A program made the translations under genes and the position numbers. Positions 1-64,000 of a stretch of 64,000 nucleotides of DNA are shown one piece after another. The stretch is from Sphingobium sp. Ant17. Its GTDB lineage: Bacteria > Pseudomonadota > Alphaproteobacteria > Sphingomonadales > Sphingomonadaceae. The notes under the pieces were generated by a model. The model made no database searches. It saw nothing but the letters and a program-made list of their open reading frames with translations, and was not told where the DNA came from. Numbering within the stretch: the first letter of the stretch is position 1; each line of letters starts with the position of its first letter. The stretch is taken from assembly GCF_000588875.1 (NCBI RefSeq), contig NZ_JEMV01000009.1, forward strand, positions 1-64,000. Reading direction: 5' to 3'.

Positions 1-645
1 CAGGCCGACCGCCGCGAACGGCAGGCCGCGCTCGCGACACTGGAAGCGCAAAAGCGCGTCGCCGCGCGCGACTATCGCGCCAATGCAGGGCTTGAAAGCG
101 AACGCGCCCTAGCGCTGGGGGAACGCGCCCGCGACATTGTCGACCTGATGGACCGGCTGGAAGATGCCGGCAACCTGCGCGAACGACTCGCCGCCCTGCC
201 CGGCCCCTTGCTCCGGCCCGCCCGCCCCGATCAGACGGGCGAACCCGCGCCTGAAGCCGTCCGCTCTTCAAGCGGTCCGCCGCCCTATCGCCTACCGGTC
301 ATCGGCCAACTCGTTACCGGCATGGGGGAAGTCAATGAGGGAGGCGTGCGATCGCGCGGCCTCAGCCTTGTGACGCAGCCGGGTGCGCAAACCGTCGCGC
401 CGACCGCAGGACGCATCGCCTTTTCCGGCCCCTATCGCGGCTATGGCCAGATCCTCATCATTGACCATGGCCAGGGCTGGACCACGCTGATCACCGGCCT
501 CCACCGCGTCACGGCACAAGTCGGCGACACGGTGCGGCAGGGCGACCCCGTGGGCATCACTGGCCAGGGCCGCCCCACCGTAACGATCGAACTGCGCCGC
601 AACGGCCGACCGGTGGACATCGTGCCGCTGGTGGGGTTGGGGTGA
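1..645 (+). CDS. EnvC-like murein hydrolase activator, degenerate LytM/M23 domain (5' end missing)
   Basis: The reading frame is open from base 1, so the start lies outside the window; 214 residues are visible. The first part is charged and helix-prone (repeated Glu/Arg/Ala), as in the coiled coil of EnvC-type periplasmic proteins. The last 100 or so residues form a LytM fold with the segment GPYRGYGQILIIDHGQGWTT. In active M23 peptidases the fold ends in an HxH zinc motif followed by FE(V/L)R; here the place is taken by TVTIELR, so the metal site looks lost. EnvC-family proteins with such sites activate amidases during septum splitting instead of cutting peptidoglycan. That role is an inference from the family. 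The downstream order (S41 protease, DsbB, COQ7) is a neighbourhood I recognise from sphingomonads. Confidence 0.85.
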   Translation, partial: QADRRERQAALATLEAQKRVAARDYRANAGLESERALALGERARDIVDLMDRLEDAGNLRERLAALPGPLLRPARPDQTGEPAPEAVRSSSGPPPYRLPVIGQLVTGMGEVNEGGVRSRGLSLVTQPGAQTVAPTAGRIAFSGPYRGYGQILIIDHGQGWTTLITGLHRVTAQVGDTVRQGDPVGITGQGRPTVTIELRRNGRPVDIVPLVGLG

Positions 646-668
646 GGCATTGATATGCGCATTGATTG

Positions 669-682
669 ATGACATATGTCAT
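669..682. promoter_or_regulatory. Perfect 14-bp palindrome ahead of vapB, candidate VapBC operator
   Basis: ATGACATATGTCAT is its own reverse complement and ends 17 bases before the vapB ATG. A direct repeat GCATTGAT lies just upstream at 647-654 and 659-666. VapB-VapC complexes usually repress their own promoter by binding an inverted repeat in this position, so this is the likely operator. No binding data are available. Confidence 0.5.
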
Positions 683-699
683 GCTTGAGGAGTAAAATC

Positions 700-897
700 A
701 TGCGCACGACATTGGCTCTTGATGACGATCTGGTTGCTGAAGCACAGGAACTGACCGGCTTGAAGGAAAAATCTGCCCTCGTTCGCGAAGCGCTCAAAGC
801 CCTTGTGCAGCGGGAAGCCGCACGTCGCCTGGCCTTACTCGGCGGCTCGGAACCCGATTTCGAGTTGCCGCCGCGAAGGCGATCTGTTCCGGTATGA
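700..897 (+). CDS. vapB: VapB-family ribbon-helix-helix antitoxin
   Basis: A 65-residue protein starting MRTTLALDDDLVAEAQELTG, the usual opening of the VapB family in which a beta strand (TTLALDDDL) and two helices make the ribbon-helix-helix DNA-binding dimer. The C-terminal tail (SEPDFELPPRRRSVPV) is the part that normally wraps around the toxin. The ATG at 700 is preferred over an in-frame ATG at 676 because TGAGGAG lies at a proper distance before it and because 676 falls inside the palindrome at 669-682. The stop overlaps the next start (ATGA at 894-897), so antitoxin and toxin are translationally coupled. Confidence 0.88.
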   Translation: MRTTLALDDDLVAEAQELTGLKEKSALVREALKALVQREAARRLALLGGSEPDFELPPRRRSVPV

Positions 898-1271
898 TAT
901 TGGTCGATAGTTCAGTCTGGATGGATCATCTACGCATATCAAACCCATGGCTGGCAGCTGGTTTGAACGCTGGAAGAATATTGGGTCATCCGTTTGTCAT
1001 CGGCGAGATCGCCCTGGGCAGTCTGACAAACAGGCAGGGCGTGTTGCGTATGTTGCACAAATTGCCCGAAGCCGAGCTGGCACAAAATCGCGAAGTCGAT
1101 GCCTTGATCGAACAAGTGCCGTTGTTCAATCGGGGTATAGGGTATGTCGATACGCACATTCTGGCGTCTGTGCGGCTTACTGCTGGATCGTCCCTATGGA
1201 CACGCGACCGACGACTGCACAATATCGCTTCGCAAATGGGCTTGGCCTGGACGCCACCTCATCCCCATTAA
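894..1271 (+). CDS. vapC: VapC-type PIN-domain ribonuclease toxin
   Basis: A 125-residue single PIN domain. The four acidic metal ligands are visible: Asp5 (LVDSSVW), Glu38 (IGEIALG), Asp86 (YVDTHIL) and Asp105 (TRDRRL). Toxins of this family cleave tRNA or rRNA and are held inactive by VapB. The gene overlaps vapB by four bases. Together the pair sits between two envelope genes (LytM protein and S41 protease) that I expect to be adjacent, so it looks like an insertion. Base composition is somewhat lower than the surroundings (50% and 53% G+C in the blocks 901-960 and 961-1020). Confidence 0.9.
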   Translation: MILVDSSVWMDHLRISNPWLAAGLNAGRILGHPFVIGEIALGSLTNRQGVLRMLHKLPEAELAQNREVDALIEQVPLFNRGIGYVDTHILASVRLTAGSSLWTRDRRLHNIASQMGLAWTPPHPH

Positions 1272-1374
1272 CCCGACGCTCATCGACGCTGCGCGACATT
1301 GGTCGAAGCGCGCTTTTGCGTCGGGACGCGAATCGGCTTATGGTGGATCAATTATGCCGGAATCAAGGACAACC

Positions 1375-2727
1375 ATGAAATCGACCTTCTTCCAGGGCGC
1401 AGTTGCGCTTGGGGCGCTTGCGCTCATTCCTGCCGCCACCGCGACTTTCGCGGCGGGGGAGGCATCGAGCTACAAGGCGCTCGACGAATTCATGGACGTG
1501 TTCCAGAAGGTTCGCAGCGACTATGTCGAGAAGGTCGATGATGAAAAGCTGATCAAGGGCGCGATCGACGGGATGCTGGCCAGCCTTGATCCGCACAGCA
1601 GCTTCCTCGACGCGCGCGATTTCCAGAATCTGCGCACCCAGACCGAGGGCAGCTATGGCGGCCTGGGCCTGTCGGTCACGCAGGAGGATGGCGCCGTCAA
1701 GGTCATCGCGCCGACGCAGGATACCCCAGCCTGGCGCGCAGGGATTAAAGCGGGCGACTATATCACCCATATCGACGGGCAGCTCATCTATGGCGGCACG
1801 CTCGATGAGGCCGTCGACAAGATGCGCGGCGCGCCGGGTACGGCGCTCAAGCTCACCATCGTGCGCGCAGGCCGCGACAAGCCGATCGACCTGACGCTGA
1901 CACGCGAGATCATTCAGTTGAAGCCCGTCAAATGGGAAGTGAAGAATAATATCGGCGTCATCAACATCGTCAGCTTCTCGGCCAATACCGGGGCGGATGT
2001 GCGTCAGGCGATCCGCAGCATCGACAAAAGCCTGGGTCACAAGCCCACCGGCTATGTGCTCGACATGCGCTCCAATCCCGGCGGCCTGCTGGATGAAGCG
2101 GTGACCGTCAGCGACATCTTCCTCGAACGCGGCGAAATCGTGTCGCAACGTGGCCGGGCTAAGGGCGATGTCGAACGCTATTATGCCAAGCCTGGCGACG
2201 ACGCCAAGGGCTTGCCGGTGATCGTGCTGGTGGATGCAGGCTCTGCCTCGGCTTCCGAAATCGTCGCAGGCGCCTTGCAGGACCAGCATCGCGGGCTGGT
2301 GATGGGGGAACGCAGCTTCGGCAAGGGCAGCGTGCAGACGATGCTGCCGCTGAGCAACACCAGCGCGCTCAAGTTGACCACGGCGCGCTATTATACGCCA
2401 TCGGGCCGTAGCGTGCAGGAAGGCGGCATTCAGCCCGACATCCGCGTGCCCCAATTGTCCGACCCTGATTATAAGAACCGACCCAAATATCGCGAAAGCG
2501 ACCTGCGCCGTCACTTGATCAATGAGATCAAGACCGACGACAAGGCGCTGGAAGAAGATGCGAAGGACGATCCGCGCTTCACCATGTCGGCCGAGGAGCT
2601 GAAAAAGCAGGGCATCGAGGATTTCCAGCTCGACTATGCGCTCAAGACGATCGCCCGCCTCGCCAGCACGCCGGGCGCGACCATCGCGCAGGCGCAGGTG
2701 GCGGCGCGCAAGCCGGGGGCGAAGTAA
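1375..2727 (+). CDS. CtpA-type carboxy-terminal processing protease (S41 family)
   Basis: 450 residues. The start at 1375 is chosen because AAGGA lies five bases before it and a normal signal peptide follows (MKSTFFQGAVALGALALIPA, cleavage after about residue 28); the open frame continues upstream only into the vapC region. A PDZ domain covers roughly residues 85-170 and binds substrate C-termini. The protease core carries GSASASEI near residue 285, with the nucleophilic Ser, and FGKGSVQ near residue 316, with the general-base Lys. The product is periplasmic and probably processes or degrades envelope proteins, including peptidoglycan enzymes; LytM-family activators are common partners. The C-terminal tail is charged. 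Confidence 0.93.
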   Translation: MKSTFFQGAVALGALALIPAATATFAAGEASSYKALDEFMDVFQKVRSDYVEKVDDEKLIKGAIDGMLASLDPHSSFLDARDFQNLRTQTEGSYGGLGLSVTQEDGAVKVIAPTQDTPAWRAGIKAGDYITHIDGQLIYGGTLDEAVDKMRGAPGTALKLTIVRAGRDKPIDLTLTREIIQLKPVKWEVKNNIGVINIVSFSANTGADVRQAIRSIDKSLGHKPTGYVLDMRSNPGGLLDEAVTVSDIFLERGEIVSQRGRAKGDVERYYAKPGDDAKGLPVIVLVDAGSASASEIVAGALQDQHRGLVMGERSFGKGSVQTMLPLSNTSALKLTTARYYTPSGRSVQEGGIQPDIRVPQLSDPDYKNRPKYRESDLRRHLINEIKTDDKALEEDAKDDPRFTMSAEELKKQGIEDFQLDYALKTIARLASTPGATIAQAQVAARKPGAK

Positions 2728-2780
2728 CGCCCCCACAAGTTCAGCATGACGAAAGGTGCGGGTGTGTCTAAGTGGGGGTG

Positions 2781-3266
2781 ATGAGCAGACTCCCCCTTGC
2801 CCGCGCCCTCGCGCTGTTGCTGCCCGTCGCCTTGTTGGGCGGTGCCTATGCCTCCCAATATATTGGCGGTCTGCACCCCTGCGAAATGTGCTGGTGGCAG
2901 CGTTATCCCCATATGGCGGCGATCCCACTCGCCCTGTTGGCCTTCGCAACGAAGGCGACGCCCCGGACCAGCACTACGTTCACCGCACTTGCCGCCGTGG
3001 CCATCGCGATCAGCGGCGGCATCGGCCTGTTTCATGCCGGGGTCGAATATGGCTGGTGGGAGGGTCTGACCGCCTGCTCCACCACCCCGACCGGCGGCAG
3101 CGCGTCGGACATATTGACCCAGATCATGGCGACGCCGATCACCCGCTGCGACGTTGCGCCATGGAGCCTCCGGGGCATCTCGCTCGCAGGCTATAATGGC
3201 CTCTTGTCGCTGGTTGGCGCGGTCGCCATCTTGGCACTGCTAAGCAAGAAGGGACGTCACGCATGA
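2781..3266 (+). CDS. dsbB: DsbB-family disulfide bond formation protein
   Basis: 161 residues with four predicted membrane helices. The first periplasmic loop carries Cys34-Glu-Met-Cys37 followed by Trp-Trp-Gln-Arg, the redox pair that donates to quinone. The second loop has Cys99 and Cys123, the pair that reoxidises DsbA. The reaction is transfer of electrons from DsbA to ubiquinone in the inner membrane, which fits the coupled downstream ubiquinone synthesis gene. ATG at 2781 follows a G-rich stretch (TGGGGGTG); GTG codons at 2772 and 2778 are alternative starts. The last four bases overlap the next gene (ATGA). Confidence 0.9.
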   Translation: MSRLPLARALALLLPVALLGGAYASQYIGGLHPCEMCWWQRYPHMAAIPLALLAFATKATPRTSTTFTALAAVAIAISGGIGLFHAGVEYGWWEGLTACSTTPTGGSASDILTQIMATPITRCDVAPWSLRGISLAGYNGLLSLVGAVAILALLSKKGRHA

Positions 3267-3817
3267 GCGGATCGAACGACTTTCCCCGTCCCGGCCAGCG
3301 CTTGCCCGATGGCGCGCGCGACTCCATGCTGCGTGTCGATCAGGCAGGCGAATATGGCGCGACCCGCATCTATGCCGGGCAGTTGGCGGTGATGGGCGAC
3401 CGCCACCCCTATGCCCGCATCATCGCGGGCATGGCCGCGCAGGAGGAACGGCATCGCGCGACGTTCGACGCCATGATCGCCCGGCGCGGCGTGCGCCCCA
3501 CGGCCTTGTCGCCGATCTGGAATGTCGCTGGCTTCGCGCTGGGCGCGGTCACCGCCGCGATCGGTCCAAAGGCCGCCATGGCCTGCACTGCCGCCATCGA
3601 AACCGAGATCGACCGCCATTATGCCGAGCAGTTGGAGCAGATCGGCACCGATGATGCGGAACTCTCCGAGGCCATCGCGGATTTCCAGGCAGAGGAAGTC
3701 GAGCATCGTGACGCCGCGCTGGCGCATGGCGCGGAACAGGCACCGGCCTACCCCCTGTTATCTGACGCGATCCGTCTGGGATGCCGGGCCGCCATCGCGT
3801 TATCAAAGCGCATCTGA
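3263..3817 (+). CDS. coq7: COQ7-family 5-demethoxyubiquinone hydroxylase
   Basis: 184 residues of a ferritin-like diiron fold. Iron ligands are visible in two halves: Glu30 (AGEYGA) and Glu61-x-x-His64 (EERH), then Glu113 (AIETE) and Glu145-x-x-His148 (EEVEH). The enzyme hydroxylates demethoxyubiquinone at C6 in the penultimate stage of ubiquinone synthesis, at the inner membrane face. It replaces UbiF in many alphaproteobacteria. It is translationally coupled to dsbB, whose electron acceptor is ubiquinone. Confidence 0.93.
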   Translation: MSGSNDFPRPGQRLPDGARDSMLRVDQAGEYGATRIYAGQLAVMGDRHPYARIIAGMAAQEERHRATFDAMIARRGVRPTALSPIWNVAGFALGAVTAAIGPKAAMACTAAIETEIDRHYAEQLEQIGTDDAELSEAIADFQAEEVEHRDAALAHGAEQAPAYPLLSDAIRLGCRAAIALSKRI

Positions 3818-3830
3818 AAAGGACGGACGA

Positions 3831-4369
3831 ATGACCAAGACCTCAATGATCGCAGCCCTGGCGCTGCTGGCCGCCGCCGTCCCCGCCATGGCGCAACAGC
3901 CGACCGCGCCAACCGCCGTAACCGACCCGAATAACGAGAAGGTCAATATCGTCATCGTTTATGGTGAGGACGCCTGCCCCCCAAGCCAGGGCGACGAAAT
4001 CGTGGTGTGCGCACGCAAGGGCGAGGCCGAACGCTATCGCATCCCCGAACCGCTGCGCGGCGACCCCAACAAGCCGAGCAACCAGCCTGGGGCGAACGGG
4101 TGCGGTCGATGGAATATGTCGGCCGGTCCGGCACGGAAAGCTGTTCGCCCTCGGGCGCTGGCGGGACGACGGGTTGCTTCGCGCAGTTGGCGCGGCTCGC
4201 CAAAGCCGAGCGGCAGGCGCTGGACAATGCCAGCTGGAAGGATCTGGTCGAGGCCGAACGCGCCAAGCGCCTGTCGACGATCGATGCGGACAGCGAAGAA
4301 ATCGAAGCGCGCGTGAAAGCCGAGGAGAAGGCAGCGCAGCAACAGGGCAACGGCCCGGCGCAACCCTGA
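3831..4369 (+). CDS. Secreted four-cysteine protein of unknown function (frameshifted as given)
   Basis: The product begins with a signal peptide (MTKTSMIAALALLAAAVPAM, cleaved after AMA) and reads in one frame to about 4083. The matching continuation (AWGERVRSMEYVGRSGTESC) is then in another frame. Adding one C to the CCC-like run at 4082-4083 restores a 179-residue protein. The restored protein has DACPPSQGDEIVVCAR, then AERYRIP, then ESCSPSGAGGTTGCF, each matched in the next gene, so the two are paralogues. The C-terminal third is extra: a Glu/Lys/Ala-rich helix ending NGPAQP. Four cysteines are conserved between the copies and may form two disulfides, which fits the nearby dsbB. I do not recognise a characterised function. 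Confidence 0.72.
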
Positions 4370-4459
4370 CGGTTTCGGATACCGGTCGGCGTCTTGAAAC
4401 CGACCAGCCGGGGATTTGGGCACCCCCGGTTCATGCAGGGGAATGAAGGAATTGACCCT

Positions 4460-4861
4460 ATGCGACCTTTTGTCGTGCTTCCCCTCGTTGGCCTGCTGCT
4501 GACCCCGCTGCTCTCATCGCCCGCCCTCGCGCAGGCAGAACCGCCGCCTGAACGCACCATCAACCTGCTCGTCTATGGTGACGATCCCTGCCCGCAAGGC
4601 GAAGGCGACGAAATCGTCGTATGCGCGCGCCGACCAGAGGCAGAGCGTTATCGCATCCCCAAGAAACTGCGCGAAAAGCCGGCCGTGTCCGGCGGTCCCG
4701 GCTGGGGCAGTCAGGTTGCCACGATGGAAGGCGTACAGCGGCAGAACCTGCCTAACAGCTGTTCGGTCAACGGTGCCAATGGCGCAACCGGTTGCACCGC
4801 AAAGATGCTGGAACAATGGTTCGCCGAGCGGCGGATGCAGGAAAGCCGTGGCGAACCCTGA
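4460..4861 (+). CDS. Secreted four-cysteine protein of unknown function, paralogue of the preceding gene
   Basis: 133 residues starting at ATG 4460, with AAGGA nine bases upstream and a signal peptide ending SSPALAQA. The mature part has DPCPQGEGDEIVVCAR, AERYRIP, GWGSQVATMEG and NSCSVNGANGATGCT, which align one for one with the gene at 3831. It lacks that gene's charged C-terminal extension. The spacing of the cysteine pairs is the same in both. The product should be periplasmic. Conservation of the GDEIVVCAR block between the copies suggests a structural or binding role. No catalytic motif is visible. Confidence 0.8.
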   Translation: MRPFVVLPLVGLLLTPLLSSPALAQAEPPPERTINLLVYGDDPCPQGEGDEIVVCARRPEAERYRIPKKLREKPAVSGGPGWGSQVATMEGVQRQNLPNSCSVNGANGATGCTAKMLEQWFAERRMQESRGEP

Positions 4862-4904
4862 CATCGCCCGCGCCTTGCATAGATCCAAATTTTGACTTAA
4901 ATGC

Positions 4905-5040
4905 ATCCCGTCATCTGGGGAGTAGCCAGCCGTTCCGCGTTACGGGACGGGCCGTATGTCAACATATTTGGCCGAGAGGCCGTGGCATAGGGGACGCGGA
5001 CATGCCCGCGTAAGGCGAGACCAATGGCATCGGCGGTTCC
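4905..5040 (+). promoter_or_regulatory. yybP-ykoY family (Mn2+) riboswitch aptamer
   Basis: The segment has the hallmarks of the class in order: CTGGGGAGTAGCC at 4915-4927, GTCAACATA at 4958-4966, and GGCGAGACCA at 5014-5023, with complementary flanks between them. These match the conserved purine-rich loops of the manganese riboswitch found ahead of E. coli alx and mntP. The gene downstream is a GDT1/TMEM165-type exporter, a common target of this class. Exact helix limits need a covariance-model search. Confidence 0.85.
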
Positions 5041-5046
5041 ATGTCC

Positions 5047-5096
5047 GGCCGGGCGGGGAGCGACGGTGGCATTGCGTCGTTCACTTCCGCCCGGCC
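5047..5096 (+). promoter_or_regulatory. Long hairpin between riboswitch and exporter start, likely expression platform
   Basis: GGCCGGGCGG (5047-5056) is perfectly complementary to CCGCCCGGCC (5087-5096), and an inner CGACG/CGTCG pair (5061-5065 and 5075-5079) extends the stem. The hairpin ends eight bases before the ATG at 5105 and would occlude ribosome access. There is no U run, so control of translation is more likely than termination. Switching between this stem and the aptamer is an inference. Confidence 0.5.
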
Positions 5097-5104
5097 CCGG
5101 ATAG

Positions 5105-5689
5105 ATGCTGATGGAAGCCCTTCTCACCTCTTCTGCGCTCGTGGCGCTCGCCGAAATGGGCGATAAGACACAATTGTTGGCGATGTTGCTCGCCACTCGT
5201 TTTCGCAAGCCCGTGCCGATCATCCTGGGCATCCTGATCGCGACGCTCGCCAACCATTTCCTCGCCGCGCTGCTGGGCCACTCGATCGCGGGCATATTGA
5301 CGCAAGGCTGGTTCCGCTATGCGGTAGCGATCAGCTTCATCGCTATGGCCGCCTGGACCCTGGTGCCCGACACGATCGACGAGGATGAACCGCTCAAGGC
5401 TCCGTCCGGGGCAGGCGTGTTCATGACCACCCTGATCGCCTTCTTCCTGGTCGAAATGGGCGACAAGACACAGGTGGCGACAATCGCGCTCGGCGCGCGG
5501 TTCGACAATCTGCTTGCCGTAACGATGGGCACGACGCTGGGCATGATGGTCGCCAATGTCCCGGCCGTGCTGTTCGGTGAAGCGCTGGCGAAGAAAGTCC
5601 CGATGCGCACGTTGCAGGTCGGCGCGGCGCTGCTGTTCCTGATCCTTGGCCTATGGATGATCGCGGATCTTCAGGGCTGGCTTAGGTAA
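5105..5689 (+). CDS. TMEM165/GDT1 (UPF0016) family manganese exporter
   Basis: 194 residues, about six membrane helices, built from two homologous halves. Each half has the signature E-M-G-D-K-T-Q (LAEMGDKTQLLAML near residue 17 and LVEMGDKTQVATIA near residue 118), the cation-binding motif of the GDT1 family. Family members move Mn2+ or Ca2+ out of the cytoplasm. The upstream yybP-ykoY riboswitch supports Mn2+ as the ligand and predicts induction by excess manganese. ATG 5105 and ATG 5111 are both possible; the Shine-Dalgarno sequence is weak. Confidence 0.88.
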   Translation: MLMEALLTSSALVALAEMGDKTQLLAMLLATRFRKPVPIILGILIATLANHFLAALLGHSIAGILTQGWFRYAVAISFIAMAAWTLVPDTIDEDEPLKAPSGAGVFMTTLIAFFLVEMGDKTQVATIALGARFDNLLAVTMGTTLGMMVANVPAVLFGEALAKKVPMRTLQVGAALLFLILGLWMIADLQGWLR

Positions 5690-5765
5690 AGCGGTTGTCA
5701 GCGCCGTGCGGCTGGGGCAAGGGAAACACCTGTATATTCTCTTTCAAGCGGACATGGGACGGGTG

Positions 5766-6692
5766 ATGAAAGACAGTCTGGTAACGGTGTTCGGTGGCGG
5801 CGGCTTTGTCGGTCGTCAAGTGGCGCAGACGCTGCTTGCACGCGGCGCACGGGTTCGGATCGCGCAGCGCGACCCATCCACGGCACTGCGGGTCAAGCCG
5901 CTGGGGGGCTTGGGCCAAGTACAATTCATCGCCGCCGACATTCGCAATCCTGCCGGCGTGGCGCGCGCCGTCGCGGGCAGCGATGTCGTGATCAATCTGG
6001 TCGGCATATTGAAGGGCGATTTCGACGCTTTCCACCATCGCGGCGCGGCCAATGTCGCCCAGGCTGCGGCTGAGGCCGGGGTCACTGCGCTCGTGCATAT
6101 GTCGGCCATCGGCGCGGATGCGGAAAGCCCATCGGCCTATGGACGGTCCAAGGCGGCAGGCGAAACGGCGGTCAAGACGGCCTTTCCGACGGCGACAATC
6201 ATCCGCCCCTCCATCATCTTCGGGCCGGAAGATCAGTTCCTCAACCGCTTTGCCGGCATCATCGGTATGATGCCGGTCGTTCCCGTCATCGGTGCTGCAA
6301 CGAGGTTTCAGCCCGTCTATGTCGCTGATGTCGCGCAGGCTATCGTCAACGCAGCCGAACAGCCGGGCGTCCATGGTGGCGAAACCTATGAACTGGGCGG
6401 GCCGCAAGTCAAAAGCATGCGCGCCATCAACCAGTGGATCGCTAAGGCGATCGGTCCTGAGAAGACGCTGGTCGAAGTACCGCATGGCGTCGCCAAGATG
6501 TTGGCGATGCTGCCGGGCGGGCCGATCACGGGCGATCAGTTGGCGATGCTGGGCCGCGACAATGTTGTGGCACCGGATGCCAAGGGGCTTGACGCATTGG
6601 GCGTCGTCGCCACGCCCATGGACGGTGTTGCAGACAAGTGGATGGTGCGCTTCCGGCGCCACGGTCGCTTTACCGGTACGGCGAACGCCTGA
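5766..6692 (+). CDS. NDUFA9-like atypical SDR / NAD-dependent epimerase-family protein
   Basis: 308 residues from ATG 5766 (GGGACGGG just upstream; ATG 5754 is an in-frame alternative). The Rossmann motif GGGGFVGRQVA near residue 10 binds NAD(P). The SDR active-site Tyr and Lys would be in SAYGRSKAAGE. The overall pattern (VHMSAIGAD, RPSIIFGPEDQFLNRFA, FQPVYVADVAQAI) is that of the complex I NDUFA9-like subfamily, where proteins bind NADPH and support quinone-linked respiration or ubiquinone synthesis rather than sugar epimerisation. The exact substrate cannot be read from the sequence. The gene follows the Mn exporter with a 76-base gap and may have its own promoter. Confidence 0.85.
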   Translation: MKDSLVTVFGGGGFVGRQVAQTLLARGARVRIAQRDPSTALRVKPLGGLGQVQFIAADIRNPAGVARAVAGSDVVINLVGILKGDFDAFHHRGAANVAQAAAEAGVTALVHMSAIGADAESPSAYGRSKAAGETAVKTAFPTATIIRPSIIFGPEDQFLNRFAGIIGMMPVVPVIGAATRFQPVYVADVAQAIVNAAEQPGVHGGETYELGGPQVKSMRAINQWIAKAIGPEKTLVEVPHGVAKMLAMLPGGPITGDQLAMLGRDNVVAPDAKGLDALGVVATPMDGVADKWMVRFRRHGRFTGTANA

Positions 6693-6837
6693 ACTTAAAT
6701 ATCCGCCCCTGTGATGGGGAGCCAGCGGCAAGACGATCTAACAAAGGGTGTCACCGTATTGGAACACCCGTCCATCATCGCGACGCGATGGCCCCAATCC
6801 CCCGTTGGGGGAGGATTATCGAAGGACGATCCCACCC

Positions 6838-7647
6838 ATGGACCTGCATTATCTGACCGTCATCCTGCTGGGCATAGTCGAGGGACTGACCGAATTTCTG
6901 CCGGTATCCTCGACCGGGCACCTCATCCTCGCCAGCGAATTGCTCGGCTATGATTCCGCAACCTGGGCGATGTTCAATGTCGTGATCCAGTTGGGTGCGA
7001 TCCTGGCGGTGGTGGTGCTCTATTGGCGCACCTTCTGGGCCGTGGGCATGGGGCTGTTGCGGCGCGAGCCGGTGAGTTGGCGCTTCCTGCGCAATCTGCT
7101 GATCGCCTTCATCCCCTCGGCGGTCATCGGCCTGGCGCTGCATGACTATATCGAGATTTTGCTGGGCGCGCCGCAGGTCGTCGCCTGGGCGCTGATCGTC
7201 GGCGGCATCGCCATCCTGCTGATCGAGCGCGCGGTCAAGGAACAGCGTTTCCATGGCATCGCCGATATTCCCATGGTCCGCGTGCTCGCGATCGGCTTTA
7301 TCCAGTGCCTGGCCATGGTGCCGGGCGTCAGCCGGTCGGGCGCGACGATCATGGGCGCGTTGATGCTGGGGGTCGAGCGGCGCACGGCGGCCGAGTTCAG
7401 CTTCTTCCTCGCGATCCCCACGATGCTGGGCGCGACCGCGCTGGAACTGATCAAGAAGGGTGACCGGATCACCAGTGCAGCGGTCGGCTGGGACAGCATT
7501 GCGCTGGGCTTTGTCGTCTCGTTCATTGTCGCCTTGCTGGTCATTCGTTGGTTCGTGGGACTGGTGTCGAAACATGGCTTCGCGCCCTTCGCCTGGTATC
7601 GAATCATTGCCGGGATTGCCGCCTTGATCTGGCTGGGAGCACGATAG
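6838..7647 (+). CDS. uppP: Undecaprenyl-diphosphatase UppP (BacA)
   Basis: 269 residues, about eight membrane helices. The two family motifs are clear: EGLTEFLPVSSTGHL near residue 17 and PGVSRSGATI near residue 161. The enzyme removes a phosphate from undecaprenyl diphosphate so that the lipid carrier can be reused for peptidoglycan and polysaccharide synthesis; it also gives some bacitracin resistance. ATG 6838 is chosen because GAAGGA precedes it and the family start (short N-terminus before the first motif) fits. A small hairpin (CCCCC 6799-6803 with GGGGG 6807-6811) lies in the leader. Confidence 0.95.
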   Translation: MDLHYLTVILLGIVEGLTEFLPVSSTGHLILASELLGYDSATWAMFNVVIQLGAILAVVVLYWRTFWAVGMGLLRREPVSWRFLRNLLIAFIPSAVIGLALHDYIEILLGAPQVVAWALIVGGIAILLIERAVKEQRFHGIADIPMVRVLAIGFIQCLAMVPGVSRSGATIMGALMLGVERRTAAEFSFFLAIPTMLGATALELIKKGDRITSAAVGWDSIALGFVVSFIVALLVIRWFVGLVSKHGFAPFAWYRIIAGIAALIWLGAR

Positions 7648-7679
7648 GTCCGAACCGGCCTATTTACCACGCGTTTTTG

Positions 7680-7696
7680 TTGCGATCATTTCGCAA
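7680..7696. promoter_or_regulatory. Inverted repeat in the gltD promoter region
   Basis: TTGCGA-N5-TCGCAA (perfect 6-base arms) lies about 120 bases upstream of gltD, in a locally AT-rich 166-base gap after uppP. It could be a regulator-binding site for the glutamate synthase genes. No known consensus is matched with confidence. Confidence 0.3.
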
Positions 7697-7813
7697 TTAA
7701 CCTCGATAACTGCGATTTTATAGTCAGTATTGCTGTCCTAAATATCAGAATCCGCGTGACTCCGTGGGTTTTTATGCTATGCGCGCCGCTGAAACTTTAG
7801 TCAGGGGCGAGCG

Positions 7814-9259
7814 ATGACCGACAATCCGATGCTGAAATTCGTGGGCAAGGGACAAGCCTACCCGGAAAAGCGCGCAGCCGACGACCGCGCCGACGATTTT
7901 CTGGAAATCAGCCGCAGCTTCATATTGGACAAGGCTGAGGAACAGGCGTCGCGCTGTTCGCAATGCGGTGTGCCCTATTGCTCGACCCACTGCCCGCTGC
8001 ACAACCACATCCCCGACTGGTTGCGCCTGACCGCCGAAGGGCGGCTGCGCGAAGCCTATGAGCTGTCGAACCTGACCAGCACCATGCCCGAAATCTGCGG
8101 CCGCATCTGCCCGCAGGATCGGCTGTGCGAGGGCAATTGCGTCATCGAATTTTCAGGCCATGGTGCTGTCACCATCGGCTCGGTCGAAAAATACATCACC
8201 GACACCGCCTGGAAGGAAGGGTGGGTCGAGCCATTGGTCGCGGGCAAGCCGACCGGCCAGTCGATCGGCGTGATCGGCGCGGGGCCTGCTGGCCTCACCA
8301 CGGCGGAATATCTGCGCGCGGCGGGGCATGAGGTGCATGTCTATGACCGGCATGACCGTGCCGGCGGCCTGCTGACCTATGGCATCCCCGGCTTCAAGCT
8401 GGAAAAGGACATCGTCATGTGCCGCGTTCAGCGCCTGAAGGATGGCGGCATCGTCTTTCACGAGAATTTCGAAGTCGGTCGCGATGCGACGATGGAGCAA
8501 CTGCGTACCAAGCATGACGCGATCCTGATCGCCACCGGCGTCTATAAGCCTCGCGACATCCGCGCGCCGGGTGTCGGCGCACCGGGCGTGGTCAAGGCGC
8601 TCGATTATCTCACCGCCTCCAACAAGGCCGGGTTCGGCGACGCCGTGCCAGAGCATGAAGACGGGACGCTGCTGGCGAGGGGCAAGAATGTCGTCGTCAT
8701 CGGCGGCGGCGACACCGCGATGGACTGCGTCCGCACCGCGATCCGCCAGGGGGCCAAATCGGTCAAATGCCTCTACCGCCGCGACCGCGACAATATGCCC
8801 GGATCGCAGCGCGAAGTAGCCAATGCCGAAGAAGAAGGCGTCGAGTTCGTCTGGCTGACCGCGCCGATCGCGTTCGAAGGCACCGAGCATGTCACCGGCG
8901 TGAAGGTTACCAAGATGCGCCTGGGTGCCCCCGACGCCTCAGGCCGTCGCGCGCCCGAACCCGATCCCGGCAGCGAACATACGTTGGAGGCCGACCTGGT
9001 CATCAAGGCACTTGGCTACGACCCCGAAGAGCTGCCCAAATTGTTCGGCGCGGACGATCTGTCGGTCACCCGCTGGGGAACGCTGCGCGTCGATCACAAG
9101 ACGATGATGACCAGCGTGGATGGCGTGTTTGCAGCGGGCGACATCGTGCGCGGCGCAAGCCTGGTGGTGTGGGCGATCCGTGATGGCCGCGATGTGACCG
9201 AGCATATGCACAAATATCTCAAGGCGAAGGCAAAAACCCGCGAGAGCGTCGCGGCCTAA
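7814..9259 (+). CDS. gltD: Glutamate synthase (NADPH) small subunit
   Basis: 481 residues. The N-terminal region holds the cysteine motifs for two [4Fe-4S] clusters (RCSQCGVPYCSTHCPLHN near residue 48 and ICGRICPQDRLCEGNC near residue 95). Then come an FAD-binding GAGPAGL motif near residue 156 and an NADPH-binding GGGDTAMDC motif near residue 297. The subunit takes electrons from NADPH and passes them to GltB. AGGGG is present before ATG 7814. It precedes gltB, the reverse of the E. coli gltB-gltD order. Confidence 0.96.
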   Translation: MTDNPMLKFVGKGQAYPEKRAADDRADDFLEISRSFILDKAEEQASRCSQCGVPYCSTHCPLHNHIPDWLRLTAEGRLREAYELSNLTSTMPEICGRICPQDRLCEGNCVIEFSGHGAVTIGSVEKYITDTAWKEGWVEPLVAGKPTGQSIGVIGAGPAGLTTAEYLRAAGHEVHVYDRHDRAGGLLTYGIPGFKLEKDIVMCRVQRLKDGGIVFHENFEVGRDATMEQLRTKHDAILIATGVYKPRDIRAPGVGAPGVVKALDYLTASNKAGFGDAVPEHEDGTLLARGKNVVVIGGGDTAMDCVRTAIRQGAKSVKCLYRRDRDNMPGSQREVANAEEEGVEFVWLTAPIAFEGTEHVTGVKVTKMRLGAPDASGRRAPEPDPGSEHTLEADLVIKALGYDPEELPKLFGADDLSVTRWGTLRVDHKTMMTSVDGVFAAGDIVRGASLVVWAIRDGRDVTEHMHKYLKAKAKTRESVAA

Positions 9260-9280
9260 GCGCCCTCATTCCACCCCAGC

Positions 9281-9342
9281 CCGTTCGGTTCGAGCTTGTC
9301 GAGAACGAGGCGCGGGGGTTCTCGACAAGCTCGAACGAACGG
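9281..9342. repeat. REP-like intergenic inverted repeat between gltD and gltB
   Basis: The arms at 9281-9306 and 9318-9342 are complementary over 25 positions with a single bulged base, separated by an 11-base G/C-rich loop. The core GTTCGAGCTTGTCGAGAAC resembles palindromes I associate with sphingomonad intergenic regions. The element fills most of the 92-base gltD-gltB gap and ends nine bases before the gltB start. A hairpin this strong in a transcript could stabilise the upstream RNA or lower read-through. A second full copy was not found in the window. Confidence 0.8.
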
Positions 9343-9351
9343 AAGAATAGG

Positions 9352-12300
9352 ATGGCGATGATGACCGACACTCCCTTCATGGCAAGCCCCGAAGAACGCG
9401 CGCGCATCGCCGCCGAGGGCATGTATCATCCCGATCTGGAGGGCGACGCTTGCGGCGTTGGCCTCGTCGCCGCCACCGATGGCCGCCCGTCGCGCCGTGT
9501 GGTCGCCTCGGCGATTGATGCGCTCAAGGCCGTGTGGCATCGCGGCGCGGTCGATGCTGATGGCAAGACCGGCGATGGCGCGGGCATCCATGTCGATCTG
9601 CCAGTGCGCTTCTTTGATGATGCTATTGCCGACTCCGGCCACAAGCCGCTGCCCAATCGCCTTGCCGTCGGCATGATCTTTCTGCCGCGCACGGACCTCT
9701 CCGCCCAGGAGACCTGCCGCACCATCGTCGAGAGCGAGATCATCGACGCGGGTTATACCATCTATGGCTGGCGCCAGGTGCCGGTGGACGTATCGGTCAT
9801 CGGCGAGAAGGCGCAGCGCACGCGCCCCGAAATCGAGCAGATCATGATCGCCGGGCCGATGCCCGAAGAGCGCGACCAGGCTGAGTTCGAAAAGGATCTC
9901 TATCTCATCCGCCGCCGGATCGAGAAGCAGGTGATCGCGGCGCAGATCAACGACTTCTACGTCTGTTCGCTGTCGTGCCGGTCGATCATCTACAAGGGGC
10001 TGTTCCTCGCGGAATCGCTGTCCGTCTTCTTTCCCGACCTGCAGGATGAGCGTTTCGAGAGCCGCGTCGCGATCTTCCATCAGCGCTATTCGACCAACAC
10101 CTTCCCGCAATGGTGGCTGGCCCAGCCGTTCCGCACGCTCGCCCATAATGGCGAGATCAACACGATCCGCGGCAACAAGAATTGGATGAAGAGCCACGAA
10201 ATCAAGATGGCGAGCCTCGCCTTTGGCGAGCAGTCGGAGGACATCAAGCCGGTGATCCCGGCGGGCGCGTCCGACACCGCCGCCCTCGACGCCGTGTTCG
10301 AGGCGATCTGCCGCTCTGGCCGCGATGCACCGACCGCCAAGCTGATGCTGGTGCCCGAAGCCTGGCAGAGCGAGAGCGCGGAACTGCCCAAGCCCCATGC
10401 CGACATGTATGAATATCTCGCCAGCGTCATGGAGCCGTGGGACGGCCCCGCTGCGCTGGCGATGACCGACGGCCGCTGGGTCGTGGCCGGGGTGGATCGC
10501 AATGCGTTGCGCCCGCTGCGCTACACGCTGACCGGCGACAATCTGCTGATCGTCGGGTCCGAAACCGGCATGGTCGTGGTTCCCGAAACGACGATCGTGC
10601 GCAAGGGCCGCATGGGTCCGGGCCAGATGATCGCGATCGACCTGCAGGAAGGCGAGCTGTATGACGACGCCGCGATCAAGGACCGGATCGCGGGCGAGCG
10701 CCCTTATGGCGAGTTGATCAAGGATTTCATGGCGATCGGCGACCTGACCGACGCGCCGACCGCCCTGCCCGGCTGGGACAAGGCGGAACTGACGCGGCGG
10801 CAGGTGGCGGCCAATTTGACGCTAGAGGATCTGGAACTGATCCTGGCCCCCATGGTCGAGGATTCGAAGGAAGCCATCGGCTCGATGGGCGACGATACGC
10901 CGCTTGCGGTCATTTCCGACAAACCGCGCACGATCAGCCATTTCTTCCGCCAAAATTTCAGCCAGGTCACCAACCCGCCGATCGATCCGTTGCGCGAACG
11001 GCATGTGATGAGCCTGAAAACGCGCTTTTCCAACCTGCACAACATATTGGAGCAGGATGCGCAGAACAGCCATGTGCTGGTGCTGGAATCGCCAGTGCTG
11101 ACCAGCGCCGAATGGGCGCGGTTGAAGGCGCATTTCGGCCCGGCGGTGGCGCAGATCGACTGCACCTTCCCCGCCAGCGGCGGCCAGGAGCAGTTGCGCG
11201 CGGCGATCGCCCGCATCAGGGAAGAAGCCGAACAGGCGGTGCGCGAAGGCCGCACCGAAATTTTCCTGACCGACGAAAATGTCGACGCCGATCGTGCCGC
11301 GATAGCAGGCGTGCTGGCGGCGGCGGCGGTCCACACCCATCTGGTGCGCAAAGGGCTGCGGTCCTATGCATCGATCAACGTGCGCTGCGCCGAAGCGGTC
11401 GACACCCATTATTTCGCGGTGCTGATCGGCGTCGGCGCGACCACGGTGAACGCCTATCTGGCCGAAGCCAGCATTGCCGACCGGCACGCGCGCGGCCTGT
11501 TCGGCGACCTGTCGCTCGACACCTGTTTCGAACGCTATCGCACCGCCATCAACGAAGGCCTGCTCAAGATCATGTCCAAAATGGGCATTGCGGTCATCAG
11601 CAGCTATCGTGGTGGTTATAATTTCGAGGCGGTGGGCTTGTCCCGGGCGCTGGTCAATGATCTCTTCCCCGGCATGCCGGCAAAGATTTCGGGCGAAGGC
11701 TATGCCTCGCTCCATTACAGCGCGATGCTGCGGCACGAAAAGGCCTTCGACAGCGCGGTGGTGCGTCTGCCGATCGGCGGCTTCTACCGCCAGCGCGACG
11801 GTGGCGAGGCACATGCCTACTCGGCGCAGCTGATGCATTTGTTGCAGACGGCGGTCGCGACCGACAGCTATTCGACCTATCTGCAATTTTCGCGCGGCGT
11901 GCGCGATCTGCCGCCGGTCTATCTGCGCGACCTGATGGAGTTCAATTTCGCCCGCGAAGCCGTGCCGATCGACGAGGTGGAAGCCACCACCGAGATCCGC
12001 AAGCGCTTCGTGACGCCGGGCATGTCGCTCGGCGCATTATCGCCCGAAGCGCATGAGACGCTGGCCATCGCCATGAACCGGATCGGCGCGAAGGCGGTGT
12101 CGGGCGAAGGCGGCGAGGACGCCAACCGTTTCAAGCCCTATGAAAATGGCGACAATGCCAACAGCGTGATCAAGCAGATCGCGAGCGGCCGTTTTGGCGT
12201 CCATGCCGAATATCTGGCATCGGCCGAGGAAATTGAGATCAAGGTCGCGCAGGGGGCCAAGCCCGGCGAAGGCGGGCAGTTGCCCGGCTTCAAGGTGACC

Positions 12301-13899
12301 GAGTTCATCGCCAAGCTGCGCCATTCGACGCCCGGCGTGACGCTTATCTCGCCGCCGCCGCATCACGACATCTATTCGATCGAGGATCTGGCCCAGCTCA
12401 TCTACGACTGCAAGCAGATCAACCCGCGCGCGCGCGTCTGCGTCAAGCTGGTGAGCCAAGCTGGCATCGGCACGGTCGCGGCAGGCGTGGCGAAGGCGCA
12501 TGCCGACGTCATCCTGATCGCGGGCCATGTCGGCGGCACCGGTGCCAGCCCCCAGACCAGCATCAAATATGCCGGGACGCCTTGGGAGATGGGCCTGTCG
12601 GAAGCCAATCAGGTGCTGACCCTCAACGGGCTGCGGCATCGGGTGAAGCTGCGCACCGATGGCGGGCTCAAGACCGGACGCGACATCGTGATCGCGGCGA
12701 TCCTGGGCGCGGAGGAATATGGCATCGGCACGCTGTCGCTGGTCGCCATGGGCTGCATCATGGTGCGTCAGTGCCACAGCAACACCTGTCCGGTCGGCGT
12801 GTGTGTGCAGGATGAAAAGCTGCGCGCCAAGTTCACCGGCACGCCGGAAAAGGTCATCAACCTGATGACCTTCATCGCCGAAGAAGTGCGCGAAGTGCTG
12901 GCGCGGCTGGGCTTCCGCAGCCTGGATGAAGTGATCGGGCGGACCGAATTGCTCAAGCAGGTTAATCGTGGGGCCGAGCATCTGGACGATCTGGATCTCA
13001 ATCCGATCCTGGCCAAGGTGGATGCTCCCGATGACCAGCGCCGCTTTAGCCTGACCCAATGGCGTAACGACGTGCCAGACAGTCTGGACGCGCAGATGAT
13101 GCGCGATGCCAAGGCCGTGTTCGAGCGCGGCGAGAAGATGCAGCTGACCTATACGGTGCGCAACACCCACCGCGCGGTCGGCACCCGGCTGTCGTCGGCG
13201 GTTACCGACAAGTTCGGTATGTCGACGCTGGCCGACGGGCACCTGACCGTGCGGCTGCGCGGGTCGGCGGGCCAGTCGTTGGGCGCGTTCCTGTGCAAGG
13301 GCATCACGCTCGAAGTGTTCGGCGATGCCAATGACTATGTCGGCAAGGGATTGTCGGGCGGCATCATCGTCGTGCGCACGACCGTCTCCAGCCCGTTGAC
13401 GAGCAAGGACAACACCATATTGGGCAACACCGTCCTCTATGGCGCGACCAGCGGCAAGCTGTTCGCGGCGGGCCAGGCCGGTGAACGCTTCGCTGTCCGC
13501 AATTCGGGCGCGCAGGTCGTGGTCGAAGGCTGCGGCGCCAATGGCTGCGAATATATGACCGGCGGAACGGCGGTGATACTGGGCAAGACCGGTGCCAATT
13601 TCGGCGCGGGCATGACGGGCGGCATGGCCTTCATCCTGGATGAGGATGGCAGCTTCCCATCGCGCGCCAACGCCGAAGGCATCCTCTGGCAGCGGCTGGA
13701 AAGCGCCCATTGGGAAGCGGAACTGAAGGCGCTGATCGCCCAGCATGCGGTGTCGACCGATAGCAAATGGTCGAACACCATATTGGACGATTGGGATCGC
13801 TGGCGTCGCTATTTCTGGCAGGTATGCCCCAAGGAAATGGTGACCCGCCTCGCCTATCCGCTCAGCGATGCGCCAGCAGAGGTCGTGGCCGCCGAATAA
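9352..13899 (+). CDS. gltB: Glutamate synthase (NADPH) large subunit
   Basis: 1515 residues, full length for the family. The order is: a class II glutamine amidotransferase domain whose nucleophile Cys34 (GDACGVGL) is exposed by removal of the short propeptide; a central linker domain; the FMN-binding synthase domain (GEGGEDANRF near residue 922, GGTGASPQTS near 1062); a [3Fe-4S] cluster motif (CIMVRQCHSNTCPVG near 1140); and the C-terminal GXGXG beta-helix. It makes glutamate from glutamine and 2-oxoglutarate. ATG 9352 is preceded by GGAAG; ATG 9358 and 9361 are close alternatives. Confidence 0.97.
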   Translation: MAMMTDTPFMASPEERARIAAEGMYHPDLEGDACGVGLVAATDGRPSRRVVASAIDALKAVWHRGAVDADGKTGDGAGIHVDLPVRFFDDAIADSGHKPLPNRLAVGMIFLPRTDLSAQETCRTIVESEIIDAGYTIYGWRQVPVDVSVIGEKAQRTRPEIEQIMIAGPMPEERDQAEFEKDLYLIRRRIEKQVIAAQINDFYVCSLSCRSIIYKGLFLAESLSVFFPDLQDERFESRVAIFHQRYSTNTFPQWWLAQPFRTLAHNGEINTIRGNKNWMKSHEIKMASLAFGEQSEDIKPVIPAGASDTAALDAVFEAICRSGRDAPTAKLMLVPEAWQSESAELPKPHADMYEYLASVMEPWDGPAALAMTDGRWVVAGVDRNALRPLRYTLTGDNLLIVGSETGMVVVPETTIVRKGRMGPGQMIAIDLQEGELYDDAAIKDRIAGERPYGELIKDFMAIGDLTDAPTALPGWDKAELTRRQVAANLTLEDLELILAPMVEDSKEAIGSMGDDTPLAVISDKPRTISHFFRQNFSQVTNPPIDPLRERHVMSLKTRFSNLHNILEQDAQNSHVLVLESPVLTSAEWARLKAHFGPAVAQIDCTFPASGGQEQLRAAIARIREEAEQAVREGRTEIFLTDENVDADRAAIAGVLAAAAVHTHLVRKGLRSYASINVRCAEAVDTHYFAVLIGVGATTVNAYLAEASIADRHARGLFGDLSLDTCFERYRTAINEGLLKIMSKMGIAVISSYRGGYNFEAVGLSRALVNDLFPGMPAKISGEGYASLHYSAMLRHEKAFDSAVVRLPIGGFYRQRDGGEAHAYSAQLMHLLQTAVATDSYSTYLQFSRGVRDLPPVYLRDLMEFNFAREAVPIDEVEATTEIRKRFVTPGMSLGALSPEAHETLAIAMNRIGAKAVSGEGGEDANRFKPYENGDNANSVIKQIASGRFGVHAEYLASAEEIEIKVAQGAKPGEGGQLPGFKVTEFIAKLRHSTPGVTLISPPPHHDIYSIEDLAQLIYDCKQINPRARVCVKLVSQAGIGTVAAGVAKAHADVILIAGHVGGTGASPQTSIKYAGTPWEMGLSEANQVLTLNGLRHRVKLRTDGGLKTGRDIVIAAILGAEEYGIGTLSLVAMGCIMVRQCHSNTCPVGVCVQDEKLRAKFTGTPEKVINLMTFIAEEVREVLARLGFRSLDEVIGRTELLKQVNRGAEHLDDLDLNPILAKVDAPDDQRRFSLTQWRNDVPDSLDAQMMRDAKAVFERGEKMQLTYTVRNTHRAVGTRLSSAVTDKFGMSTLADGHLTVRLRGSAGQSLGAFLCKGITLEVFGDANDYVGKGLSGGIIVVRTTVSSPLTSKDNTILGNTVLYGATSGKLFAAGQAGERFAVRNSGAQVVVEGCGANGCEYMTGGTAVILGKTGANFGAGMTGGMAFILDEDGSFPSRANAEGILWQRLESAHWEAELKALIAQHAVSTDSKWSNTILDDWDRWRRYFWQVCPKEMVTRLAYPLSDAPAEVVAAE

Positions 13900-13903
13900 G
13901 CGA

Positions 13904-14404
13904 TTAGGGGTGGTCGCTTTCGATCGTCGGCATGACGATCAAGGGTGCCACCCCTTGCGACGCTGGGATCGGCTTAAGCTGAGGTGTGCTGGCCTTGGAC
14001 AAGGGGTCTGCGATTGGCTTGCGGGGCATAGCGTCCGCGATCATCGCGTCATCCGTTGGAGGATAATCTTGCGCCAGATAGTCCTGCACCACAGGATCAC
14101 GGCTTCCCTCGATCAGGGCATCGCTATCCATCCCGGCCATGTCGGCGGCAAAGCGCCGTTCGGTTAACGTCGGCCCGCAACCGATGCAGCGAATCACCGT
14201 TGGTCCCTGATCACTCGTTACCCCATCGTCGGGCAGCGAAGCACCGCCGACAGTATCCAAATAGGCGCTTTCCTCGGTTGGGCTCCATTTTTCGGTTGGA
14301 GTTGTCTGTTTCTGTGGGCTGGTCACAAAGGTGCCTAGCCCAAGACCCATCGCGACAGATGCAGCTACAGTCATACCTGACACCATCCACCACTGCCCCG
14401 GCAT
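13904..14404 (-). CDS. Hypothetical membrane-anchored protein
   Basis: 166 residues. A single N-terminal hydrophobic helix (VSGMTVAASVAMGLGLGTF) is followed by a polar, Pro- and Asp-rich region, so the protein is probably anchored in the inner membrane with its tail in the periplasm. A CIGCGP pair of cysteines lies near residue 73, a possible metal or disulfide site. It is convergent with gltB with only four bases between the stop codons. I do not recognise the family. Confidence 0.6.
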   Translation of the reverse strand: MPGQWWMVSGMTVAASVAMGLGLGTFVTSPQKQTTPTEKWSPTEESAYLDTVGGASLPDDGVTSDQGPTVIRCIGCGPTLTERRFAADMAGMDSDALIEGSRDPVVQDYLAQDYPPTDDAMIADAMPRKPIADPLSKASTPQLKPIPASQGVAPLIVMPTIESDHP

Positions 14405-14550
14405 CGCGCTTTTCTCCTCCCAAGGTCACTAAATCGATACAAAATCATCATTCATAACGCAGATGCAGATAGGTTGTTGCATGGTGCAAAAGCCTTTGCT
14501 AATGGCCACCGCCTACCAGGTGCCGGCCCTGCCGGTTTCCCTTTGAATGT

Positions 14551-14637
14551 GCGGTCGTGGCGGAACTGGTAGACGCGCAACGTTGAGGTCGTTGTGGCCG
14601 AAAGGCCGTGGAAGTTCGAGTCTTCTCGACCGCACCA
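14551..14637 (+). tRNA. tRNA-Leu(GAG)
   Basis: 87 bases including an encoded CCA. The acceptor stem pairs GCGGTCG (14551-14557) with CGACCGC (14627-14633). The anticodon stem CAACG/CGTTG encloses the loop TTGAGGT, giving anticodon GAG at 14585-14587. A long variable arm (TGGCCGAAAGGCCG) and the T loop GTTCGAGTC are as expected for a class II leucine tRNA. Confidence 0.97.
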
Positions 14638-14729
14638 CCCCCCCGTCGCCTAATGGCGAGCATGGCTGGCACAGTCGGTCCCTCGCGATCGAAGCGTCCG
14701 AAGTGGCCTCTCCCAGTCCGACAAACGCA

Positions 14730-14743
14730 CTGATCTAGATCAT
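14730..14743. promoter_or_regulatory. FNR/FixK-type palindrome upstream of the stress cluster
   Basis: The sequence CTGATCTAGATCAT contains a perfect 12-bp palindrome TGATCTAGATCA and matches 12 of 14 positions of the FNR/FixK consensus TTGAT-N4-ATCAA, differing only at the two outer bases. It lies 87 bases before the DUF892 gene, within a 193-base gap. This suggests control by a CRP/FNR-family regulator. No experimental support is visible. Confidence 0.4.
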
Positions 14744-14830
14744 GCTGGTTGCTTTTACAGGAACCGCTGCGTCACCCCACGCGCTCCATGACCATGTTGG
14801 ACATGCCGTCCGGCGATGTGGAGAACAGCG

Positions 14831-15334
14831 ATGTCGACCCCTGAAAGCCTGCAAGACGTCTATATCGACGAACTGAAAGATCTCTGGTCCGCCAATGACC
14901 AGATGCTCAAGGTCATCAAGAAAATCACGTCCAAGGCGAGCGACGCCTCGCTCAAGGACATGCTGACCAAGAGCCAGGAGGGTATCGCCAGCCACACGGC
15001 CATCCTTAAGGAATTGATCGCCGGACAGGATGAAAAGGTTTCGAAGGACCATTGCAAGGGCATGGAAGGCCTCGCCGCCGAAGCGATCAAGCATGTGGTC
15101 GAGGAAGGGCCTGAGAAAGGCCCCGTTCTCGATGTCCTCATCATCGCGCAATATCAGCGTATGACCCATTATGGCATCGCCGGGTTCGGCACCGCCGCCG
15201 CTTTCGCCAAGGCCCTTGGCCTCAAGGACGACAATAAGAAGCTGCGCGACGCGACCAAGGACATTTACGCGAGCGACGCATTCATGACGAAACTCGCGGA
15301 AACCTCGGTCAATCTGGAGGCCGAAGACGCCTGA
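14831..15334 (+). CDS. DUF892 (YciE/YciF-like) ferritin-like stress protein
   Basis: 167 residues, nearly all helical. The opening MSTPESLQDVYIDELKDLW is typical of the YciF family, a ferritin-like four-helix bundle with a dimetal site. Acidic and His residues suited to metal binding occur at DELKDLW, ASHTAILKELI, EEGPE and QYQRMTHY. Family members are induced by osmotic or general stress; their reaction is not established. GGAGA lies six bases before ATG 14831. The next genes are transcribed the same way and probably form a stress operon. Confidence 0.88.
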   Translation: MSTPESLQDVYIDELKDLWSANDQMLKVIKKITSKASDASLKDMLTKSQEGIASHTAILKELIAGQDEKVSKDHCKGMEGLAAEAIKHVVEEGPEKGPVLDVLIIAQYQRMTHYGIAGFGTAAAFAKALGLKDDNKKLRDATKDIYASDAFMTKLAETSVNLEAEDA

Positions 15335-15405
15335 TCGCGCGCCGTCCGCCCGGCCCGTCCGGGCGGATGGCCTGTCCCGTCTAGCTTGACGATAGGAGAA
15401 CGGCC

Positions 15406-15981
15406 ATGACCATGGCGAAAGACGACGCACCGGCAACAACCTCCAAAATTAGGGAGGTTCGCGCAGAAGAGGTGGCCATGATGCCCCTCAGCAAAGGCGA
15501 CTCCCTGCTGGGCCGGACGGTTACGATCAATCGACCGCGGGCTGAGCTTTTTGCCTATTGGTCGGACCTCACCAAACTGCCGACCTTCATGGACAATGTC
15601 GAACGCATCGACATGCTGTCCAACACCCGATCCCATTGGGTGGTCAAGGCACCGGCGGGGAAAACCGTCGAATGGGATGCCATCATCACGGACAAGCGGG
15701 AGGGCGAATTGATCGCCTGGGCTTCGACCGAAGGCGCGGACATTCCCAATAGCGGCCGCATCGAATTTCGCGATGCGGGAGACCGAGGCACCATCGTTAC
15801 CGCGACGATCGCCTATGATCCGCCCGCTGGCATCATCGGCAAGGTCGTCGCCAAATTGTTCCAGCGCGAACCCGCCATTCAGGCGCGCCGTGATCTTCGC
15901 CGGTTCAAGCAACTCATGGAAACAGGCGAAATCGCAACCGCATCCTGGACACAAAAGCAATTGCAAGAGGAGACAGCCTGA
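15406..15981 (+). CDS. SRPBCC-fold (cyclase/dehydrase-like) protein
   Basis: 191 residues. The central region ([20 protein letters not shown], then [14 protein letters not shown]) is the start of a START/Bet v1-like SRPBCC domain, which has a deep hydrophobic pocket. The C-terminal helix [26 protein letters not shown] is the usual end of the cyclase/dehydrase subfamily. A charged N-terminal tail of about 30 residues precedes the domain. AGGAGA lies seven bases before ATG 15406. Linkage to DUF892 and the alcohol dehydrogenase is recurrent in proteobacteria and points to stress physiology, but no ligand is known. Confidence 0.85.
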
Positions 15982-17183
15982 TGCGCGCGCTCACCTGGCA
16001 CGGCAAACATGACGTGCGCGTCGACACGGTCGACGATCCCGAAATCCTCAATCCGCGCGACGCGATCATCAAAATCACGTCCACCGCCATCTGCGGCTCC
16101 GACCTGCATCTCTATGACGGCTATATCCCCACCATGGAGGCGGGCGATATCCTTGGCCATGAATTTATGGGCGAAGTGGTCGAAACCGGTCCTGGATCGA
16201 CGCTCAAAAAGGGTCAGCGCGTCGTCGTGCCCTTCACGATCGCCTGCGGCAGTTGCTACCATTGCGGCAAGCATCAATATTCCGCCTGCGACAATGGCAA
16301 TCCCGCCGACACGCAGGATATCGGCCAGGAAATGTATGGCCAGCCCATGTCCGGCCTGTTCGGCTACAGCCATCTGACCGGTGGCTATGCCGGGGGTCAG
16401 GCGGAATATGTCCGCGTGCCGTTCAGCGATGTCGGGCCGATCGTCGTGCCAGACGGCCTAACCGACGATGAGGTTCTATTCCTATCGGACATTCTGCCTA
16501 CCGGATGGCAGGCAGCGGAAAATGCCGATATCGAACCCGGCGATACGGTCGCGGTCTGGGGATGCGGCCCGGTCGGCCTGTTCGCGGTGCAATCGGCCTT
16601 CCTGATGGGCGCGCATCGCGTCATCGCCATCGACCATTTCCCCCACCGACTGGCACTGGCCAAACGCTTCGGCGCAGAGACGATCAATTTCGAGGAATCG
16701 AAAACTTATGAAGCGCTGATGGAAATGACGGGCGGCATCGGCCCCGACGCCGTGATCGACGCGGTCGGCCTCGAAGCCCATGGCTTTTTCGTCGATAATG
16801 TTGTCGATCAGATCAAGGCATCCCTGTTCCTGGGCACCGACCGCATTCATTCGATCCGCCAGGCGATCCACGCCTGCAGAAAGGGCGGCCGCGTCTCGAT
16901 GCCTGCCGTCTATGGCGGCTTTGTCGATAAATTTCCCTTGGGCGCGTTCATGGAAAAGGGGCTGACGCTCAAGACCGGCCAGACCAGCGTGCAACATTAT
17001 ATGCCCGCGCTGCTCAACGCGATCATCGAGGGCCAGATCGACACGACCTTCCTGATCTCGCATCGCATGAGCCTGGAAGACGCACCCAAGGGCTATAAGA
17101 TGTTTCACGACAATCAGAATGACGTGACCAAGATCATCCTGAAGCCCGATTTCGCGCCTTCGTCAGCCATCGCGGCAGAATAG
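15981..17183 (+). CDS. Zinc-dependent alcohol dehydrogenase (formaldehyde dehydrogenase-like)
   Basis: 400 residues, medium-chain dehydrogenase family. The catalytic zinc site is indicated by ICGSDLH (Cys near residue 38) and GHEFMGEV (His-Glu near residue 60). A structural zinc lobe follows with cysteines in [17 protein letters not shown]. The NAD-binding motif [10 protein letters not shown] is near residue 193. The insert after the structural zinc lobe ([19 protein letters not shown] and onward) is typical of the glutathione-independent formaldehyde dehydrogenase branch. The real substrate is unknown. Start and upstream stop overlap by one base (TGATG), so it is coupled to the SRPBCC gene. 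Confidence 0.9.
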
Positions 17184-17207
17184 CCGAAAACGCATTGGAG
17201 ACACGAC

Positions 17208-17426
17208 ATGCCAAGTAATGAAAATGGGCTCGACCCCAATGTCGGCCAGGACGAAGACATGCCCCGACGTGGGCCGATGGGCGACGTCATCCCCGATGAA
17301 GACGATCCCGACGCCCGGACCCGCGGCGGAAAGCCACAGGAAGATGTCGAAGATCGTCCGAATGTAGGCACCGTTACGCCGGAGGATTATCCGGCTAAGG
17401 ACCGCGCCGATTCTCGTCCCGATTAA
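17208..17426 (+). CDS. Small acidic, probably disordered protein of unknown function
   Basis: 72 residues, rich in Asp, Glu, Pro, Gly and Arg with almost no hydrophobic residues. TTGGAGACACGAC before ATG 17208 gives a good ribosome binding site, and the gene is 24 bases after the dehydrogenase, so it probably closes the same operon. The composition resembles hydrophilin-like stress proteins. That comparison is based on composition only. Confidence 0.65.
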   Translation: MPSNENGLDPNVGQDEDMPRRGPMGDVIPDEDDPDARTRGGKPQEDVEDRPNVGTVTPEDYPAKDRADSRPD

Positions 17427-17443
17427 GAGGATAATGGGGCGCT

Positions 17444-17494
17444 GAGACCGCAACGGTCCTGCGCTCCTTAGACCGCCGTTCGGATCGCGGTCTC
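17444..17494 (+). terminator. Possible hairpin terminator after the stress cluster
   Basis: GAGACCGC (17444-17451) pairs with GCGGTCTC (17487-17494), and inner ACGGTCC/GGATCGC-like pairs could extend it. The loop is long and no T run follows, so efficiency as an intrinsic terminator is doubtful. Confidence 0.25.
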
Positions 17495-17600
17495 AAATGT
17501 CTGGACTTATCTTATGCCTTCCGCAGCGAAACGGTGGGCATTGCCATTTGTATGGGTTATCCTCTTCCCAAAGCGGCAGACTGACCCTTGGGAGATGAGC

Positions 17601-18710
17601 ATGACAGACGACGGCATCGTGACCCGGCGCGACTTGATGGCTGGTGTCGGCCTTGGCCTCGCGGCAGCTGGCATGCCAGCGCTCGCGGCGACACCGGGCC
17701 GCAAGCTCGGCTACGCCATCGTTGGCCTGGGATCCTATGCAACGAAGCAGATCATGCCCGCTTTTGCAGGATGCGACCATGCGAAGATTAGCGCCCTGGT
17801 GAGCGGCACGCCTGCAAAGCTGGAACAGTTCGGCGCGCAATATGGCGTGCCCAAGACGCATCACTACAATTATGAGACGTTCGACCGCATAGCCGACAAT
17901 CCCGATATCGACGCGGTCTACGTGATCCTGCCCAACAGCATGCATGCCGAATATACGATTCGGGCGGCGCGGGCGGGCAAGCATGTCATGTGCGAAAAGC
18001 CGATGGCGATATCGGTCGCCGAATGCGAAGCCATGATTGCGGCCTGCCGAACCGCGGGCAAGAAGCTGATGATCGGCTATCGATCGCGCTTCGAACCGCA
18101 TAATCAGCTGGCAATCGAACTGGCGCGCGGCGGCCATGTCGGGCCGACGCGGATCATCACGGCAGAACATGGCTTCCCCATCCGGCCAGGCCAATGGCGG
18201 CTGGATAAGCCGCTGTCGGGCGGCGGATCGCTGATGGATATCGGCATCTACAGCCTCAATGCCGTGCGCTATTTGACCGGCGAGGAACCGGTGGACGTGA
18301 TGGCGATCGAATCGACCGACCGGTCCGACCCGCGTTTCCGCACGGTGGAAGACCGCATCACCTTCCTTCTGCGCTTTCCATCTGGGATCGAAGCGACCTG
18401 CGTGTCCAGCTATAGCTCGGCGCATAATAGCTATCGCGTGATCGGCACCCAGGGGTGGATCGATATGGAGCCCGCCACACCCTATGACGGCCATTCGATG
18501 CGTATCCGTAAGGACGGAAAAATTATCGATCGCACCCTGCCTCCCCCGCCCAAGACGCAGTTTGCAGCGCAGCTGGACCATCTGGCCGAAGCCGTGCGGA
18601 AGGGTACCAATGTCATCGTACCGGGCGAGGAAGGGCTGGCCGACCTGCGCGTGATCGAAGCGGTCTACCGCTCCGCCCGTGAGGGCCGCCGCATAAGCCT
18701 GAAAGCATGA
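17601..18710 (+). CDS. Tat-exported Gfo/Idh/MocA oxidoreductase, glucose-fructose oxidoreductase-like
   Basis: 369 residues. A twin-arginine signal (VTRRDLMAGVGLGLAAAG, then cleavage near PALAA) sends the folded protein to the periplasm. The NADP-binding segment YAIVGLGSYATKQIMPAF begins near residue 38, and the family motif GKHVMCEKPMA (catalytic Lys in EKP) is near residue 130. Segments such as DIDAVYVILPNSMHAEY, KKLMIGYRSRFEPHN and GGGSLMDIGIYSLNAVRYL are very like Zymomonas mobilis GFOR, which converts glucose plus fructose to gluconolactone and sorbitol with tightly bound NADP. GGAG precedes ATG 17601; ATG 17595 is an alternative. The coupled downstream lactonase fits this reaction. Confidence 0.85.
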   Translation: MTDDGIVTRRDLMAGVGLGLAAAGMPALAATPGRKLGYAIVGLGSYATKQIMPAFAGCDHAKISALVSGTPAKLEQFGAQYGVPKTHHYNYETFDRIADNPDIDAVYVILPNSMHAEYTIRAARAGKHVMCEKPMAISVAECEAMIAACRTAGKKLMIGYRSRFEPHNQLAIELARGGHVGPTRIITAEHGFPIRPGQWRLDKPLSGGGSLMDIGIYSLNAVRYLTGEEPVDVMAIESTDRSDPRFRTVEDRITFLLRFPSGIEATCVSSYSSAHNSYRVIGTQGWIDMEPATPYDGHSMRIRKDGKIIDRTLPPPPKTQFAAQLDHLAEAVRKGTNVIVPGEEGLADLRVIEAVYRSAREGRRISLKA

Positions 18711-19698
18711 TGGGCACCATGAGCGGCAACCGCCGCGAATGGCTGGCGGGCATGGGCGCGCTGGCTTTGACCAGCCTCGCACCCCGCGTAAGGGCGGCCG
18801 CCCCCATCTCAGGCGTCACGAGGATCGACCCCCGCCTCGACGCGATCATCGATGCCAGTGCCAAGGTTGAGGTTTTGGCGGACGGCTATCGCTGGGCGGA
18901 AGGCGGAGTATGGGTATCAGACGGCAATTTCCTGCTTTTTTCGGATCCGCCGAGCAATATCGTCTATCGCTCCCGTCGGGCGCGCAGGGACCGGTTCCTA
19001 CGGGCATTCGCGAGCCCGGTGCAAACGGCATGCGCCTAGACCGGGACGGCCATCTGGTTGTTGCCGACAGTGGCACTCGCGCCATCGTGCGGATCAACCT
19101 GAAGACACGGGAGCGCACCATCCTGGTCGATCGGTTTGAGGGCAAGCGCTTCAACAGCCCCAACGACCTCGTTATCGCCGCCGACGGCGCGATCTATTTC
19201 ACTGACCCGCCTTATGGTCTGAGCGAGGCCGATGCCTCGCCCTTGCGCGAACTGGATTTCAACGGTGTCTATCGACTGGCACCGGACGGCCGCCTTGGCC
19301 TGATTGACGGCAGCCGCTTTCGGCCCAATGGGATCGCGCTGTCGCCCGATGAACGTACGCTCTATCTGGCGCTGTCGGACCCGAAGCTGCCGCATCTGAT
19401 GGCCTATACCCTTGACGCAAATGGGGTGCCAACTGAGGCCCGCTTGTTCCACGACATGCAAGCGCAGGCCGACCAAGGCCTGCCGGGCCTTCCCGACGGC
19501 GTGAAGACGGACCGACATGGTACAGTTTTCGCCACCGGGCCAGGCGGCGTCCATATCTGCACGCCCGATGGAACGCTGCTCGGTATCGTTGCGACCGGCA
19601 AGGCCATCGCCAATTGCTGCATCGGGGAAAATGGTCGCAGCCTGTTTCTGGCATCGTCGGACCGTCTATGTCGGGTCAGATTGAAGCGCGCCGCTTAA
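18707..19698 (+). CDS. SMP-30/gluconolactonase-family lactonase, Tat-type signal (frameshifted as given)
   Basis: The first frame runs from ATG 18707 (overlapping the previous stop) through an exported N-terminus (NRREWLAGMGALALTSLAPR) to about 18974. The rest of the beta-propeller continues in another frame. Adding one C to the CCC run at 18972-18974 gives a 330-residue protein reading NIVYRSPSGAQGPVPTGI then REPGANGMRLDRDGHLVVAD. Metal-site segments SPNDLVIAADGAIYFTDPPYG, RPNGIALSPDE and GLPDGVKTDRHG are typical of SMP-30 lactonases. It would hydrolyse the gluconolactone made by the GFOR-like partner in the periplasm. The stop codon overlaps that of the convergent marR gene (TTAA). Confidence 0.83.
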
Positions 19699-20183
19699 CC
19701 CGGCTCCGTCCGGTCGATAGCACCGCTGTCGAGCAGGGGCGCAACGTCCATGTCCTGCGCGCCCAAAATCAGGCTCAGTTTTTCGAGCGAAGCCAGGATC
19801 ATCGCCTGCTCCCAGGCTGGCAGTGATGCGAAACGGTCTGTGAATTGGGACTGCAACAAGTCGGGCGCACAGGCCAGCGCCTCCCTTCCGGCCCCGGTAG
19901 CGCTGAGCATGATCTGACGTTTGTCCCGGTCACTGCGTTCGCGCGTCACCAGGCCGGACAAGACGAGCCTGTCGACCACATTCGTGATGGTTGCCTGACT
20001 GAATTTCAGCGCGGTCGCAATCGCACTCGGCGTGGCTCGATCGCGCGCCTCGATTTCGCGCAGGACCAGTATTTGAGAGGGTGTCAGCCCGGTAATTGAG
20101 GCCAGCTTGCGGCTACCGATCTCGGTCGCACGAAGGATGCGGCGAAGCGCCTGTAGAGTCGGGTTCGAAAGGTCGGATTCCAT
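19695..20183 (-). CDS. MarR-family regulator, probable EctR-type repressor of the ectoine operon
   Basis: 162 residues of winged helix-turn-helix type. The recognition helix region (TPSAIATALKFSQATITNVV) is followed by the wing DRLVLSGLVTRERSDRDKRQ. It is divergent from ectA, and MarR proteins in this position (EctR1 of Methylomicrobium, CosR of Vibrio) repress ect genes at low salt. The 281-base shared control region contains a candidate operator (see 20295-20324). On the minus strand TTCAAG and TATATA spaced 17 bases apart (around 20230-20258) could be this gene's promoter. Role inferred from family and position. Confidence 0.85.
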   Translation of the reverse strand: MESDLSNPTLQALRRILRATEIGSRKLASITGLTPSQILVLREIEARDRATPSAIATALKFSQATITNVVDRLVLSGLVTRERSDRDKRQIMLSATGAGREALACAPDLLQSQFTDRFASLPAWEQAMILASLEKLSLILGAQDMDVAPLLDSGAIDRTEPG

Positions 20184-20294
20184 GGCTGATAGCTATCCGT
20201 TTGCGATATGCCACGCCAATGTCATTTTCCTTTATATAATGAAGGATAATGCCAGCTTGAAAAGGCAGGCAGAGAAGTCATTGCGGCCAAAGGG

Positions 20295-20324
20295 TTGAAA
20301 ATTTCGCGTTTATATGTATATATT
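20295..20324 (+). promoter_or_regulatory. Candidate ectA promoter with overlapping EctR-like operator
   Basis: TTGAAA (20295-20300) and TATATT (20319-20324) are spaced 18 bases apart. Across the -10 lies TATAT-GT-ATATA (20311-20322), a palindrome with a two-base GT spacer. The described Methylomicrobium EctR1 site has the same layout: half-sites split by GT and overlapping the -10. Transcription would start about 130 bases before the ectA ATG. A second -10-like TATAAT lies at 20364-20369 without a good -35. Confidence 0.45.
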
Positions 20325-20464
20325 GCGCCGCAGCGACAGAGGCGGAGGGATTCGCCCAGATAGTATAATGCTTTGGGAGGCTAATCATATTTGAGCGTGA
20401 AACCGATGCGGCAGTCCTGTCGCCACGGAATTTTGCGTCCCATGAGAATGAGACTGGACGAGTT

Positions 20465-20962
20465 ATGAATTTCCGCATGCCGGTGGCGCAGGACGGCCCT
20501 GCCATCACCGCGCTGATCGCCGCCTGCCCGCCACTCGATGGCAATTCGGCCTATTGCAACCTGCTGCAATGCACGCATTTCGCCGATAGCTGCGTCGTCG
20601 CCGAACGCGACGGCCAGATCGTCGGCTGGGTTTCAGGCTATCGCCTGCCCGCAGATCCCAGTTGCTTCTTTGTATGGCAAGTAGCGGTGGCAGCGCAGGC
20701 CCGAGGCGAAAAGTTGGCGCAGCGCATGATCGCGGCCTTGCTGGACCGGCCATCGGTCACTGGCGTCACGCACCTGATCACCACGGTTACGCCGGACAAT
20801 GCAGCCTCTTGGGCGCTGTTCGAGGGGGTCGCCCGGCGCCTTGGCGCTGACTTGGCCAAAGCCCCATTGTTCGAGCGCGACGCCCATTTTGCCGGCGCGC
20901 ATGAGACCGAGTGGCAAGCGACGATCGGTCCCTTCGCCCTCTCTTCCAAAGCCAGCCAATAA
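20465..20962 (+). CDS. ectA: L-2,4-diaminobutyrate N-acetyltransferase EctA
   Basis: 165 residues, a GNAT fold. The acetyl-CoA loop is VAVAAQARGEKLAQRMIAAL near residue 76, and the family-typical LDGNSAYCNLLQCTHFADSC is near residue 24 and contributes to the substrate site. EctA acetylates the 4-amino group of diaminobutyrate, the second step of ectoine synthesis. It is first in the ect operon, 19 bases before ectB. Confidence 0.95.
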   Translation: MNFRMPVAQDGPAITALIAACPPLDGNSAYCNLLQCTHFADSCVVAERDGQIVGWVSGYRLPADPSCFFVWQVAVAAQARGEKLAQRMIAALLDRPSVTGVTHLITTVTPDNAASWALFEGVARRLGADLAKAPLFERDAHFAGAHETEWQATIGPFALSSKASQ

Positions 20963-20981
20963 ATATTCGGAGACTTTCCCC

Positions 20982-22285
20982 ATGACGATCACCCCCAAAC
21001 CAACCCAGATCATTCCCGACACCGGCATTTACGAGCGCCGGGAATCGATTGTGCGCAGCTATGCCCGGTCGATGCCGCGCCAGTTCCATCGCGCCGAAAA
21101 TGTGTGGATGCACGATAATCAGGGGGGGCGTTATCTCGACTTCCTCTCGGGTTGCTCGACGCTGAATTACGGGCACAACCACCCGATCCTCAAACAGGCG
21201 TTGCTCGACTATATCATGGCCGACGGAATCACCCATGGCCTTGACCTGCATACCGATGCCAAGGCGGCCTTTCTGGAAACCTTCGAGGAGGTGATCCTTC
21301 AGCCGCGCAAGTTGAACTATCGCGCGATGTTCACTGGCCCGACCGGCACCAATGCAGTGGAAGCCGCGATCAAACTGGCGCGCAAGATTACGGGTCGCGA
21401 AATGGTGATCGCTTTCACCAACGGCTTCCATGGCATGACATTGGGCGCGCTGGCCTGCACCGGCAATGCCGCCAAGCGCGGTGGTGCGGGCGTACCGCTT
21501 AGCCATGTCAGCCACGAACCTTATGATGGCTATCATGGCCCCGACGTCGATACCGCCGACCTTCTGGAACAGCGTCTTTCGGACCCGTCCAGCGGACTGG
21601 ATGCGCCTGCCGCCATCCTGGTGGAAACCGTGCAGGGCGAAGGCGGCCTCAACGCAGCGTCGCCGACATGGCTGCGCAAGATTGCCGAGATTGCCAAGCG
21701 GCACGGTGCCCTGATGATCGTCGATGACATTCAGGCAGGTTGCGGCCGCACGGGTGGCTTTTTCAGCTTCGAGGATATGGGCTTCACGCCCGATATCGTC
21801 ACGCTGGCCAAATCGCTGTCGGGCATGGGCCTGCCCTTCGCACTCACGCTGTTCCGCGCCGAACTCGACCAATGGTCGCCCGGCGAGCATAATGGCACCT
21901 TCCGCGGCAACAACCATGCCTTCGTCACGGCGACAGCCGCTTTGCGCCATTTCTGGAGCAATGACAATTTTGCCGCCGATGTGCGCCGTCGCGGCGCGCT
22001 GCTGGATAGCCGCCTTGACAAGATGGCCCGCGAACATGGCCTGACGACACGGGGACGCGGCATGATGCGCGGCATCGACGTTGGATCGGGCGAGATTGCC
22101 TCCGTCATTACCGCCGCCTGTTTCGCACGCGGCTCATCATCGAAACGAGCGGCCCACATGACGAAATCGTCAAGGTGCTCGCCCCGCTCATCATCGACGA
22201 CGCCGTCCTATCGGCTGGGCTCGACATCCTCGAAACCTGCGTGCGCGAGACGCTTGCCGCCTCCTTTGGCGTGGCGGCGGAATAA
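20982..22285 (+). CDS. ectB: Diaminobutyrate-2-oxoglutarate transaminase EctB (frameshifted as given)
   Basis: A class III aminotransferase using pyridoxal phosphate. [19 protein letters not shown] binds the phosphate, [11 protein letters not shown] carries the Asp that contacts the ring nitrogen, and the Schiff-base Lys is in TLAKSLSG. The frame breaks at 22133, where CGCGGCTC should read CGCGGCCTC. With one C restored the end is [19 protein letters not shown] and onward to GVAAE with the stop at 22283-22285, a standard 434-residue EctB. Without it the frame runs on into ectC. The enzyme makes diaminobutyrate from aspartate semialdehyde and glutamate. Confidence 0.93.
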
Positions 22286-22296
22286 GGAGATATCGC

Positions 22297-22710
22297 ATGA
22301 TCGTCCGTAAACTCACCGACATCCGCAAGTCCGACCATAACGTCAAATCCGATGGCTGGGAAAGCGCCCGCCTGTTGCTCAAGGATGACGGCATGGGCTT
22401 CTCATACCATGTCACTACCATGTACGCCGGCAAAGAACTCAAGATGCACTATCAGAACCATCTCGAAGCCGTGCTGGTGCTCAAGGGCAAGGGCACGATC
22501 GAGGATCTGGGCACGGGAGAGACGCACCAATTGGCCGCTGGCACCATGTATGCGCTCAATGCTCATGATCGCCACATCGTGCGTCCCGAAACGGACATCC
22601 TGACCGTCTGCGTCTTCAACCCGCCGGTCACCGGCCGCGAAGTGCATGATGAAAACGGTACCTATCCCGCCGAAGCCGACATGGTCCGCACGGCCGAACT
22701 GACGTCTTGA
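22297..22710 (+). CDS. ectC: Ectoine synthase EctC
   Basis: 137 residues, a cupin barrel of the usual EctC length, beginning [20 protein letters not shown]. Iron-binding cupin residues lie in [13 protein letters not shown] and in [12 protein letters not shown]. It closes the ring of N4-acetyldiaminobutyrate to form ectoine. AAGGAG precedes the start and ectB ends 11 bases upstream. Confidence 0.96.
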
Positions 22711-22734
22711 AATCATAATGAAAGGGGGAGTCCC

Positions 22735-23649
22735 ATGACAGACATCTACCCATCCCGCCAAATGGCGGAACCGCAATTTCTGCCCCGTCTCGATCCGGTC
22801 GTCCATAGCGACTGGAGCGAGGCGGCACCGCTCTCCCAGGCGCAAGCCGCGCAGTTCGACCGCGACGGCTATCTGGTGCTGGAGGATATCTTCTCCGCGC
22901 AGGAAGTCGCCTTCCTGCAACAGGAAGCCGGTTCCCTGCTGGCCGATCCCGATGCGCTCGATAGCGACACCGTGATCACCGAACCGGGTGGCGGCGAAAT
23001 CCGCTCGGTCTTCGAAATTCACAACCAGAGCCGCGTCATGCAACGGCTGGCAGCCGATGCTCGGCTTGCCGACGTCGCTCGCTTCCTGCTGAATGACGAA
23101 GTCTATCTTCATCAGTCGCGCCTCAACTACAAGCCGGGGTTCCAGGGCAAGGAATTCTACTGGCATTCGGATTTCGAGACCTGGCATGTGGAAGACGGGA
23201 TGCCGCGCATGCGCGCCCTGTCCATGTCGGTTCTACTGGCGGATAATACGCCGCATAATGGCCCGTTGATGCTGATCCCCGGATCGCACCGCAGCTTTTT
23301 GACCTGCGTGGGTGAAACGCCCGACGACCATTATAAAATGTCGCTCAAGAAGCAGGAATATGGCGTGCCCGACGAGGACAGCCTGGCCGAACTTGCGCAT
23401 CAACACGGCATCGTCGCACCGACTGGCAAGCCCGGAACCGTGATCCTATTCGATTGCAACCTGATGCACGGCTCAAACGGCAATATCACGCCCTTTCCCC
23501 GCGCCAATGCTTTCATGGTCTATAACGCGATGTCCAACCAACTGGTCGCGCCCTTCGGCGTGGCAAAGCCGCGCCCGTCCTTCATCGCCGCGCGGGAAGC
23601 AGAGGCAATCAAGGTCTGCCATGGCGATCTGGCGGAGGTGATGGCATGA
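22735..23649 (+). CDS. ectD: Ectoine 5-hydroxylase EctD
   Basis: 304 residues, an Fe(II)/2-oxoglutarate dioxygenase. The conserved FYWHSDFETWHVEDGMPRMR supplies His and Asp of the metal triad, and LMHGSNGNITPFPRANAFMV supplies the last His and the Arg that binds 2-oxoglutarate. It converts ectoine to 5-hydroxyectoine, which protects against heat and drying as well as salt. AAAGGGGGAG precedes ATG 22735. It overlaps the aspartokinase gene by four bases. Confidence 0.95.
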   Translation: MTDIYPSRQMAEPQFLPRLDPVVHSDWSEAAPLSQAQAAQFDRDGYLVLEDIFSAQEVAFLQQEAGSLLADPDALDSDTVITEPGGGEIRSVFEIHNQSRVMQRLAADARLADVARFLLNDEVYLHQSRLNYKPGFQGKEFYWHSDFETWHVEDGMPRMRALSMSVLLADNTPHNGPLMLIPGSHRSFLTCVGETPDDHYKMSLKKQEYGVPDEDSLAELAHQHGIVAPTGKPGTVILFDCNLMHGSNGNITPFPRANAFMVYNAMSNQLVAPFGVAKPRPSFIAAREAEAIKVCHGDLAEVMA

Positions 23650-25088
23650 GCGGCCTGCATAGCGTTGAGAAAATCGGAGGCACGTCGATGGCGGCTACCG
23701 CCAGCCTGTTCGACAATGTCCTGATCGCAGGCCGCAGCGGCGACGATCTCTACAACCGCATCTTCGTCGTATCCGCTTATGCGGGCATGACCGACCTGCT
23801 GTTGGAACATAAGAAATCCGGTGTGCCGGGTGTCTATGGCCGCTTCATCGCCGATGATGGCGCGGACGGCTGGCTTGAGGCGATGGCCAAGGTGCGCGAG
23901 GCGATGCACGGTCGCAATGGTGAGATGTTCGCGCGCGCCGCAAGCCTGGACGAAGCCAACACCTTTGTCGATCTGCGGATCGCGGCGGTGCAGGATTGCC
24001 TTGCGGATCTCGGCCGGTTGCGCAGCCATGGCCGCTTCTGCGTCAAGGAACAACTGCTGACAGTGCGCGAATTGCTGGCGGGGCTTGGCGAGGCGCATAG
24101 CGCGCACAGCACCGCGCTGTTGCTGCGCGATCGTGGAATCAACGCGGCGTTCGTCGATCTGACGCTGTGGGACCAGAATGACCTGCGCAGCCTGGACGAG
24201 CGGATCGTGGAGGCGCTGGAGCCTATCGACCTGCAGGACACGATGCCGATCGTCACGGGCTATGCCGGATGCCGTGAAGGCATGGTGCGGCGCTATGCGC
24301 GGGGCTATTCGGAAATGACCTTCTCGCGGATCGCGGTTCTGACCCATGCCCGCGAAGCGATCATCCACAAGGAATTTCACCTGTCGAGCGCCGACCCTCG
24401 ACTGGTCGGGGAAGCCGCCGCGCGCAAGATCGGCCGCACCAATTATGACGTGGCTGACCAACTCGCAAATTTGGGCATGGAAGCGATCCATCCCCGCGCG
24501 GGCCGTGGCCTGCGCCAGACCAGCATTCCGCTGCGCGTCCGCAACACGTTCGATCGCGAAGATGAAGGGACGCTGATCTGCGGCGACTATGTGTCCGACA
24601 CGCCACGCGTCGAAATCATCACCGGTGTGCGATCGATGCAGGCGCTCCAGTTCTTCGAGCAGGATATGGTCGGCGAGAAGGGCTATGATGCCGCGATCCT
24701 CGATGCTCTCACGCGTCATGGCGCGTGGATCGTCAGCAAATCCTCCAACGCCAATACGATCACCCATTATCTGTCGATCGACGCGGCGACGGTGAAGCGG
24801 ATCATGGCCGACCTGCAATCGCTCTATCCCGACGCCGCCATCTCCGCGCAGCCCGTGGCCATGGTATCGGTGATCGGCAGCGATATATCGCGGCCCGGAC
24901 TGGTGCCCGATGCGCTCGATGCACTGGCTGAGGCGAATATCGATATGATCGCGATGCAGCATCAGATCCGCAATGTGGACATTCAGTTCATCATCGATTG
25001 CACGAATTTCGATACCGCCGTGCGTGTCCTGCACCAGCGGCTGATCGAAGATGTGGCCGATCAGGGCGAAGGGCGTCAGGCGGCCTAA
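23646..25088 (+). CDS. ask: Ectoine-specific aspartate kinase Ask_Ect
   Basis: 480 residues. The N-terminal kinase motif is EKIGGTSM, a variant of the usual KFGGTS, and the C-terminal half has two ACT-like regions (AMVSVIGSDISRPGLVPDAL and the following segment). Specialised aspartokinases inside ect operons feed aspartyl phosphate to ectoine synthesis without the lysine/threonine feedback control of the housekeeping enzyme. Translational coupling to ectD (ATGA) supports this role. Confidence 0.93.
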   Translation: MSGLHSVEKIGGTSMAATASLFDNVLIAGRSGDDLYNRIFVVSAYAGMTDLLLEHKKSGVPGVYGRFIADDGADGWLEAMAKVREAMHGRNGEMFARAASLDEANTFVDLRIAAVQDCLADLGRLRSHGRFCVKEQLLTVRELLAGLGEAHSAHSTALLLRDRGINAAFVDLTLWDQNDLRSLDERIVEALEPIDLQDTMPIVTGYAGCREGMVRRYARGYSEMTFSRIAVLTHAREAIIHKEFHLSSADPRLVGEAAARKIGRTNYDVADQLANLGMEAIHPRAGRGLRQTSIPLRVRNTFDREDEGTLICGDYVSDTPRVEIITGVRSMQALQFFEQDMVGEKGYDAAILDALTRHGAWIVSKSSNANTITHYLSIDAATVKRIMADLQSLYPDAAISAQPVAMVSVIGSDISRPGLVPDALDALAEANIDMIAMQHQIRNVDIQFIIDCTNFDTAVRVLHQRLIEDVADQGEGRQAA

Positions 25089-25103
25089 GCCGCCGCTCTC
25101 CGC

Positions 25104-26381
25104 ATGCTGTCATCGATACTTCCGGTTCGCAGCCTGCTGGCCGCCATCTTCATGCTGATGGCGGGCAGCGGCTTCCTGTCCACCCTGATCAGCCTGCGGC
25201 TGGAGCGGGGGGGCAGCGGCACGCTGATGATTGGCGCGGTGGCAACCGCCTATTTCGCCGGGTTGACCGTCGGCGCGCTGCGCGCCGGGCCTGTCGTACA
25301 GCGAGTCGGACATATCCGCGCCTTTGCCGCGTTCGTGTCGCTGCTGTCGGCCAGCACCTTGGCTTATGCGCTGCTCCAGAATGTGTTGTTCTGGGCATCG
25401 CTGCGGTTCATCGATGGACTGTGCGTGGCGGGCGTATTCATATGTTTGGAAAGCTGGCTGAACGAGCGGGCGGAGACGGAAACGCGAGGCAGCATCCTGG
25501 CGGGCTATATGATCGCCCTCTATTCGGGACAGGCATTGGGGCAGTTCCTGCTCAATTTTGGTCGCACCCCATCCATTCCCTTTCTGATCGCCTCCATCCT
25601 CATTTCGCTGGCCGTCATCCCCGTCGTCCTCACACGCATCGCCGCGCCGCTGCCGGGGCAGAATGCGCCCTGTACGATGCGGCAATTGTACGTTTCGTCG
25701 CCGCTGGGGTTTATCGGTGCGATGACGACGGGTCTGATGTTGGGCGCTTTCTATGGCCTCGCCGCCGTCCATGTCCGCCGTCTGGGGCTGGACCTGTCCC
25801 AGACCGCCAGCTTCATGAGCATCGTCATCTTGGGCGGTGTTGCGCTGCAATGGCCGCTGGGGCGGTTGTCTGATCGGTTCGACCGCCGCCGGGTCATCGT
25901 CACCAGCTTCGGCGCGACCATGGCCGTCTGCGTTGCGCTGACCATGGTCGACGGCATGGGACTGGCTTTGCTGACGCTGGGCGGCCTGTTCGGTGGGCTG
26001 AGCTTCGCACTCTATCCGCTCTGTGTCGCGCACACCAATGACCGGCTGGACCCATCCGCCCGCGTCGCCGCCAGCGGCGCGCTGGTGCTGCTCTATTCGA
26101 TCGGCGCGGCTTTGGGACCGACTGGTGCGGCGGCGGCGATGACGCTGTTCGGTGCAAGCGGACTGTTCCTCTTCATCGCTATCGTGGCGGGTGGCACATT
26201 GGCCTTTGGCCTCTGGCGTCAGGCATCGTCCCTGCCAGTCCCGGGCGACGACCAGCAAAGCTATCAGATCCTGCCTCGCACCACCCCGATGGCAGCGATG
26301 CTCGACCCCCATGCCCCGGAATATGTCGCGCCCGACGAGTGCGAACCAACCGACCGACCGCAGTCCCCCATCTCAGGATAA
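25104..26381 (+). CDS. MFS transporter, YcaD-like
   Basis: 425 residues with 12 predicted membrane helices. The loop between helices 2 and 3 has GPVVQRVGHIRAFA and the central loop has GRLSDRFDRRRVIV, the MFS gating motif. A polar tail of about 45 residues follows the last helix. It is 15 bases after ask and so probably part of the ect operon. YcaD-like carriers have no agreed substrate; export or import of an osmolyte or related amino acid is possible from position only. Confidence 0.8.
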   Translation: MLSSILPVRSLLAAIFMLMAGSGFLSTLISLRLERGGSGTLMIGAVATAYFAGLTVGALRAGPVVQRVGHIRAFAAFVSLLSASTLAYALLQNVLFWASLRFIDGLCVAGVFICLESWLNERAETETRGSILAGYMIALYSGQALGQFLLNFGRTPSIPFLIASILISLAVIPVVLTRIAAPLPGQNAPCTMRQLYVSSPLGFIGAMTTGLMLGAFYGLAAVHVRRLGLDLSQTASFMSIVILGGVALQWPLGRLSDRFDRRRVIVTSFGATMAVCVALTMVDGMGLALLTLGGLFGGLSFALYPLCVAHTNDRLDPSARVAASGALVLLYSIGAALGPTGAAAAMTLFGASGLFLFIAIVAGGTLAFGLWRQASSLPVPGDDQQSYQILPRTTPMAAMLDPHAPEYVAPDECEPTDRPQSPISG

Positions 26382-26385
26382 ACCC

Positions 26386-27723
26386 ATGGCTTCGCCTATT
26401 CCTACCGCCCCGGCCCAACCCACCGTCGATCGGACCACGCTGCGCCGGGCGATCGGTGCTTCCGCCATGGGCAATGCGACCGAATGGTTCGACTATGGCA
26501 TCTATGCCTATGGCGTGACCTATATCTCGGCCGCGCTGTTTCCCGGCGACACGGAGGAAGCGGTGCTGTTCGCACTGGCGACCTTTGCCATTTCCTTCCT
26601 GGTGCGACCGCTAGGCGGGTTATTCTGGGGACCGCTGGGTGACCGGATGGGGCGCAAATCGGTGCTGGCGCTCACCATCCTGATGATGTCGGGCGCGACG
26701 GTGTGCGTCGGCCTCATCCCCGATTATGCTACGATCGGTTTTTGGGCACCAACGCTGCTGATCCTGTTGCGCATGGTACAGGGCTTTTCCACCGGCGGCG
26801 AATATGGCGGCGCGGCGACCTTCATGGCCGAATATGCGCCCGACGACAAACGCGGCTTTTGCGGCAGCTTCCTGGAGTTCGGGACATTGGCGGGCTTCTC
26901 GCTGGGCGCGCTGCTGATGCTTGGCTTCTCGCTGATGCTGGGCGACGCCACCATGTATGACTGGGGCTGGCGCATCCCCTTCATGGTGGCTGGTCCCATG
27001 GGTCTGGTCGGCATGTATCTGCGATCGAAAATGGAGGACACGCCAGTCTTTCTGGAAGCCGAGCAAGCGGCGCAGGGTGCCAAGGCGGCCTCGCCGACAC
27101 TGGCCGCGCTGATAACGGGCTATTGGCGCACCCTGCTGGTGATGGGCGGGCTGGTCACCGCGCTCAACATCGTCAATTACACCCTGCTCAGCTACATGCC
27201 GACCTATTTGCAGCGTCGGTTAGGCCTGTCCGCCAATGAGGCGTTGATCGTGCCGATCATCGGCATGATGTTCATGATGGTCCTGCTGCCCTTCGCCGGG
27301 GCGCTGTCCGACCGGGTCGGCCGCAAGCCGCTGTGGCGCTTCTCGCTTATCGGGCTGTTCCTGCTGGTCGTGCCGGCCTATCTGCTGATGGCAACGGGTT
27401 TCATCGGGGCCGTAATCGGGTTTGCCCTGTTGGGCCTGCTCTATGTGCCGCAACTCGCGACGATATCGGCGACCTTCCCCGCCTTGTTTCCAACGTCCGT
27501 CCGCTTTGCAGGCTTTGCCATCGCCTATAATGTCGCGACGTCCATCTTCGGCGGCACGGCCCCTGCGATCGGCAGCAGCCTCATTGGGCTGACCGGCAAC
27601 GAACTGATGCCCGCTTACTATATGATGGCGGCCTGCATCGTGGGGCTGGTCGCCCTGCGCTTCATGCCGGAAACCGCTGGCCTGTCGCTGCGCGATCGCA
27701 GTTATTCTTCTGTTTCATCCTAA
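26386..27723 (+). CDS. MFS transporter of the ProP (metabolite:H+ symporter) family
   Basis: 445 residues, 12 membrane helices. Family signatures are NATEWFDYGIYAYG in helix 1, RPLGGLFWGPLGDRMGRKSV in loop 2-3 and GFSTGGEYGGAATFMAEYAP in helix 4. This is the family of ProP, which takes up proline, betaine and ectoine with protons under osmotic stress, and of several organic-acid carriers. The short C-terminus lacks the long coiled coil used by E. coli ProP for osmosensing. AGGATAAACCC precedes ATG 26386, four bases after the previous stop, so it is the last gene of the ect operon. Confidence 0.85.
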   Translation: MASPIPTAPAQPTVDRTTLRRAIGASAMGNATEWFDYGIYAYGVTYISAALFPGDTEEAVLFALATFAISFLVRPLGGLFWGPLGDRMGRKSVLALTILMMSGATVCVGLIPDYATIGFWAPTLLILLRMVQGFSTGGEYGGAATFMAEYAPDDKRGFCGSFLEFGTLAGFSLGALLMLGFSLMLGDATMYDWGWRIPFMVAGPMGLVGMYLRSKMEDTPVFLEAEQAAQGAKAASPTLAALITGYWRTLLVMGGLVTALNIVNYTLLSYMPTYLQRRLGLSANEALIVPIIGMMFMMVLLPFAGALSDRVGRKPLWRFSLIGLFLLVVPAYLLMATGFIGAVIGFALLGLLYVPQLATISATFPALFPTSVRFAGFAIAYNVATSIFGGTAPAIGSSLIGLTGNELMPAYYMMAACIVGLVALRFMPETAGLSLRDRSYSSVSS

Positions 27724-27796
27724 TAAAATGAGACTCCGCCCCTATGCCGCCTTGGCTGGGTTCAAGGAATTGCGGGCCTGACAGGCACGTCCGAGA

Positions 27797-28570
27797 TCAG
27801 GCGTGCAGATGCTGTCCGTTATCGACTGGGATCACCGTTCCGGTGATGCGCTTCGCCGCGTCACTGACGAGAAACGCCGCCAGATTGCCGACATCGCTCA
27901 CCTCGACAAGCGCACCCTTCGGGGCGAGCGCTGCGGCTTGTTCGAGCAACACATCGAACCGTTCGATGCCGCTGGCCGCGCGGGTCGCGATCGGCCCCGG
28001 CGAAATGGCATGGACGCGGATACCGGCGAGTGACAATTCGGCCGCAAGATAACGGGTGGCGCTTTCGAGCGCTGCCTTTACCGGCCCCATCAGATTATAA
28101 TGGTCGACGACCCGTTCGGAGCCATAGAAGGTCACGCAGAGCAGGCAGCCCCCTTCGGTCATCAACGGTTCGACCAGCTTCGCCATGCGCAGAAAGCTGT
28201 GGCAGGATATATCCATGGCCAGGGCAAAGCCTTCCGCACTGCAATCCGTGACCCGTCCGTGCAGGTCATCCTTTGGCGCAAAGGCGATGGAATGCAGCAG
28301 GAAGTCGAGCCCGCCCCATCGGTCGCGCACCTCATCGAACAGCCGTTCCAGATCGCCCGGCACGCGGACGTCGCACGGCGCGGTCCATTCCATACCATCC
28401 CGTTCGGTGACCGGCAAAACCCAGTCCTGCGCCTTGTCGTTGAGATAGGTGGCGGCTAGCCGTGCGCCGCATTGCGCGAACGCCGCTGCGCATCCCGCCG
28501 CGATGCTCTGTTCATTGGCGATCCCGATGATGAGGCCGCGTTTCCCGCGAAGGTCGACAAGAGGGGTCAT
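27797..28570 (-). CDS. fabI: Enoyl-[acyl-carrier-protein] reductase (NADH) FabI
   Basis: 257 residues, an SDR enzyme. The start MTPLVDLRGKRGLIIGIANE contains the FabI-type NADH site, and the active site is FYGSERVVDHYNLMGPVK with the Tyr-x6-Lys spacing typical of FabI. It reduces trans-2-enoyl-ACP in fatty acid elongation and is the triclosan target class. Its start overlaps the ackA stop (ATGA), so it ends a four-gene operon. Its place beside PHA genes suggests a second, context-dependent FabI and not necessarily the housekeeping copy. Confidence 0.9.
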   Translation of the reverse strand: MTPLVDLRGKRGLIIGIANEQSIAAGCAAAFAQCGARLAATYLNDKAQDWVLPVTERDGMEWTAPCDVRVPGDLERLFDEVRDRWGGLDFLLHSIAFAPKDDLHGRVTDCSAEGFALAMDISCHSFLRMAKLVEPLMTEGGCLLCVTFYGSERVVDHYNLMGPVKAALESATRYLAAELSLAGIRVHAISPGPIATRAASGIERFDVLLEQAAALAPKGALVEVSDVGNLAAFLVSDAAKRITGTVIPVDNGQHLHA

Positions 28571-29757
28571 GCGGCATCTCCAAGCAAAAGTTTCACTGTG
28601 TGCAGGGCGATCATACGCTCTTCGTCGGTGGGGATCACGCGGACCGTCACCCGGCTGCCCGCCGTGCTGATGACGGGCTGGTTCGCGCTGTTGGCGCTTT
28701 CGTCCAGTTCGATGCCCAGCCATCCAAGCTGTCGGCAAATCCGGCTGCGGATATCGGCACGATGTTCGCCGATACCGGCGGTGAAGACGATGCCGTCAAG
28801 CCCGCCCAACGACGCGGTCAGCGCCCCGGCTTCCTTGGCGGCGCGCCACGCAAACAGGCTGATCGCCTCTTCGGCGTGCGGATCGGCGCTGTCCGACAGG
28901 GTGCGCATGTCGCTCGACAGGCCGGAAACGCCGAGCAGGCCGGACTGGCGGTAGAGCATATCTTCCACCGCCTGCGCGCTCATGCCCATTTGTGTCTGGA
29001 GGTGCAGCACGACGCCGGGGTCGATCGCGCCGCAGCGCGTCCCCATCATCAGCCCGTCGAGCGCGGTGAAGCCCATGGTCGTGTCGATACTGCGCCCGTC
29101 GCGGATCGCGCAGAGGCTGGCGCCGTTGCCGAGATGGGCGGCTATGACCCTGCCCTTGGCCAAGGCCGGATCGATTTGCGTCAGGCGATGGACGATATAT
29201 TCGTAGGACAGGCCGTGGAAACCATAGCGCCTGATGCCCTGATCATGCAGCACGCGCGGCAAAGCGAGGCGCGACGCGATCGCGGGCTTGTCATGGTGGA
29301 AGGCGGTATCGAAACAGGCGACTTGCGGGATATCCGGCCGAAGGACGGCAATAGCGCGGATCGCCGCCAGATTGTGCGGCTGGTGCAGCGGGGCGAGCGC
29401 GCACAGAGCATCGAGCTTGTCGAGCAATGCCCGGTCCACCAGCCGGGGTGTCGCGAATTCCATGCCGCCATGAACGACGCGGTGGCCGATGCCGACCACC
29501 TCGCGCCCTTCAAGATGCGTCGTCGCCCATTCGATCAGATAGTCGAGCAGCGCGGCATGGCTGAGCGCTGCGCCGTCCGTCCAGTCATGATCGTGGATCA
29601 CGCCCCCGTCCGCCGTGCGAATGGCGATGCGCGGAGCGATGCCGATCCGCTCGATCTTGCCGCTGGCCGATAATGTGGGAGAGCGCCCGTCCTCCAGCGT
29701 GAACAGCGCGAACTTGATGCTCGACGAGCCCGAATTGATGCTGACGACCGCTTTCAT
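28567..29757 (-). CDS. ackA: Acetate/propionate kinase
   Basis: 396 residues of the acetokinase family. The N-terminal phosphate-binding motif VVSINSGSSSIKFALF and the later GIGHRVVHGGMEF and AAHLGNGASLCAI segments are the family signatures; VFTAGIGEH near residue 330 closes the nucleotide site. It makes ATP and acetate from acetyl phosphate. It overlaps the phosphotransacetylase fusion gene by four bases, so the two steps acetyl-CoA to acetate are encoded together. Confidence 0.94.
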   Translation of the reverse strand: MKAVVSINSGSSSIKFALFTLEDGRSPTLSASGKIERIGIAPRIAIRTADGGVIHDHDWTDGAALSHAALLDYLIEWATTHLEGREVVGIGHRVVHGGMEFATPRLVDRALLDKLDALCALAPLHQPHNLAAIRAIAVLRPDIPQVACFDTAFHHDKPAIASRLALPRVLHDQGIRRYGFHGLSYEYIVHRLTQIDPALAKGRVIAAHLGNGASLCAIRDGRSIDTTMGFTALDGLMMGTRCGAIDPGVVLHLQTQMGMSAQAVEDMLYRQSGLLGVSGLSSDMRTLSDSADPHAEEAISLFAWRAAKEAGALTASLGGLDGIVFTAGIGEHRADIRSRICRQLGWLGIELDESANSANQPVISTAGSRVTVRVIPTDEERMIALHTVKLLLGDAA

Positions 29758-31175
29758 GCAGGCGTGCCCTCCGGCAGCCCCGGCGCGGCCTTAGTCGCCG
29801 CGACAGCCAGGAGGACCGTCACGGCGCAGGATGCCAGCCGCGTCCGCAGGCTGTCGGCGCGACTGGTCAGGATGATCGGCACTCGTGCGCCCAGCACGAC
29901 CCCTGCGGCATCCGCGCCGCCCAGGAAGGTCAATTGCTTGGCCAGCATATTGCCCGCCTCGATATTGGGGACGACCAAAATGTCCGCGCGGCCCGCGACG
30001 GGCGAGACGATGCCCTTTTCCCGTGCGGCCGCTTCGCTGACGGCATTGTCGAAGGCCAGCGGGCCATCAAGCAGTCCGCCGGTGATCTGGCCCCGATCGG
30101 CCATCTTGCACAGGGCCGCTGCATCGAGCGTCGATGGCATGGATGCGGTCACCGTCTCGACCGCTGACAGGATCGCCACCTTGGGTTCGGCCTGGCCCAG
30201 GACATGGGCGAGGTCGATCGCGTTGCGGATGATGTCGGCCTTGGCCTCCAATGTGGGGGCAATGTTGATCGCCGCGTCGGTGATGATCAGGGGATTGGGG
30301 TGGCCGGGAACATCCATGACATAGGCATGACTGATCCGGCGTTCCGTCCGCAAGCCGGTCGCGCGGGACACGATCGCGCCCATGAGTTCATCGGTGTGGA
30401 GCGATCCCTTCATCAGCAGCCGGGCTTCGCCGGAGCGTACCAGTTCGACCGCCTTCGCGGCGGACTCATGGCTGTGGATGCTCGGCACGATGCGAAGGGC
30501 GCTGATGTCCTTCCCGGCTTCCTCGGCGGCCTGACGGATGCGGGCCTCGGGACCGACCAGGATCGGCACGATCAGCCCCGCCTCCGCCGCTTCGACCGCA
30601 GCGGCGAGAGCCGCGGCCGAGCAGGGATGCGCCACCGCCGTTGTCACGGGATGGCCCGACGCCGCCTCAATCAACCGGTTATAGCCATTATGATCGGACA
30701 ACCGGATGTCGGGCAGGGCGATGCGCGGACGGCGGATCTTGTCGGTCGGGGCCTTCACCTCCGCCTCGCCGGTGATGACCGTCTCGCCATTCTGGTTCAC
30801 GCAGCGACAATCGAGCAGCACGATGCTGCGGTCCGGCTGCGTGGCCGTGACGGTGACGGAGGCGGTGATCTGATCGCCGACCCCCACCGGGCGCAGGAAC
30901 CGCAACGACTGGCCGAGATAGATGGTGCCAGGGCCCGGCAGTTCGGTGCCCAGCACCGCCGACAACAGGCCCGCCCCCCACATGCCATGGGCGATGATGC
31001 GGCGGAAAAAGTCCGTCTCGGCAAATTCGCTGTCGAGATGGGCCGGGTTCACATCGCCAGACACCAGCGCGAAGAGCTGAATATCCTTGACCGACAGCGT
31101 GCGGGTGACGCTGGCGGTATCGCCGACCTTTATCTCGGCGAAGGTCCGGTTTTCGATCATCTCGACATCGGTCAT
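29754..31175 (-). CDS. Bifunctional MaoC-like enoyl-CoA hydratase / phosphate acetyltransferase
   Basis: 473 residues made of two domains. Residues 1 to about 145 are a hot-dog MaoC domain (LFALVSGDVNPAHLDSEFAE is the hydratase motif with Asp and His). Residues from about 160 form a phosphate acetyl/butyryltransferase domain (PILVGPEARIRQA, LMKGSLHTDELMGA, NIAPTLEAKADI, AGNMLAKQLTFLGGADAAG). The fusion could join enoyl-CoA hydration to acyl phosphate formation. It lies three bases after phaC and overlaps ackA, giving a PHA/acetyl-CoA overflow operon. Confidence 0.92.
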   Translation of the reverse strand: MTDVEMIENRTFAEIKVGDTASVTRTLSVKDIQLFALVSGDVNPAHLDSEFAETDFFRRIIAHGMWGAGLLSAVLGTELPGPGTIYLGQSLRFLRPVGVGDQITASVTVTATQPDRSIVLLDCRCVNQNGETVITGEAEVKAPTDKIRRPRIALPDIRLSDHNGYNRLIEAASGHPVTTAVAHPCSAAALAAAVEAAEAGLIVPILVGPEARIRQAAEEAGKDISALRIVPSIHSHESAAKAVELVRSGEARLLMKGSLHTDELMGAIVSRATGLRTERRISHAYVMDVPGHPNPLIITDAAINIAPTLEAKADIIRNAIDLAHVLGQAEPKVAILSAVETVTASMPSTLDAAALCKMADRGQITGGLLDGPLAFDNAVSEAAAREKGIVSPVAGRADILVVPNIEAGNMLAKQLTFLGGADAAGVVLGARVPIILTSRADSLRTRLASCAVTVLLAVAATKAAPGLPEGTPA

Positions 31176-31178
31176 GGA

Positions 31179-32936
31179 TTATTTCTCCAGAACGTAGAGG
31201 CCCGGCGCATCGCCGAGCGTGGGATAGCCCTGGTCGGGCGCGCCCATCGACGGCGGCGGCTGAGGCTCGCCCGAACGCGCGTCCAGCCAGTCCCCCCATT
31301 CGGGCCACCATGACCCTTCCTTGCGCGGTGCGACCGCAAACCATTCATCCGGTGCGAGGGCAGCGCCATCGGCCTCCCGCGTCAGGACATGATAGCGTCG
31401 CCTCGCATGGCCCGGTTCGGATACGATACCGGCGTTATGCCCGCCACTGGTCAGGATGAAGGTGGTTTCGGCCCCGGTCGCCAAATGGATCTTGTGAACC
31501 GATCGCCAGGGCGCGACATGATCCCGCTCGGTCCCGACCACGAACAAGGGCGCACGGATCGCGGATAGGGCGACGGTGCGGCCATCGACCGCGAACTTGC
31601 CTTCGGCCAGTTCGTCATTGAGGAACAGACGGGTCAGATATTCGCTGTGCATCCCATAGGGCATGCGCGTGCCATCGGCATTCCAGGCCATCAGGTCGTT
31701 CATCGGCGGGCGTTCGCCCATTAGATAGGTCTGGAGTATCTGCGACCAGACGAGATCGTTGGACCGCAATATCTGGAATGCGCCGCCCATTTGCGCGCTG
31801 TCGAGATAGCCGCGTGTCGACATCAAATTCTTGAGCGTAGCCAGTTGCGATTCGTCGATGAACAGTCCGAGTTCGCCAGGTTCGCTGAACTCCGTCTGCG
31901 CCGCCAGCAGGGTGATGCTGGTCAGCCGCTCATCGCCGTCGCGCGCCATGGCGGCAGCGACAATGGCCAGCAACGTGCCGCCCAGACAATAGCCCACGCC
32001 ATGGATTTTCGCGCTGCCGGTGATGGCACCGACGGCATCCAGCGCGGCCATCGCGCCCAAGCGACGATAGGCGTCGAGGTCGAGATTGCGGTCTTCGCTC
32101 GTGGGATTGTGCCAGGAGATCATGAACACCGTATAACCCTGCCCCGTCAGCCAACGGACCAGCGAATTTTCCGGCGACAGGTCGAGAATATAATATTTCA
32201 TGATCCAGGCAGGCATGATCAGGATCGGTTCGGGACGGACCTGCTCGGTCGTCGGCGCATATTGGATCAGTTCGATCAGAGCATTGCGCCACACGACCTT
32301 GCCTGGGGTCGCGGCCACGGTTTCGCCGACTCGGAACGCCTCGGCACCCACCGGCGGCTCGCCCCGCGCTTGGCGCTGCATGTCCTGCGCCATGTGATTC
32401 ATGCCATCGATCAGGCATTTGCCGCCCGTTTCCACGATTTTGCGCTGTAGAGCCGGATTGGTGGCGAGGAAATTGTTGGGGGCGAACATGTCCAGCATCT
32501 GCCGCGCGGCGAAGGAGGCCTGTGCTTCATGCGCCTTGGACACGCCACCGATGCCGGTCGTCGCGGCATGCCACCATTGCTGGTTGAGCAGGAAGGCCTG
32601 GGTCAGGAAATTGAAGGGCGACTGTTGCCAGGCGGGGTCGGAAAAGCGCCGGTCCTGCGGCAGCGGCTCGATAGCGGGAGCCGCGTCGGGATCGCTAGCG
32701 CTACGCCCCATGTAATCGAACAGGCGCAGATATTTTCGGCCCATTTTCGCGGCCAGTTGCATCTGCTTGCCGGGCGATGAGGCAAGGTGCATCGCCCAGT
32801 CCGCACCAGCAAGGAACATGGTCGCGGGAGAAAGGCCATGCGTCGCTTGTGCGATCATCGCACCGGCCGCCTGATCCATGGAGTCCGCAATGCCGTCCAG
32901 CGGATCGTTGCCAGGGTGGCGGCTGTCATATGTCAT
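31179..32936 (-). CDS. phaC: Class I poly(3-hydroxyalkanoate) synthase family protein
   Basis: 585 residues from ATG 32936, the usual class I size; the frame is open further upstream but the added residues look like non-coding translation. The lipase-like box is VGYCLGGTLL, with the active-site Cys in G-x-C-x-G-G. The Asp is in GTERDHVAPW and the His in SGGHNAG. The N-terminal domain includes PFNFLTQAFLLNQQWW. It polymerises hydroxyacyl-CoA into storage polyester. The downstream genes make and consume acetyl phosphate. Confidence 0.92.
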   Translation of the reverse strand: MTYDSRHPGNDPLDGIADSMDQAAGAMIAQATHGLSPATMFLAGADWAMHLASSPGKQMQLAAKMGRKYLRLFDYMGRSASDPDAAPAIEPLPQDRRFSDPAWQQSPFNFLTQAFLLNQQWWHAATTGIGGVSKAHEAQASFAARQMLDMFAPNNFLATNPALQRKIVETGGKCLIDGMNHMAQDMQRQARGEPPVGAEAFRVGETVAATPGKVVWRNALIELIQYAPTTEQVRPEPILIMPAWIMKYYILDLSPENSLVRWLTGQGYTVFMISWHNPTSEDRNLDLDAYRRLGAMAALDAVGAITGSAKIHGVGYCLGGTLLAIVAAAMARDGDERLTSITLLAAQTEFSEPGELGLFIDESQLATLKNLMSTRGYLDSAQMGGAFQILRSNDLVWSQILQTYLMGERPPMNDLMAWNADGTRMPYGMHSEYLTRLFLNDELAEGKFAVDGRTVALSAIRAPLFVVGTERDHVAPWRSVHKIHLATGAETTFILTSGGHNAGIVSEPGHARRRYHVLTREADGAALAPDEWFAVAPRKEGSWWPEWGDWLDARSGEPQPPPSMGAPDQGYPTLGDAPGLYVLEK

Positions 32937-33323
32937 CAAAAAGGGTTCCAATTGCGAGCGGTGGCCAGTCCTGTTCAAGCGATGTCGCGTTGAACGAAAG
33001 CGGGAATCCAAGTGCAGGATCGACCGATGACGGGCTTGCTTCAAGGAAACCTCGCACCGATCGCGCGTCTGAAGGGTGCGTAGGAGAAAAGGGCGCGGGA
33101 GGACCATCCGTAGATGCCGCAGATGTCGGCGGCGGCAAAAACGCACCTTCGAGATCGCAACTGACCGGGTGTGCGCGCATTGCAAAATTGAGACGATTAA
33201 AAGCCCCGTCGTCACGCTCCGGTCACGGGATTGGCATCAGCATGTTACATTAGGCAGCCATTGGCGCGGACCATGGCGCGCGCACATGCATCGGTCAGCC
33301 CAGAGGCTTTGGATGGTCAAGAC
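32937..33323. other. 387-base divergent intergenic region, no gene seen
   Basis: Region between the phaC start (minus) and the glycosyltransferase start (plus). Open frames crossing it have no recognisable protein content or ribosome binding sites. It must hold the divergent promoters. I see no convincing -35/-10 pair and no FNR/FixK-type box here. Confidence 0.6.
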
Positions 33324-34489
33324 ATGCGCGTCATGCTGTTTCTGAAAGGCTTTGGACCGGGCGGCGTTGAACGGATTGCGCTGCGCCTGGGCGATGGTCT
33401 GCGACGGACAGGCTGCGACCTGACCGTCATCGTCGCAGCCGCGACAGGACCGATGGACAATCCATTGGGGCAGGCCTGCCTCGTGGCGCAGCCTTGGCCA
33501 GTCATCGGCATGCGCTGGCCCCTCCTGCGCCTGGCCTATAGCTATGGCGCGAAATACGCCGTGCGCCACCCGCGATCTTATTCTGCCCTGGGAATGCCTA
33601 TACGATCGTTGTCGTGCTGCTGAAGCTCCTCCTGGGGCGAGATTGCCCGCCGATCATCGCGAAGATCAGCAACGACTTGCAGCGCCGCGACCTGCCCCGG
33701 GCCATCCGTCCGCTCTATCAGCTCTGGCTATGGGTACAGGGCCGGTTGATCGATCATTTCGCCACCTTGTCGTTGCCCATGAGCGAAGAAGTCATGAGGC
33801 ATATGCGTGTTGGGCCGGAGCGTCTCCATGTCGTGCCCAACCCGGTTCTGGACGATGTCGATGTCGGCTCACATCGGAAGCAGAGCCGCTGCTGTCGCGC
33901 TGGCCGTCGCTTCGTGGCGGTCGGGCGGCTGGAACGACAGAAGAACTACCCCGCGATGCTGCGCGCCTTTGCTGTGGGGGCGCGCAAAGATGATCGGCTG
34001 ACCATTTTTGGTGAGGGCAGCGAGCGCGACGCTCTGGTCGCGCTGGCCGCATCACTGGATATTGGCGATCGGGTCGATATGCCCGGCCATTGCCCGGACT
34101 TAGGCGTGCGTCTCGGGGCGTATGACATTTTGCTCTTGTCATCGGTCTATGAAGGCCTGCCCGGCGCGGTCGTCGAAGCGTTGGCGGCGGGCCTTGGGGT
34201 CATCGCGACCCGTTGCAGCGTCAGCATGGCCGATCTGCTCGACCAGGGCGCATTGGGTATATTGACGGAATGCGGCGACGAAAGCGGCTTTGCCCTGGCC
34301 ATCAGGACGTTGGAGCCTGGCCAAGACCTGGCCCGCGCTCGGCGCAAGGCAAGCCATTATACGCTCGAAGCCGCCGTCCCGGCCTACGCCGCGCTCTTCG
34401 ACCATGTCGTCGCCCAGCGACAGGCGCGCAGCCGCGTTACGCGCCAGCCTTTCTTCCTTCGTTCAGCGACCAGCGTGAGGCCCGTATGA
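33324..34489 (+). CDS. GT4-family glycosyltransferase (frameshifted as given)
   Basis: The N-terminal frame starts MRVMLFLKGFGPGGVERIAL, the donor-independent glycine loop of GT-B enzymes, and breaks at the CCC run at 33569-33571. One added C joins it to ILFCPGNAYTIVVVLLKLLL and the rest, giving 388 residues. The C-terminal half has FVAVGRLERQKNY and SSVYEGLPGAVVEALAAG, the E-x7-E type sugar-nucleotide site of family GT4. The product probably adds a sugar to a lipid or glycan at the membrane. GGATGG precedes ATG 33324. It opens a cluster of envelope genes and overlaps the next gene (ATGA). Confidence 0.83.
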
Positions 34490-35436
34490 GCACTGCCGAT
34501 ATTGCGTCACCACGCCTGATGGATGCCTCGCCCCTGATCGATGGCCGCGACCTGTATGTTCCGGCGCCCCTGGCCAAATCGGGCCGCTACTGGATCGCTT
34601 GGTTCGGTCCCGTCATTTCGCTGGCGCTGCTGGCTGCGGTATTCCTGCAGCGGGGAAGCGTCGACATCCCTTCACTACTCGGACTCGTCCCGCGCACTCC
34701 TGTGTTCTGGGGCCTGTTCATCCTGACATACAGCCTGACACCGCTGTTCGACTGGCTGATCTTCAACCGGCTCTGGTCGATCCCTGCGGGCGGACTGGCG
34801 GCGCTGTTCCGCAAGCGGCTCAGCAACGAACTGCTGCTGGGTTATGTGGGTGACGTCTATTTCTACACCTGGGCGCGGCGCCATGTGCGGATGGCAGGAT
34901 CCCCTTTTGGCGCAGTCAAGGATTCCGCGATCCTGTCGGGCGTCATGGGCAATGTCGTGACGCTGGCGATGCTGGGCCTCACCTTTCCGCTGCTGTCCTC
35001 CCTGCCGCTGGCGATCGACGGGCGGACGCTTGGCATTTCGCTGGCCATATTGGTGTTGACCTCCGTGGTGCCGATGCTGCTGGGGCGCCGCATCTTCGGC
35101 TTGCCACCAGCGGAACGGCGCATGGTGGCGGGGATCCATTTCTTGCGGATCGTCGCCAATTTGCTGCTTTATGCGCTGCTGTGGCACTTGATGCTGCCTG
35201 ATGTCGCGATCAGTTGGTGGGTTATGCTCTCGACCGTCCGCCTCGTTCTGTCGCGCCTGCCGCTGGTGCCGAACAAGGATGTGCTTTTTGCCGGCGTGGC
35301 CACCTTCCTTGTCGGGCGCGAAGGGGAGATAGGCGAAATATTGGGGCTGCTCGCGAGCCTCCTACTCGCCACCCATCTATTGGTGGCTGTGTTGCTGGGG
35401 GCGAGCGGCATCATCCGGCGGAGGATAGCCCCATGA
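34486..35436 (+). CDS. Polytopic membrane protein of unknown function
   Basis: 316 residues. About seven hydrophobic segments can be seen: WIAWFGPVISLALLAAVFL, FWGLFILTYSLTPLFDWLIF, GVMGNVVTLAMLGLTFPLL, LGISLAILVLTSVVPMLL, FLRIVANLLLYALLWHLML, WWVMLSTVRLVLSRLPLV and LLASLLLATHLLVAVLL. A polar 30-residue N-terminal tail precedes them. A cytoplasmic or periplasmic loop contains DVYFYTWARRHVRMAG. No known transporter or enzyme motif is recognised. Its coupling to glycosyltransferase and DUF2141 genes suggests a role in moving or presenting a glycolipid, which is inference. Confidence 0.75.
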   Translation: MSTADIASPRLMDASPLIDGRDLYVPAPLAKSGRYWIAWFGPVISLALLAAVFLQRGSVDIPSLLGLVPRTPVFWGLFILTYSLTPLFDWLIFNRLWSIPAGGLAALFRKRLSNELLLGYVGDVYFYTWARRHVRMAGSPFGAVKDSAILSGVMGNVVTLAMLGLTFPLLSSLPLAIDGRTLGISLAILVLTSVVPMLLGRRIFGLPPAERRMVAGIHFLRIVANLLLYALLWHLMLPDVAISWWVMLSTVRLVLSRLPLVPNKDVLFAGVATFLVGREGEIGEILGLLASLLLATHLLVAVLLGASGIIRRRIAP

Positions 35437-35960
35437 TGGCCCTGCCTTTGCTGTCGTCCGCGCTGCTGCTGACAACTGGTTTTCTTCCGTCGACGCCCGC
35501 TCTCGGCAAGGCAGAGGGGCAATGTCGCGCCAACGAGAGTGGCCCTGCTTTCGTGATAGACATCATCGGGTTGAAGGATCGCGAAGGCAATCTGAAGCTC
35601 GAAGTCTATCCCGCAAACGATGCCGACTTCCTTCAGGACGACAATATTCTGATCACGCAGGGCAAGGTGTTTCGCCGGGTCGAGGTGCCCGTTCCGGCGA
35701 GCGGGCCGACAACGCTATGCGTCCGGGTGCCCGGCCCCGGCCGCTACGCTGTGAGCGTGCTTCATGACCGGGATGGCAATCGCAAATTCGGCCTCTCGGT
35801 CGATGGCGTTGGTTTTGGCAGCAATCCCAAGCTCGGCCTAGGGAAGCCCAAGGCCATGGCGGCATCGATCGTGGCCGGTTCGGGCGTGACGCGAGAACGG
35901 ATCGTCATGAACTATCGCCGGGGCCTCATGTCCTTTGGCCCTCTAACACCAAGGCGATAG
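35433..35960 (+). CDS. DUF2141-family secreted protein
   Basis: 175 residues with a signal peptide (MMALPLLSSALLLTTGFLPS, cleaved before GKAEG). The mature part is a beta-sandwich of the DUF2141 type with the family pattern FVIDIIGLKDREGNLKLEVY, then PGPGRYAVSVLHDRDGNRKF and GFGSNPK. DUF2141 proteins are periplasmic or surface proteins of unknown function, frequently near glycosyltransferases in sphingomonads. The start overlaps the preceding stop (ATGA). Confidence 0.85.
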   Translation: MMALPLLSSALLLTTGFLPSTPALGKAEGQCRANESGPAFVIDIIGLKDREGNLKLEVYPANDADFLQDDNILITQGKVFRRVEVPVPASGPTTLCVRVPGPGRYAVSVLHDRDGNRKFGLSVDGVGFGSNPKLGLGKPKAMAASIVAGSGVTRERIVMNYRRGLMSFGPLTPRR

Positions 35961-35964
35961 GACC

Positions 35965-37134
35965 ATGCGGATCGTCGATGTCTGTGCTTTCTATTCCGAC
36001 CGGGGCGGCGGGGTAAAAACCTACGTCCGGCACAAGATGCTGGCGGGGCCAAAGGAAGGCCATGAGATCATCATCCTGGCACCGGCCGCAGAGGCCGGCG
36101 TCGAGATCATCAATGATCATGCCCGGATCGAATTTGTCCGCGCGCGCCGCTTTCCGCTCGATGGCCGCTATCATTATTTCCATGACGAAGCGGCGCTGCA
36201 TGCCCGGTTGGATGCGTTGCGCCCGGATCTGGTCGAGGCGTCCACGCCCTGGGCCAGCGCGACGATGGTCGCGAATTGGCGCGGTTCAGCCCCGCGCAGC
36301 CTGATCATGCATGCCGACCCGCTCGGCAACTATGCCTATCGCTGGTTTCGCGCGCTGGCACCACGCCCCGTGATCGATCGGGGTTTCGACTGGTTCTGGC
36401 GGCATTTGCGGCGGATGGACGCCCGGTTCGACCATATCGTCTGCGCCAGCGACGATCTGGCAGCGCGTCTGGTCGCCGGGGGGCTGCGTCATGTCGTGAC
36501 CAACCATATGGGTGTTCAGCCGGGCATATTCCTGCCTGCGCATCGCGACCCTGACCTGCGCCGCCGCCTGCTTGCCTCTTGTGGTCTGCCCGAGGGTGCC
36601 GTGCTGTTGCTCGGCGCGGGCCGCCATGCTCCTGAGAAGCGCTGGCCGATGATCATCGATGCGGCGACGGCGAGTGGCTTTGCCCGGCCCATCGGACTGG
36701 TGATTGCGGGCGATGGCCGGGCACGCGCCAGCGTCCAGCGCGCGGCGGCGGGCAATCCGCATGTGCGACTGATCGCCCCCGTTACCGATCGCGCTGCCTT
36801 CGCGACGCTGCTCGCCAGCGCCGATGCCTTGGTCCATGGCAGCGAGTCCGAAACATTCTGCATGATCGCCGCCGAAGCCCGCGCCAGCGGCATCCCCATG
36901 TTCTTGCCCGACAGCGGTGCCGCGGCGGACCATCTGGTGCCGGGAGCGGGCTATCATTATGCTGCGGCAGAGGGCGCGAGCCTGGTCGAGCAGCTTGATC
37001 ATTTCGTCGCCGATGGCCCGGCAAAGCATCTGGCGGTCGCGCGCGCGGCCGCTGCGGGAACGCGGACGATGGATACCCATTTTGCGGATCTGTTCGCCCT
37101 CTATGCGATCCACGGCCGCGCCATGGCCGCATGA
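35965..37134 (+). CDS. GT4-family glycosyltransferase
   Basis: 389 residues, two Rossmann-like domains. The N-terminus MRIVDVCAFYSDRGGGVKTY carries the glycine-rich loop. The C-terminal half has LLGAGRHAPEKRW, a donor-site Arg/Lys pair, and HGSESETFCMIAAEARASG, the E-x7-E motif. The donor is a nucleotide sugar; acceptor unknown. AGGACC precedes ATG 35965, four bases after the DUF2141 stop. It is the second GT4 enzyme of the cluster, in a different subfamily from the first. Confidence 0.88.
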   Translation: MRIVDVCAFYSDRGGGVKTYVRHKMLAGPKEGHEIIILAPAAEAGVEIINDHARIEFVRARRFPLDGRYHYFHDEAALHARLDALRPDLVEASTPWASATMVANWRGSAPRSLIMHADPLGNYAYRWFRALAPRPVIDRGFDWFWRHLRRMDARFDHIVCASDDLAARLVAGGLRHVVTNHMGVQPGIFLPAHRDPDLRRRLLASCGLPEGAVLLLGAGRHAPEKRWPMIIDAATASGFARPIGLVIAGDGRARASVQRAAAGNPHVRLIAPVTDRAAFATLLASADALVHGSESETFCMIAAEARASGIPMFLPDSGAAADHLVPGAGYHYAAAEGASLVEQLDHFVADGPAKHLAVARAAAAGTRTMDTHFADLFALYAIHGRAMAA

Positions 37135-37256
37135 CAGGCTGGCGTCATTTCCATGACGGCCTTGCCGCGAAAGTTTAACCGCGCTGCCGCGTGACCGACA
37201 TTAGGACGACTCATTGCCCGGCTACCGTTCGACCACTTGGGTGGGGGGGCGCTATC

Positions 37257-38345
37257 ATGTATCGACCAGTTCGCGCTTTGTTATTTGCAGGGCTTGTTGC
37301 GCTTGCCGCCGCCGGATCGACCCAGGGCGGCGACTATACCGACCAGCGGTGGAGCATCGCCGGGTCCGTCCCGGCCGACGGGCAGTTGTCGGTCATGACC
37401 TACAATATCAAGGGATTACCCTGGCCGATCGCATTGGATCGCAGCGCGGCGCTGAATAGTATCGCCGACCGGCTCGCCGCACTGCGACGGTCGGGCAAGC
37501 AGCCCCATATCATCCTGCTGCAGGAAGCGTTCACGCCGGAAGCCGCGCAGATCGCGGCCCGCGCAGGCTATATCCATGTCGCGCAAGGGCCGGACGCGGC
37601 GCACCGGTCCGACGCGGCAACGGATGGGGCGGATCAGTCCCACCTGGCGCAGGCGCGGTGGGATCGTGGTGAAGCGGTCGGCAAGCAATTGGGTAGCGGC
37701 CTGCAAATTCTGTCCGACTATCCCATCGCCAAGATCGATCGCATGGCCTTCCCCGATTTCGCCTGCGCCGGGTTCGACTGTTTGGCGAACAAAGGCGTGC
37801 TGATCGCGCATCTCAAGGTGCCCGGCTTCGACCGGCCGGTCAGCATCGTCAACACGCATCTCAACGCCCGCAAGGCCGCCGGTGTGCCGATCGGCCGATC
37901 CCATCGCGCCTTTGCGCGGCAAGTCGACCTGATGGCCCAGTTCGTTGCGCAACATGTGCCTGCCGATCAACCGATGATTTTGGGCGGCGACATGAATATC
38001 GGACAGGATGGTCATCGGGCCGATGCCTTTTTCAGCCGTTTCGCTCGGGCCGGAATGACCTTCATTGATCCTGACCTGGGTGGCGCACGGCGCGCGCTGG
38101 CCAAATCCGCCTTGCCCAGCGAGGCGGTACGCCGGGATTTGGCCTATACCAGTGGGCGGGCAAAAGACTGGCTGTTTGCAAGGGACGCCGGGCATCGCCC
38201 CCTCAAGGTTCTGGCGGCGCATGTGCCTTTCGGGTCCGAACCCACCGGCAAGCCGCTCTCCGATCATTTTGGTTATGTCGTCGACTATGCCCCAATCAGC
38301 AACATCGACCTTGCACGATCGGGCCGCACGGGAGCAGCGTCGTGA
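37257..38345 (+). CDS. Secreted endonuclease/exonuclease/phosphatase-superfamily phosphodiesterase
   Basis: 362 residues with a signal peptide (MYRPVRALLFAGLVALAAAG). EEP-fold motifs are in order: SVMTYNIKGLP (Asn near residue 49), LLQEAF with the metal-binding Glu, VNTHLNA with His, GGDMNIGQ with the Asp-x-Asn pair, and LSDHFGYVVD with the final Asp-His. Secretion and the MTYNIKGLP form are closer to bacterial sphingomyelinase-type phosphodiesterases than to DNA repair enzymes, but substrate cannot be proven. A small hairpin (CGTCATTTCCATGACG, 37143-37158) lies in the 122-base gap before it. The next gene overlaps by four bases. Confidence 0.82.
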   Translation: MYRPVRALLFAGLVALAAAGSTQGGDYTDQRWSIAGSVPADGQLSVMTYNIKGLPWPIALDRSAALNSIADRLAALRRSGKQPHIILLQEAFTPEAAQIAARAGYIHVAQGPDAAHRSDAATDGADQSHLAQARWDRGEAVGKQLGSGLQILSDYPIAKIDRMAFPDFACAGFDCLANKGVLIAHLKVPGFDRPVSIVNTHLNARKAAGVPIGRSHRAFARQVDLMAQFVAQHVPADQPMILGGDMNIGQDGHRADAFFSRFARAGMTFIDPDLGGARRALAKSALPSEAVRRDLAYTSGRAKDWLFARDAGHRPLKVLAAHVPFGSEPTGKPLSDHFGYVVDYAPISNIDLARSGRTGAAS

Positions 38346-39496
38346 ACCGGGCTGTCGTGCCCCTCTTGGTACTCATCTGCACCGCAGGGACCGCGCAGGC
38401 GCAAGACGGGCCGTTGGAGACAGGCATCAGCTTTTCGCTGAAACGCAAGGCCGCCCTGTCCCCGCTCATCTATCCCCGACATGCTTATTCTGCATTCCAG
38501 CCACGTATGGACGCGGTAAACCCAGTCAATGCCGACGACCGTGACCAGGAAATCCATATCCGGCTGCACAAGTCCGCGCGTCGGTTCGTTGGAACCGCCA
38601 TCGCGACACCGCTTGCACCGGATATGCTCTCTCGCAGTCGGATGACGCGCTATGTGTTGGAAGATCGTGTGCTGATCGGCGAGCATGTCACCGCCACCAT
38701 GGGTTGGCATGGCATCAAGGTGAGCAACCGTAACGCTAATGTGACCGTCGGTCCGGGCCGCGAACGTTTGCGCACGCGCGACTGGTTCCTGCCGCGCGGG
38801 ACGCTGACCCTACAGTCCGGTCACAACCTGCGGCTGACATTGGATTATGCTGAAAAATTACGCGCGTACAGCGAAACGGGCATAAATGGGCCGATGGGAT
38901 TGACCCATGACGGGTTCCTGTTGCTGCGCCGGACGCTGAAGCCGGAAACGCAAAACCGCATGGCCGTGCGTGCCGACTGGACGGCGGCACCTGCTCTCAA
39001 TCTGTCCTTGGCCTTGCATGGCGGACGGCTGGACGACCAGCTGCGCTTTACCGGGCGTGGCACATTGCCGGTCAATAGCGGGTCCGCGCGGATCGAAGGC
39101 GCGATCCTGGAAGCACGGCATCATGTGACGCCGCAGCTGCGATGGTCGGTCCGCTATAGCGACGCGCGCGTGCGCGTGTCCGGGGGCAGCATGGTGCGTG
39201 AACATAGTCTGTCGGCCGGATCGGTCTGGCAGGACGGCCCGTGGCGCGCGGCGCTGTCAGTGACGCGCAACAGCGCGCCCGCACTGGCTGCCTATGATGA
39301 GCGCGCCTTGCGGGTCGAGGCTGGCGTCGATTACGCCCTGGCTGCGATTGGCGGACGACCGCTTAGCGTGTCGCTGCATATGACGGACCCGGATCGGTTG
39401 GCGAGCGGAACATTCGCGCGGGATGATCTGTCCGGCTCGCTCCGCGCCGCCGACCAGGTGCGAACGGTGATGGCAAGCGCGCGGCTTGGCTGGTAG
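38342..39496 (+). CDS. Probable outer-membrane beta-barrel protein, unknown function
   Basis: 384 residues from GTG 38342. A signal peptide (MNRAVVPLLVLICTAGTAQA) is followed by many alternating polar/hydrophobic strands with Arg- and Tyr-rich turns, such as LRWSVRYSDARVRVSGG, LRVEAGVDYALAA and LSVSLHMTDPDR, ending in VRTVMASARLGW with a terminal aromatic residue as in outer-membrane barrels. No TonB plug or porin motif is seen. It is coupled to the EEP gene (GTGA overlap) and overlaps the next gene. Confidence 0.7.
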   Translation: MNRAVVPLLVLICTAGTAQAQDGPLETGISFSLKRKAALSPLIYPRHAYSAFQPRMDAVNPVNADDRDQEIHIRLHKSARRFVGTAIATPLAPDMLSRSRMTRYVLEDRVLIGEHVTATMGWHGIKVSNRNANVTVGPGRERLRTRDWFLPRGTLTLQSGHNLRLTLDYAEKLRAYSETGINGPMGLTHDGFLLLRRTLKPETQNRMAVRADWTAAPALNLSLALHGGRLDDQLRFTGRGTLPVNSGSARIEGAILEARHHVTPQLRWSVRYSDARVRVSGGSMVREHSLSAGSVWQDGPWRAALSVTRNSAPALAAYDERALRVEAGVDYALAAIGGRPLSVSLHMTDPDRLASGTFARDDLSGSLRAADQVRTVMASARLGW

Positions 39497-41006
39497 GCGT
39501 ATCCTTATTCCATCGCGGATCGTCATCCTGCTGCTGTGCGCGGCTGTGATGCTGACCGTGGCGGCCTTCCGCCCGATCGATCATGACGAGGGGCAATATG
39601 TCGGCGCGGTCGCGATGATGCGCCTTGGCCTCCCCTATCGCGACTTCGCCTACCTCCAGACGCCGTTGCAACCGCTGCTGTTCGCGCCACTGGCGTGGAT
39701 CGCCGACGGATGGCTGTTTCCGACGCTCCGCGCGGTCAATGCTCTGCTGACTATGGCAGCGACGGCCTGCATATGGCTTGCGGCACGGCGCGCGGGCGCA
39801 TCGCACCGGGCGGCGGCCATCGCGGCAGCCGCCTTGTTGTCCAGCCATATGCTGTTGTTCGCGGGCAGTGTGGCGCGCAATGATGCGCTGCCCTTGCTGT
39901 TGATGACGGCTGGGCTGGCCGCCATGCTGACGCTATTACAGGATGATCGCGCGCGATGGACGGCGCTGCTGGCTGGCCTATTGCTGGGTGCAGCCGCATC
40001 AGCGAAAATCAGCTATGGCCTTCCCGCCGCCGCTGTCGGCCTCTTTGCGCTGCTGCATTGGCGGGCTCTAGGTGCGGAAAAGGTCGGGCTGATCGCGTTG
40101 GGTGGCGTGCTGGGTGGCTTGCCGACCGTCTGGCTCGCCTTGCTGGCACCCGAAGCGGCCTGGTTCGGGATCATCGACTATAGCCTCAAGGCCCCGTTCG
40201 AGTGGCGGACATGGAATGGGCAGGCGTTCATGCTGGACTGGCCGCTGAGCCTTGTACGGCTCGCCCGCTATCTCGCGCAGGGCTGCGGCCTGATCGCGCT
40301 GGTCGCCATTGCCTTGGTCGCGAGCCGGCGGCGTACAATGGCCGAGCAGCTGCTCGATATGGTGATCATCGCCGGGCTGATCGCGGCCTGGCTGCCGCGG
40401 CCCATCTATGTCCAGTATCTGGGGCCTTTGCTGCCCGCACTTTTCCTTCGCTTTGCACTACTGACCGACGCGCCTTTCTGGCACCGGCCCGCTGGCCGCG
40501 CCCTGATCGCGCTTGGTGTCATCGCAGGCCTGGTCCAAACGATGATGGAGACAGGCCCAAATATCCTAGCGGGTCACAGCCCGGTGCATATCGTCCTGCG
40601 CGATGCGCAAGCATTGGACCGCATCATGGCGTCGGCCGCCGTGTCAGGGGCCGTCGTCACCCTATCGCCTGAGCGGGCAGTCGATATGGCAGTGCCGATC
40701 GATCGCCGCTTCGTCACGGGTTCTTTCCTGTTCCGCACGCGCCATATCCTGACACGCGATCAAGCCCGGGCCTTCCATGCGACTCATTTCCTGTCCTTGG
40801 CAGCGGACCTGGAGGCGGTGCCGCCCGCTGCCATTCTGACGGGAAGCGAAGAGCAGCCCAGCGCTGCATTTCCGCGCGGACTGGATGCGGTGCTGATCGA
40901 TTGGGCGCGATCGCATGGCTATCGCTCGGTTCCCCTGCCTTCCGGCACCCACCAGCTCTTCGTGACTCCACCATCCCTTGCCAAGAGACGCGACGCGCAA
41001 TTGTGA
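39486..41006 (+). CDS. GT39-like (GT-C fold) membrane glycosyltransferase
   Basis: 506 residues, around ten membrane helices with a soluble C-terminal region. The first extracytoplasmic loop has RPIDHDEGQYVGAVAMMRLG, the acidic D-x-E motif of GT-C enzymes that use polyprenyl-phosphate sugars, and PYRDFAYLQTPLQPLLFAP matches dolichyl-mannosyltransferase-like families. The start appears to be TTG 39486, overlapping the barrel gene; no better ATG lies before the first helix. It would transfer a sugar on the periplasmic side, complementing the two cytoplasmic GT4 enzymes. Confidence 0.8.
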   Translation: MAGRRILIPSRIVILLLCAAVMLTVAAFRPIDHDEGQYVGAVAMMRLGLPYRDFAYLQTPLQPLLFAPLAWIADGWLFPTLRAVNALLTMAATACIWLAARRAGASHRAAAIAAAALLSSHMLLFAGSVARNDALPLLLMTAGLAAMLTLLQDDRARWTALLAGLLLGAAASAKISYGLPAAAVGLFALLHWRALGAEKVGLIALGGVLGGLPTVWLALLAPEAAWFGIIDYSLKAPFEWRTWNGQAFMLDWPLSLVRLARYLAQGCGLIALVAIALVASRRRTMAEQLLDMVIIAGLIAAWLPRPIYVQYLGPLLPALFLRFALLTDAPFWHRPAGRALIALGVIAGLVQTMMETGPNILAGHSPVHIVLRDAQALDRIMASAAVSGAVVTLSPERAVDMAVPIDRRFVTGSFLFRTRHILTRDQARAFHATHFLSLAADLEAVPPAAILTGSEEQPSAAFPRGLDAVLIDWARSHGYRSVPLPSGTHQLFVTPPSLAKRRDAQL

Positions 41007-41073
41007 CCGTCTTTGCAACGCAATGGTCGTATTGCTAGCCTAGATTGGCGGATCTTCGCCACTGGAAGCCATC

Positions 41074-41898
41074 ATGCCCCGCCTATTGCTGATCTTCGCA
41101 AGCCTGTTTTTCGCACTGAGTCCTGTAAAGGCACAGGAGGCGGCCGAGACGCCATCGCCGCCGCCCGCTCCGGTCGTCCTGCGCGTCACTGCGCCGGAAG
41201 CGCGTCAAGGCGTCGCGTCGGACGGCACGCATCTTTATGCCATCGACAATGACCGGATCGGCAAATATCTGATCGCCACCGGCAAGCGGATCGCCCAGTG
41301 GCAAGGTGAACGACGCCTGTTCCCGCATATGAACAGTTGCACCGTCGCAGGGCATGACCTCGTCTGCGCGGCGTCCAACTATCCGCAGGTGCCCCAGACC
41401 AGCGCCATCGAGATTTTCGACACCAGCACGATGCGCCACAAGCGCACGATCAGCCTGGGCTTTACCCCTGGTTCCTTAACCGCGCTTGATCGGCACGACG
41501 GAAAATGGTGGGCGGTCTATGCCAATTATGCGGGCAAAGGAGGCGAACCAAACCGCGACCATCGCTACACGCTGCTCGCGCGGCTGGACGACGCATTCCG
41601 GCAGGAAGCGGCCTGGACCTTTCCGACCGATGTTCTGGCCCGCTTTGCCCCATTCAGTTGCTCTGGCTTGAGCTGGAGCAAGGATGGCCGACTTTATGCG
41701 ACGGGCCATGACCGGCCGGAAATGTACGAACTGGCATTGCCCGACGCCGGGTCGCGCCTGGAACTGCGCCGCATGATCGGGATCGCGACGCCGGGACAGG
41801 CGATCGATTGGGATCCGGTGGAGAAAGGCCGTCTGTGGTCCATCGACCGCGCCGGGACTGAAATGGTGGCGAGTGTCGTGCAGGATGGCAACGACTGA
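41074..41898 (+). CDS. Secreted beta-propeller-like protein of unknown function
   Basis: 274 residues with signal peptide MPRLLLIFASLFFALSPVKA. Repeated strand-turn units such as GVASDGTHLYAIDNDRIGKY, ALDRHDGKWWAVYANYAG and GLSWSKDGRLYATGHDRPEMY suggest a YncE/NHL-like propeller. Two cysteines near residues 90 and 97 (NSCTVAGHDLVCAAS) may pair. It follows the GT39-like gene after 67 bases in which TTGCAA and TAGCCT spaced 17 bases apart could serve as a promoter. Function not recognised. Confidence 0.7.
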   Translation: MPRLLLIFASLFFALSPVKAQEAAETPSPPPAPVVLRVTAPEARQGVASDGTHLYAIDNDRIGKYLIATGKRIAQWQGERRLFPHMNSCTVAGHDLVCAASNYPQVPQTSAIEIFDTSTMRHKRTISLGFTPGSLTALDRHDGKWWAVYANYAGKGGEPNRDHRYTLLARLDDAFRQEAAWTFPTDVLARFAPFSCSGLSWSKDGRLYATGHDRPEMYELALPDAGSRLELRRMIGIATPGQAIDWDPVEKGRLWSIDRAGTEMVASVVQDGND

Positions 41899-41980
41899 GG
41901 CAGGTTGGAATAACCTTGCTTGCTGGCCATGAAGGAAAATACCGATCGAGCATTTTCTGGCATCTTCGGCGTAGCGAAAG

Positions 41981-42055
41981 TGGTGATCCCAACGGGATTC
42001 GAACCCGTATCGCTGCCGTGAAAGGGCAGTGTCCTAACCGTTAGACGATGGGACC
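41981..42055 (-). tRNA. tRNA-Glu(UUC)
   Basis: 75 bases with encoded CCA. Read on the minus strand the acceptor stem pairs GGTCCCA with TGGGATC (one G-U pair). The anticodon loop CTTTCAC gives anticodon TTC, and the T arm has GGTTCGAATCC. It lies convergent to the upstream secreted protein gene and just downstream of recJ. Confidence 0.97.
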
Positions 42056-42156
42056 ACATACAACGACCGCCGAAGCGGCGCTGCGAAGTGAGGGGGGCAT
42101 TAGGAGGAGACGGCGCAGCGGTCAACCCCTTTTGCGGGCAAAAAAGCCCAAGCCGA

Positions 42157-43923
42157 TCAGTCGGCCCATGCAGCGTCGTCCAGATGGAGTTCGGCGGCGG
42201 GGCGGCTGCCCCAGTCGTCGATTTTCGCCCGTCCCGCGACCCACAGCCGCCGGTCGTAGGACGCACCCAATATCGCCTGGCCCATGTCGCTTTCGGCCTG
42301 GCGAAAGGCGATGGTCTTGATCGACCGGCCATCCGCACCCGCCATGATCGCGCGCAGATGGCCGTTGCCAACCACATCGGCCTTGACCACGCGCATCGGC
42401 CCGGCCGCAATCCGAGGGGCGGGCCAGCCCGCGCCATAGGGGCCGCCCTGTTCGATGGCGGCGACGAATTCCGGGTTCACGCCGGCCGGGGCCAGCACCG
42501 CATCGATCAACAACGCCCGGTCGTCGCGCGCGCGCGCCACCGCGCTTGCCAGTCGTTCGTCGAGGAAATCGGCGAGCGCATCGAGTTTGTCCGCCGCGAC
42601 GGTGAGCCCTGCCGCCATGGCATGGCCGCCACCTGCGACCAGCAGGCCGCTATCCTTGGCTGCCATTACCGCCGCGCCCAGGTCCACGCCGGAGATCGAC
42701 CGGCCCGATCCTTTGCCTACGCCATCCTCGTCCAGCGCGATGACGATCGCCGGTCGCCCGGCCTTTTCCTTGATCCGTCCCGCGACGATGCCGATCACGC
42801 CCGGATGCCAGCCGAGCCCGGCAATCACTGCCACCGCGCGATTGCCCTGCGCGTCGAGCAGCGCTTCGGCCTGTTCCTGCACAGTCGATTCGATCGCGCG
42901 ACGCTCCTCATTATAGTGATCGAGCTGTCCCGCGATCCGCGCCGCCTCCGCCGGGTCCAGCGTCGTGAGCAACCGCACCCCCAGATCCGCCTGCCCGACG
43001 CGCCCGCCCGCATTGATGCGCGGCCCCAGCGCAAAACCCAGATCATGGCACAGCGGCGCGCGCGTGAGGCGGCTGGCGTCGATCAGTGCAGCGAGACCGA
43101 TGTTGCGCCGCTTGGCCATCACCTTGAGCCCCTGCGCCACGAAAGCGCGGTTTAGGCCGCGCAGCTGTGCCACGTCCGCCACCGTGCCGAGCGCCACGAT
43201 ATCGAGCAATTCCATCAGCGCGGGTTCTGCCCGCGTCGCGAACCAGCCGCGCCCGCGCAACAGCCGCACCAGCGCCGCGCCGAGCAGGAAGGCGACACCG
43301 ACAGCGGCGAGATGACCATGGGTTGCCGCTTCGTCCCCCTCGTCCAGCCGATTGGGATTCACGAGCGCCAAGGCCTCGGGCAGCGCAGCGCTGCATTTAT
43401 GATGATCGACCACAACGACATCGACACCGGTGGCCTTCGCCATGGCCAGTGCTTCAAACGCCTGCGCGCCGCAATCGACGGTGACGATCAGGGTCGCGCC
43501 CTCGCCCGCCAGGCGCACCAGCGCCTCGCCCGAAGGACCATAGCCCTCCATCAGGCGATCAGGGATATAGGGCTTGGCCTCCAGCCCCAGATCGCGCAGC
43601 AGCCGGATCAGCAGCGCCGCACTGGTCGCGCCATCGACATCATAGTCGCCGAAGATACGCACATCCTCGCCCCGCTGCACCGCATCGGCCAACCGCTCGG
43701 CCGCCGTGTCCATGTCACGGAACAGGCTGGGATCGGGCATGAAGGCGCGTATCGTCGGGTTGCGATGCGCTTCCAGCGCCTCGCGTGGACAACCGCGCGC
43801 CATCAGCAATTGCGTCACCAGGTCGTCGGGCAGATAGGAGGGATCACGCGCGTCCGCCCCCTCCCCCCGCCAACGCCAAGGTTGGCCCATCAGGGAGCGC
43901 GAAATATTGAGGGCAAATGTCAT
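42157..43923 (-). CDS. recJ: Single-stranded-DNA-specific exonuclease RecJ
   Basis: 588 residues. The DHH phosphoesterase motifs are FGDYDVDGATSAALL near residue 90, TVDCGAQ, and VVVVDHHK near residue 155; the C-terminal DHHA1 domain has VAGGGHAMAAGLTV. RecJ degrades single-stranded DNA 5' to 3' in recombination, base excision and mismatch repair, using Mg2+ or Mn2+. Length and the OB-like C-terminal extension are normal. The start ATG is at 43923; the next gene upstream is divergent. Confidence 0.95.
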   Translation of the reverse strand: MTFALNISRSLMGQPWRWRGEGADARDPSYLPDDLVTQLLMARGCPREALEAHRNPTIRAFMPDPSLFRDMDTAAERLADAVQRGEDVRIFGDYDVDGATSAALLIRLLRDLGLEAKPYIPDRLMEGYGPSGEALVRLAGEGATLIVTVDCGAQAFEALAMAKATGVDVVVVDHHKCSAALPEALALVNPNRLDEGDEAATHGHLAAVGVAFLLGAALVRLLRGRGWFATRAEPALMELLDIVALGTVADVAQLRGLNRAFVAQGLKVMAKRRNIGLAALIDASRLTRAPLCHDLGFALGPRINAGGRVGQADLGVRLLTTLDPAEAARIAGQLDHYNEERRAIESTVQEQAEALLDAQGNRAVAVIAGLGWHPGVIGIVAGRIKEKAGRPAIVIALDEDGVGKGSGRSISGVDLGAAVMAAKDSGLLVAGGGHAMAAGLTVAADKLDALADFLDERLASAVARARDDRALLIDAVLAPAGVNPEFVAAIEQGGPYGAGWPAPRIAAGPMRVVKADVVGNGHLRAIMAGADGRSIKTIAFRQAESDMGQAILGASYDRRLWVAGRAKIDDWGSRPAAELHLDDAAWAD

Positions 43924-44049
43924 GCGGCTGCTCTAGACGGGGCATTGGCCGCTGGGAAGCGCTCCCGTCGCGGCGAATTGTCGCCTGGGCGGAACCGGCG
44001 CAACCCTTTGAGCGTATTGCAAGTTCGTCGGCTAACTATAGGGCTGGCG

Positions 44050-46203
44050 ATGAAGGGGCGTTATATTTCCATGATCAGACGGCAGGCACACCATGTCCGG
44101 CGCATGTTGGGCCTCATCCTCGTCACGGCGTCGCCCCTACCCTTGATGGCGCAGACGGCCAATGATCCCGCTCCTGTAACGACACCACCGTCCTTGCCCT
44201 ATGATGCTGGGGCGGATGATGAGCCGATCCTGCCTGACGATCAGTTTGAGGCGCGCCTGCCCCAGGTGGACAGCGCCGATACGGACGCACCCCTACCCTC
44301 TATCGACAGTTGGATCGACCAGCAGATGCCGCAACAGGCCGACGCGCCGACGCAGCTGCCACCTGCCACGGAGCCTGCGCAGGAGGTGGAACTCGCCCAG
44401 CCGCTGCCTCCGCTCGACAGCGTTACCGTCCCCGCCAACGCCGCGTCGGACGACGATCCCAATGCGAAGCAACCCGACATCCGCTATGCCACCAGCGTCG
44501 AAGGATTTGGCAAGACCGGCCTGGATGACGTGTTCAAGGACGCATCCACCCTGATCGACGGCGACGGCAAGGCGGAAACCGCCGCCATGGTGCAGGCGCG
44601 CGCGCAGGAGGATGAGAAGCTCGCCGTGCGACTGCTTTATTCCGAAGGCTATTATGACGCGACGGCGCTCGCCAGCCTTGATCAGACTGGCGATGGCACG
44701 CTCAAGGCCGTGATTTCAGTAACGCCGGGCAAGCGCTACAAGATTGGCGATGTCGTCATCACCGCCGGTCCGACCGTGCCGCCAGGGCTGGTCCGTGATA
44801 GTCTGCCGCTCAAGACCGGCGATTATATCGTCGCCACGACGGTCGAAAGCGCCGAAGCCAATGTCGCGCTGCGATTGCCCGAGAACGGTTATGCCTTCGC
44901 CAAGGTGGGCGAACGCGACATCCTGCTCGACCCGGCGACCATAACGGGCGACTATAGGCTGCCGGTCGATACCGGTCCGCGCGGCACCTTCCGCAATATC
45001 ACGACCAGCGGCGACAAACAGGCCTTTGGCGCCGATCATATGGAAGTCATCCGCCGCTACAAGCCCGGCCAACTCTACGACAGCCGCGATGTGGATGACC
45101 TGCGCAAAGCATTAGTAGCGACGGGCCTCTTTGCCAGTGTCGGCGTCGATCCGGTGCGCACAGGTGAGGCCGGACCCGACGGCACCGAATATGTCGACCT
45201 GCATGTCGAGCAGGAGGCGGGGCCAGCGCGCACACTGGCTGGCGAGGCGGGCTATGGCACCGGCCAAGGGCTGCGCGCGGAAGCGACCTGGACCCATCGC
45301 AACCTTTTCCCACCCGAAGGCGCGCTGATCGGCAGCGTCGTCGCGGGCACCCAGGAACAGGGCGTGTCGGGCACCTTCCGCCGCTCCAATGCCGGCAAGC
45401 GCGACCGCACGTTCCAGGCCGGGGCGCTGCTCAACCATCAGAAATATGATGCCTATGAAGCCTTTACCGCAGGCCTCAACATCACCTGGGCACGCCAGTC
45501 GACGCCGATCTTCCAGAAACGCTGGACCTATAGCTATGGCGCGGAAATCCTGCTGTCGAACGAACAGACCACGATTGATGCCGCGACGGGTGAGAATAAG
45601 CGACTGACCTATTTCATCGGCGCGTTGCCCGTTCAGGTGGGCTATGATCGGTCCAACGACCTGCTCAACCCCACAAGGGGCTTCCGCGCCAATCTGCGCG
45701 TGTCGCCAGAGGCCTCGTTGCAGGGCAATATCTCGCCCTATGTTCGCAGCACCTTCGACTTGAGCGGCTATTTCCCGGTTTCGGATAGCTTGGTCATCGC
45801 CGCCCGGACCCGCCTTGGCACCATCAACGGCGTAGCACGCGACGATGTTGCGCCGTCGCGGCGCATTTATGCCGGCGGCGGCGGATCGGTGCGCGGCTTT
45901 GGCTATCAGGAATTGGGGCCGAAGGACGTGAATGCCGATCCGATCGGCGGCCGATCCGTCAATGAATTCGCGGTCGAGGGTCGCTATCGCTTCGGCAATT
46001 ATGGCGTAGTCGCCTTTGTCGATGCGGGACAGGTTTATGAAAGCCAGATCCCCGAATTTTCCGACATGCGCTATGGCGTGGGTCTCGGTGGGCGCTTCTA
46101 TACCAATTTTGGCCCCTTCCGCGCCGACATTGCCATGCCGATCAACCGGCAACCGGGCGAATCCAAATTCGCCGTCTATATCGGGATTGGGCAGGCTTTC
46201 TGA
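44050..46203 (+). CDS. tamA: TamA-like BamA/Omp85-family outer membrane assembly protein
   Basis: 717 residues. After a signal sequence (about residue 38, SPLPLMAQ) there is an unusual acidic, Pro-rich spacer of about 100 residues (PILPDDQFEARLPQVDSADT). POTRA domains follow (YYDATALASLDQTGDGTLKA region), then a 16-stranded barrel with the Omp85 signature GGGGSVRGFGYQELGP near residue 615. TamA and the coupled TamB span the envelope and assist outer-membrane protein or lipid delivery. ATG 44050 has AGGGCTGG before it; ATG 44071 is a less likely start. The stop overlaps tamB by one base. Confidence 0.92.
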   Translation: MKGRYISMIRRQAHHVRRMLGLILVTASPLPLMAQTANDPAPVTTPPSLPYDAGADDEPILPDDQFEARLPQVDSADTDAPLPSIDSWIDQQMPQQADAPTQLPPATEPAQEVELAQPLPPLDSVTVPANAASDDDPNAKQPDIRYATSVEGFGKTGLDDVFKDASTLIDGDGKAETAAMVQARAQEDEKLAVRLLYSEGYYDATALASLDQTGDGTLKAVISVTPGKRYKIGDVVITAGPTVPPGLVRDSLPLKTGDYIVATTVESAEANVALRLPENGYAFAKVGERDILLDPATITGDYRLPVDTGPRGTFRNITTSGDKQAFGADHMEVIRRYKPGQLYDSRDVDDLRKALVATGLFASVGVDPVRTGEAGPDGTEYVDLHVEQEAGPARTLAGEAGYGTGQGLRAEATWTHRNLFPPEGALIGSVVAGTQEQGVSGTFRRSNAGKRDRTFQAGALLNHQKYDAYEAFTAGLNITWARQSTPIFQKRWTYSYGAEILLSNEQTTIDAATGENKRLTYFIGALPVQVGYDRSNDLLNPTRGFRANLRVSPEASLQGNISPYVRSTFDLSGYFPVSDSLVIAARTRLGTINGVARDDVAPSRRIYAGGGGSVRGFGYQELGPKDVNADPIGGRSVNEFAVEGRYRFGNYGVVAFVDAGQVYESQIPEFSDMRYGVGLGGRFYTNFGPFRADIAMPINRQPGESKFAVYIGIGQAF

Positions 46204-49200
46204 TGGCGCAGGACGACACCCTCACCCCCGACCAGATCGACACCGCCCATCACGGTCGTCCCTTGTGGCAGAAGATCGCGATCGGCGTCGTTGGCTTCAT
46301 CGTCGCGATCGTCGTACTGGCGGGCGTGTTGCTGCTTGGCCTCAATACACAGCCGGGCAAGAAATTCCTGATCCAGCAAATCGCCGCATTCCAGATGGAA
46401 TCGGGGATGGAGATCGAGGTCGGGCGGATCGAAGGGTCGATCTACAGCGACATGGTCATCCACGACCTGATCCTGCGCGATCCTAAGGGCGTGTTCGCGG
46501 TCAGCCCGCGCGTGCATGTGGTGTGGAAGCCGTTTCGCTACGTAAACAACCACATCTCGGTTAGCCTGCTCGAAACGCCGTTGGTCGTGCTGGCCCGCAG
46601 TCCGCAGTTCAACCAGACGCCGACCGATCCCAATGCGCCGATCCTGCCGGACCTCGACATCGACGTCGATCGGATGAAGATCGACAAATTCATCCTCGCC
46701 AGGCCCGTGATCGGCCAGAAGCGAGAGATCGCCATCGACGGCGTCACGCACATCGCCGATGGCCGCGCGATCCTGTCTGCCGATGCGATCGTCGATAGCG
46801 GCGATCGGTTGCAGGCGAAACTGGATGCCGTGCCGTCGCAGAACCGTCTCGCGATGAGCGGCACGCTGACCGCGCCCAAGGGTGGCGTCATCGCCGCCAT
46901 GTCGGGCCTGACCGATGGCATGACCGCGACCCTGGATGGCAAGGGCACATGGCAGGCCTGGAACGGGCGCATCGTCGCGACCAGCCCCAAGGGCGAACTC
47001 GCCAACGTCGCCATCGCAGCGCGCGATGGCAATTTCACCGCCAAAGGCCCGATCCGTCCCGGCCTCGTCATGGCCGGCACCGTCGATCGCCTGACTGCAC
47101 CGCAACTCAACGTCGATCTCTTCGCGGGGCTAAACGAACGTCGCGTCAACCTGAAAGGGACGTTGCGCTCGGCTGCGCTGTCCGCCGACGCGCAAGGTAT
47201 CGTCGATCTCGCCACCAGCCGGTTCAGCGGGTTGCGGATCAATGCCGCGCTGCTCACGCCCGGCGCGATCATGGAGAATGTCAAAGGCCGCGACGTGCGC
47301 GGCTCGATCATCCTCGACGGGCCGATGGCGACCCCATTCATCGACTACGACATCACCGCAAAGAGCATCGCCTTCGATGCGACCGGCATCGAAAATCTGA
47401 AGGCCAGCGGCCGGGTAGTGATCAACACCGACCGGATCCGCATCCCCGTCAGCGCTACCGCAACCCGTGTAACTGGCCTCAATGCCGCAGCGGGCGGCTG
47501 ATGAACAATCTACGCGTCAAGGGCGACTTCGCCTATGCAGGCGGCAAGCTGATCAGCGACAATCTCAAGATCGACAGCGACCGGATCGACGCGACCGCGA
47601 TCATCCTCGCCGATCTCGAAAACGCTGTGTATCGCGGGGCGCTCAAGGGCCGCGTGAACGACTATAAGATCGACGGCGTCGGCATCGTCAATCTCAATAC
47701 CGATGTCGAACTGATCCCCGGCCCCAAAGGCGGCTTTGGCCTGTCCGGCCGCTTCGGCGTCCGCACCGCGCGCTGGGACAATGCTTCGGTCCGCGATTTC
47801 CTGGGCGGCAATGCCGTTGCCAGCGGCCGCATCGGCATGACGCCGGAGGGCAAGTTCACGCTCGCAGGCCTCAAGGGCGCGGCCCCCAATTTCACGATTC
47901 AATCCGGATCGGGCAGCTACGACACGAATGGCGCGATCGCCTTCGACGCTGCCGCCACCTCGCGCCAATATGGTCCCCTTGCACTCACCGTGCGCGGGAC
48001 GATGGAACGGCCGCAGGCCGTGTTGCGCGCAGCCCGGCCCAATGTCGGGGTGCAACTGTCCGACGTCGTCGCGAAACTGAATGGCGAAGCGGCAGGCTAT
48101 CGCCTCGAAGCCACCGGCGGGTCGCCCTATGGGCCTTTCTTCGCCAATGTCCTGATCCGCACCGCGCAAGGTCCGCTGACCATCGATGTGACGCGCGCGC
48201 GTTTCGCCGGTGTGGACATGAACGGACGCATCCAGCAGAGCGCCGCCGGTCCCTTTACCGGCCAGTTGGCGATGAACGGCTCCGGCATTACCGGCGCGAT
48301 CCGGCTCGCCGCCGTTGGCAAGGCGCAGGGCGTGAATGTCAATGCAACCGCCAGCAACGCGAAATTGCCCGGCGACGCGGAAATATTGATCGGCCGCGCG
48401 ATCGTCACCGCTTCCATGGTGCTGACCGACCAACCGCGCATCATCGCCGATGCCCAGATCGCCAATGCCGCCTATGGCGACTATATCGTCCGCCAGGCAC
48501 GGGCGAAGCTCGACTATCAGGGTGGGCGCGGCAAAGCCCAGTTGATCGCTGATGGTTCCAGCGGTGTGCCCTTCTCGATCGCCGCCAACGCCGCGCTGCG
48601 CCCGGATCTCTACGCCGTGGCGTTGCAGGGCAAGGCCGCCAACATCGCATTCCGCCTTGCCCAGCCCGCCATCATCCGCACCGAACCGGGCGGCTATCGC
48701 CTCGAACCGGCGACCCTCGTCCTGCCGCAAGGCAAGGTCGATCTGGCCGGTCGCTTCGGCGACACCACCGCGCTGCAGGCGCGGTTCAAGGATTTCGATC
48801 TGGCCATCGCCAATATGGCATCACCGGGCCTTGGCATCGGTGGTCGGATGACCGGCACGCTGGACTATGTACAGCAAGGCAGCGCCTTTCCGACCGCAAC
48901 GACCCGCCTCGCCATCGCCGATTTCCGCCGTTCCAGCCTGTCGGCCGTATCCGATCCAGTGTCGATGAGCATGGAAGGCAAGCTATCGTCGCAGGCGGTG
49001 ACCTGCGCGGCTTGATCCGCGAAGGTAACAACACGCTCGGCCGCTTCGTCGCCACCCTCGCCCCGCCCGGCGCGGGCGCCAACTGGATCGAACAGCTTCA
49101 GTCGGCTCCGCTCGGCGGCGGCATCCGCTATTCCGGCCCTGCCGACGTCCTCTTCTCCTTTGCTGGTCTAGCCGACCAGCAATTGACCGGCGGACTTGCC

Positions 49201-50409
49201 GTCGCGGCCGACTTTAGCGGAAGGCTGACGGCCCCTCGCGTCAACGGCGTCGCGCGCGCCAACGCGTTGACCTATGAAAATGAGACGTTCGGCACCCGCG
49301 TCACGCAAATGAAGCTGGACGGGCGCTTCACCAACGACCGGCTCGACATTCGCGACTTCTCCGGTCGCGCGGGCGACGGCACGGTGCAGGCGTCGGGCAC
49401 AGTCGGGCTGGCGGCGGACAGCGGCTTCCCGATGAACATCGCGGTTAGGCTCGACCGCGCCCGCTTGGCCCGCAGCGAAGCAATCACCAGCGTTGTCAGC
49501 GGCACTCTGGCCATCACCAACAGCGCCACTAATGGCGGGCTTATCAAGGGCGATCTCAGTCTGCCCGAAACGCGCTATATGGTGGCCTGGCAGGGCGGCA
49601 CCGAAATCCGCCAGCTTCAGGGGGTCCGTCGCAAGGGCGAAGGCGTTGATGTGCTCGACCAGCGCATGGCTGCGCGCAAAACCGCAGCCCAGCCTGCCGA
49701 CTGGAAGCTCGACATTCGTGTGCGGGCCGACAATGAAATCTATGTGACCGGCATGGGTCTCGATTCCGAATGGAAGACGAACATGCGCATTACCGGCACC
49801 ACCGCCAACCCGCGTGTCGTCGGCACGCTGGAAGTGCTGCGCGGCCGCTATAGTTTTTCGGGCAAGCAGTTCGATCTGGAACAAGGCATCATCACCTTCA
49901 ACGGGCCGATGATGAACCCGACGCTGGCGATCAAGGCGCAAACCCGGATCGATACGATCACGGCCGGATTACAAGTCACCGGCAGCGCGCAGGAACCCGA
50001 CATCGCCTTCATTTCGACGCCCAGCCTGCCACAGGACGAAATCCTCTCGCGCATCCTGTTCGGCGAAAATGTCGCCAACCTGTCGGCGACACAGGCGATC
50101 CAGTTGGCGGCAGCACTCAACGGTCTGCGCGGCGGCGGGGGTGGGCTCAACCCGATGGGCAAGTTGCAGGGTGCGACCGGCATCGACCGGATCGGCATCG
50201 TCGGCGGCGATGAGGAAACAGGGCGGGGCACCTCGCTTGCGGTGGGGCAGCGCATCTCGAACAACATCTATGTCGAGATCATCACCGACTCGCGCGGCTT
50301 TACCGCAACCCAGTTGGAAATCGCCCTGTCCAGGACGCTCAGCCTCTTGTCCAAGACCGGCACCAATGCCGGATCGTCGGCCAACCTGCGCTATTCGAAG
50401 GATTATTGA
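46203..50409 (+). CDS. tamB: TamB / DUF490 translocation and assembly module protein (two frameshifts as given)
   Basis: Read as one gene, 1402 residues. The N-terminal helix (VVGFIVAIVVLAGVLLLGLN) anchors it in the inner membrane; AsmA-like beta repeats fill the middle; the C-terminal DUF490 domain has FDLEQGIITFNGPMMNPTLA and PQDEILSRILFGENVANLSA. Breaks occur at 47496-47497 and at 48994-48995. One G added at each (GGC GGG CTG; CAG GGC GGT) joins all three segments. The repaired joints read NAAAGGLMNNLRVKG and QGGDLRGLIREGNN, as expected for the family. TamB forms a hydrophobic groove that carries lipid or unfolded outer-membrane proteins across the periplasm together with TamA. Confidence 0.9.
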
Positions 50410-50416
50410 GGGCGCT

Positions 50417-52585
50417 TCATTCCGGCTTCCGTCGGATCGTCAGTCCGGTGAAATGCGCCAGAAAGGCATAGCTGTCGGCATATTCGTCGATCAGCTTGTC
50501 GATCGGCTTGCCCGCACCATGGCCTGCACGATTGTCCACCCGCAGCAGTCGGGGTCGGTCCCCGACTGCTGCGGCCTGCAGGGCCGCCGCATATTTGAAG
50601 CTATGCGCAGGCACGACACGATCGTCAGTGTCGGCCGTGGTCACCAGGATGGCAGGATAGTCCTGGCCACCCAATATATTGTGATAGGGCGAATAGCCGT
50701 AGAGCAGCGGGAAATCCTTGGCCCGGCTAGGTGAGCCATAATCATCGACCCAGTATCGCCCGGCAGTAAAACGGTCGAAGCGGAGCATGTCCATCACGCC
50801 CACGGCGGGCAAAGCAGCAGCGAACAGATCGGGCCGCTGGTTCACTACCGCACCGACCAGCAGCCCGCCATTGGAGCGCCCTTCGATGGCCAGGCCGTCC
50901 TGTGGCGTGTAGCCATTGCTCTTGAGCCATTCGCCCGCCGCGATGAAATCGTCGAACACATTCTGCTTGTTCGCGCCGCGTCCAGCCTCGTGCCACGCCT
51001 TACCGAACTCGCCACCGCCGCGCAGATTGGCGACGGCATAGACCCCGCCTTGCTCCAGCCAGGCGAGCCGCGTCGCCGAATAGCCGGGCGTCAGGCTGAT
51101 GTTGAAGCCGCCATAGCCATAGAGGATCGTCGGCGCGGCGACCGCCCGGTCGGCCAGCGCCTTCTTGCGAATGATGGTGATCGGGATCGGCGTGCCATCC
51201 TTGGAAGGGTAGAGCCGTTGTTCGATACCGAAATCATCGGGGTTGAAGGGCAGGTCGGGCTGCGCGAACAAGCTGCTTTCCATGGTCGCGGTGTCGAACC
51301 GATAGATGGTGGACGGGGTAACGAAACCCGAAAAGCTGAAAAAGGTCTCCGGGTCGCCATCGCGCCCACCAAATCCGGCCGCCGTCCCCATACCGGGCAG
51401 CGGCACATCCGCAACCTTGCGCCCATCCAGTTCGACCAGCTCGGCGATCGTCTCGGCTTCGCTGACATAGGCCAGGATCAGCCGGTTGCCGACGAGCGAT
51501 CCGCCCGCCAGCATCTCCGCTCGCTCCGCCACAACCTCCCTGGCTCCCCGGCGCGGCCGCGTGGCGTCCAGCGTCACCAGCCGCGACCGCGCCGCGGCTT
51601 TGTTGGTGATGAAATAGAGCGTCGCCCCGCGGCTGCCGATCAGACGCCAATCATGGGTCGGTCCATTAATCAACAGGCGTGGCTCGACCGGGCCGCCATC
51701 AAGCGCCGCGACATGGACCTCGCGCCGGGGGTCGATCCCTTCGAAACTATTGATGATCAGCCAGCTGCCATCGCTCGTTACTTGCGCCTGATGGCTGAGC
51801 TTTGGCCGATCGGGCGTCGCATAGACGAGCTGGTCCTGTGTCTGATCGGTGCCGATCCGATGGTAGAAAAGCTGCTGCCCCTCATTGGCCGAACGAAACG
51901 TCTCCCCGTCCGCCGGAGGCGCATAACGGGAATAGAAGAACCCCTCGCCCCGTCCGTCCCAGGCAATTTGCGAGAATTTGACCCATTCGACCCGTTCGTT
52001 GAGCGTCCCCCCGCTCGCTACATCCAGCACGCGCAGGGTGCGCCAGTCGCTTCCCGCTTCCTGCATCGCATAGGCGAGGTAGCGGCCATCGGGTGACGGC
52101 GCCCATTCGGCCAGCGCGCTTGCTCCATCTTCCGCCCAGTCATTGGGATCGAGCAGCAGGCGTTGCGCGCCGGTCAGCCCGTCGCGTACGTAGAGCGGGG
52201 TCTGGTTCTGAAGACCCTTATTATAGCCGTAGAAATAGCGGCCGCCTGCCTTGCGCGGTACGGTGTAGCGGCCATGCGACAACAAGGCCTGCATCCGCGC
52301 CTTGAGCGCGTCGCGGCCCGGCAACCCGTCGATGTAGCGCCGCGTCAGGGCATTTTCCTGGGCCACCCAGTCGCGCACCGCCGGATCGCCACGCAGGTCG
52401 TTTTCAAGCCAGCGATAGGGGTCGGCGACCTTGATCCCAAAATGATCCTCGACCAGATCGAGCCGTCGCGCGGCGGGGTAGCGCAGACCGTTATCCCGCG
52501 CGCCCGCTTCGATGACGGCCGCATTCGGCCCGGCCAGCGCAGGCGTCGCCGCCAGCAGCAGCGGCAGCAGGGTCAGGCGAAACAC
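50417..52585 (-). CDS. Prolyl oligopeptidase (S9A family)
   Basis: 722 residues with a signal peptide (MFRLTLLPLLLAATPALAGP). The N-terminal beta-propeller begins at DPYRWLEN. The C-terminal alpha/beta hydrolase domain has the nucleophile in EGRSNGGLLVG, the Asp in TADTDDRVVPAHS and the His in NRAGHGAGKP. It cuts short peptides after proline and is likely periplasmic. It is convergent with tamB (7 bases apart) and downstream of the ribosomal operon, from which it is separated by a strong hairpin. Confidence 0.94.
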   Translation of the reverse strand: MFRLTLLPLLLAATPALAGPNAAVIEAGARDNGLRYPAARRLDLVEDHFGIKVADPYRWLENDLRGDPAVRDWVAQENALTRRYIDGLPGRDALKARMQALLSHGRYTVPRKAGGRYFYGYNKGLQNQTPLYVRDGLTGAQRLLLDPNDWAEDGASALAEWAPSPDGRYLAYAMQEAGSDWRTLRVLDVASGGTLNERVEWVKFSQIAWDGRGEGFFYSRYAPPADGETFRSANEGQQLFYHRIGTDQTQDQLVYATPDRPKLSHQAQVTSDGSWLIINSFEGIDPRREVHVAALDGGPVEPRLLINGPTHDWRLIGSRGATLYFITNKAAARSRLVTLDATRPRRGAREVVAERAEMLAGGSLVGNRLILAYVSEAETIAELVELDGRKVADVPLPGMGTAAGFGGRDGDPETFFSFSGFVTPSTIYRFDTATMESSLFAQPDLPFNPDDFGIEQRLYPSKDGTPIPITIIRKKALADRAVAAPTILYGYGGFNISLTPGYSATRLAWLEQGGVYAVANLRGGGEFGKAWHEAGRGANKQNVFDDFIAAGEWLKSNGYTPQDGLAIEGRSNGGLLVGAVVNQRPDLFAAALPAVGVMDMLRFDRFTAGRYWVDDYGSPSRAKDFPLLYGYSPYHNILGGQDYPAILVTTADTDDRVVPAHSFKYAAALQAAAVGDRPRLLRVDNRAGHGAGKPIDKLIDEYADSYAFLAHFTGLTIRRKPE

Positions 52586-52616
52586 GCGCGCATCCTCTCA
52601 CAGTCTTTTTCAACGC

Positions 52617-52654
52617 CAACAGGCCGCAGCTCCCTTGAGAGCCACGGCCTGTTG
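52617..52654 (-). terminator. Hairpin after rplQ, probable end of the alpha operon
   Basis: CAACAGGCCG (52617-52626) pairs with CGGCCTGTTG (52645-52654), extended inside by GCTC/GAGC. It lies between the rplQ stop and the peptidase start on the minus strand. No clear U run follows in that direction, so it may terminate weakly or protect the 3' end of the ribosomal mRNA. Confidence 0.5.
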
Positions 52655-52707
52655 ATAAAGCAATATGGTCCGACTGTCAGGTCATGCCGACAGTCGAAAC
52701 AGACGGA

Positions 52708-53133
52708 TCAGGCTGCTTCCAGCTCGTCCTCGTCTTCATTCTGCAGCGGGCCGGAATCCTGACCCTTGGCGCTGACGTCGCGGTCGACCAGCTCGATGAT
52801 CGCCATCGGCGCAGCGTCCGATGCGCGGAAGCCAGCCTTGATCACGCGGGTGTAGCCGCCGTTGCGATCCTTGTAGCGCTCGGCCAGCGTCTCGAACAGC
52901 TTGATCAGCTGCGTGTCGTCCTGAAGCCGCGCATGCGCGAGACGACGGTTGGACAGGCCACCCTTCTTCGCCAGCGTGATCAGCTTTTCAACATAGGGAC
53001 GCAGAGCCTTCGCCTTGACCGTGCCGGTCATGATCTGCTCATGCTTGATGAGCGAGGCGGCCAGGTTACGCAGCAGTGCGTTACGATGGCCGGTGGCGCG
53101 TTGCAGCTTACGCTGACCCATTTTGTGACGCAT
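52708..53133 (-). CDS. rplQ: 50S ribosomal protein L17
   Basis: 141 residues beginning [20 protein letters not shown], the invariant start of L17. The C-terminal extension is acidic ([10 protein letters not shown]). L17 sits near the peptide exit tunnel and is the last gene of the alpha operon. AAGGAAGAGATT precedes the start. The 174-base gap to rpoA contains no gene. Confidence 0.98.
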
Positions 53134-53307
53134 AATCTCTTCCTTCGTTCGTTAAGGGGCCGTTTGAGGTACCCCAGACCAGGCGGTGATAAGGCCACCG
53201 CCGACAACCCTCGCCCCAAAGGGGCAAAGTTCACACCGTCACAGGAGCGAAATTCCCCTGGCCGGTCATCGCCCCTTCCCGCACGAATACGGAAAGGAGC
53301 GACAGGA

Positions 53308-54372
53308 TCAGCCCAGCAGCTCCTGTTCGAGCTTCTTGGCCATTTCCTCGATATTTTCCGGCGGCCAGCCGGGGATGTCCATGCCCAGGCGCAGGCCCAT
53401 GGACGACAGCACTTCCTTGATTTCGTTCAGCGACTTGCGGCCGAAATTGGGGGTGCGCAACATCTCGGCTTCGGTCTTCTGAACCAGATCGCCGATATAG
53501 ATGATGTTGTCGTTCTTGAGGCAGTTGGCCGAGCGAACCGACAGTTCCAGTTCGTCCACCTTCTTGAGAAGATAGCGGTTGATCTGGTTGGTGTCGCCTT
53601 CGCTGTCCGACGTCGATGCAACGGCATGGCCGCCCTGCGACGGGGCTGCGGTCGGCAGCGCGTCTTCGAAGTGGACGAACAGCTGGAGCTGGTCCTGCAG
53701 GATACGGGCAGCAAAGGCCACCGCGTCTTCCGGCGTGACGGTGCCGTCGGTTTCGACGGTTAGCGACAGCTTGTCATAGTCCAGTTCCTGGCCGACGCGG
53801 GTGTTGTCCACCTTGTAGGCGACCTGACGGACCGGCGAGTAGAGCGCGTCGATCGGGATGAGGCCGATCGGCGCGTCGGCCGGGCGGTTGGCAACGGCGG
53901 GGACATAGCCCTTGCCGATGTCAGCCGTCAGTTCCATGTTGAGCGTTGCACCCTGGTCCAGATGGCAGATGACCAGATCGGGGTTCATGACCTCGATATC
54001 GCCGACGACGCTGATGTCGCCTGCCTTGACCACGGCCGGGCCGGTGGCGGAAAGCTGCAGACGCTTTGGCCCGTCGCCTTCCATCCGCAGCGCAACCTGC
54101 TTGATGTTGAGGACGATATCGGTCACGTCCTCACGCACGCCAGCGAGCGACGAAAATTCGTGCAGGACGTTCTCGATCTTGATCGAGGTGACCGCCGCGC
54201 CCTGGAGCGAGGAAAGAAGAACCCGACGTAGCGCGTTGCCAAGCGTCAGGCCGAAACCGCGCTCTAGTGGCTCGGCGACGAAGGTCGCCTTACGCTTGCC
54301 GTCGCTGGTTGGCTTGATTTCCAGCGCGTTGGGCTTCTTCAATTCCTGCCAGTTCTTCATGTTGACAGTCAT
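53308..54372 (-). CDS. rpoA: DNA-directed RNA polymerase subunit alpha
   Basis: 354 residues. The N-terminal assembly domain contains [20 protein letters not shown], and the C-terminal domain has [20 protein letters not shown] followed by [13 protein letters not shown], the region that contacts UP elements and activators. Full length, with the normal flexible linker rich in Ser/Gly/Asp between the domains. It lies between rpsK and rplQ as in most proteobacteria. Confidence 0.98.
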
Positions 54373-54491
54373 GTAATTCCCCTGGGGATGTGGCCGAAAC
54401 GCTTATGATCCTGGACCCGACAGGACGCTTGCGGCCGATGCAGATGGGTAACGGGCAGCGCGTCCGCTGCCCGCCATATCGCTCAGCCGTT

Positions 54492-54880
54492 TTAAACGCG
54501 GCGGCGCTTGGACGGACGCACGCCGTTGTGCGGGATCGGCGTCACGTCGCGAATGGAGGTGATGTGGAAGCCGACGGCCTGCAGCGCGCGCAGAGCCGAT
54601 TCACGACCCGAACCGGGGCCCTTGACTTCGACTTCCAGGGTACGGACGCCATGTTCAGCGGCCTTGCGACCCGCGTCTTCGGCGCACACCTGGGCGGCAT
54701 AGGGGGTCGACTTGCGGCTGCCCTTAAACCCCATCATGCCGGCCGAGGACCAGGAAATCGCATTACCCTGGCGTCGGTGATGGTCACCATGGTGTTGTTG
54801 AAGCTGGCGTTGACGTGCGCGACGCCGGCCGAAATATTCTTGCGCTCACGGCGCTTAATGCGCTGGGGTTCGCGTGCCAT
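54492..54880 (-). CDS. rpsK: 30S ribosomal protein S11 (frameshifted as given)
   Basis: The 3' part encodes [20 protein letters not shown] to the standard end [10 protein letters not shown]. The normal start [19 protein letters not shown] lies upstream at ATG 54880, in another frame. On the minus strand the text reads ATC ACC GAC GCC AGG GTA; with one more C it becomes GCC CAG GGT AAT GCG, the invariant [13 protein letters not shown] of S11. The missing base belongs to the run at 54770-54771. The repaired protein has 129 residues. S11 forms the platform of the small subunit and is essential, so the break is very probably a sequencing error. Confidence 0.96.
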
Positions 54881-54958
54881 TTTGCTCTATCCTACTGAAA
54901 TCGTTTAAAAGGAGAAGTCGCCGGAGGGTCGGGCCAAAAGGCTTGAGACCCTCAACGA

Positions 54959-55327
54959 TTACTTCTTCTTACCGGCAATCGCCTTTGCCTTACCCTTGCG
55001 GGTGCGCGCATTGGTGTGCGTGCGCTGACCACGAACCGGCAGACCCTTACGATGACGCAGGCCGCGATAGCAGGCCAGATCCATCAGGCGCTTGATGTTC
55101 ATCGCGGTGTTGCGACGCAGATCGCCCTCGACGGTCAGGTCGGCGTCGATCGTTTCACGGATCTGGAGCACTTCGGCGTCCGAAAGATCCTGAATACGAC
55201 GGCTCTGGTCGATGCCGAGCTTGGTGGCGATATCAACGGCGGTCTTGCGACCAATGCCGTGAATGTAGGTGAGCGCGATGATTACGCGCTTGTTGGTCGG
55301 GATGTTAACACCCGCAATACGTGCCAT
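54959..55327 (-). CDS. rpsM: 30S ribosomal protein S13
   Basis: 122 residues starting [20 protein letters not shown] and ending in the Lys-rich [12 protein letters not shown]. The central [20 protein letters not shown] contacts the 16S head and tRNA. It is the first gene of the alpha operon here; a promoter-terminator arrangement lies upstream (55437-55522). GGAGATTTAAGTACC precedes the ATG. Confidence 0.98.
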
Positions 55328-55436
55328 GGTACTTAAATCTCCTGCTCCACGGGGCGATTGGCGTCACCCCATCTCAAAGCGTCAAAGGCCGGTTTTCCTG
55401 GCGGAAAAGCGCGATCCATACTACCCTCCGAGACGC

Positions 55437-55471
55437 AAAAAAGACGGCCAGTGCGCGAAGCACTGCCGGTC
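55437..55471 (-). terminator. Intrinsic terminator upstream of rpsM
   Basis: On the minus strand a hairpin with stem GGCAGTGC...GCACTGGCC and loop TTCGC is followed at once by TTTTTT (A run at 55437-55442 on the plus strand). It lies 63 bases after the glutamine cyclotransferase stop and 110 bases before the rpsM start. It may end the upstream transcript or act as an attenuator for the alpha operon. Confidence 0.7.
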
Positions 55472-55493
55472 ACCTGCGTGTCGGGATCGGTCG

Positions 55494-55522
55494 CCACTAG
55501 CGATTCGGCCGCTTCCTGTCAA
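55494..55522 (-). promoter_or_regulatory. Candidate sigma-70-type promoter upstream of rpsM
   Basis: On the minus strand TTGACA (55522-55517) and TAGTGG (55499-55494) are spaced exactly 17 bases. The -35 is perfect; the -10 is weak. The start point would be near 55487, only about 15 bases before the terminator hairpin at 55471. Confidence 0.45.
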
Positions 55523-55533
55523 CCGCAGGTTGC

Positions 55534-56301
55534 CTATTGAGCCGGGCGGGCGACCTTGATTTCGAAGAGTTTGGGCCAATTCTTGCCCGTTACGAACAGC
55601 CGATCCTTTTTGCTGTCCCAGGCAATGCCATTGGCCACCGCCTCACTGTCCGTCACGCCAGCCGCCTTGCGCAGCGCGGCGATATCGACCCAGTCGATCA
55701 CTGCCCCATTGGCGGGGTCGATCCGGGCGATCTTCGTATCATACCAGATATTGGCCCAGATTTCGCCGCGGACATATTCGAGTTCGTTAAGCCGGTCCAC
55801 CGCCCGGCCGTTCCAGCTGACGGTAATGCGGCGCTGTTCGGTCATCGTGTCAGGATCAAGGAATCGCAATTGTGCGGTGCCATCGCTCATGATCAGACTT
55901 TTGCCATCCTGGGCCAGGCCCCAGCCTTCGCCTTCATAACGAAAGTCGGTAATCGGCGCGAAATCATCGAGCCGCCAGACGAAGCCGCGCCGGTGCCGCC
56001 AGGTCAGGCTGACGATCCGGTCGTTCCAGTTGACGATGCCCTCGCCGAAATAGGGGCGCTCGATCACGCGGCGGGCCAGCACCTTGCCGGTGCGCAGCGC
56101 CACCTTGCGGATCTCCGACTCGCCCGCGAGCCCGGTGCTTTCATAGAGCGCGCCGTCGTGGAAGAAGAGGCCCTGGGTGAAGGCGGTCTCATCATGGGGA
56201 TAGGTTTTGACCAGCGTCCAGGGCGTGTCGGCCAGGGCTGGCGTGGCGATGAGGGCGAGCAGGACCAGAAGGAGCGTCCGCCCCATCCGTCGGCAGGTCA
56301 T
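55534..56301 (-). CDS. Glutaminyl-peptide cyclotransferase (glutamine cyclotransferase)
   Basis: 255 residues with a signal peptide (LLLVLLALIATPALA). The five-bladed propeller of the bacterial/plant QC type is shown by YPHDETAFTQGLFFHDGALY, ESTGLAGESEIRKV, WGLAQDGKSLIMSDGT and LNELEYVRGEIWANIW. It converts N-terminal Gln of exported peptides to pyroglutamate. The start ATG 56301 overlaps the ygfZ stop (ATGA); ATG 56286 would shorten the signal peptide. Confidence 0.92.
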   Translation of the reverse strand: MTCRRMGRTLLLVLLALIATPALADTPWTLVKTYPHDETAFTQGLFFHDGALYESTGLAGESEIRKVALRTGKVLARRVIERPYFGEGIVNWNDRIVSLTWRHRRGFVWRLDDFAPITDFRYEGEGWGLAQDGKSLIMSDGTAQLRFLDPDTMTEQRRITVSWNGRAVDRLNELEYVRGEIWANIWYDTKIARIDPANGAVIDWVDIAALRKAAGVTDSEAVANGIAWDSKKDRLFVTGKNWPKLFEIKVARPAQ

Positions 56302-57035
56302 TCCGCCACCTGCGCTGCGATCGCCTGCGCCAGCCAGTCGGGCAGCAGCGCCGGGTCCATATCCTCCACCCGCCGCAATTCGATCGACAGGCCAAGATCG
56401 GGCAAGGCGGCGCGCTGGCGCTTCTCCTCGGCCTGCGCCAGCGGCACCGCGACGAGCCGCCGGTTCACCTTGGCGCGATAATGCATCCGCGCGGTATTTT
56501 CCTGCCCGACATAGCAGCCCTTGTCATAATCGACGCCATGCAGTTCCCCGGCATTGGTTTCGAGCCAGAGCGTCTGATCCTGTCCCAGTTCGCCCACCCC
56601 TTCGAACACGCCGAGCGCCAGCCGATGCGCGCGAAAGGCAGGGGCAGCGTCCCCCTCCCCCGCTGGCGCGATCCAGCGATGGCCGAGCGCGGACAGGCGC
56701 GGGTCGAGCGGCTTGTCCTGGGCGTCGAGCGCCCAATGCACCGCCAGCGCATCGTCCCGCGCGACCACCACCTTGCGGCGCAGGCGATACAGGGTGAGGC
56801 GCTTGGCCAGCGCATCGGCTTGCGCCGCCTCGCAATCGATCAGGACATCGTCGCCGTCTCCCCACAGCAGAAAGTCGAACAGCGCCTTGCCCTGCGGCGT
56901 CAGCAGCCCGGTCCAGCGCGCCTCCCCCGGCTTGAGCGTCAGCACGTCGCGGGTCAGCAGCCCTTGCAGGAAGGGCTTGGCCTCCTCGCCCGAAATTCTG
57001 AGGAGGGCGCGGTCGGTGAGGGTGGTGCCGGTCAT
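56298..57035 (-). CDS. ygfZ: YgfZ/GcvT-domain Fe-S cluster maintenance protein
   Basis: 245 residues. The folate-binding GcvT-like domain contains GLLTRDVLTLKPGEARWTGL, and the family motif K-G-C-Y-x-G-Q is present as DKGCYVGQENTARMHYR near residue 178, with the Cys needed for function in E. coli YgfZ. It supports repair or assembly of [4Fe-4S] enzymes such as MiaB, using tetrahydrofolate. The frame is open well upstream, but ATG 57035 is the first start giving the family N-terminus. Confidence 0.92.
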   Translation of the reverse strand: MTGTTLTDRALLRISGEEAKPFLQGLLTRDVLTLKPGEARWTGLLTPQGKALFDFLLWGDGDDVLIDCEAAQADALAKRLTLYRLRRKVVVARDDALAVHWALDAQDKPLDPRLSALGHRWIAPAGEGDAAPAFRAHRLALGVFEGVGELGQDQTLWLETNAGELHGVDYDKGCYVGQENTARMHYRAKVNRRLVAVPLAQAEEKRQRAALPDLGLSIELRRVEDMDPALLPDWLAQAIAAQVAE

Positions 57036-57068
57036 CGGCTTTAGGTAGGACAGTCGCGCTGAATAACC

Positions 57069-57091
57069 AACCCGTTCGGGCCGAACGGGTT
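57069..57091. repeat. 23-base palindrome in the ygfZ-pyrC divergent region
   Basis: AACCCGTTCGG (57069-57079) and CCGAACGGGTT (57081-57091) are perfect complements around a single G, followed by TT. The region is divergent, so a terminator role is unlikely. The CCGTTCGG core is shared with the repeat at 9281-9342, so this may be a short relative of that element or an operator. Confidence 0.5.
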
Positions 57092-57111
57092 TTGACAAGC
57101 GGAACCACGCC

Positions 57112-58442
57112 ATGACCCAGACTTTCGACCTGATCCTCAAGAACGGCACCGTCCATACACCCGGCGGCGCGGAGCAGACGGACGTGGGCGTGCGCGCGGG
57201 CAAGATCGTGGCGATCGGCACGCGCCTCGGCGATGCTGGCGAGATGATCGACTGTACCGGGCTGGATGTGCTGCCCGGCTGCATCGACAGCCAGGTGCAT
57301 TTCCGCGAGCCGGGCCTGGAACATAAGGAAGACCTGGAATCAGGCAGCCGCGCCGCTGTGCTGGGCGGCGTGACCGCCGTGTTCGAAATGCCCAACACCA
57401 ATCCCAACACCGACACGGCGGCGCGGGTCCATGACAAGCTGGTCCGCGCCCGGCATCGCATGTGGTGCGACCATGCCTTCTACGTCGGCGCGACGGCGGA
57501 CAATGCCGAACAGTTGCGCGAGTTGGAGCGCATCCCCGGTACGGCGGGGGTCAAGATCTTCATGGGCGCCTCGACCGGCAGCCTGCTGGTCGATGACGAT
57601 GACGCCTTGTCGCGCGTGTTGGCCAGCGGCACCCGTCGCGTCGCCATCCATGCCGAAGACGAAGCGCGGATGAACGCCCGCAAGGACCATCGGGTGGAGG
57701 GCGACCCGTCCTCGCACCCCGTCTGGCGCGACGATGAAAGCGCGATGATCGCGACCAAGCGGATCATCGCGCTCGCCCGCGCCGCGCGCCGCCGCATCCA
57801 CATCCTGCACATCACGACGCCGGCCGAGCTGGAATATATCGGCCAGAATAAGGATATCGCCACCTGCGAGGTGACGCCGCAGCATCTGACGCTGGCCGCC
57901 GAAGATGCCTATCCGCGCCTTGGCAGCTATGCCCAGATGAACCCGCCGATCCGCAGCGCCGCGCATCGCGACGGGCTGTGGCATTGGCTGGGTCAGGGCG
58001 TACCCGACGTGCTGGGCAGCGACCATGCGCCGCACACGATCGAGGAAAAGGCCAAGACCTATCCCGCCAGCCCCAGCGGGATGCCCGGCGTGCAGACGCT
58101 TGTGCCGCTGCTGCTCAACCATGTGGCGGAGGGGCGGCTGACGTTGCGCCGCTTCATCGAACTCACCTCTTCGGGGCCGCAGCGGGTGTTCGGACTGGTC
58201 GGCAAGGGCCGGATCGCGCTTGGCTATGACGCGACTTTACCGTGGTGGACCTCAAGAAGCGCTGGACCGTGGGCAAGGACTGGCTTGCCTCGCGCTGCGA
58301 CTGGTCGCCGTTCGAGGGGATGGCGCTTACCGGCAAGGCGGTCGGCACCATCATTCGCGGCCATCGCGTGATGTGGGAAGATGCGCTGGCCAACGCCGCC
58401 GTGGGTGAACCGGTGCGGTTCGAAGCGACGGAGTTTTCCTAA
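57112..58442 (+). CDS. pyrC: Dihydroorotase, class I (frameshifted as given)
   Basis: 443 residues after repair. The frame breaks at 58233: GAC GCG ACT TTA should read GAC GCG GAC TTT ACC, giving YDADFTVVDLKKRW and the end VRFEATEFS. Metal-site elements are IDSQVHFREPGLEHKED, VKIFMGASTG with the carboxylated Lys, VAIHAEDE, RIHILHITTPAEL and LGSDHAPHT. The first motif normally reads D-x-H-x-H; here Gln takes the first His. It closes carbamoyl-aspartate to dihydroorotate in pyrimidine synthesis. It starts at ATG 57112, divergent from ygfZ, and converges on rarD. Confidence 0.93.
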
Positions 58443-59341
58443 GCCGTCGCGACCCGGTTGCGGCGGGCAGCCTTTACGCTGTCCGTCGCGAACAGGATGA
58501 GGCCGACCCAGATCAGGCCGAAACTCAGCATCTGTCCCCGGCTGAGCGTCTCGCCGAACAACACGACGCCGCAGAAAAATTGCAACGTGGGCGCGAGATA
58601 TTGCATCACGCCCAACGTCGCCATGGGCAGGCTGCGTGCAGCCGTGGCGAACAGCACCAACGGCACGGTCGTCACCACACCCGCTATGATCAGCAGCGCC
58701 GAAGTGGACATGTCCTGCCCGAAGCCGATGCCGCCATGGCCTGCTTCCCAGACCAGATAGGCGACCGCCAGCGGTGCGAGCAGCAGTGTTTCAACCCCCA
58801 GACCCGTCATGGGTGCCACCGGCGTCATCTTGCGGATCAGGCCATAGAAAGCGAAACTGAAGGCCAGCGTCAGGCTGATCCACAGCGTCGTCAGCGCCGA
58901 AGCCGCGAGGATGGCGACGCCCACGGCGGCACAGCCGATCGCCAGCATCTGCCCACGGCGCAACCGTTCCTTGAGCACCAGTACGCCAAGCGCGACGTTG
59001 ACCAACGGGTTGAGGAAATAGCCAAGACTTGCCGCCACAATGTGGCCGTCATTGACGGCCCACACATAAGCCAGCCAATTGATAACGATCAACATCGCTG
59101 ACAAGGCCAGCGCCAAAATCATGCGGCTGTTTTTCAGCACATCGATCAGCGGGCGAATGCCACTACGCAACACCAGTAGGATCAAAACCAGCAGCAATGA
59201 CCATAATATACGCTGCGCGACGATTTCCCTCGGATCGACATGATGCAACAACCGGAAGAAAATAGGGAGCAGGCCCCAAAGCCCATAAGCGCCCAGCGCC
59301 GCGAGCAATCCCCGGCGTGTACTGGCGTCCGCGTCGCTCAG
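58439..59341 (-). CDS. rarD: RarD-like EamA-family transporter
   Basis: Ten membrane helices in two EamA halves, starting AALGAYGLWGLLPIFFRLLH, with LAYVWAVNDGHIVAASLGYF and GVVTTVPLVLFATAARSLPM typical of RarD. The substrate is unknown. The start is uncertain. TTG at 59308 gives 289 residues, while CTG at 59341 gives 300 residues beginning with SDADASTRRG, as in relatives I know, and overlaps the upstream stop as CTGA in the way ATGA overlaps do elsewhere in the window. No ATG or GTG is suitably placed. The larger extent is given here. Confidence 0.85.
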   Translation of the reverse strand: MSDADASTRRGLLAALGAYGLWGLLPIFFRLLHHVDPREIVAQRILWSLLLVLILLVLRSGIRPLIDVLKNSRMILALALSAMLIVINWLAYVWAVNDGHIVAASLGYFLNPLVNVALGVLVLKERLRRGQMLAIGCAAVGVAILAASALTTLWISLTLAFSFAFYGLIRKMTPVAPMTGLGVETLLLAPLAVAYLVWEAGHGGIGFGQDMSTSALLIIAGVVTTVPLVLFATAARSLPMATLGVMQYLAPTLQFFCGVVLFGETLSRGQMLSFGLIWVGLILFATDSVKAARRNRVATA

Positions 59342-59559
59342 ATAAGCCCCCCGCCCATGAACAGCCGCAACGCACCGAAGGCAGCGACGATCAGGCAGAA
59401 GTTACGCCCGCCATTTTTCGACGAGAACATGCCGATAAATGCGCCGAACAGCGCCATCGGCACGAAAATCCAGTTAAGCGCGCCCAGAAAGGGAAACACC
59501 GCAGGGATCATCATGATAAGGGTGACAAGGCCGATAAAGCCGGACAATATGTTGAGCAT
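59338..59559 (-). CDS. Small two- to three-helix membrane protein
   Basis: 73 residues, nearly all hydrophobic: LSGFIGLVTLIMMIPAVFPF, LNWIFVPMALFGAFIGMFS, a short polar turn SKNGGRN, then FCLIVAAFGALRLFMGGGLI. It is directly upstream of rarD and probably cotranscribed. No family recognised. Confidence 0.65.
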   Translation of the reverse strand: MLNILSGFIGLVTLIMMIPAVFPFLGALNWIFVPMALFGAFIGMFSSKNGGRNFCLIVAAFGALRLFMGGGLI

Positions 59560-59665
59560 GATGGTCAGATGATCCTTTCGTCGCGCGCGAACAAGTCGAT
59601 CGACAAGGCCAATGCGCAGAAACTGGCCCTGCGATAGAGGAATTTTTCAGAATTCACCAAATGTC

Positions 59666-59681
59666 CTAACGAAAAATTAAC
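59666..59681 (+). promoter_or_regulatory. Candidate CtrA-type box upstream of the lipoprotein gene
   Basis: CTAA-CGAAAAA-TTAAC matches the alphaproteobacterial CtrA consensus TTAA-N7-TTAAC at all but one position. It is 38 bases before the ATG at 59719 in a locally AT-rich leader, close to where a promoter should be. Prediction only. Confidence 0.35.
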
Positions 59682-59718
59682 CTCCGTTCTTCATGGCTTG
59701 TTTACGAAGGAGTGAAGA

Positions 59719-60462
59719 ATGGTGGTTTTCCGGTCGGTTTCCCTGCTCACGCTTATGGTTGGCCTGGCTGCCTGCGACAAGGGCGACAACACCACCAATC
59801 TCGCCGCACTCGACGCGCAGCTCACCGACAATGTGGCCGACCCGGCGCTCAAGGGCGCGCTTGGCGACCCGATCTTGGTCGATCCGCAACTGGTAGGCCA
59901 ATCCAATCGCAACGCCGTGCGGCCCGCCGACCAGCCCGCCAATGGCGCGTTGCCGGTCCTGTCGGGTGATGCTGGCGCGGCCCAGGCGCAGGCGGCCAAG
60001 CAGGCGGGCGGCAAACTGCTCTCGGCCCCCGCCCCGACCGATGGCGAAGCCATGGCGTCCAGGGTCACACTCGGCGCAGTCGCGCGCGAACAGGCAACGC
60101 GGCGCGGCGGCAATGCCAATTGCGCCAAGAAGCTCGCTTATGGCATGGAATGGGCGCAGCGCCTGCCCGACCCGTTCACTCTTTATCCCGGCGCGCAGTT
60201 GACCGAAGCGGCGGGCGCCGAGACCGACGGCTGCACGTTACGCGCGGCCAGCTTCGTCACCCCGGCCCCGCGCCAGGGGGTGATGGACTATTATTACACC
60301 GTGGCCCGCCGCGCAGGCTATGACGGCGAGCATAAGATATTGGGCGGCGACCATGTGCTCGGCGGCACGCGCAAGGCCGATGGCAGCGCCTATTTCATCC
60401 TCTTTACCGATGCGCCCGGCGGCAAGACGGGCGTGGACATCATCGCCGACAACGGAAAGTAA
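59719..60462 (+). CDS. Lipoprotein of unknown function
   Basis: 247 residues. The signal ends in a lipobox (VGLAAC, Cys19), so the protein is lipid-anchored. Residues 20-110 are low in complexity and rich in Asp, Ala, Gln and Pro; the C-terminal half is folded, with two cysteines (NANCAKKLAYGMEWAQRLPD and ETDGCTLRAASF) that may pair. GAAGGAG precedes the ATG. It ends before a strong hairpin (60473-60497). I do not recognise a characterised family. Confidence 0.78.
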   Translation: MVVFRSVSLLTLMVGLAACDKGDNTTNLAALDAQLTDNVADPALKGALGDPILVDPQLVGQSNRNAVRPADQPANGALPVLSGDAGAAQAQAAKQAGGKLLSAPAPTDGEAMASRVTLGAVAREQATRRGGNANCAKKLAYGMEWAQRLPDPFTLYPGAQLTEAAGAETDGCTLRAASFVTPAPRQGVMDYYYTVARRAGYDGEHKILGGDHVLGGTRKADGSAYFILFTDAPGGKTGVDIIADNGK

Positions 60463-60472
60463 CAGACATCCG

Positions 60473-60500
60473 CTTCCTGCGCTTGAGGCGCAGGAAGACT
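60473..60500 (+). terminator. Hairpin terminator after the lipoprotein gene
   Basis: CTTCCTGCGC (60473-60482) pairs perfectly with GCGCAGGAAG (60488-60497) around the loop TTGAG. It is followed by ACTGTTT, a weak U tract. It starts 10 bases after the lipoprotein stop and precedes crcB. Confidence 0.65.
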
Positions 60501-60551
60501 GTTTCACCATCGACCTTTCCCCTTTGGCGGAATCGCTATAGGGCGATAGTC

Positions 60552-60938
60552 ATGACCAATATCTTTCTTGTAATGGGTGGCGGCGCGGTTGGCGCGGCGC
60601 TGCGCTACCAGCTTGGGCGCTTCGTCGGGCATTTGACGCCTGGCGCGACATGGCCCTGGGGCACGTTCGCCGCCAATCTGATCGGCGGCTTTGCCATGGG
60701 ACTGCTGGCCGGATGGCTGGCGCGCGGCAGCGCGGTGGCGGGCGAACCGATCCGGCTGCTGCTCGGCGTCGGCCTGCTCGGCGGCTTCACCACCTTCTCC
60801 GCCTTCAGCCTGGAAACGCTGCTGATGTTCGAGCGCGGCCAGATGATCGTCGCCTTGGGCTATGCACTGGCGTCAGTGATCGGCGCGGTCGTGGCGCTTG
60901 CGCTCGGCCTCACCGTGATGCGGAGTGTCGTGGCATGA
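60552..60938 (+). CDS. crcB: Fluoride exporter CrcB (Fluc)
   Basis: 128 residues, four membrane helices. GGGAVGAALRYQLGR, WGTFAANLIGGFAMG and GGFTTFSAFSLETLLM are the Fluc signatures, with the Asn and Phe residues that line the fluoride pore. The dimer exports F-. The 89-base leader is mostly the preceding terminator, and I do not see a fluoride riboswitch in it. The stop overlaps the next start (ATGA), beginning a run of five such overlaps. Confidence 0.93.
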   Translation: MTNIFLVMGGGAVGAALRYQLGRFVGHLTPGATWPWGTFAANLIGGFAMGLLAGWLARGSAVAGEPIRLLLGVGLLGGFTTFSAFSLETLLMFERGQMIVALGYALASVIGAVVALALGLTVMRSVVA

Positions 60939-62400
60939 AGGGCCGTCCCCCACCCAAGAGCGATGCCCCGCGCGGTCGCAAGCCTGCAGCGCCCGGCAAG
61001 TCTGCTGGCAGCAAAACGGCTGGCGGCAAACCATCAGGCAGCAAACCTGCATTCGGCAAGGCTGCCGACGGCAAAAGCGGCAGCTCCCGATCCTTCACTA
61101 AGCCATCCGGCGCGCCCGGTCGCGCCCGCGGCGGGGCCAAGGCCGCAACCGCGCGCAAGGGCGAAGGCGGCAAGCCCGCGTTCAAGGCCCCATTCAAATC
61201 GGGCGCAAAGCCAGCAAGCAAAGCTGCCGCCAAGCCTGCGGTCGCAAAGGCCGCCATTGTGGCTTCCGCACCCGCCAAGCCAAGCGCCATCAAGGGCGTC
61301 TCGCTCGACGTGCGGCAATATCGGGTCCAGCCCGACGATGACGGCATCCGCCTGGATCGCTGGTTCCAGCGGCATTTGCCCGATGTCGGCTTCAACATCG
61401 TGTCGCGCTGGTCGCGCACCGGCCAGTTGCGCATCGACGGCGCGCGCGCCGCGCCGGGCGACCGCGTTGCCGAAGGGCAGATGATCCGCGTACCGCCCGC
61501 CGAAGCCAAGGCCCCTGCCGCCGAACGGCCCAAGCGCGAGCGCGTCATCGACCTGACCGAGGACGAGATCGCTTTCGTACAGGAGATGGTGATCCATCGC
61601 GACGCGCAGGCCATCGTCATCAACAAGCCGCCGGGCCTTTCGACGCAGGGCGGCACAAGGACCGACGAGCATGTCGACAAGCTGCTCGACGGCCTGATGT
61701 TCGATTCCGAATCGCGTCCCAAGCTGGTCCACCGGCTGGACAAGGACACGTCGGGCGCGCTGCTGATCGCCCGCACCAGCCGCGCCGCCGCGCATTTCGC
61801 CAAGGCCTTTTCGAGCCGCACCGCGCGCAAAGTCTATTGGGCGCTGGTGATCGGCGTACCGTCCATCTCCGACGGGATGATCGAACTGCCGCTCGCCAAG
61901 CAGCCGGGCACCGGCGGCGAGAAGATGCATGTCGATGAGGAAGAAGGTCTTCCCGCCCGCACCCGCTATCGCATCATCGAGCGCGCCGGCAACCGCGCCT
62001 GTTGGGTCGAGCTGCAACCCTATACCGGCCGCACGCACCAGTTGCGCGTGCATCTGGCGGCGATCGGCCATCCGATCGTGGGCGACGGCAAATATGGCGG
62101 CAAGGATAGTTTCCTGACCGGCTCGATCAGCCGCAAGATGCATCTCCACGCCCGCCGCATCCGCGTCGATCATCCCGATGGCGGCCGGGTCGATGTGATG
62201 GCCGAGCCGCGACGCATTTCGCCGCCAGCCTCGCGGACATGGGTTTCGATCTCAGCCTTGGCGACATGCTGCTCGACGATGAGATCGACCGGACCCCGAC
62301 CCGCGAGGATGAAAAGAAGTTCGCGCGCCAGCATGCCAAGCAGGTCCGCAAGGACCGCAAGGGCGAACGCCGGTCGCGCGGAGGTTCCCGCGACGAATGA
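60935..62400 (+). CDS. RluA-family pseudouridine synthase with long basic N-terminal tail (frameshifted as given)
   Basis: 488 residues after repair. The first 120 or so residues are a low-complexity Lys/Ala/Gly/Pro tail. An S4 RNA-binding domain (GIRLDRWFQRHLPDVGFNIV) and the catalytic domain follow, with the Asp in VHRLDKDTSGALLIA and GRTHQLRVHLAAIGHPI. The frame breaks at 62210: GAG CCG CGA should be GAG CCG CCG ACG CAT, restoring THFAASLADMGFDLSLGDML and the stop at 62398-62400. That stop overlaps the next start as ATGA, which supports the repair. The target uridine (23S rRNA or tRNA) cannot be told. Confidence 0.88.
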
Positions 62401-62999
62401 CGCCGGGCGCGCCCTATCGCTGGACCGATGAGGCCGCGATCCGTGATTTCGTGGCGCAGACGGGCTTTGGCCTGCTCTGCGTCGCCGCGCCCGACCGGAT
62501 GCATGTCGTCCATTTGCCGCTCATCTGGCTGGACGAGCGGCGGATCGGCCTGCACCTCCATCGCGCCAACCCGATCGTGCCGCATCTCGACGGGCAGGAC
62601 GCGCTGATCGTCGTCACCGGCGATCAGGCCTATATCAGCCCCGACTGGTATGGCCTGCCCGACAAGGTGCCGACCTGGAACTATGTCGCGGCCGAATTGC
62701 GCGGGCCGATGGTGCGGTTGGACAAGGCCGAAACCATCGCGCAGATCGACGCGCTGAGCCACGAGCAGGAGCGGCGGCTCGCACCCAAGCCATTATGGAC
62801 GCGCGACAAGATGAGCGATGGCCTGTTCGACAAGATAATGACCGGGCTGGTCGGTTTTGCGATGCAGGTGGAGGCGATCCACGGCACCGCCAAGCTGGGA
62901 CAGGACAAGCCCGAAGCGGCGCGCATTGGGGTTGCCGACGCGCTCGACGCGGTGGGCGGCGGCGCGTTGGCGGCGCGCATGCGGGGGACATTGGCATGA
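62397..62999 (+). CDS. PaiB-type FMN-binding negative transcriptional regulator family protein
   Basis: 200 residues, a split-barrel flavin-binding fold. Family features are FGLLCVAAPDRMHVVHLPLI, NPIVPHLDGQDALIVVTGDQ, the segment AYISPDWYGLPDKVPTWNYV and, near the end, VEAIHGTAKLGQDKP. PaiB of Bacillus affects sporulation and protease genes; in proteobacteria the role is unproven and may be enzymatic. It is coupled to both neighbours by ATGA overlaps. Confidence 0.9.
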   Translation: MTPGAPYRWTDEAAIRDFVAQTGFGLLCVAAPDRMHVVHLPLIWLDERRIGLHLHRANPIVPHLDGQDALIVVTGDQAYISPDWYGLPDKVPTWNYVAAELRGPMVRLDKAETIAQIDALSHEQERRLAPKPLWTRDKMSDGLFDKIMTGLVGFAMQVEAIHGTAKLGQDKPEAARIGVADALDAVGGGALAARMRGTLA

Positions 63000-63655
63000 G
63001 CAACCCGCTTGTCGTCTTCGACTGCGACGGAACGCTGGTCGATAGCCAGCATAGTATCTGTACCGCCATGACCCGCGCGTTCGAGGAAGCCAAGCTCGCG
63101 CCGCCCGACCGGCCCGCCATTCTCTCGGTCGTCGGCCTGTCTCTGCCGCTCGCCATCGCGCGGCTGTTGCCGGACGCGGAGGCGGATTTTCACGATCATC
63201 TGTCCGACCGCTACAAACTGGCGTTTCAGGCGATGCGGCGGGAGGAGGGCGTGTGCGAACCACTCTATCCCGGCATTGCCGATCTGGTGGTGGAACTGGA
63301 CGCAGCCGGCTGGCTGCTGGGTGTCGCGACCGGCAAGTCCGATCGCGGGCTGGCGCTCTGCCTCACCCATCACGGCCTGATCGACCGTTTCGTGACGCTC
63401 CAAACCGCCGACCGTCACCCGTCCAAGCCGCACCCGTCTATGCTGCTGACCGCCATGGCCGATGCCGGGGCCACACCGGACAGCACGGTCATGATCGGCG
63501 ACACCAGTTTCGACATCGACATGGGGGTCGCCGCGGGCGTGCGCAGCATCGGCGTCGCCTGGGGCTATCACTCGCCAGCAGAACTGCTCGCATCGGGCGC
63601 GCAAGCCGTGGCGATGGACAGCGCGGCTTTGCGCGGCCATATCGGCGCGCCATGA
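62996..63655 (+). CDS. HAD-superfamily hydrolase (phosphoglycolate phosphatase-like)
   Basis: 219 residues. HAD motif I is VFDCDGTLVDS with the nucleophile Asp, motif II is VATGKS, motif III Lys is in HPSKPHP, and motif IV is MIGDTSFDIDMG. A four-helix cap lies between motifs I and II, as in phosphoglycolate phosphatases. Substrate uncertain. ATG 62996 is preferred over upstream in-frame codons because it makes the four-base overlap and gives the normal N-terminus. Confidence 0.9.
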   Translation: MSNPLVVFDCDGTLVDSQHSICTAMTRAFEEAKLAPPDRPAILSVVGLSLPLAIARLLPDAEADFHDHLSDRYKLAFQAMRREEGVCEPLYPGIADLVVELDAAGWLLGVATGKSDRGLALCLTHHGLIDRFVTLQTADRHPSKPHPSMLLTAMADAGATPDSTVMIGDTSFDIDMGVAAGVRSIGVAWGYHSPAELLASGAQAVAMDSAALRGHIGAP

Positions 63656-63906
63656 CCGATATGCCCCCGATCCCGCCCGTCGATCGCGAAAAGATCGCGC
63701 GTCAGCGCCATTTCGCCATCGGCCTGTTCCGCCTGTCCGGCGCGTTCGTCGTGATGATCGGCTTCCTCGCCATCATGCAGCGCTTTTCCTGGGTGCAGGG
63801 TGACAAGGCCAAGGCGTTCGGCGCGATCATGGTCGTGGTCGGCCTGTTCCAGTTCCTCGTGGTGCCGCGCCTGATGCTGGCCCTGTTCAAGCGGACGGGG
63901 TCATGA
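63652..63906 (+). CDS. Small two-helix membrane protein
   Basis: 84 residues. A charged N-terminus (MPPIPPVDREKIARQRHF) is followed by two hydrophobic helices, IGLFRLSGAFVVMIGFLAIM and AFGAIMVVVGLFQFLVVPRL, and a basic end. Coupled to the HAD gene upstream and the atp12 gene downstream by ATGA overlaps. Function unknown. Confidence 0.8.
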   Translation: MTDMPPIPPVDREKIARQRHFAIGLFRLSGAFVVMIGFLAIMQRFSWVQGDKAKAFGAIMVVVGLFQFLVVPRLMLALFKRTGS

Positions 63907-64000
63907 AACGCTTCTACAAGGATGTGACGATCGTGGCCGAGGGCGATGGCCATGCCATTCGCCTCGATGATCGTCCGGTCCGCACCCCCGCCCGCGCGCC
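63903..64000 (+). CDS. ATP12-family F1-ATPase assembly chaperone, N-terminal fragment (3' end missing)
   Basis: The window ends after 32 codons: MKRFYKDVTIVAEGDGHAIR followed by LDDRPVRTPARAP. The pattern RFYK-x-V...LD-x-RPV-(K/R)TPA is the usual opening of ATP12 proteins, which bind F1 alpha subunits during ATP synthase assembly in mitochondria and alphaproteobacteria. It overlaps the preceding stop (ATGA). Confidence 0.85.
   Translation, partial: MKRFYKDVTIVAEGDGHAIRLDDRPVRTPARA

Follow-up and report, generated by a model that had tools for sequence, protein, structure and literature searches.

Four genes within an eight-gene cluster of Sphingobium sp. Ant17 were found to form a conserved core, comprising a GT4 glycosyltransferase (GT4a, A), a membrane protein (B), a DUF2141 protein (C) and another GT4 glycosyltransferase (GT4b, D), while the eight genes were not one unit. 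This core is probably a conserved module that adds sugars to a membrane lipid and flips the lipid across the inner membrane. We consider it fairly likely that the lipid is a glycosphingolipid, extended and flipped in the manner of HexSDF and GpgSDF, with a uronosyl-ceramide as the acceptor. The cluster occupies positions 33324-41898 of the window, that is, the whole stretch of 64,000 nucleotides analysed here.

Gene inventory and the conserved core

The eight genes were all located on the + strand, as the original prediction had stated, with a reading frame on the - strand (31179-33215, PhaC-like on reading) at the 5' side and tRNA-Glu (41981-42055, -) at the 3' side. According to the coordinates, four of the seven gene junctions were overlaps of 4, 4, 4 and 11 bases, and the other three were gaps of 4, 56 and 67 bases. 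Promoter-like and terminator-like sites at the cluster were no commoner than in shuffled sequences, and a plasmid collection yielded just two short segments, which cover 8% and 1% of the query. The genes were as follows.

33324..34489, +, GT4a (A), GT4 glycosyltransferase in two reading frames (33324-33623 and 33614-34489)
34486..35436, +, B, membrane protein and candidate glycolipid flippase, with a model like the MprF flippase domain
35433..35960, +, C, DUF2141 protein (PF09912, 62.6 bits, cut-off 24.4)
35965..37134, +, D (GT4b), GT4 glycosyltransferase (PF00534, 49.2 bits, over cut-off)
37191..38345, +, E, EEP phosphodiesterase (PF03372, 40.4 bits, over cut-off), accessory
38342..39496, +, F, outer-membrane barrel candidate (PF00593, 31.3 bits, cut-off 27), accessory
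39486..41006, +, G, GT39/PMT-like membrane glycosyltransferase (PF13231 and PF02366), accessory
41074..41898, +, H, propeller-like protein (weak matches to solved chains), accessory

The Pfam scan gave matches over the cut-off for the second part of GT4a, DUF2141, GT4b, EEP, the TonB-type barrel and the PMT_2/PMT enzyme, which backed the gene types first assigned to the last five, but only sub-threshold matches for membrane protein B and for H. No polymerase, Wzx or ABC exporter was detected in the Pfam and NCBIfam scans of the eight genes, in agreement with the earlier statement that the cluster lacks polymerase and ABC export genes. Both of the enzymes predicted as GT4 did belong to this family, but the first was not one intact gene. 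Matches to its homologues switched from one frame to another at about 33542, and GT4a was one open frame in all seven close relatives examined, indicating a frameshift at this point in the present sequence. The C-terminal part of GT4a was over the Pfam cut-off and the N-terminal fragment was below it.

The conservation of the gene set, proposed earlier as a check, was investigated in 80 named loci, the best 80 of 541, each chosen for holding membrane protein B. Among these best 80 of 541, GT4b was found in 79 loci, DUF2141 in 72 and GT4a in 61, in contrast to EEP (18), the propeller (11), the barrel (10) and GT39 (10). The four-gene core was thus kept, whereas the other four genes were missing or located away from it in the majority of named loci, and the propeller gene H of relatives frequently lay on the opposite side and strand.

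DUF2141 protein C is probably secreted on our reading, and its AF2 model was a beta-sandwich (pLDDT 90.5) for which Foldseek found no match in the PDB at E 0.001. GT4b gave no match at 1e-6 against solved chains. As to the accessory genes, the likely start of E is near 37257 and its product reads as a probably secreted protein. All seven solved chains matched by E were bacterial sphingomyelinases and beta-hemolysin, and the score for TIGR03395 (sphingomyelin phosphodiesterase) was 36.2 bits against a cut-off of 248.2, so that E looks weakly sphingomyelinase-like by sequence. Gene G exceeded the cut-offs of both PF13231 (PMT_2, 31.1 bits, cut-off 26.1) and PF02366 (PMT, 27.2 bits, cut-off 22.7). 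Protein H, probably secreted as read, had nine weak solved-chain matches, eight of which were entries named Cake or Scone, presumably propellers made by design, and these covered a single segment of some 27 residues.

Membrane protein B as a candidate flippase

The AF2 model of protein B (pLDDT 85.7) had 11 helical elements, contrary to its initial description as a seven-helix protein. When the model was compared with known structures by VIA-align, ranks 1-6 were six MprF entries (Z 14.2-15.9, 238-258 residues) and the next row had Z 7.1; according to the VIA notes, a best Z near 14 is usual for helical models that Foldseek does not clearly match, so the MprF match is favoured only by its coverage and by the drop in Z after rank 6. 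Foldseek of the same model against the PDB gave no match at E 0.001, and no MprF was present among the 50 matches listed. The comparison with known flippases called for by the original prediction led, through VIA-align only, to a likeness to the MprF flippase domain, and the model makes B a candidate glycolipid flippase.

Pfam and NCBIfam alone gave no name to protein B. In hhalign, B aligned weakly with UPF0104, colinearly over 257 columns at E 4e-4 and in a second comparison over 125 columns at 3e-4, with a probability of 34-38%; two control comparisons gave E 0.26 and 0.47. This profile likeness is only suggestive. B shares a predicted fold and a weak colinear profile alignment with the MprF flippase domain and UPF0104 (YbhN), but differs from them in having no Pfam match to PF03706 (UPF0104 / LPG_synthase_TM) at E up to 1 and, at 316 residues, in leaving no room for a synthase domain.

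Occurrence with sphingolipid and deacetylase genes

The distribution of the core was investigated in a class-wide draw of 289 alphaproteobacterial genomes with limits set by ourselves (GT4b 1e-60, flippase 1e-10, second GT4 1e-75). The occurrence was nested, with GT4b (5 genomes) inside the flippase (8), inside the second GT4 (10), inside serine palmitoyltransferase (SPT, 39 over the cut-off), where the genomes are not independent because the flippase set spans only three families. SPT at 1e-120 also matched in the E. coli control. In the separate search of relatives, SPT was not over the cut-off in three of the 43 flippase-bearing genomes (G033, G072 and G093), which were fragmented or incomplete. 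The genome of the window has an SPT gene (G000:C101:7958-9139, 589 bits, cut-off 500) on contig C101, and the cluster is on contig C9; the two do not lie together in this draft of 199 contigs. In the distant genome G222, a stretch of 13.4 kb contained the second GT4, GT4b, the flippase, LptF and LptG (both over the cut-off), a fatty acyl-AMP ligase, an SDR protein and SPT. The neighbours of the flippase gene were read in 15 loci from 14 genomes outside the family of the window. The second GT4 lay no more than 3.2 kb away in 13 of these loci and less than 1 kb away in 10. L063 and L064 overlap and come from a single genome, and each contains a flippase-like copy of its own; L068 had no second GT4 in its stretch and L190 was a cut contig. 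This count leaves out stretches of G062, G071, G072, G085 and G093, each with a flippase match; L060, L184 and L185 come from within the genus or family of the window.

A DUF2334 deacetylase joined the core in 62 of the 71 named loci outside the window's clade and was absent from all nine within it; no DUF2334 match was found in the window's genome. Sphingobium fuliginis and a Novosphingobium are examples of carriers of the full core, and the clade members S. xenophagum and S. terrigena are examples without the deacetylase. When 100 genomes, among them that of the window, were searched at E under 1e-10, DUF2334 was detected in 22, and in all 22 the flippase gene was no more than about 4 kb away. 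Weaker matches (E above 1e-10, such as 4e-9 in G069) were not counted; they occurred both in genomes that have the flippase gene and in genomes that lack it. Within the window's genus it was present in 20 of 29 flippase genomes and in none of the 32 others, and outside the genus in only two of 14 flippase genomes. For the nine deacetylase-less loci outside the clade, in L114, L123, L142 and L153 the contig breaks off less than 3 kb from the flippase gene, and their deacetylase may lie beyond the break. A GT4b tree of the window and 76 named loci (L094 and L099 are not on it) placed the window's clade (8 rows) as one group with support of 100/100. The 17 rows without the deacetylase (the window and 16 loci) required eight changes, seven of them forced by well supported branches, indicating that the absence arose several times. 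The deacetylases of two relatives had NF053788 (GlcNAc-PG deacetylase) as their sole NCBIfam match, at 122 and 162 bits against a cut-off of 280, and a search of solved sequences with the deacetylase profile at 1e-4 gave a single match, to a peptidoglycan deacetylase. The best NCBIfam match of GT4b was NF053787 (GlcNAc-phosphatidylglycerol synthase) at 142.5 bits against a cut-off of 480; as this model scores the second GT4s higher (161-188 bits), its name does not single out GT4b, and the assignment of GT4b alone as the GpgS counterpart was dropped.

Proposed route and its alternatives

hexSDF of Clostridioides difficile (PMC10128005) and gpgSDF of Pseudomonas aeruginosa (PMC12713373) are described as making amino-sugar lipids, and the core resembles them since the deacetylase joins it in most named loci outside the clade. 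A clustered sugar transferase, deacetylase (here in relatives) and MprF-like flippase are common to hexSDF, whose HexS is proposed to attach an N-acetylhexose to a lipid already bearing one sugar (PMC10128005), but the present core has GT4 enzymes, a second GT4 and DUF2141, lacks the deacetylase in the window's clade, and points to sphingolipid by its occurrence. A GT4, a COG3233 deacetylase (here in relatives) and a predicted UPF0104 flippase are common to gpgSDF (PMC12713373), whereas the extra GT4, DUF2141, the low NF053787/NF053788 scores and the lack of a DUF2334 match in the window's genome are not. Caulobacter Sgt1 and Sgt2, likened here by description only, are alphaproteobacterial GT4s that act on ceramide one after the other, and PMC6445935 gives their product as a hexose-hexuronic acid lipid without amino sugar.

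From the gene order, the conservation, the predicted fold and the nested occurrence, we infer the substrate, the flip direction and the sugars of a glycosphingolipid route. GT4b, along with GT4a where intact, would add sugar to an existing lipid at the cytoplasmic face, and MprF-like protein B would move the glycosylated lipid to the periplasmic face. The deacetylase would convert an N-acetylhexosamine to a free amino sugar in the majority of named relatives outside the clade. As the window's clade has no deacetylase, the lipid made there should either retain the acetyl group or bear a different sugar, and the GT39-like enzyme may add one further sugar in the periplasm; to the DUF2141, EEP, barrel and propeller proteins we assign only putative roles. 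The nested occurrence with SPT and the linkage in G222 favour a sphingolipid acceptor, most likely uronosyl-ceramide, which would make the core a candidate route to GSL-3 and GSL-4 of sphingomonads. The sugar order of GSL-4 is Man-Gal-GlcN-GlcA. Glucosamine is reported in both lipids (PMC4018217). The periplasmic location described for Caulobacter CerR (PMC11087976) fits poorly with the idea that GT4s in the cytoplasm use completed ceramide.

A more specific version is offered only tentatively, in which the set X-A-B-C-D (deacetylase, GT4a, flippase, DUF2141, GT4b) would be the missing route from uronosyl-ceramide to GSL-3/GSL-4 and B the first bacterial glycosphingolipid flippase. GT4b would add GlcNAc, the deacetylase would make GlcN, GT4a would add the next hexose, and the MprF-like protein would pass the lipid on to an exporter of the LptF/LptG kind. 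On this view the window's clade would have dropped the deacetylase and recruited a GT39 enzyme, and would make a new N-acetylated or otherwise altered glycosphingolipid. The original suggestion of a glycolipid cluster, perhaps for glycosphingolipids, gains from the MprF-like fold, the likeness to hexSDF/gpgSDF, the co-occurrence with SPT and the G222 linkage, but has to be narrowed to four of the eight genes, with one GT4 frameshifted and spt on another contig.

The core could instead make an amino-sugar phospholipid of the GlcN-PG type, like gpgSDF, with no involvement of sphingolipids. MprF is described as flipping lysyl-PG (PMC10128005), and GT4b and the deacetylases of two relatives have GlcNAc-PG enzymes as their best NCBIfam matches. 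These scores are far under the equivalog cut-offs (142 of 480; 122 and 162 of 280). Moreover, PG is nearly universal, yet the flippase family occurred only with SPT in the 289 genomes and adjoins sphingolipid genes in G222, so we regard this explanation as unlikely. The same nested occurrence speaks against the extension of a glycosyl-diacylglycerol, as by hexSDF for HNHDRG in C. difficile, which we judge improbable despite the three enzyme kinds in common and the proposed action of HexS on a monohexosyl lipid (PMC10128005).

Decoration of an exopolysaccharide or other surface glycan would suit the GT39-like enzyme, the barrel and the best NCBIfam match of GT4a, an XrtA-system glycosyltransferase (below the cut-off), but is quite improbable for a core that includes a protein modelled like the MprF flippase, in a cluster where scans of all eight genes detected neither a polymerase nor Wzx nor an ABC exporter. 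DUF2141 genes are reported beside crtG in many Sphingomonadales (PMC5989583, PMC9241875), which raises a carotenoid-linked function with the GT4s glycosylating carotenoids; no crt gene was detected in the scans of the eight genes and part of their neighbours, and the occurrence tracks SPT, making this very doubtful.

In sphingomonads, glycosphingolipids replace LPS, and some are recognised by NKT cells (PMC4018217). Several glycosyltransferases of the glycan are given as unknown in PMC13028669, as is the transport to the outer membrane in PMC11324152, and PMC11087976 states that no flippase or transporter for sphingolipids of bacteria had been identified. No description of this cluster was found among the papers listed in searches of open-licence literature. 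The core would thus provide named candidate genes for the glycosyltransferase, flippase and transport gaps in the glycosphingolipid pathway, and the existence of species with and without the deacetylase makes the idea testable by lipid mass spectrometry.

Organization and conservation of the cluster

Eight plus-strand genes were present at 33324-41898, with overlaps at four of the seven junctions between them, flanked by a minus-strand frame (31179-33215) on one side and a minus-strand tRNA-Glu (41981-42055) on the other. The eight same-strand genes of the original prediction were thus found, except that the glycosyltransferase gene GT4a lay in two frames, homologous proteins matching one of them up to about 33542 and the other beyond. 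GT4a was a single open frame in all seven close relatives examined, and the genome of Ant17 is a 199-contig draft with 96% completeness and 6% contamination; the gene may be truly broken, or the assembly may have erred here. Pfam families assigned in the cluster were GT4, DUF2141, EEP, TonB-type barrel and PMT_2, and a Pfam scan of the membrane protein B and the propeller-like protein gave nothing over the cut-off. By reading, PhaC-like and hydratase/phosphotransacetylase-like genes (29754-33215, minus strand) lie upstream and divergent from the cluster, and TamA-like and TamB-like genes (43312-49015, plus strand) lie past a reverse-strand RecJ-like gene after it.

In the relatives search, B was matched in 43 of 100 genomes, including that of Ant17, and in 29 of 61 genomes of the genus. 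Inspection of 40 fetched stretches and the best 80 of 541 named loci, all 80 picked for holding B, identified GT4a-B-DUF2141-GT4b as the conserved core. Among these 80 loci, GT4b was present in 79, DUF2141 in 72, GT4a in 61 and X, a DUF2334 deacetylase of the relatives, in 62; the four core genes were co-stranded in 56, and X shared their strand in 39. The hosts named were Sphingobium, Novosphingobium, Sphingomonas, Tsuneonella, Hephaestia, Polymorphobacter and unnamed MAGs, the closest locus being that of Sphingobium sp. CECT 9361 (B 86%, GT4b 94%). While the core was kept, conservation did not extend to the whole predicted set, the other four genes being missing or placed elsewhere in most named loci: EEP occurred in 6/9 loci of the window's clade versus 12/71 others, the barrel in 7/9 versus 3/71, the GT39-like gene in 7/9 (the other two being cut contigs) versus 3/71, and the propeller in 8/9 versus 3/71 of these best 80, some contigs being cut.

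Predicted fold of the membrane protein and accessory proteins

For B, modelled from 58 sequences (pLDDT 85.7), Foldseek gave no confident match. The proposed comparison with known flippases was made with VIA-align, in which six MprF entries occupied ranks 1-6 with Z of 14.2-15.9 (rmsd 4.1-4.6 over 238-258 residues, MprF residues about 47-346) and the first non-MprF row had Z 7.1 over 68 residues; because the tool's own caution is that Z values near 14 are common for helical models lacking a clear match, the weight is placed on this gap and on the coverage. Profile comparison of B with 23 UPF0104 proteins, including E. coli YbhN, gave a probability of 34% (E 4e-4, 257 columns), or 38% (E 3e-4, 125 columns) with a more diverse alignment, and two control comparisons gave E of 0.26 and 0.47. 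The modelled fold of B looks like the MprF flippase domain, with a sequence outside PF03706.

Solved-chain matches of the EEP protein were bacterial sphingomyelinases and beta-hemolysin; because it scored far below the TIGR03395 cut-off, this sequence likeness is taken only as a hint. In E. coli K-12 (L221:3543-6498), ybhP (EEP domain), clsB and ybhN (PF03706) adjoin, so that E. coli resembles the window in having an EEP protein encoded near a flippase-like gene. The DUF2141 model was a beta-sandwich with no confident match in the PDB.

Co-occurrence with serine palmitoyltransferase

Across 289 genomes drawn from the whole class, including that of Ant17, serine palmitoyltransferase (SPT, NF047599) was over the cut-off in 39, and in 40 at E 1e-120, a limit at which the E. 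coli control also matches. A further GT4 of the Ant17 genome, here called the second GT4 (G000:C11:94485-95624, L071:1474-2616; LFSGNYNY near the N-terminus), was found at E 1e-75 in 10 genomes, all over the SPT cut-off, B at E 1e-10 in eight and GT4b at E 1e-60 in five. By the genomes listed, the GT4b set lay inside the B set, this inside the second-GT4 set, and this inside the SPT set. With SPT in all 10 of its carriers, the second GT4 is a candidate for the first ceramide glycosyltransferase. The chance of all eight B genomes falling among 40/289 is 7e-8 assuming genome independence, but the eight represent three families only, so that this value deserves far less weight. Among the 100 genomes of the relatives search, SPT passed the cut-off in 96, and in 40 of the 43 with B (exceptions G033, G072 and G093). 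Of 15 loci read from beyond the window's family, 13 had the second GT4 no more than 3.2 kb from B, and in 10 the distance was under 1 kb.

A locus in another alphaproteobacterial family (genome G222) joined these genes within 13.4 kb:

L189:4960-18385 (G222:C19), in order: second GT4, GT4b, B, LptF, LptG, DUF2141-like (other strand), fatty acyl-AMP ligase, SDR protein, SPT

LptF and LptG were both over their NCBIfam cut-offs, and B lay 7 kb from SPT. This is a candidate locus for sphingolipid synthesis and export. In Caulobacter, too, a sphingolipid region carries an extra copy each of LptC, LptF and LptG, together with a potential flippase, according to PMC11324152.

The deacetylase and the probable lipid acceptor

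DUF2334 (E < 1e-10) was found in 22 of the 100 genomes of the relatives search, and all 22 carry B at most about 4 kb away; within the genus it occurred in 20 of 29 genomes with B versus none of 32 without, and outside the genus in 2 of 14 with B. The DUF2334 Pfam cut-off was passed by all five relatives' X proteins scanned, and for the two of these scanned against NCBIfam the sole match was NF053788 (GlcNAc-PG deacetylase), at 122 and 162 bits versus a cut-off of 280. A search of the Ant17 genome for DUF2334 gave no match, and X was absent in 9/9 clade loci, the clade forming a single group in the GT4b tree (support 100/100). Overall, X absence required eight changes on this tree, seven of them forced. 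The fullest single cluster among those examined (L064:5223-12366, genome G063 of another family) has the second GT4, LptF-like, GT4a, flippase, DUF2141 and GT4b genes all in one orientation, with the deacetylase gene facing the other way.

The core probably works like HexSDF of C. difficile (PMC10128005) and GpgSDF of P. aeruginosa (PMC12713373), both of which combine a lipid sugar transferase with a deacetylase and a flippase of the MprF/UPF0104 type. It was not assigned to either, because its sugar transferase and deacetylase families score far under the equivalog cut-offs, its core has two additional members, and X is missing from the window's clade. Glucosamine, the expected output of a GlcNAc transferase plus a deacetylase, is present in sphingomonad GSL-3 and GSL-4 (PMC4018217). 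A glycosphingolipid acceptor is favored over phosphatidylglycerol. The predicted glycolipid role, perhaps on glycosphingolipids, is partly supported, by the fold of B, the SPT nesting and the G222 linkage, but applies to a core of four of the eight genes. This core is likely a module for lipid glycosylation that includes a flippase-type protein, and its lipid is somewhat more probably than otherwise a glycosphingolipid.
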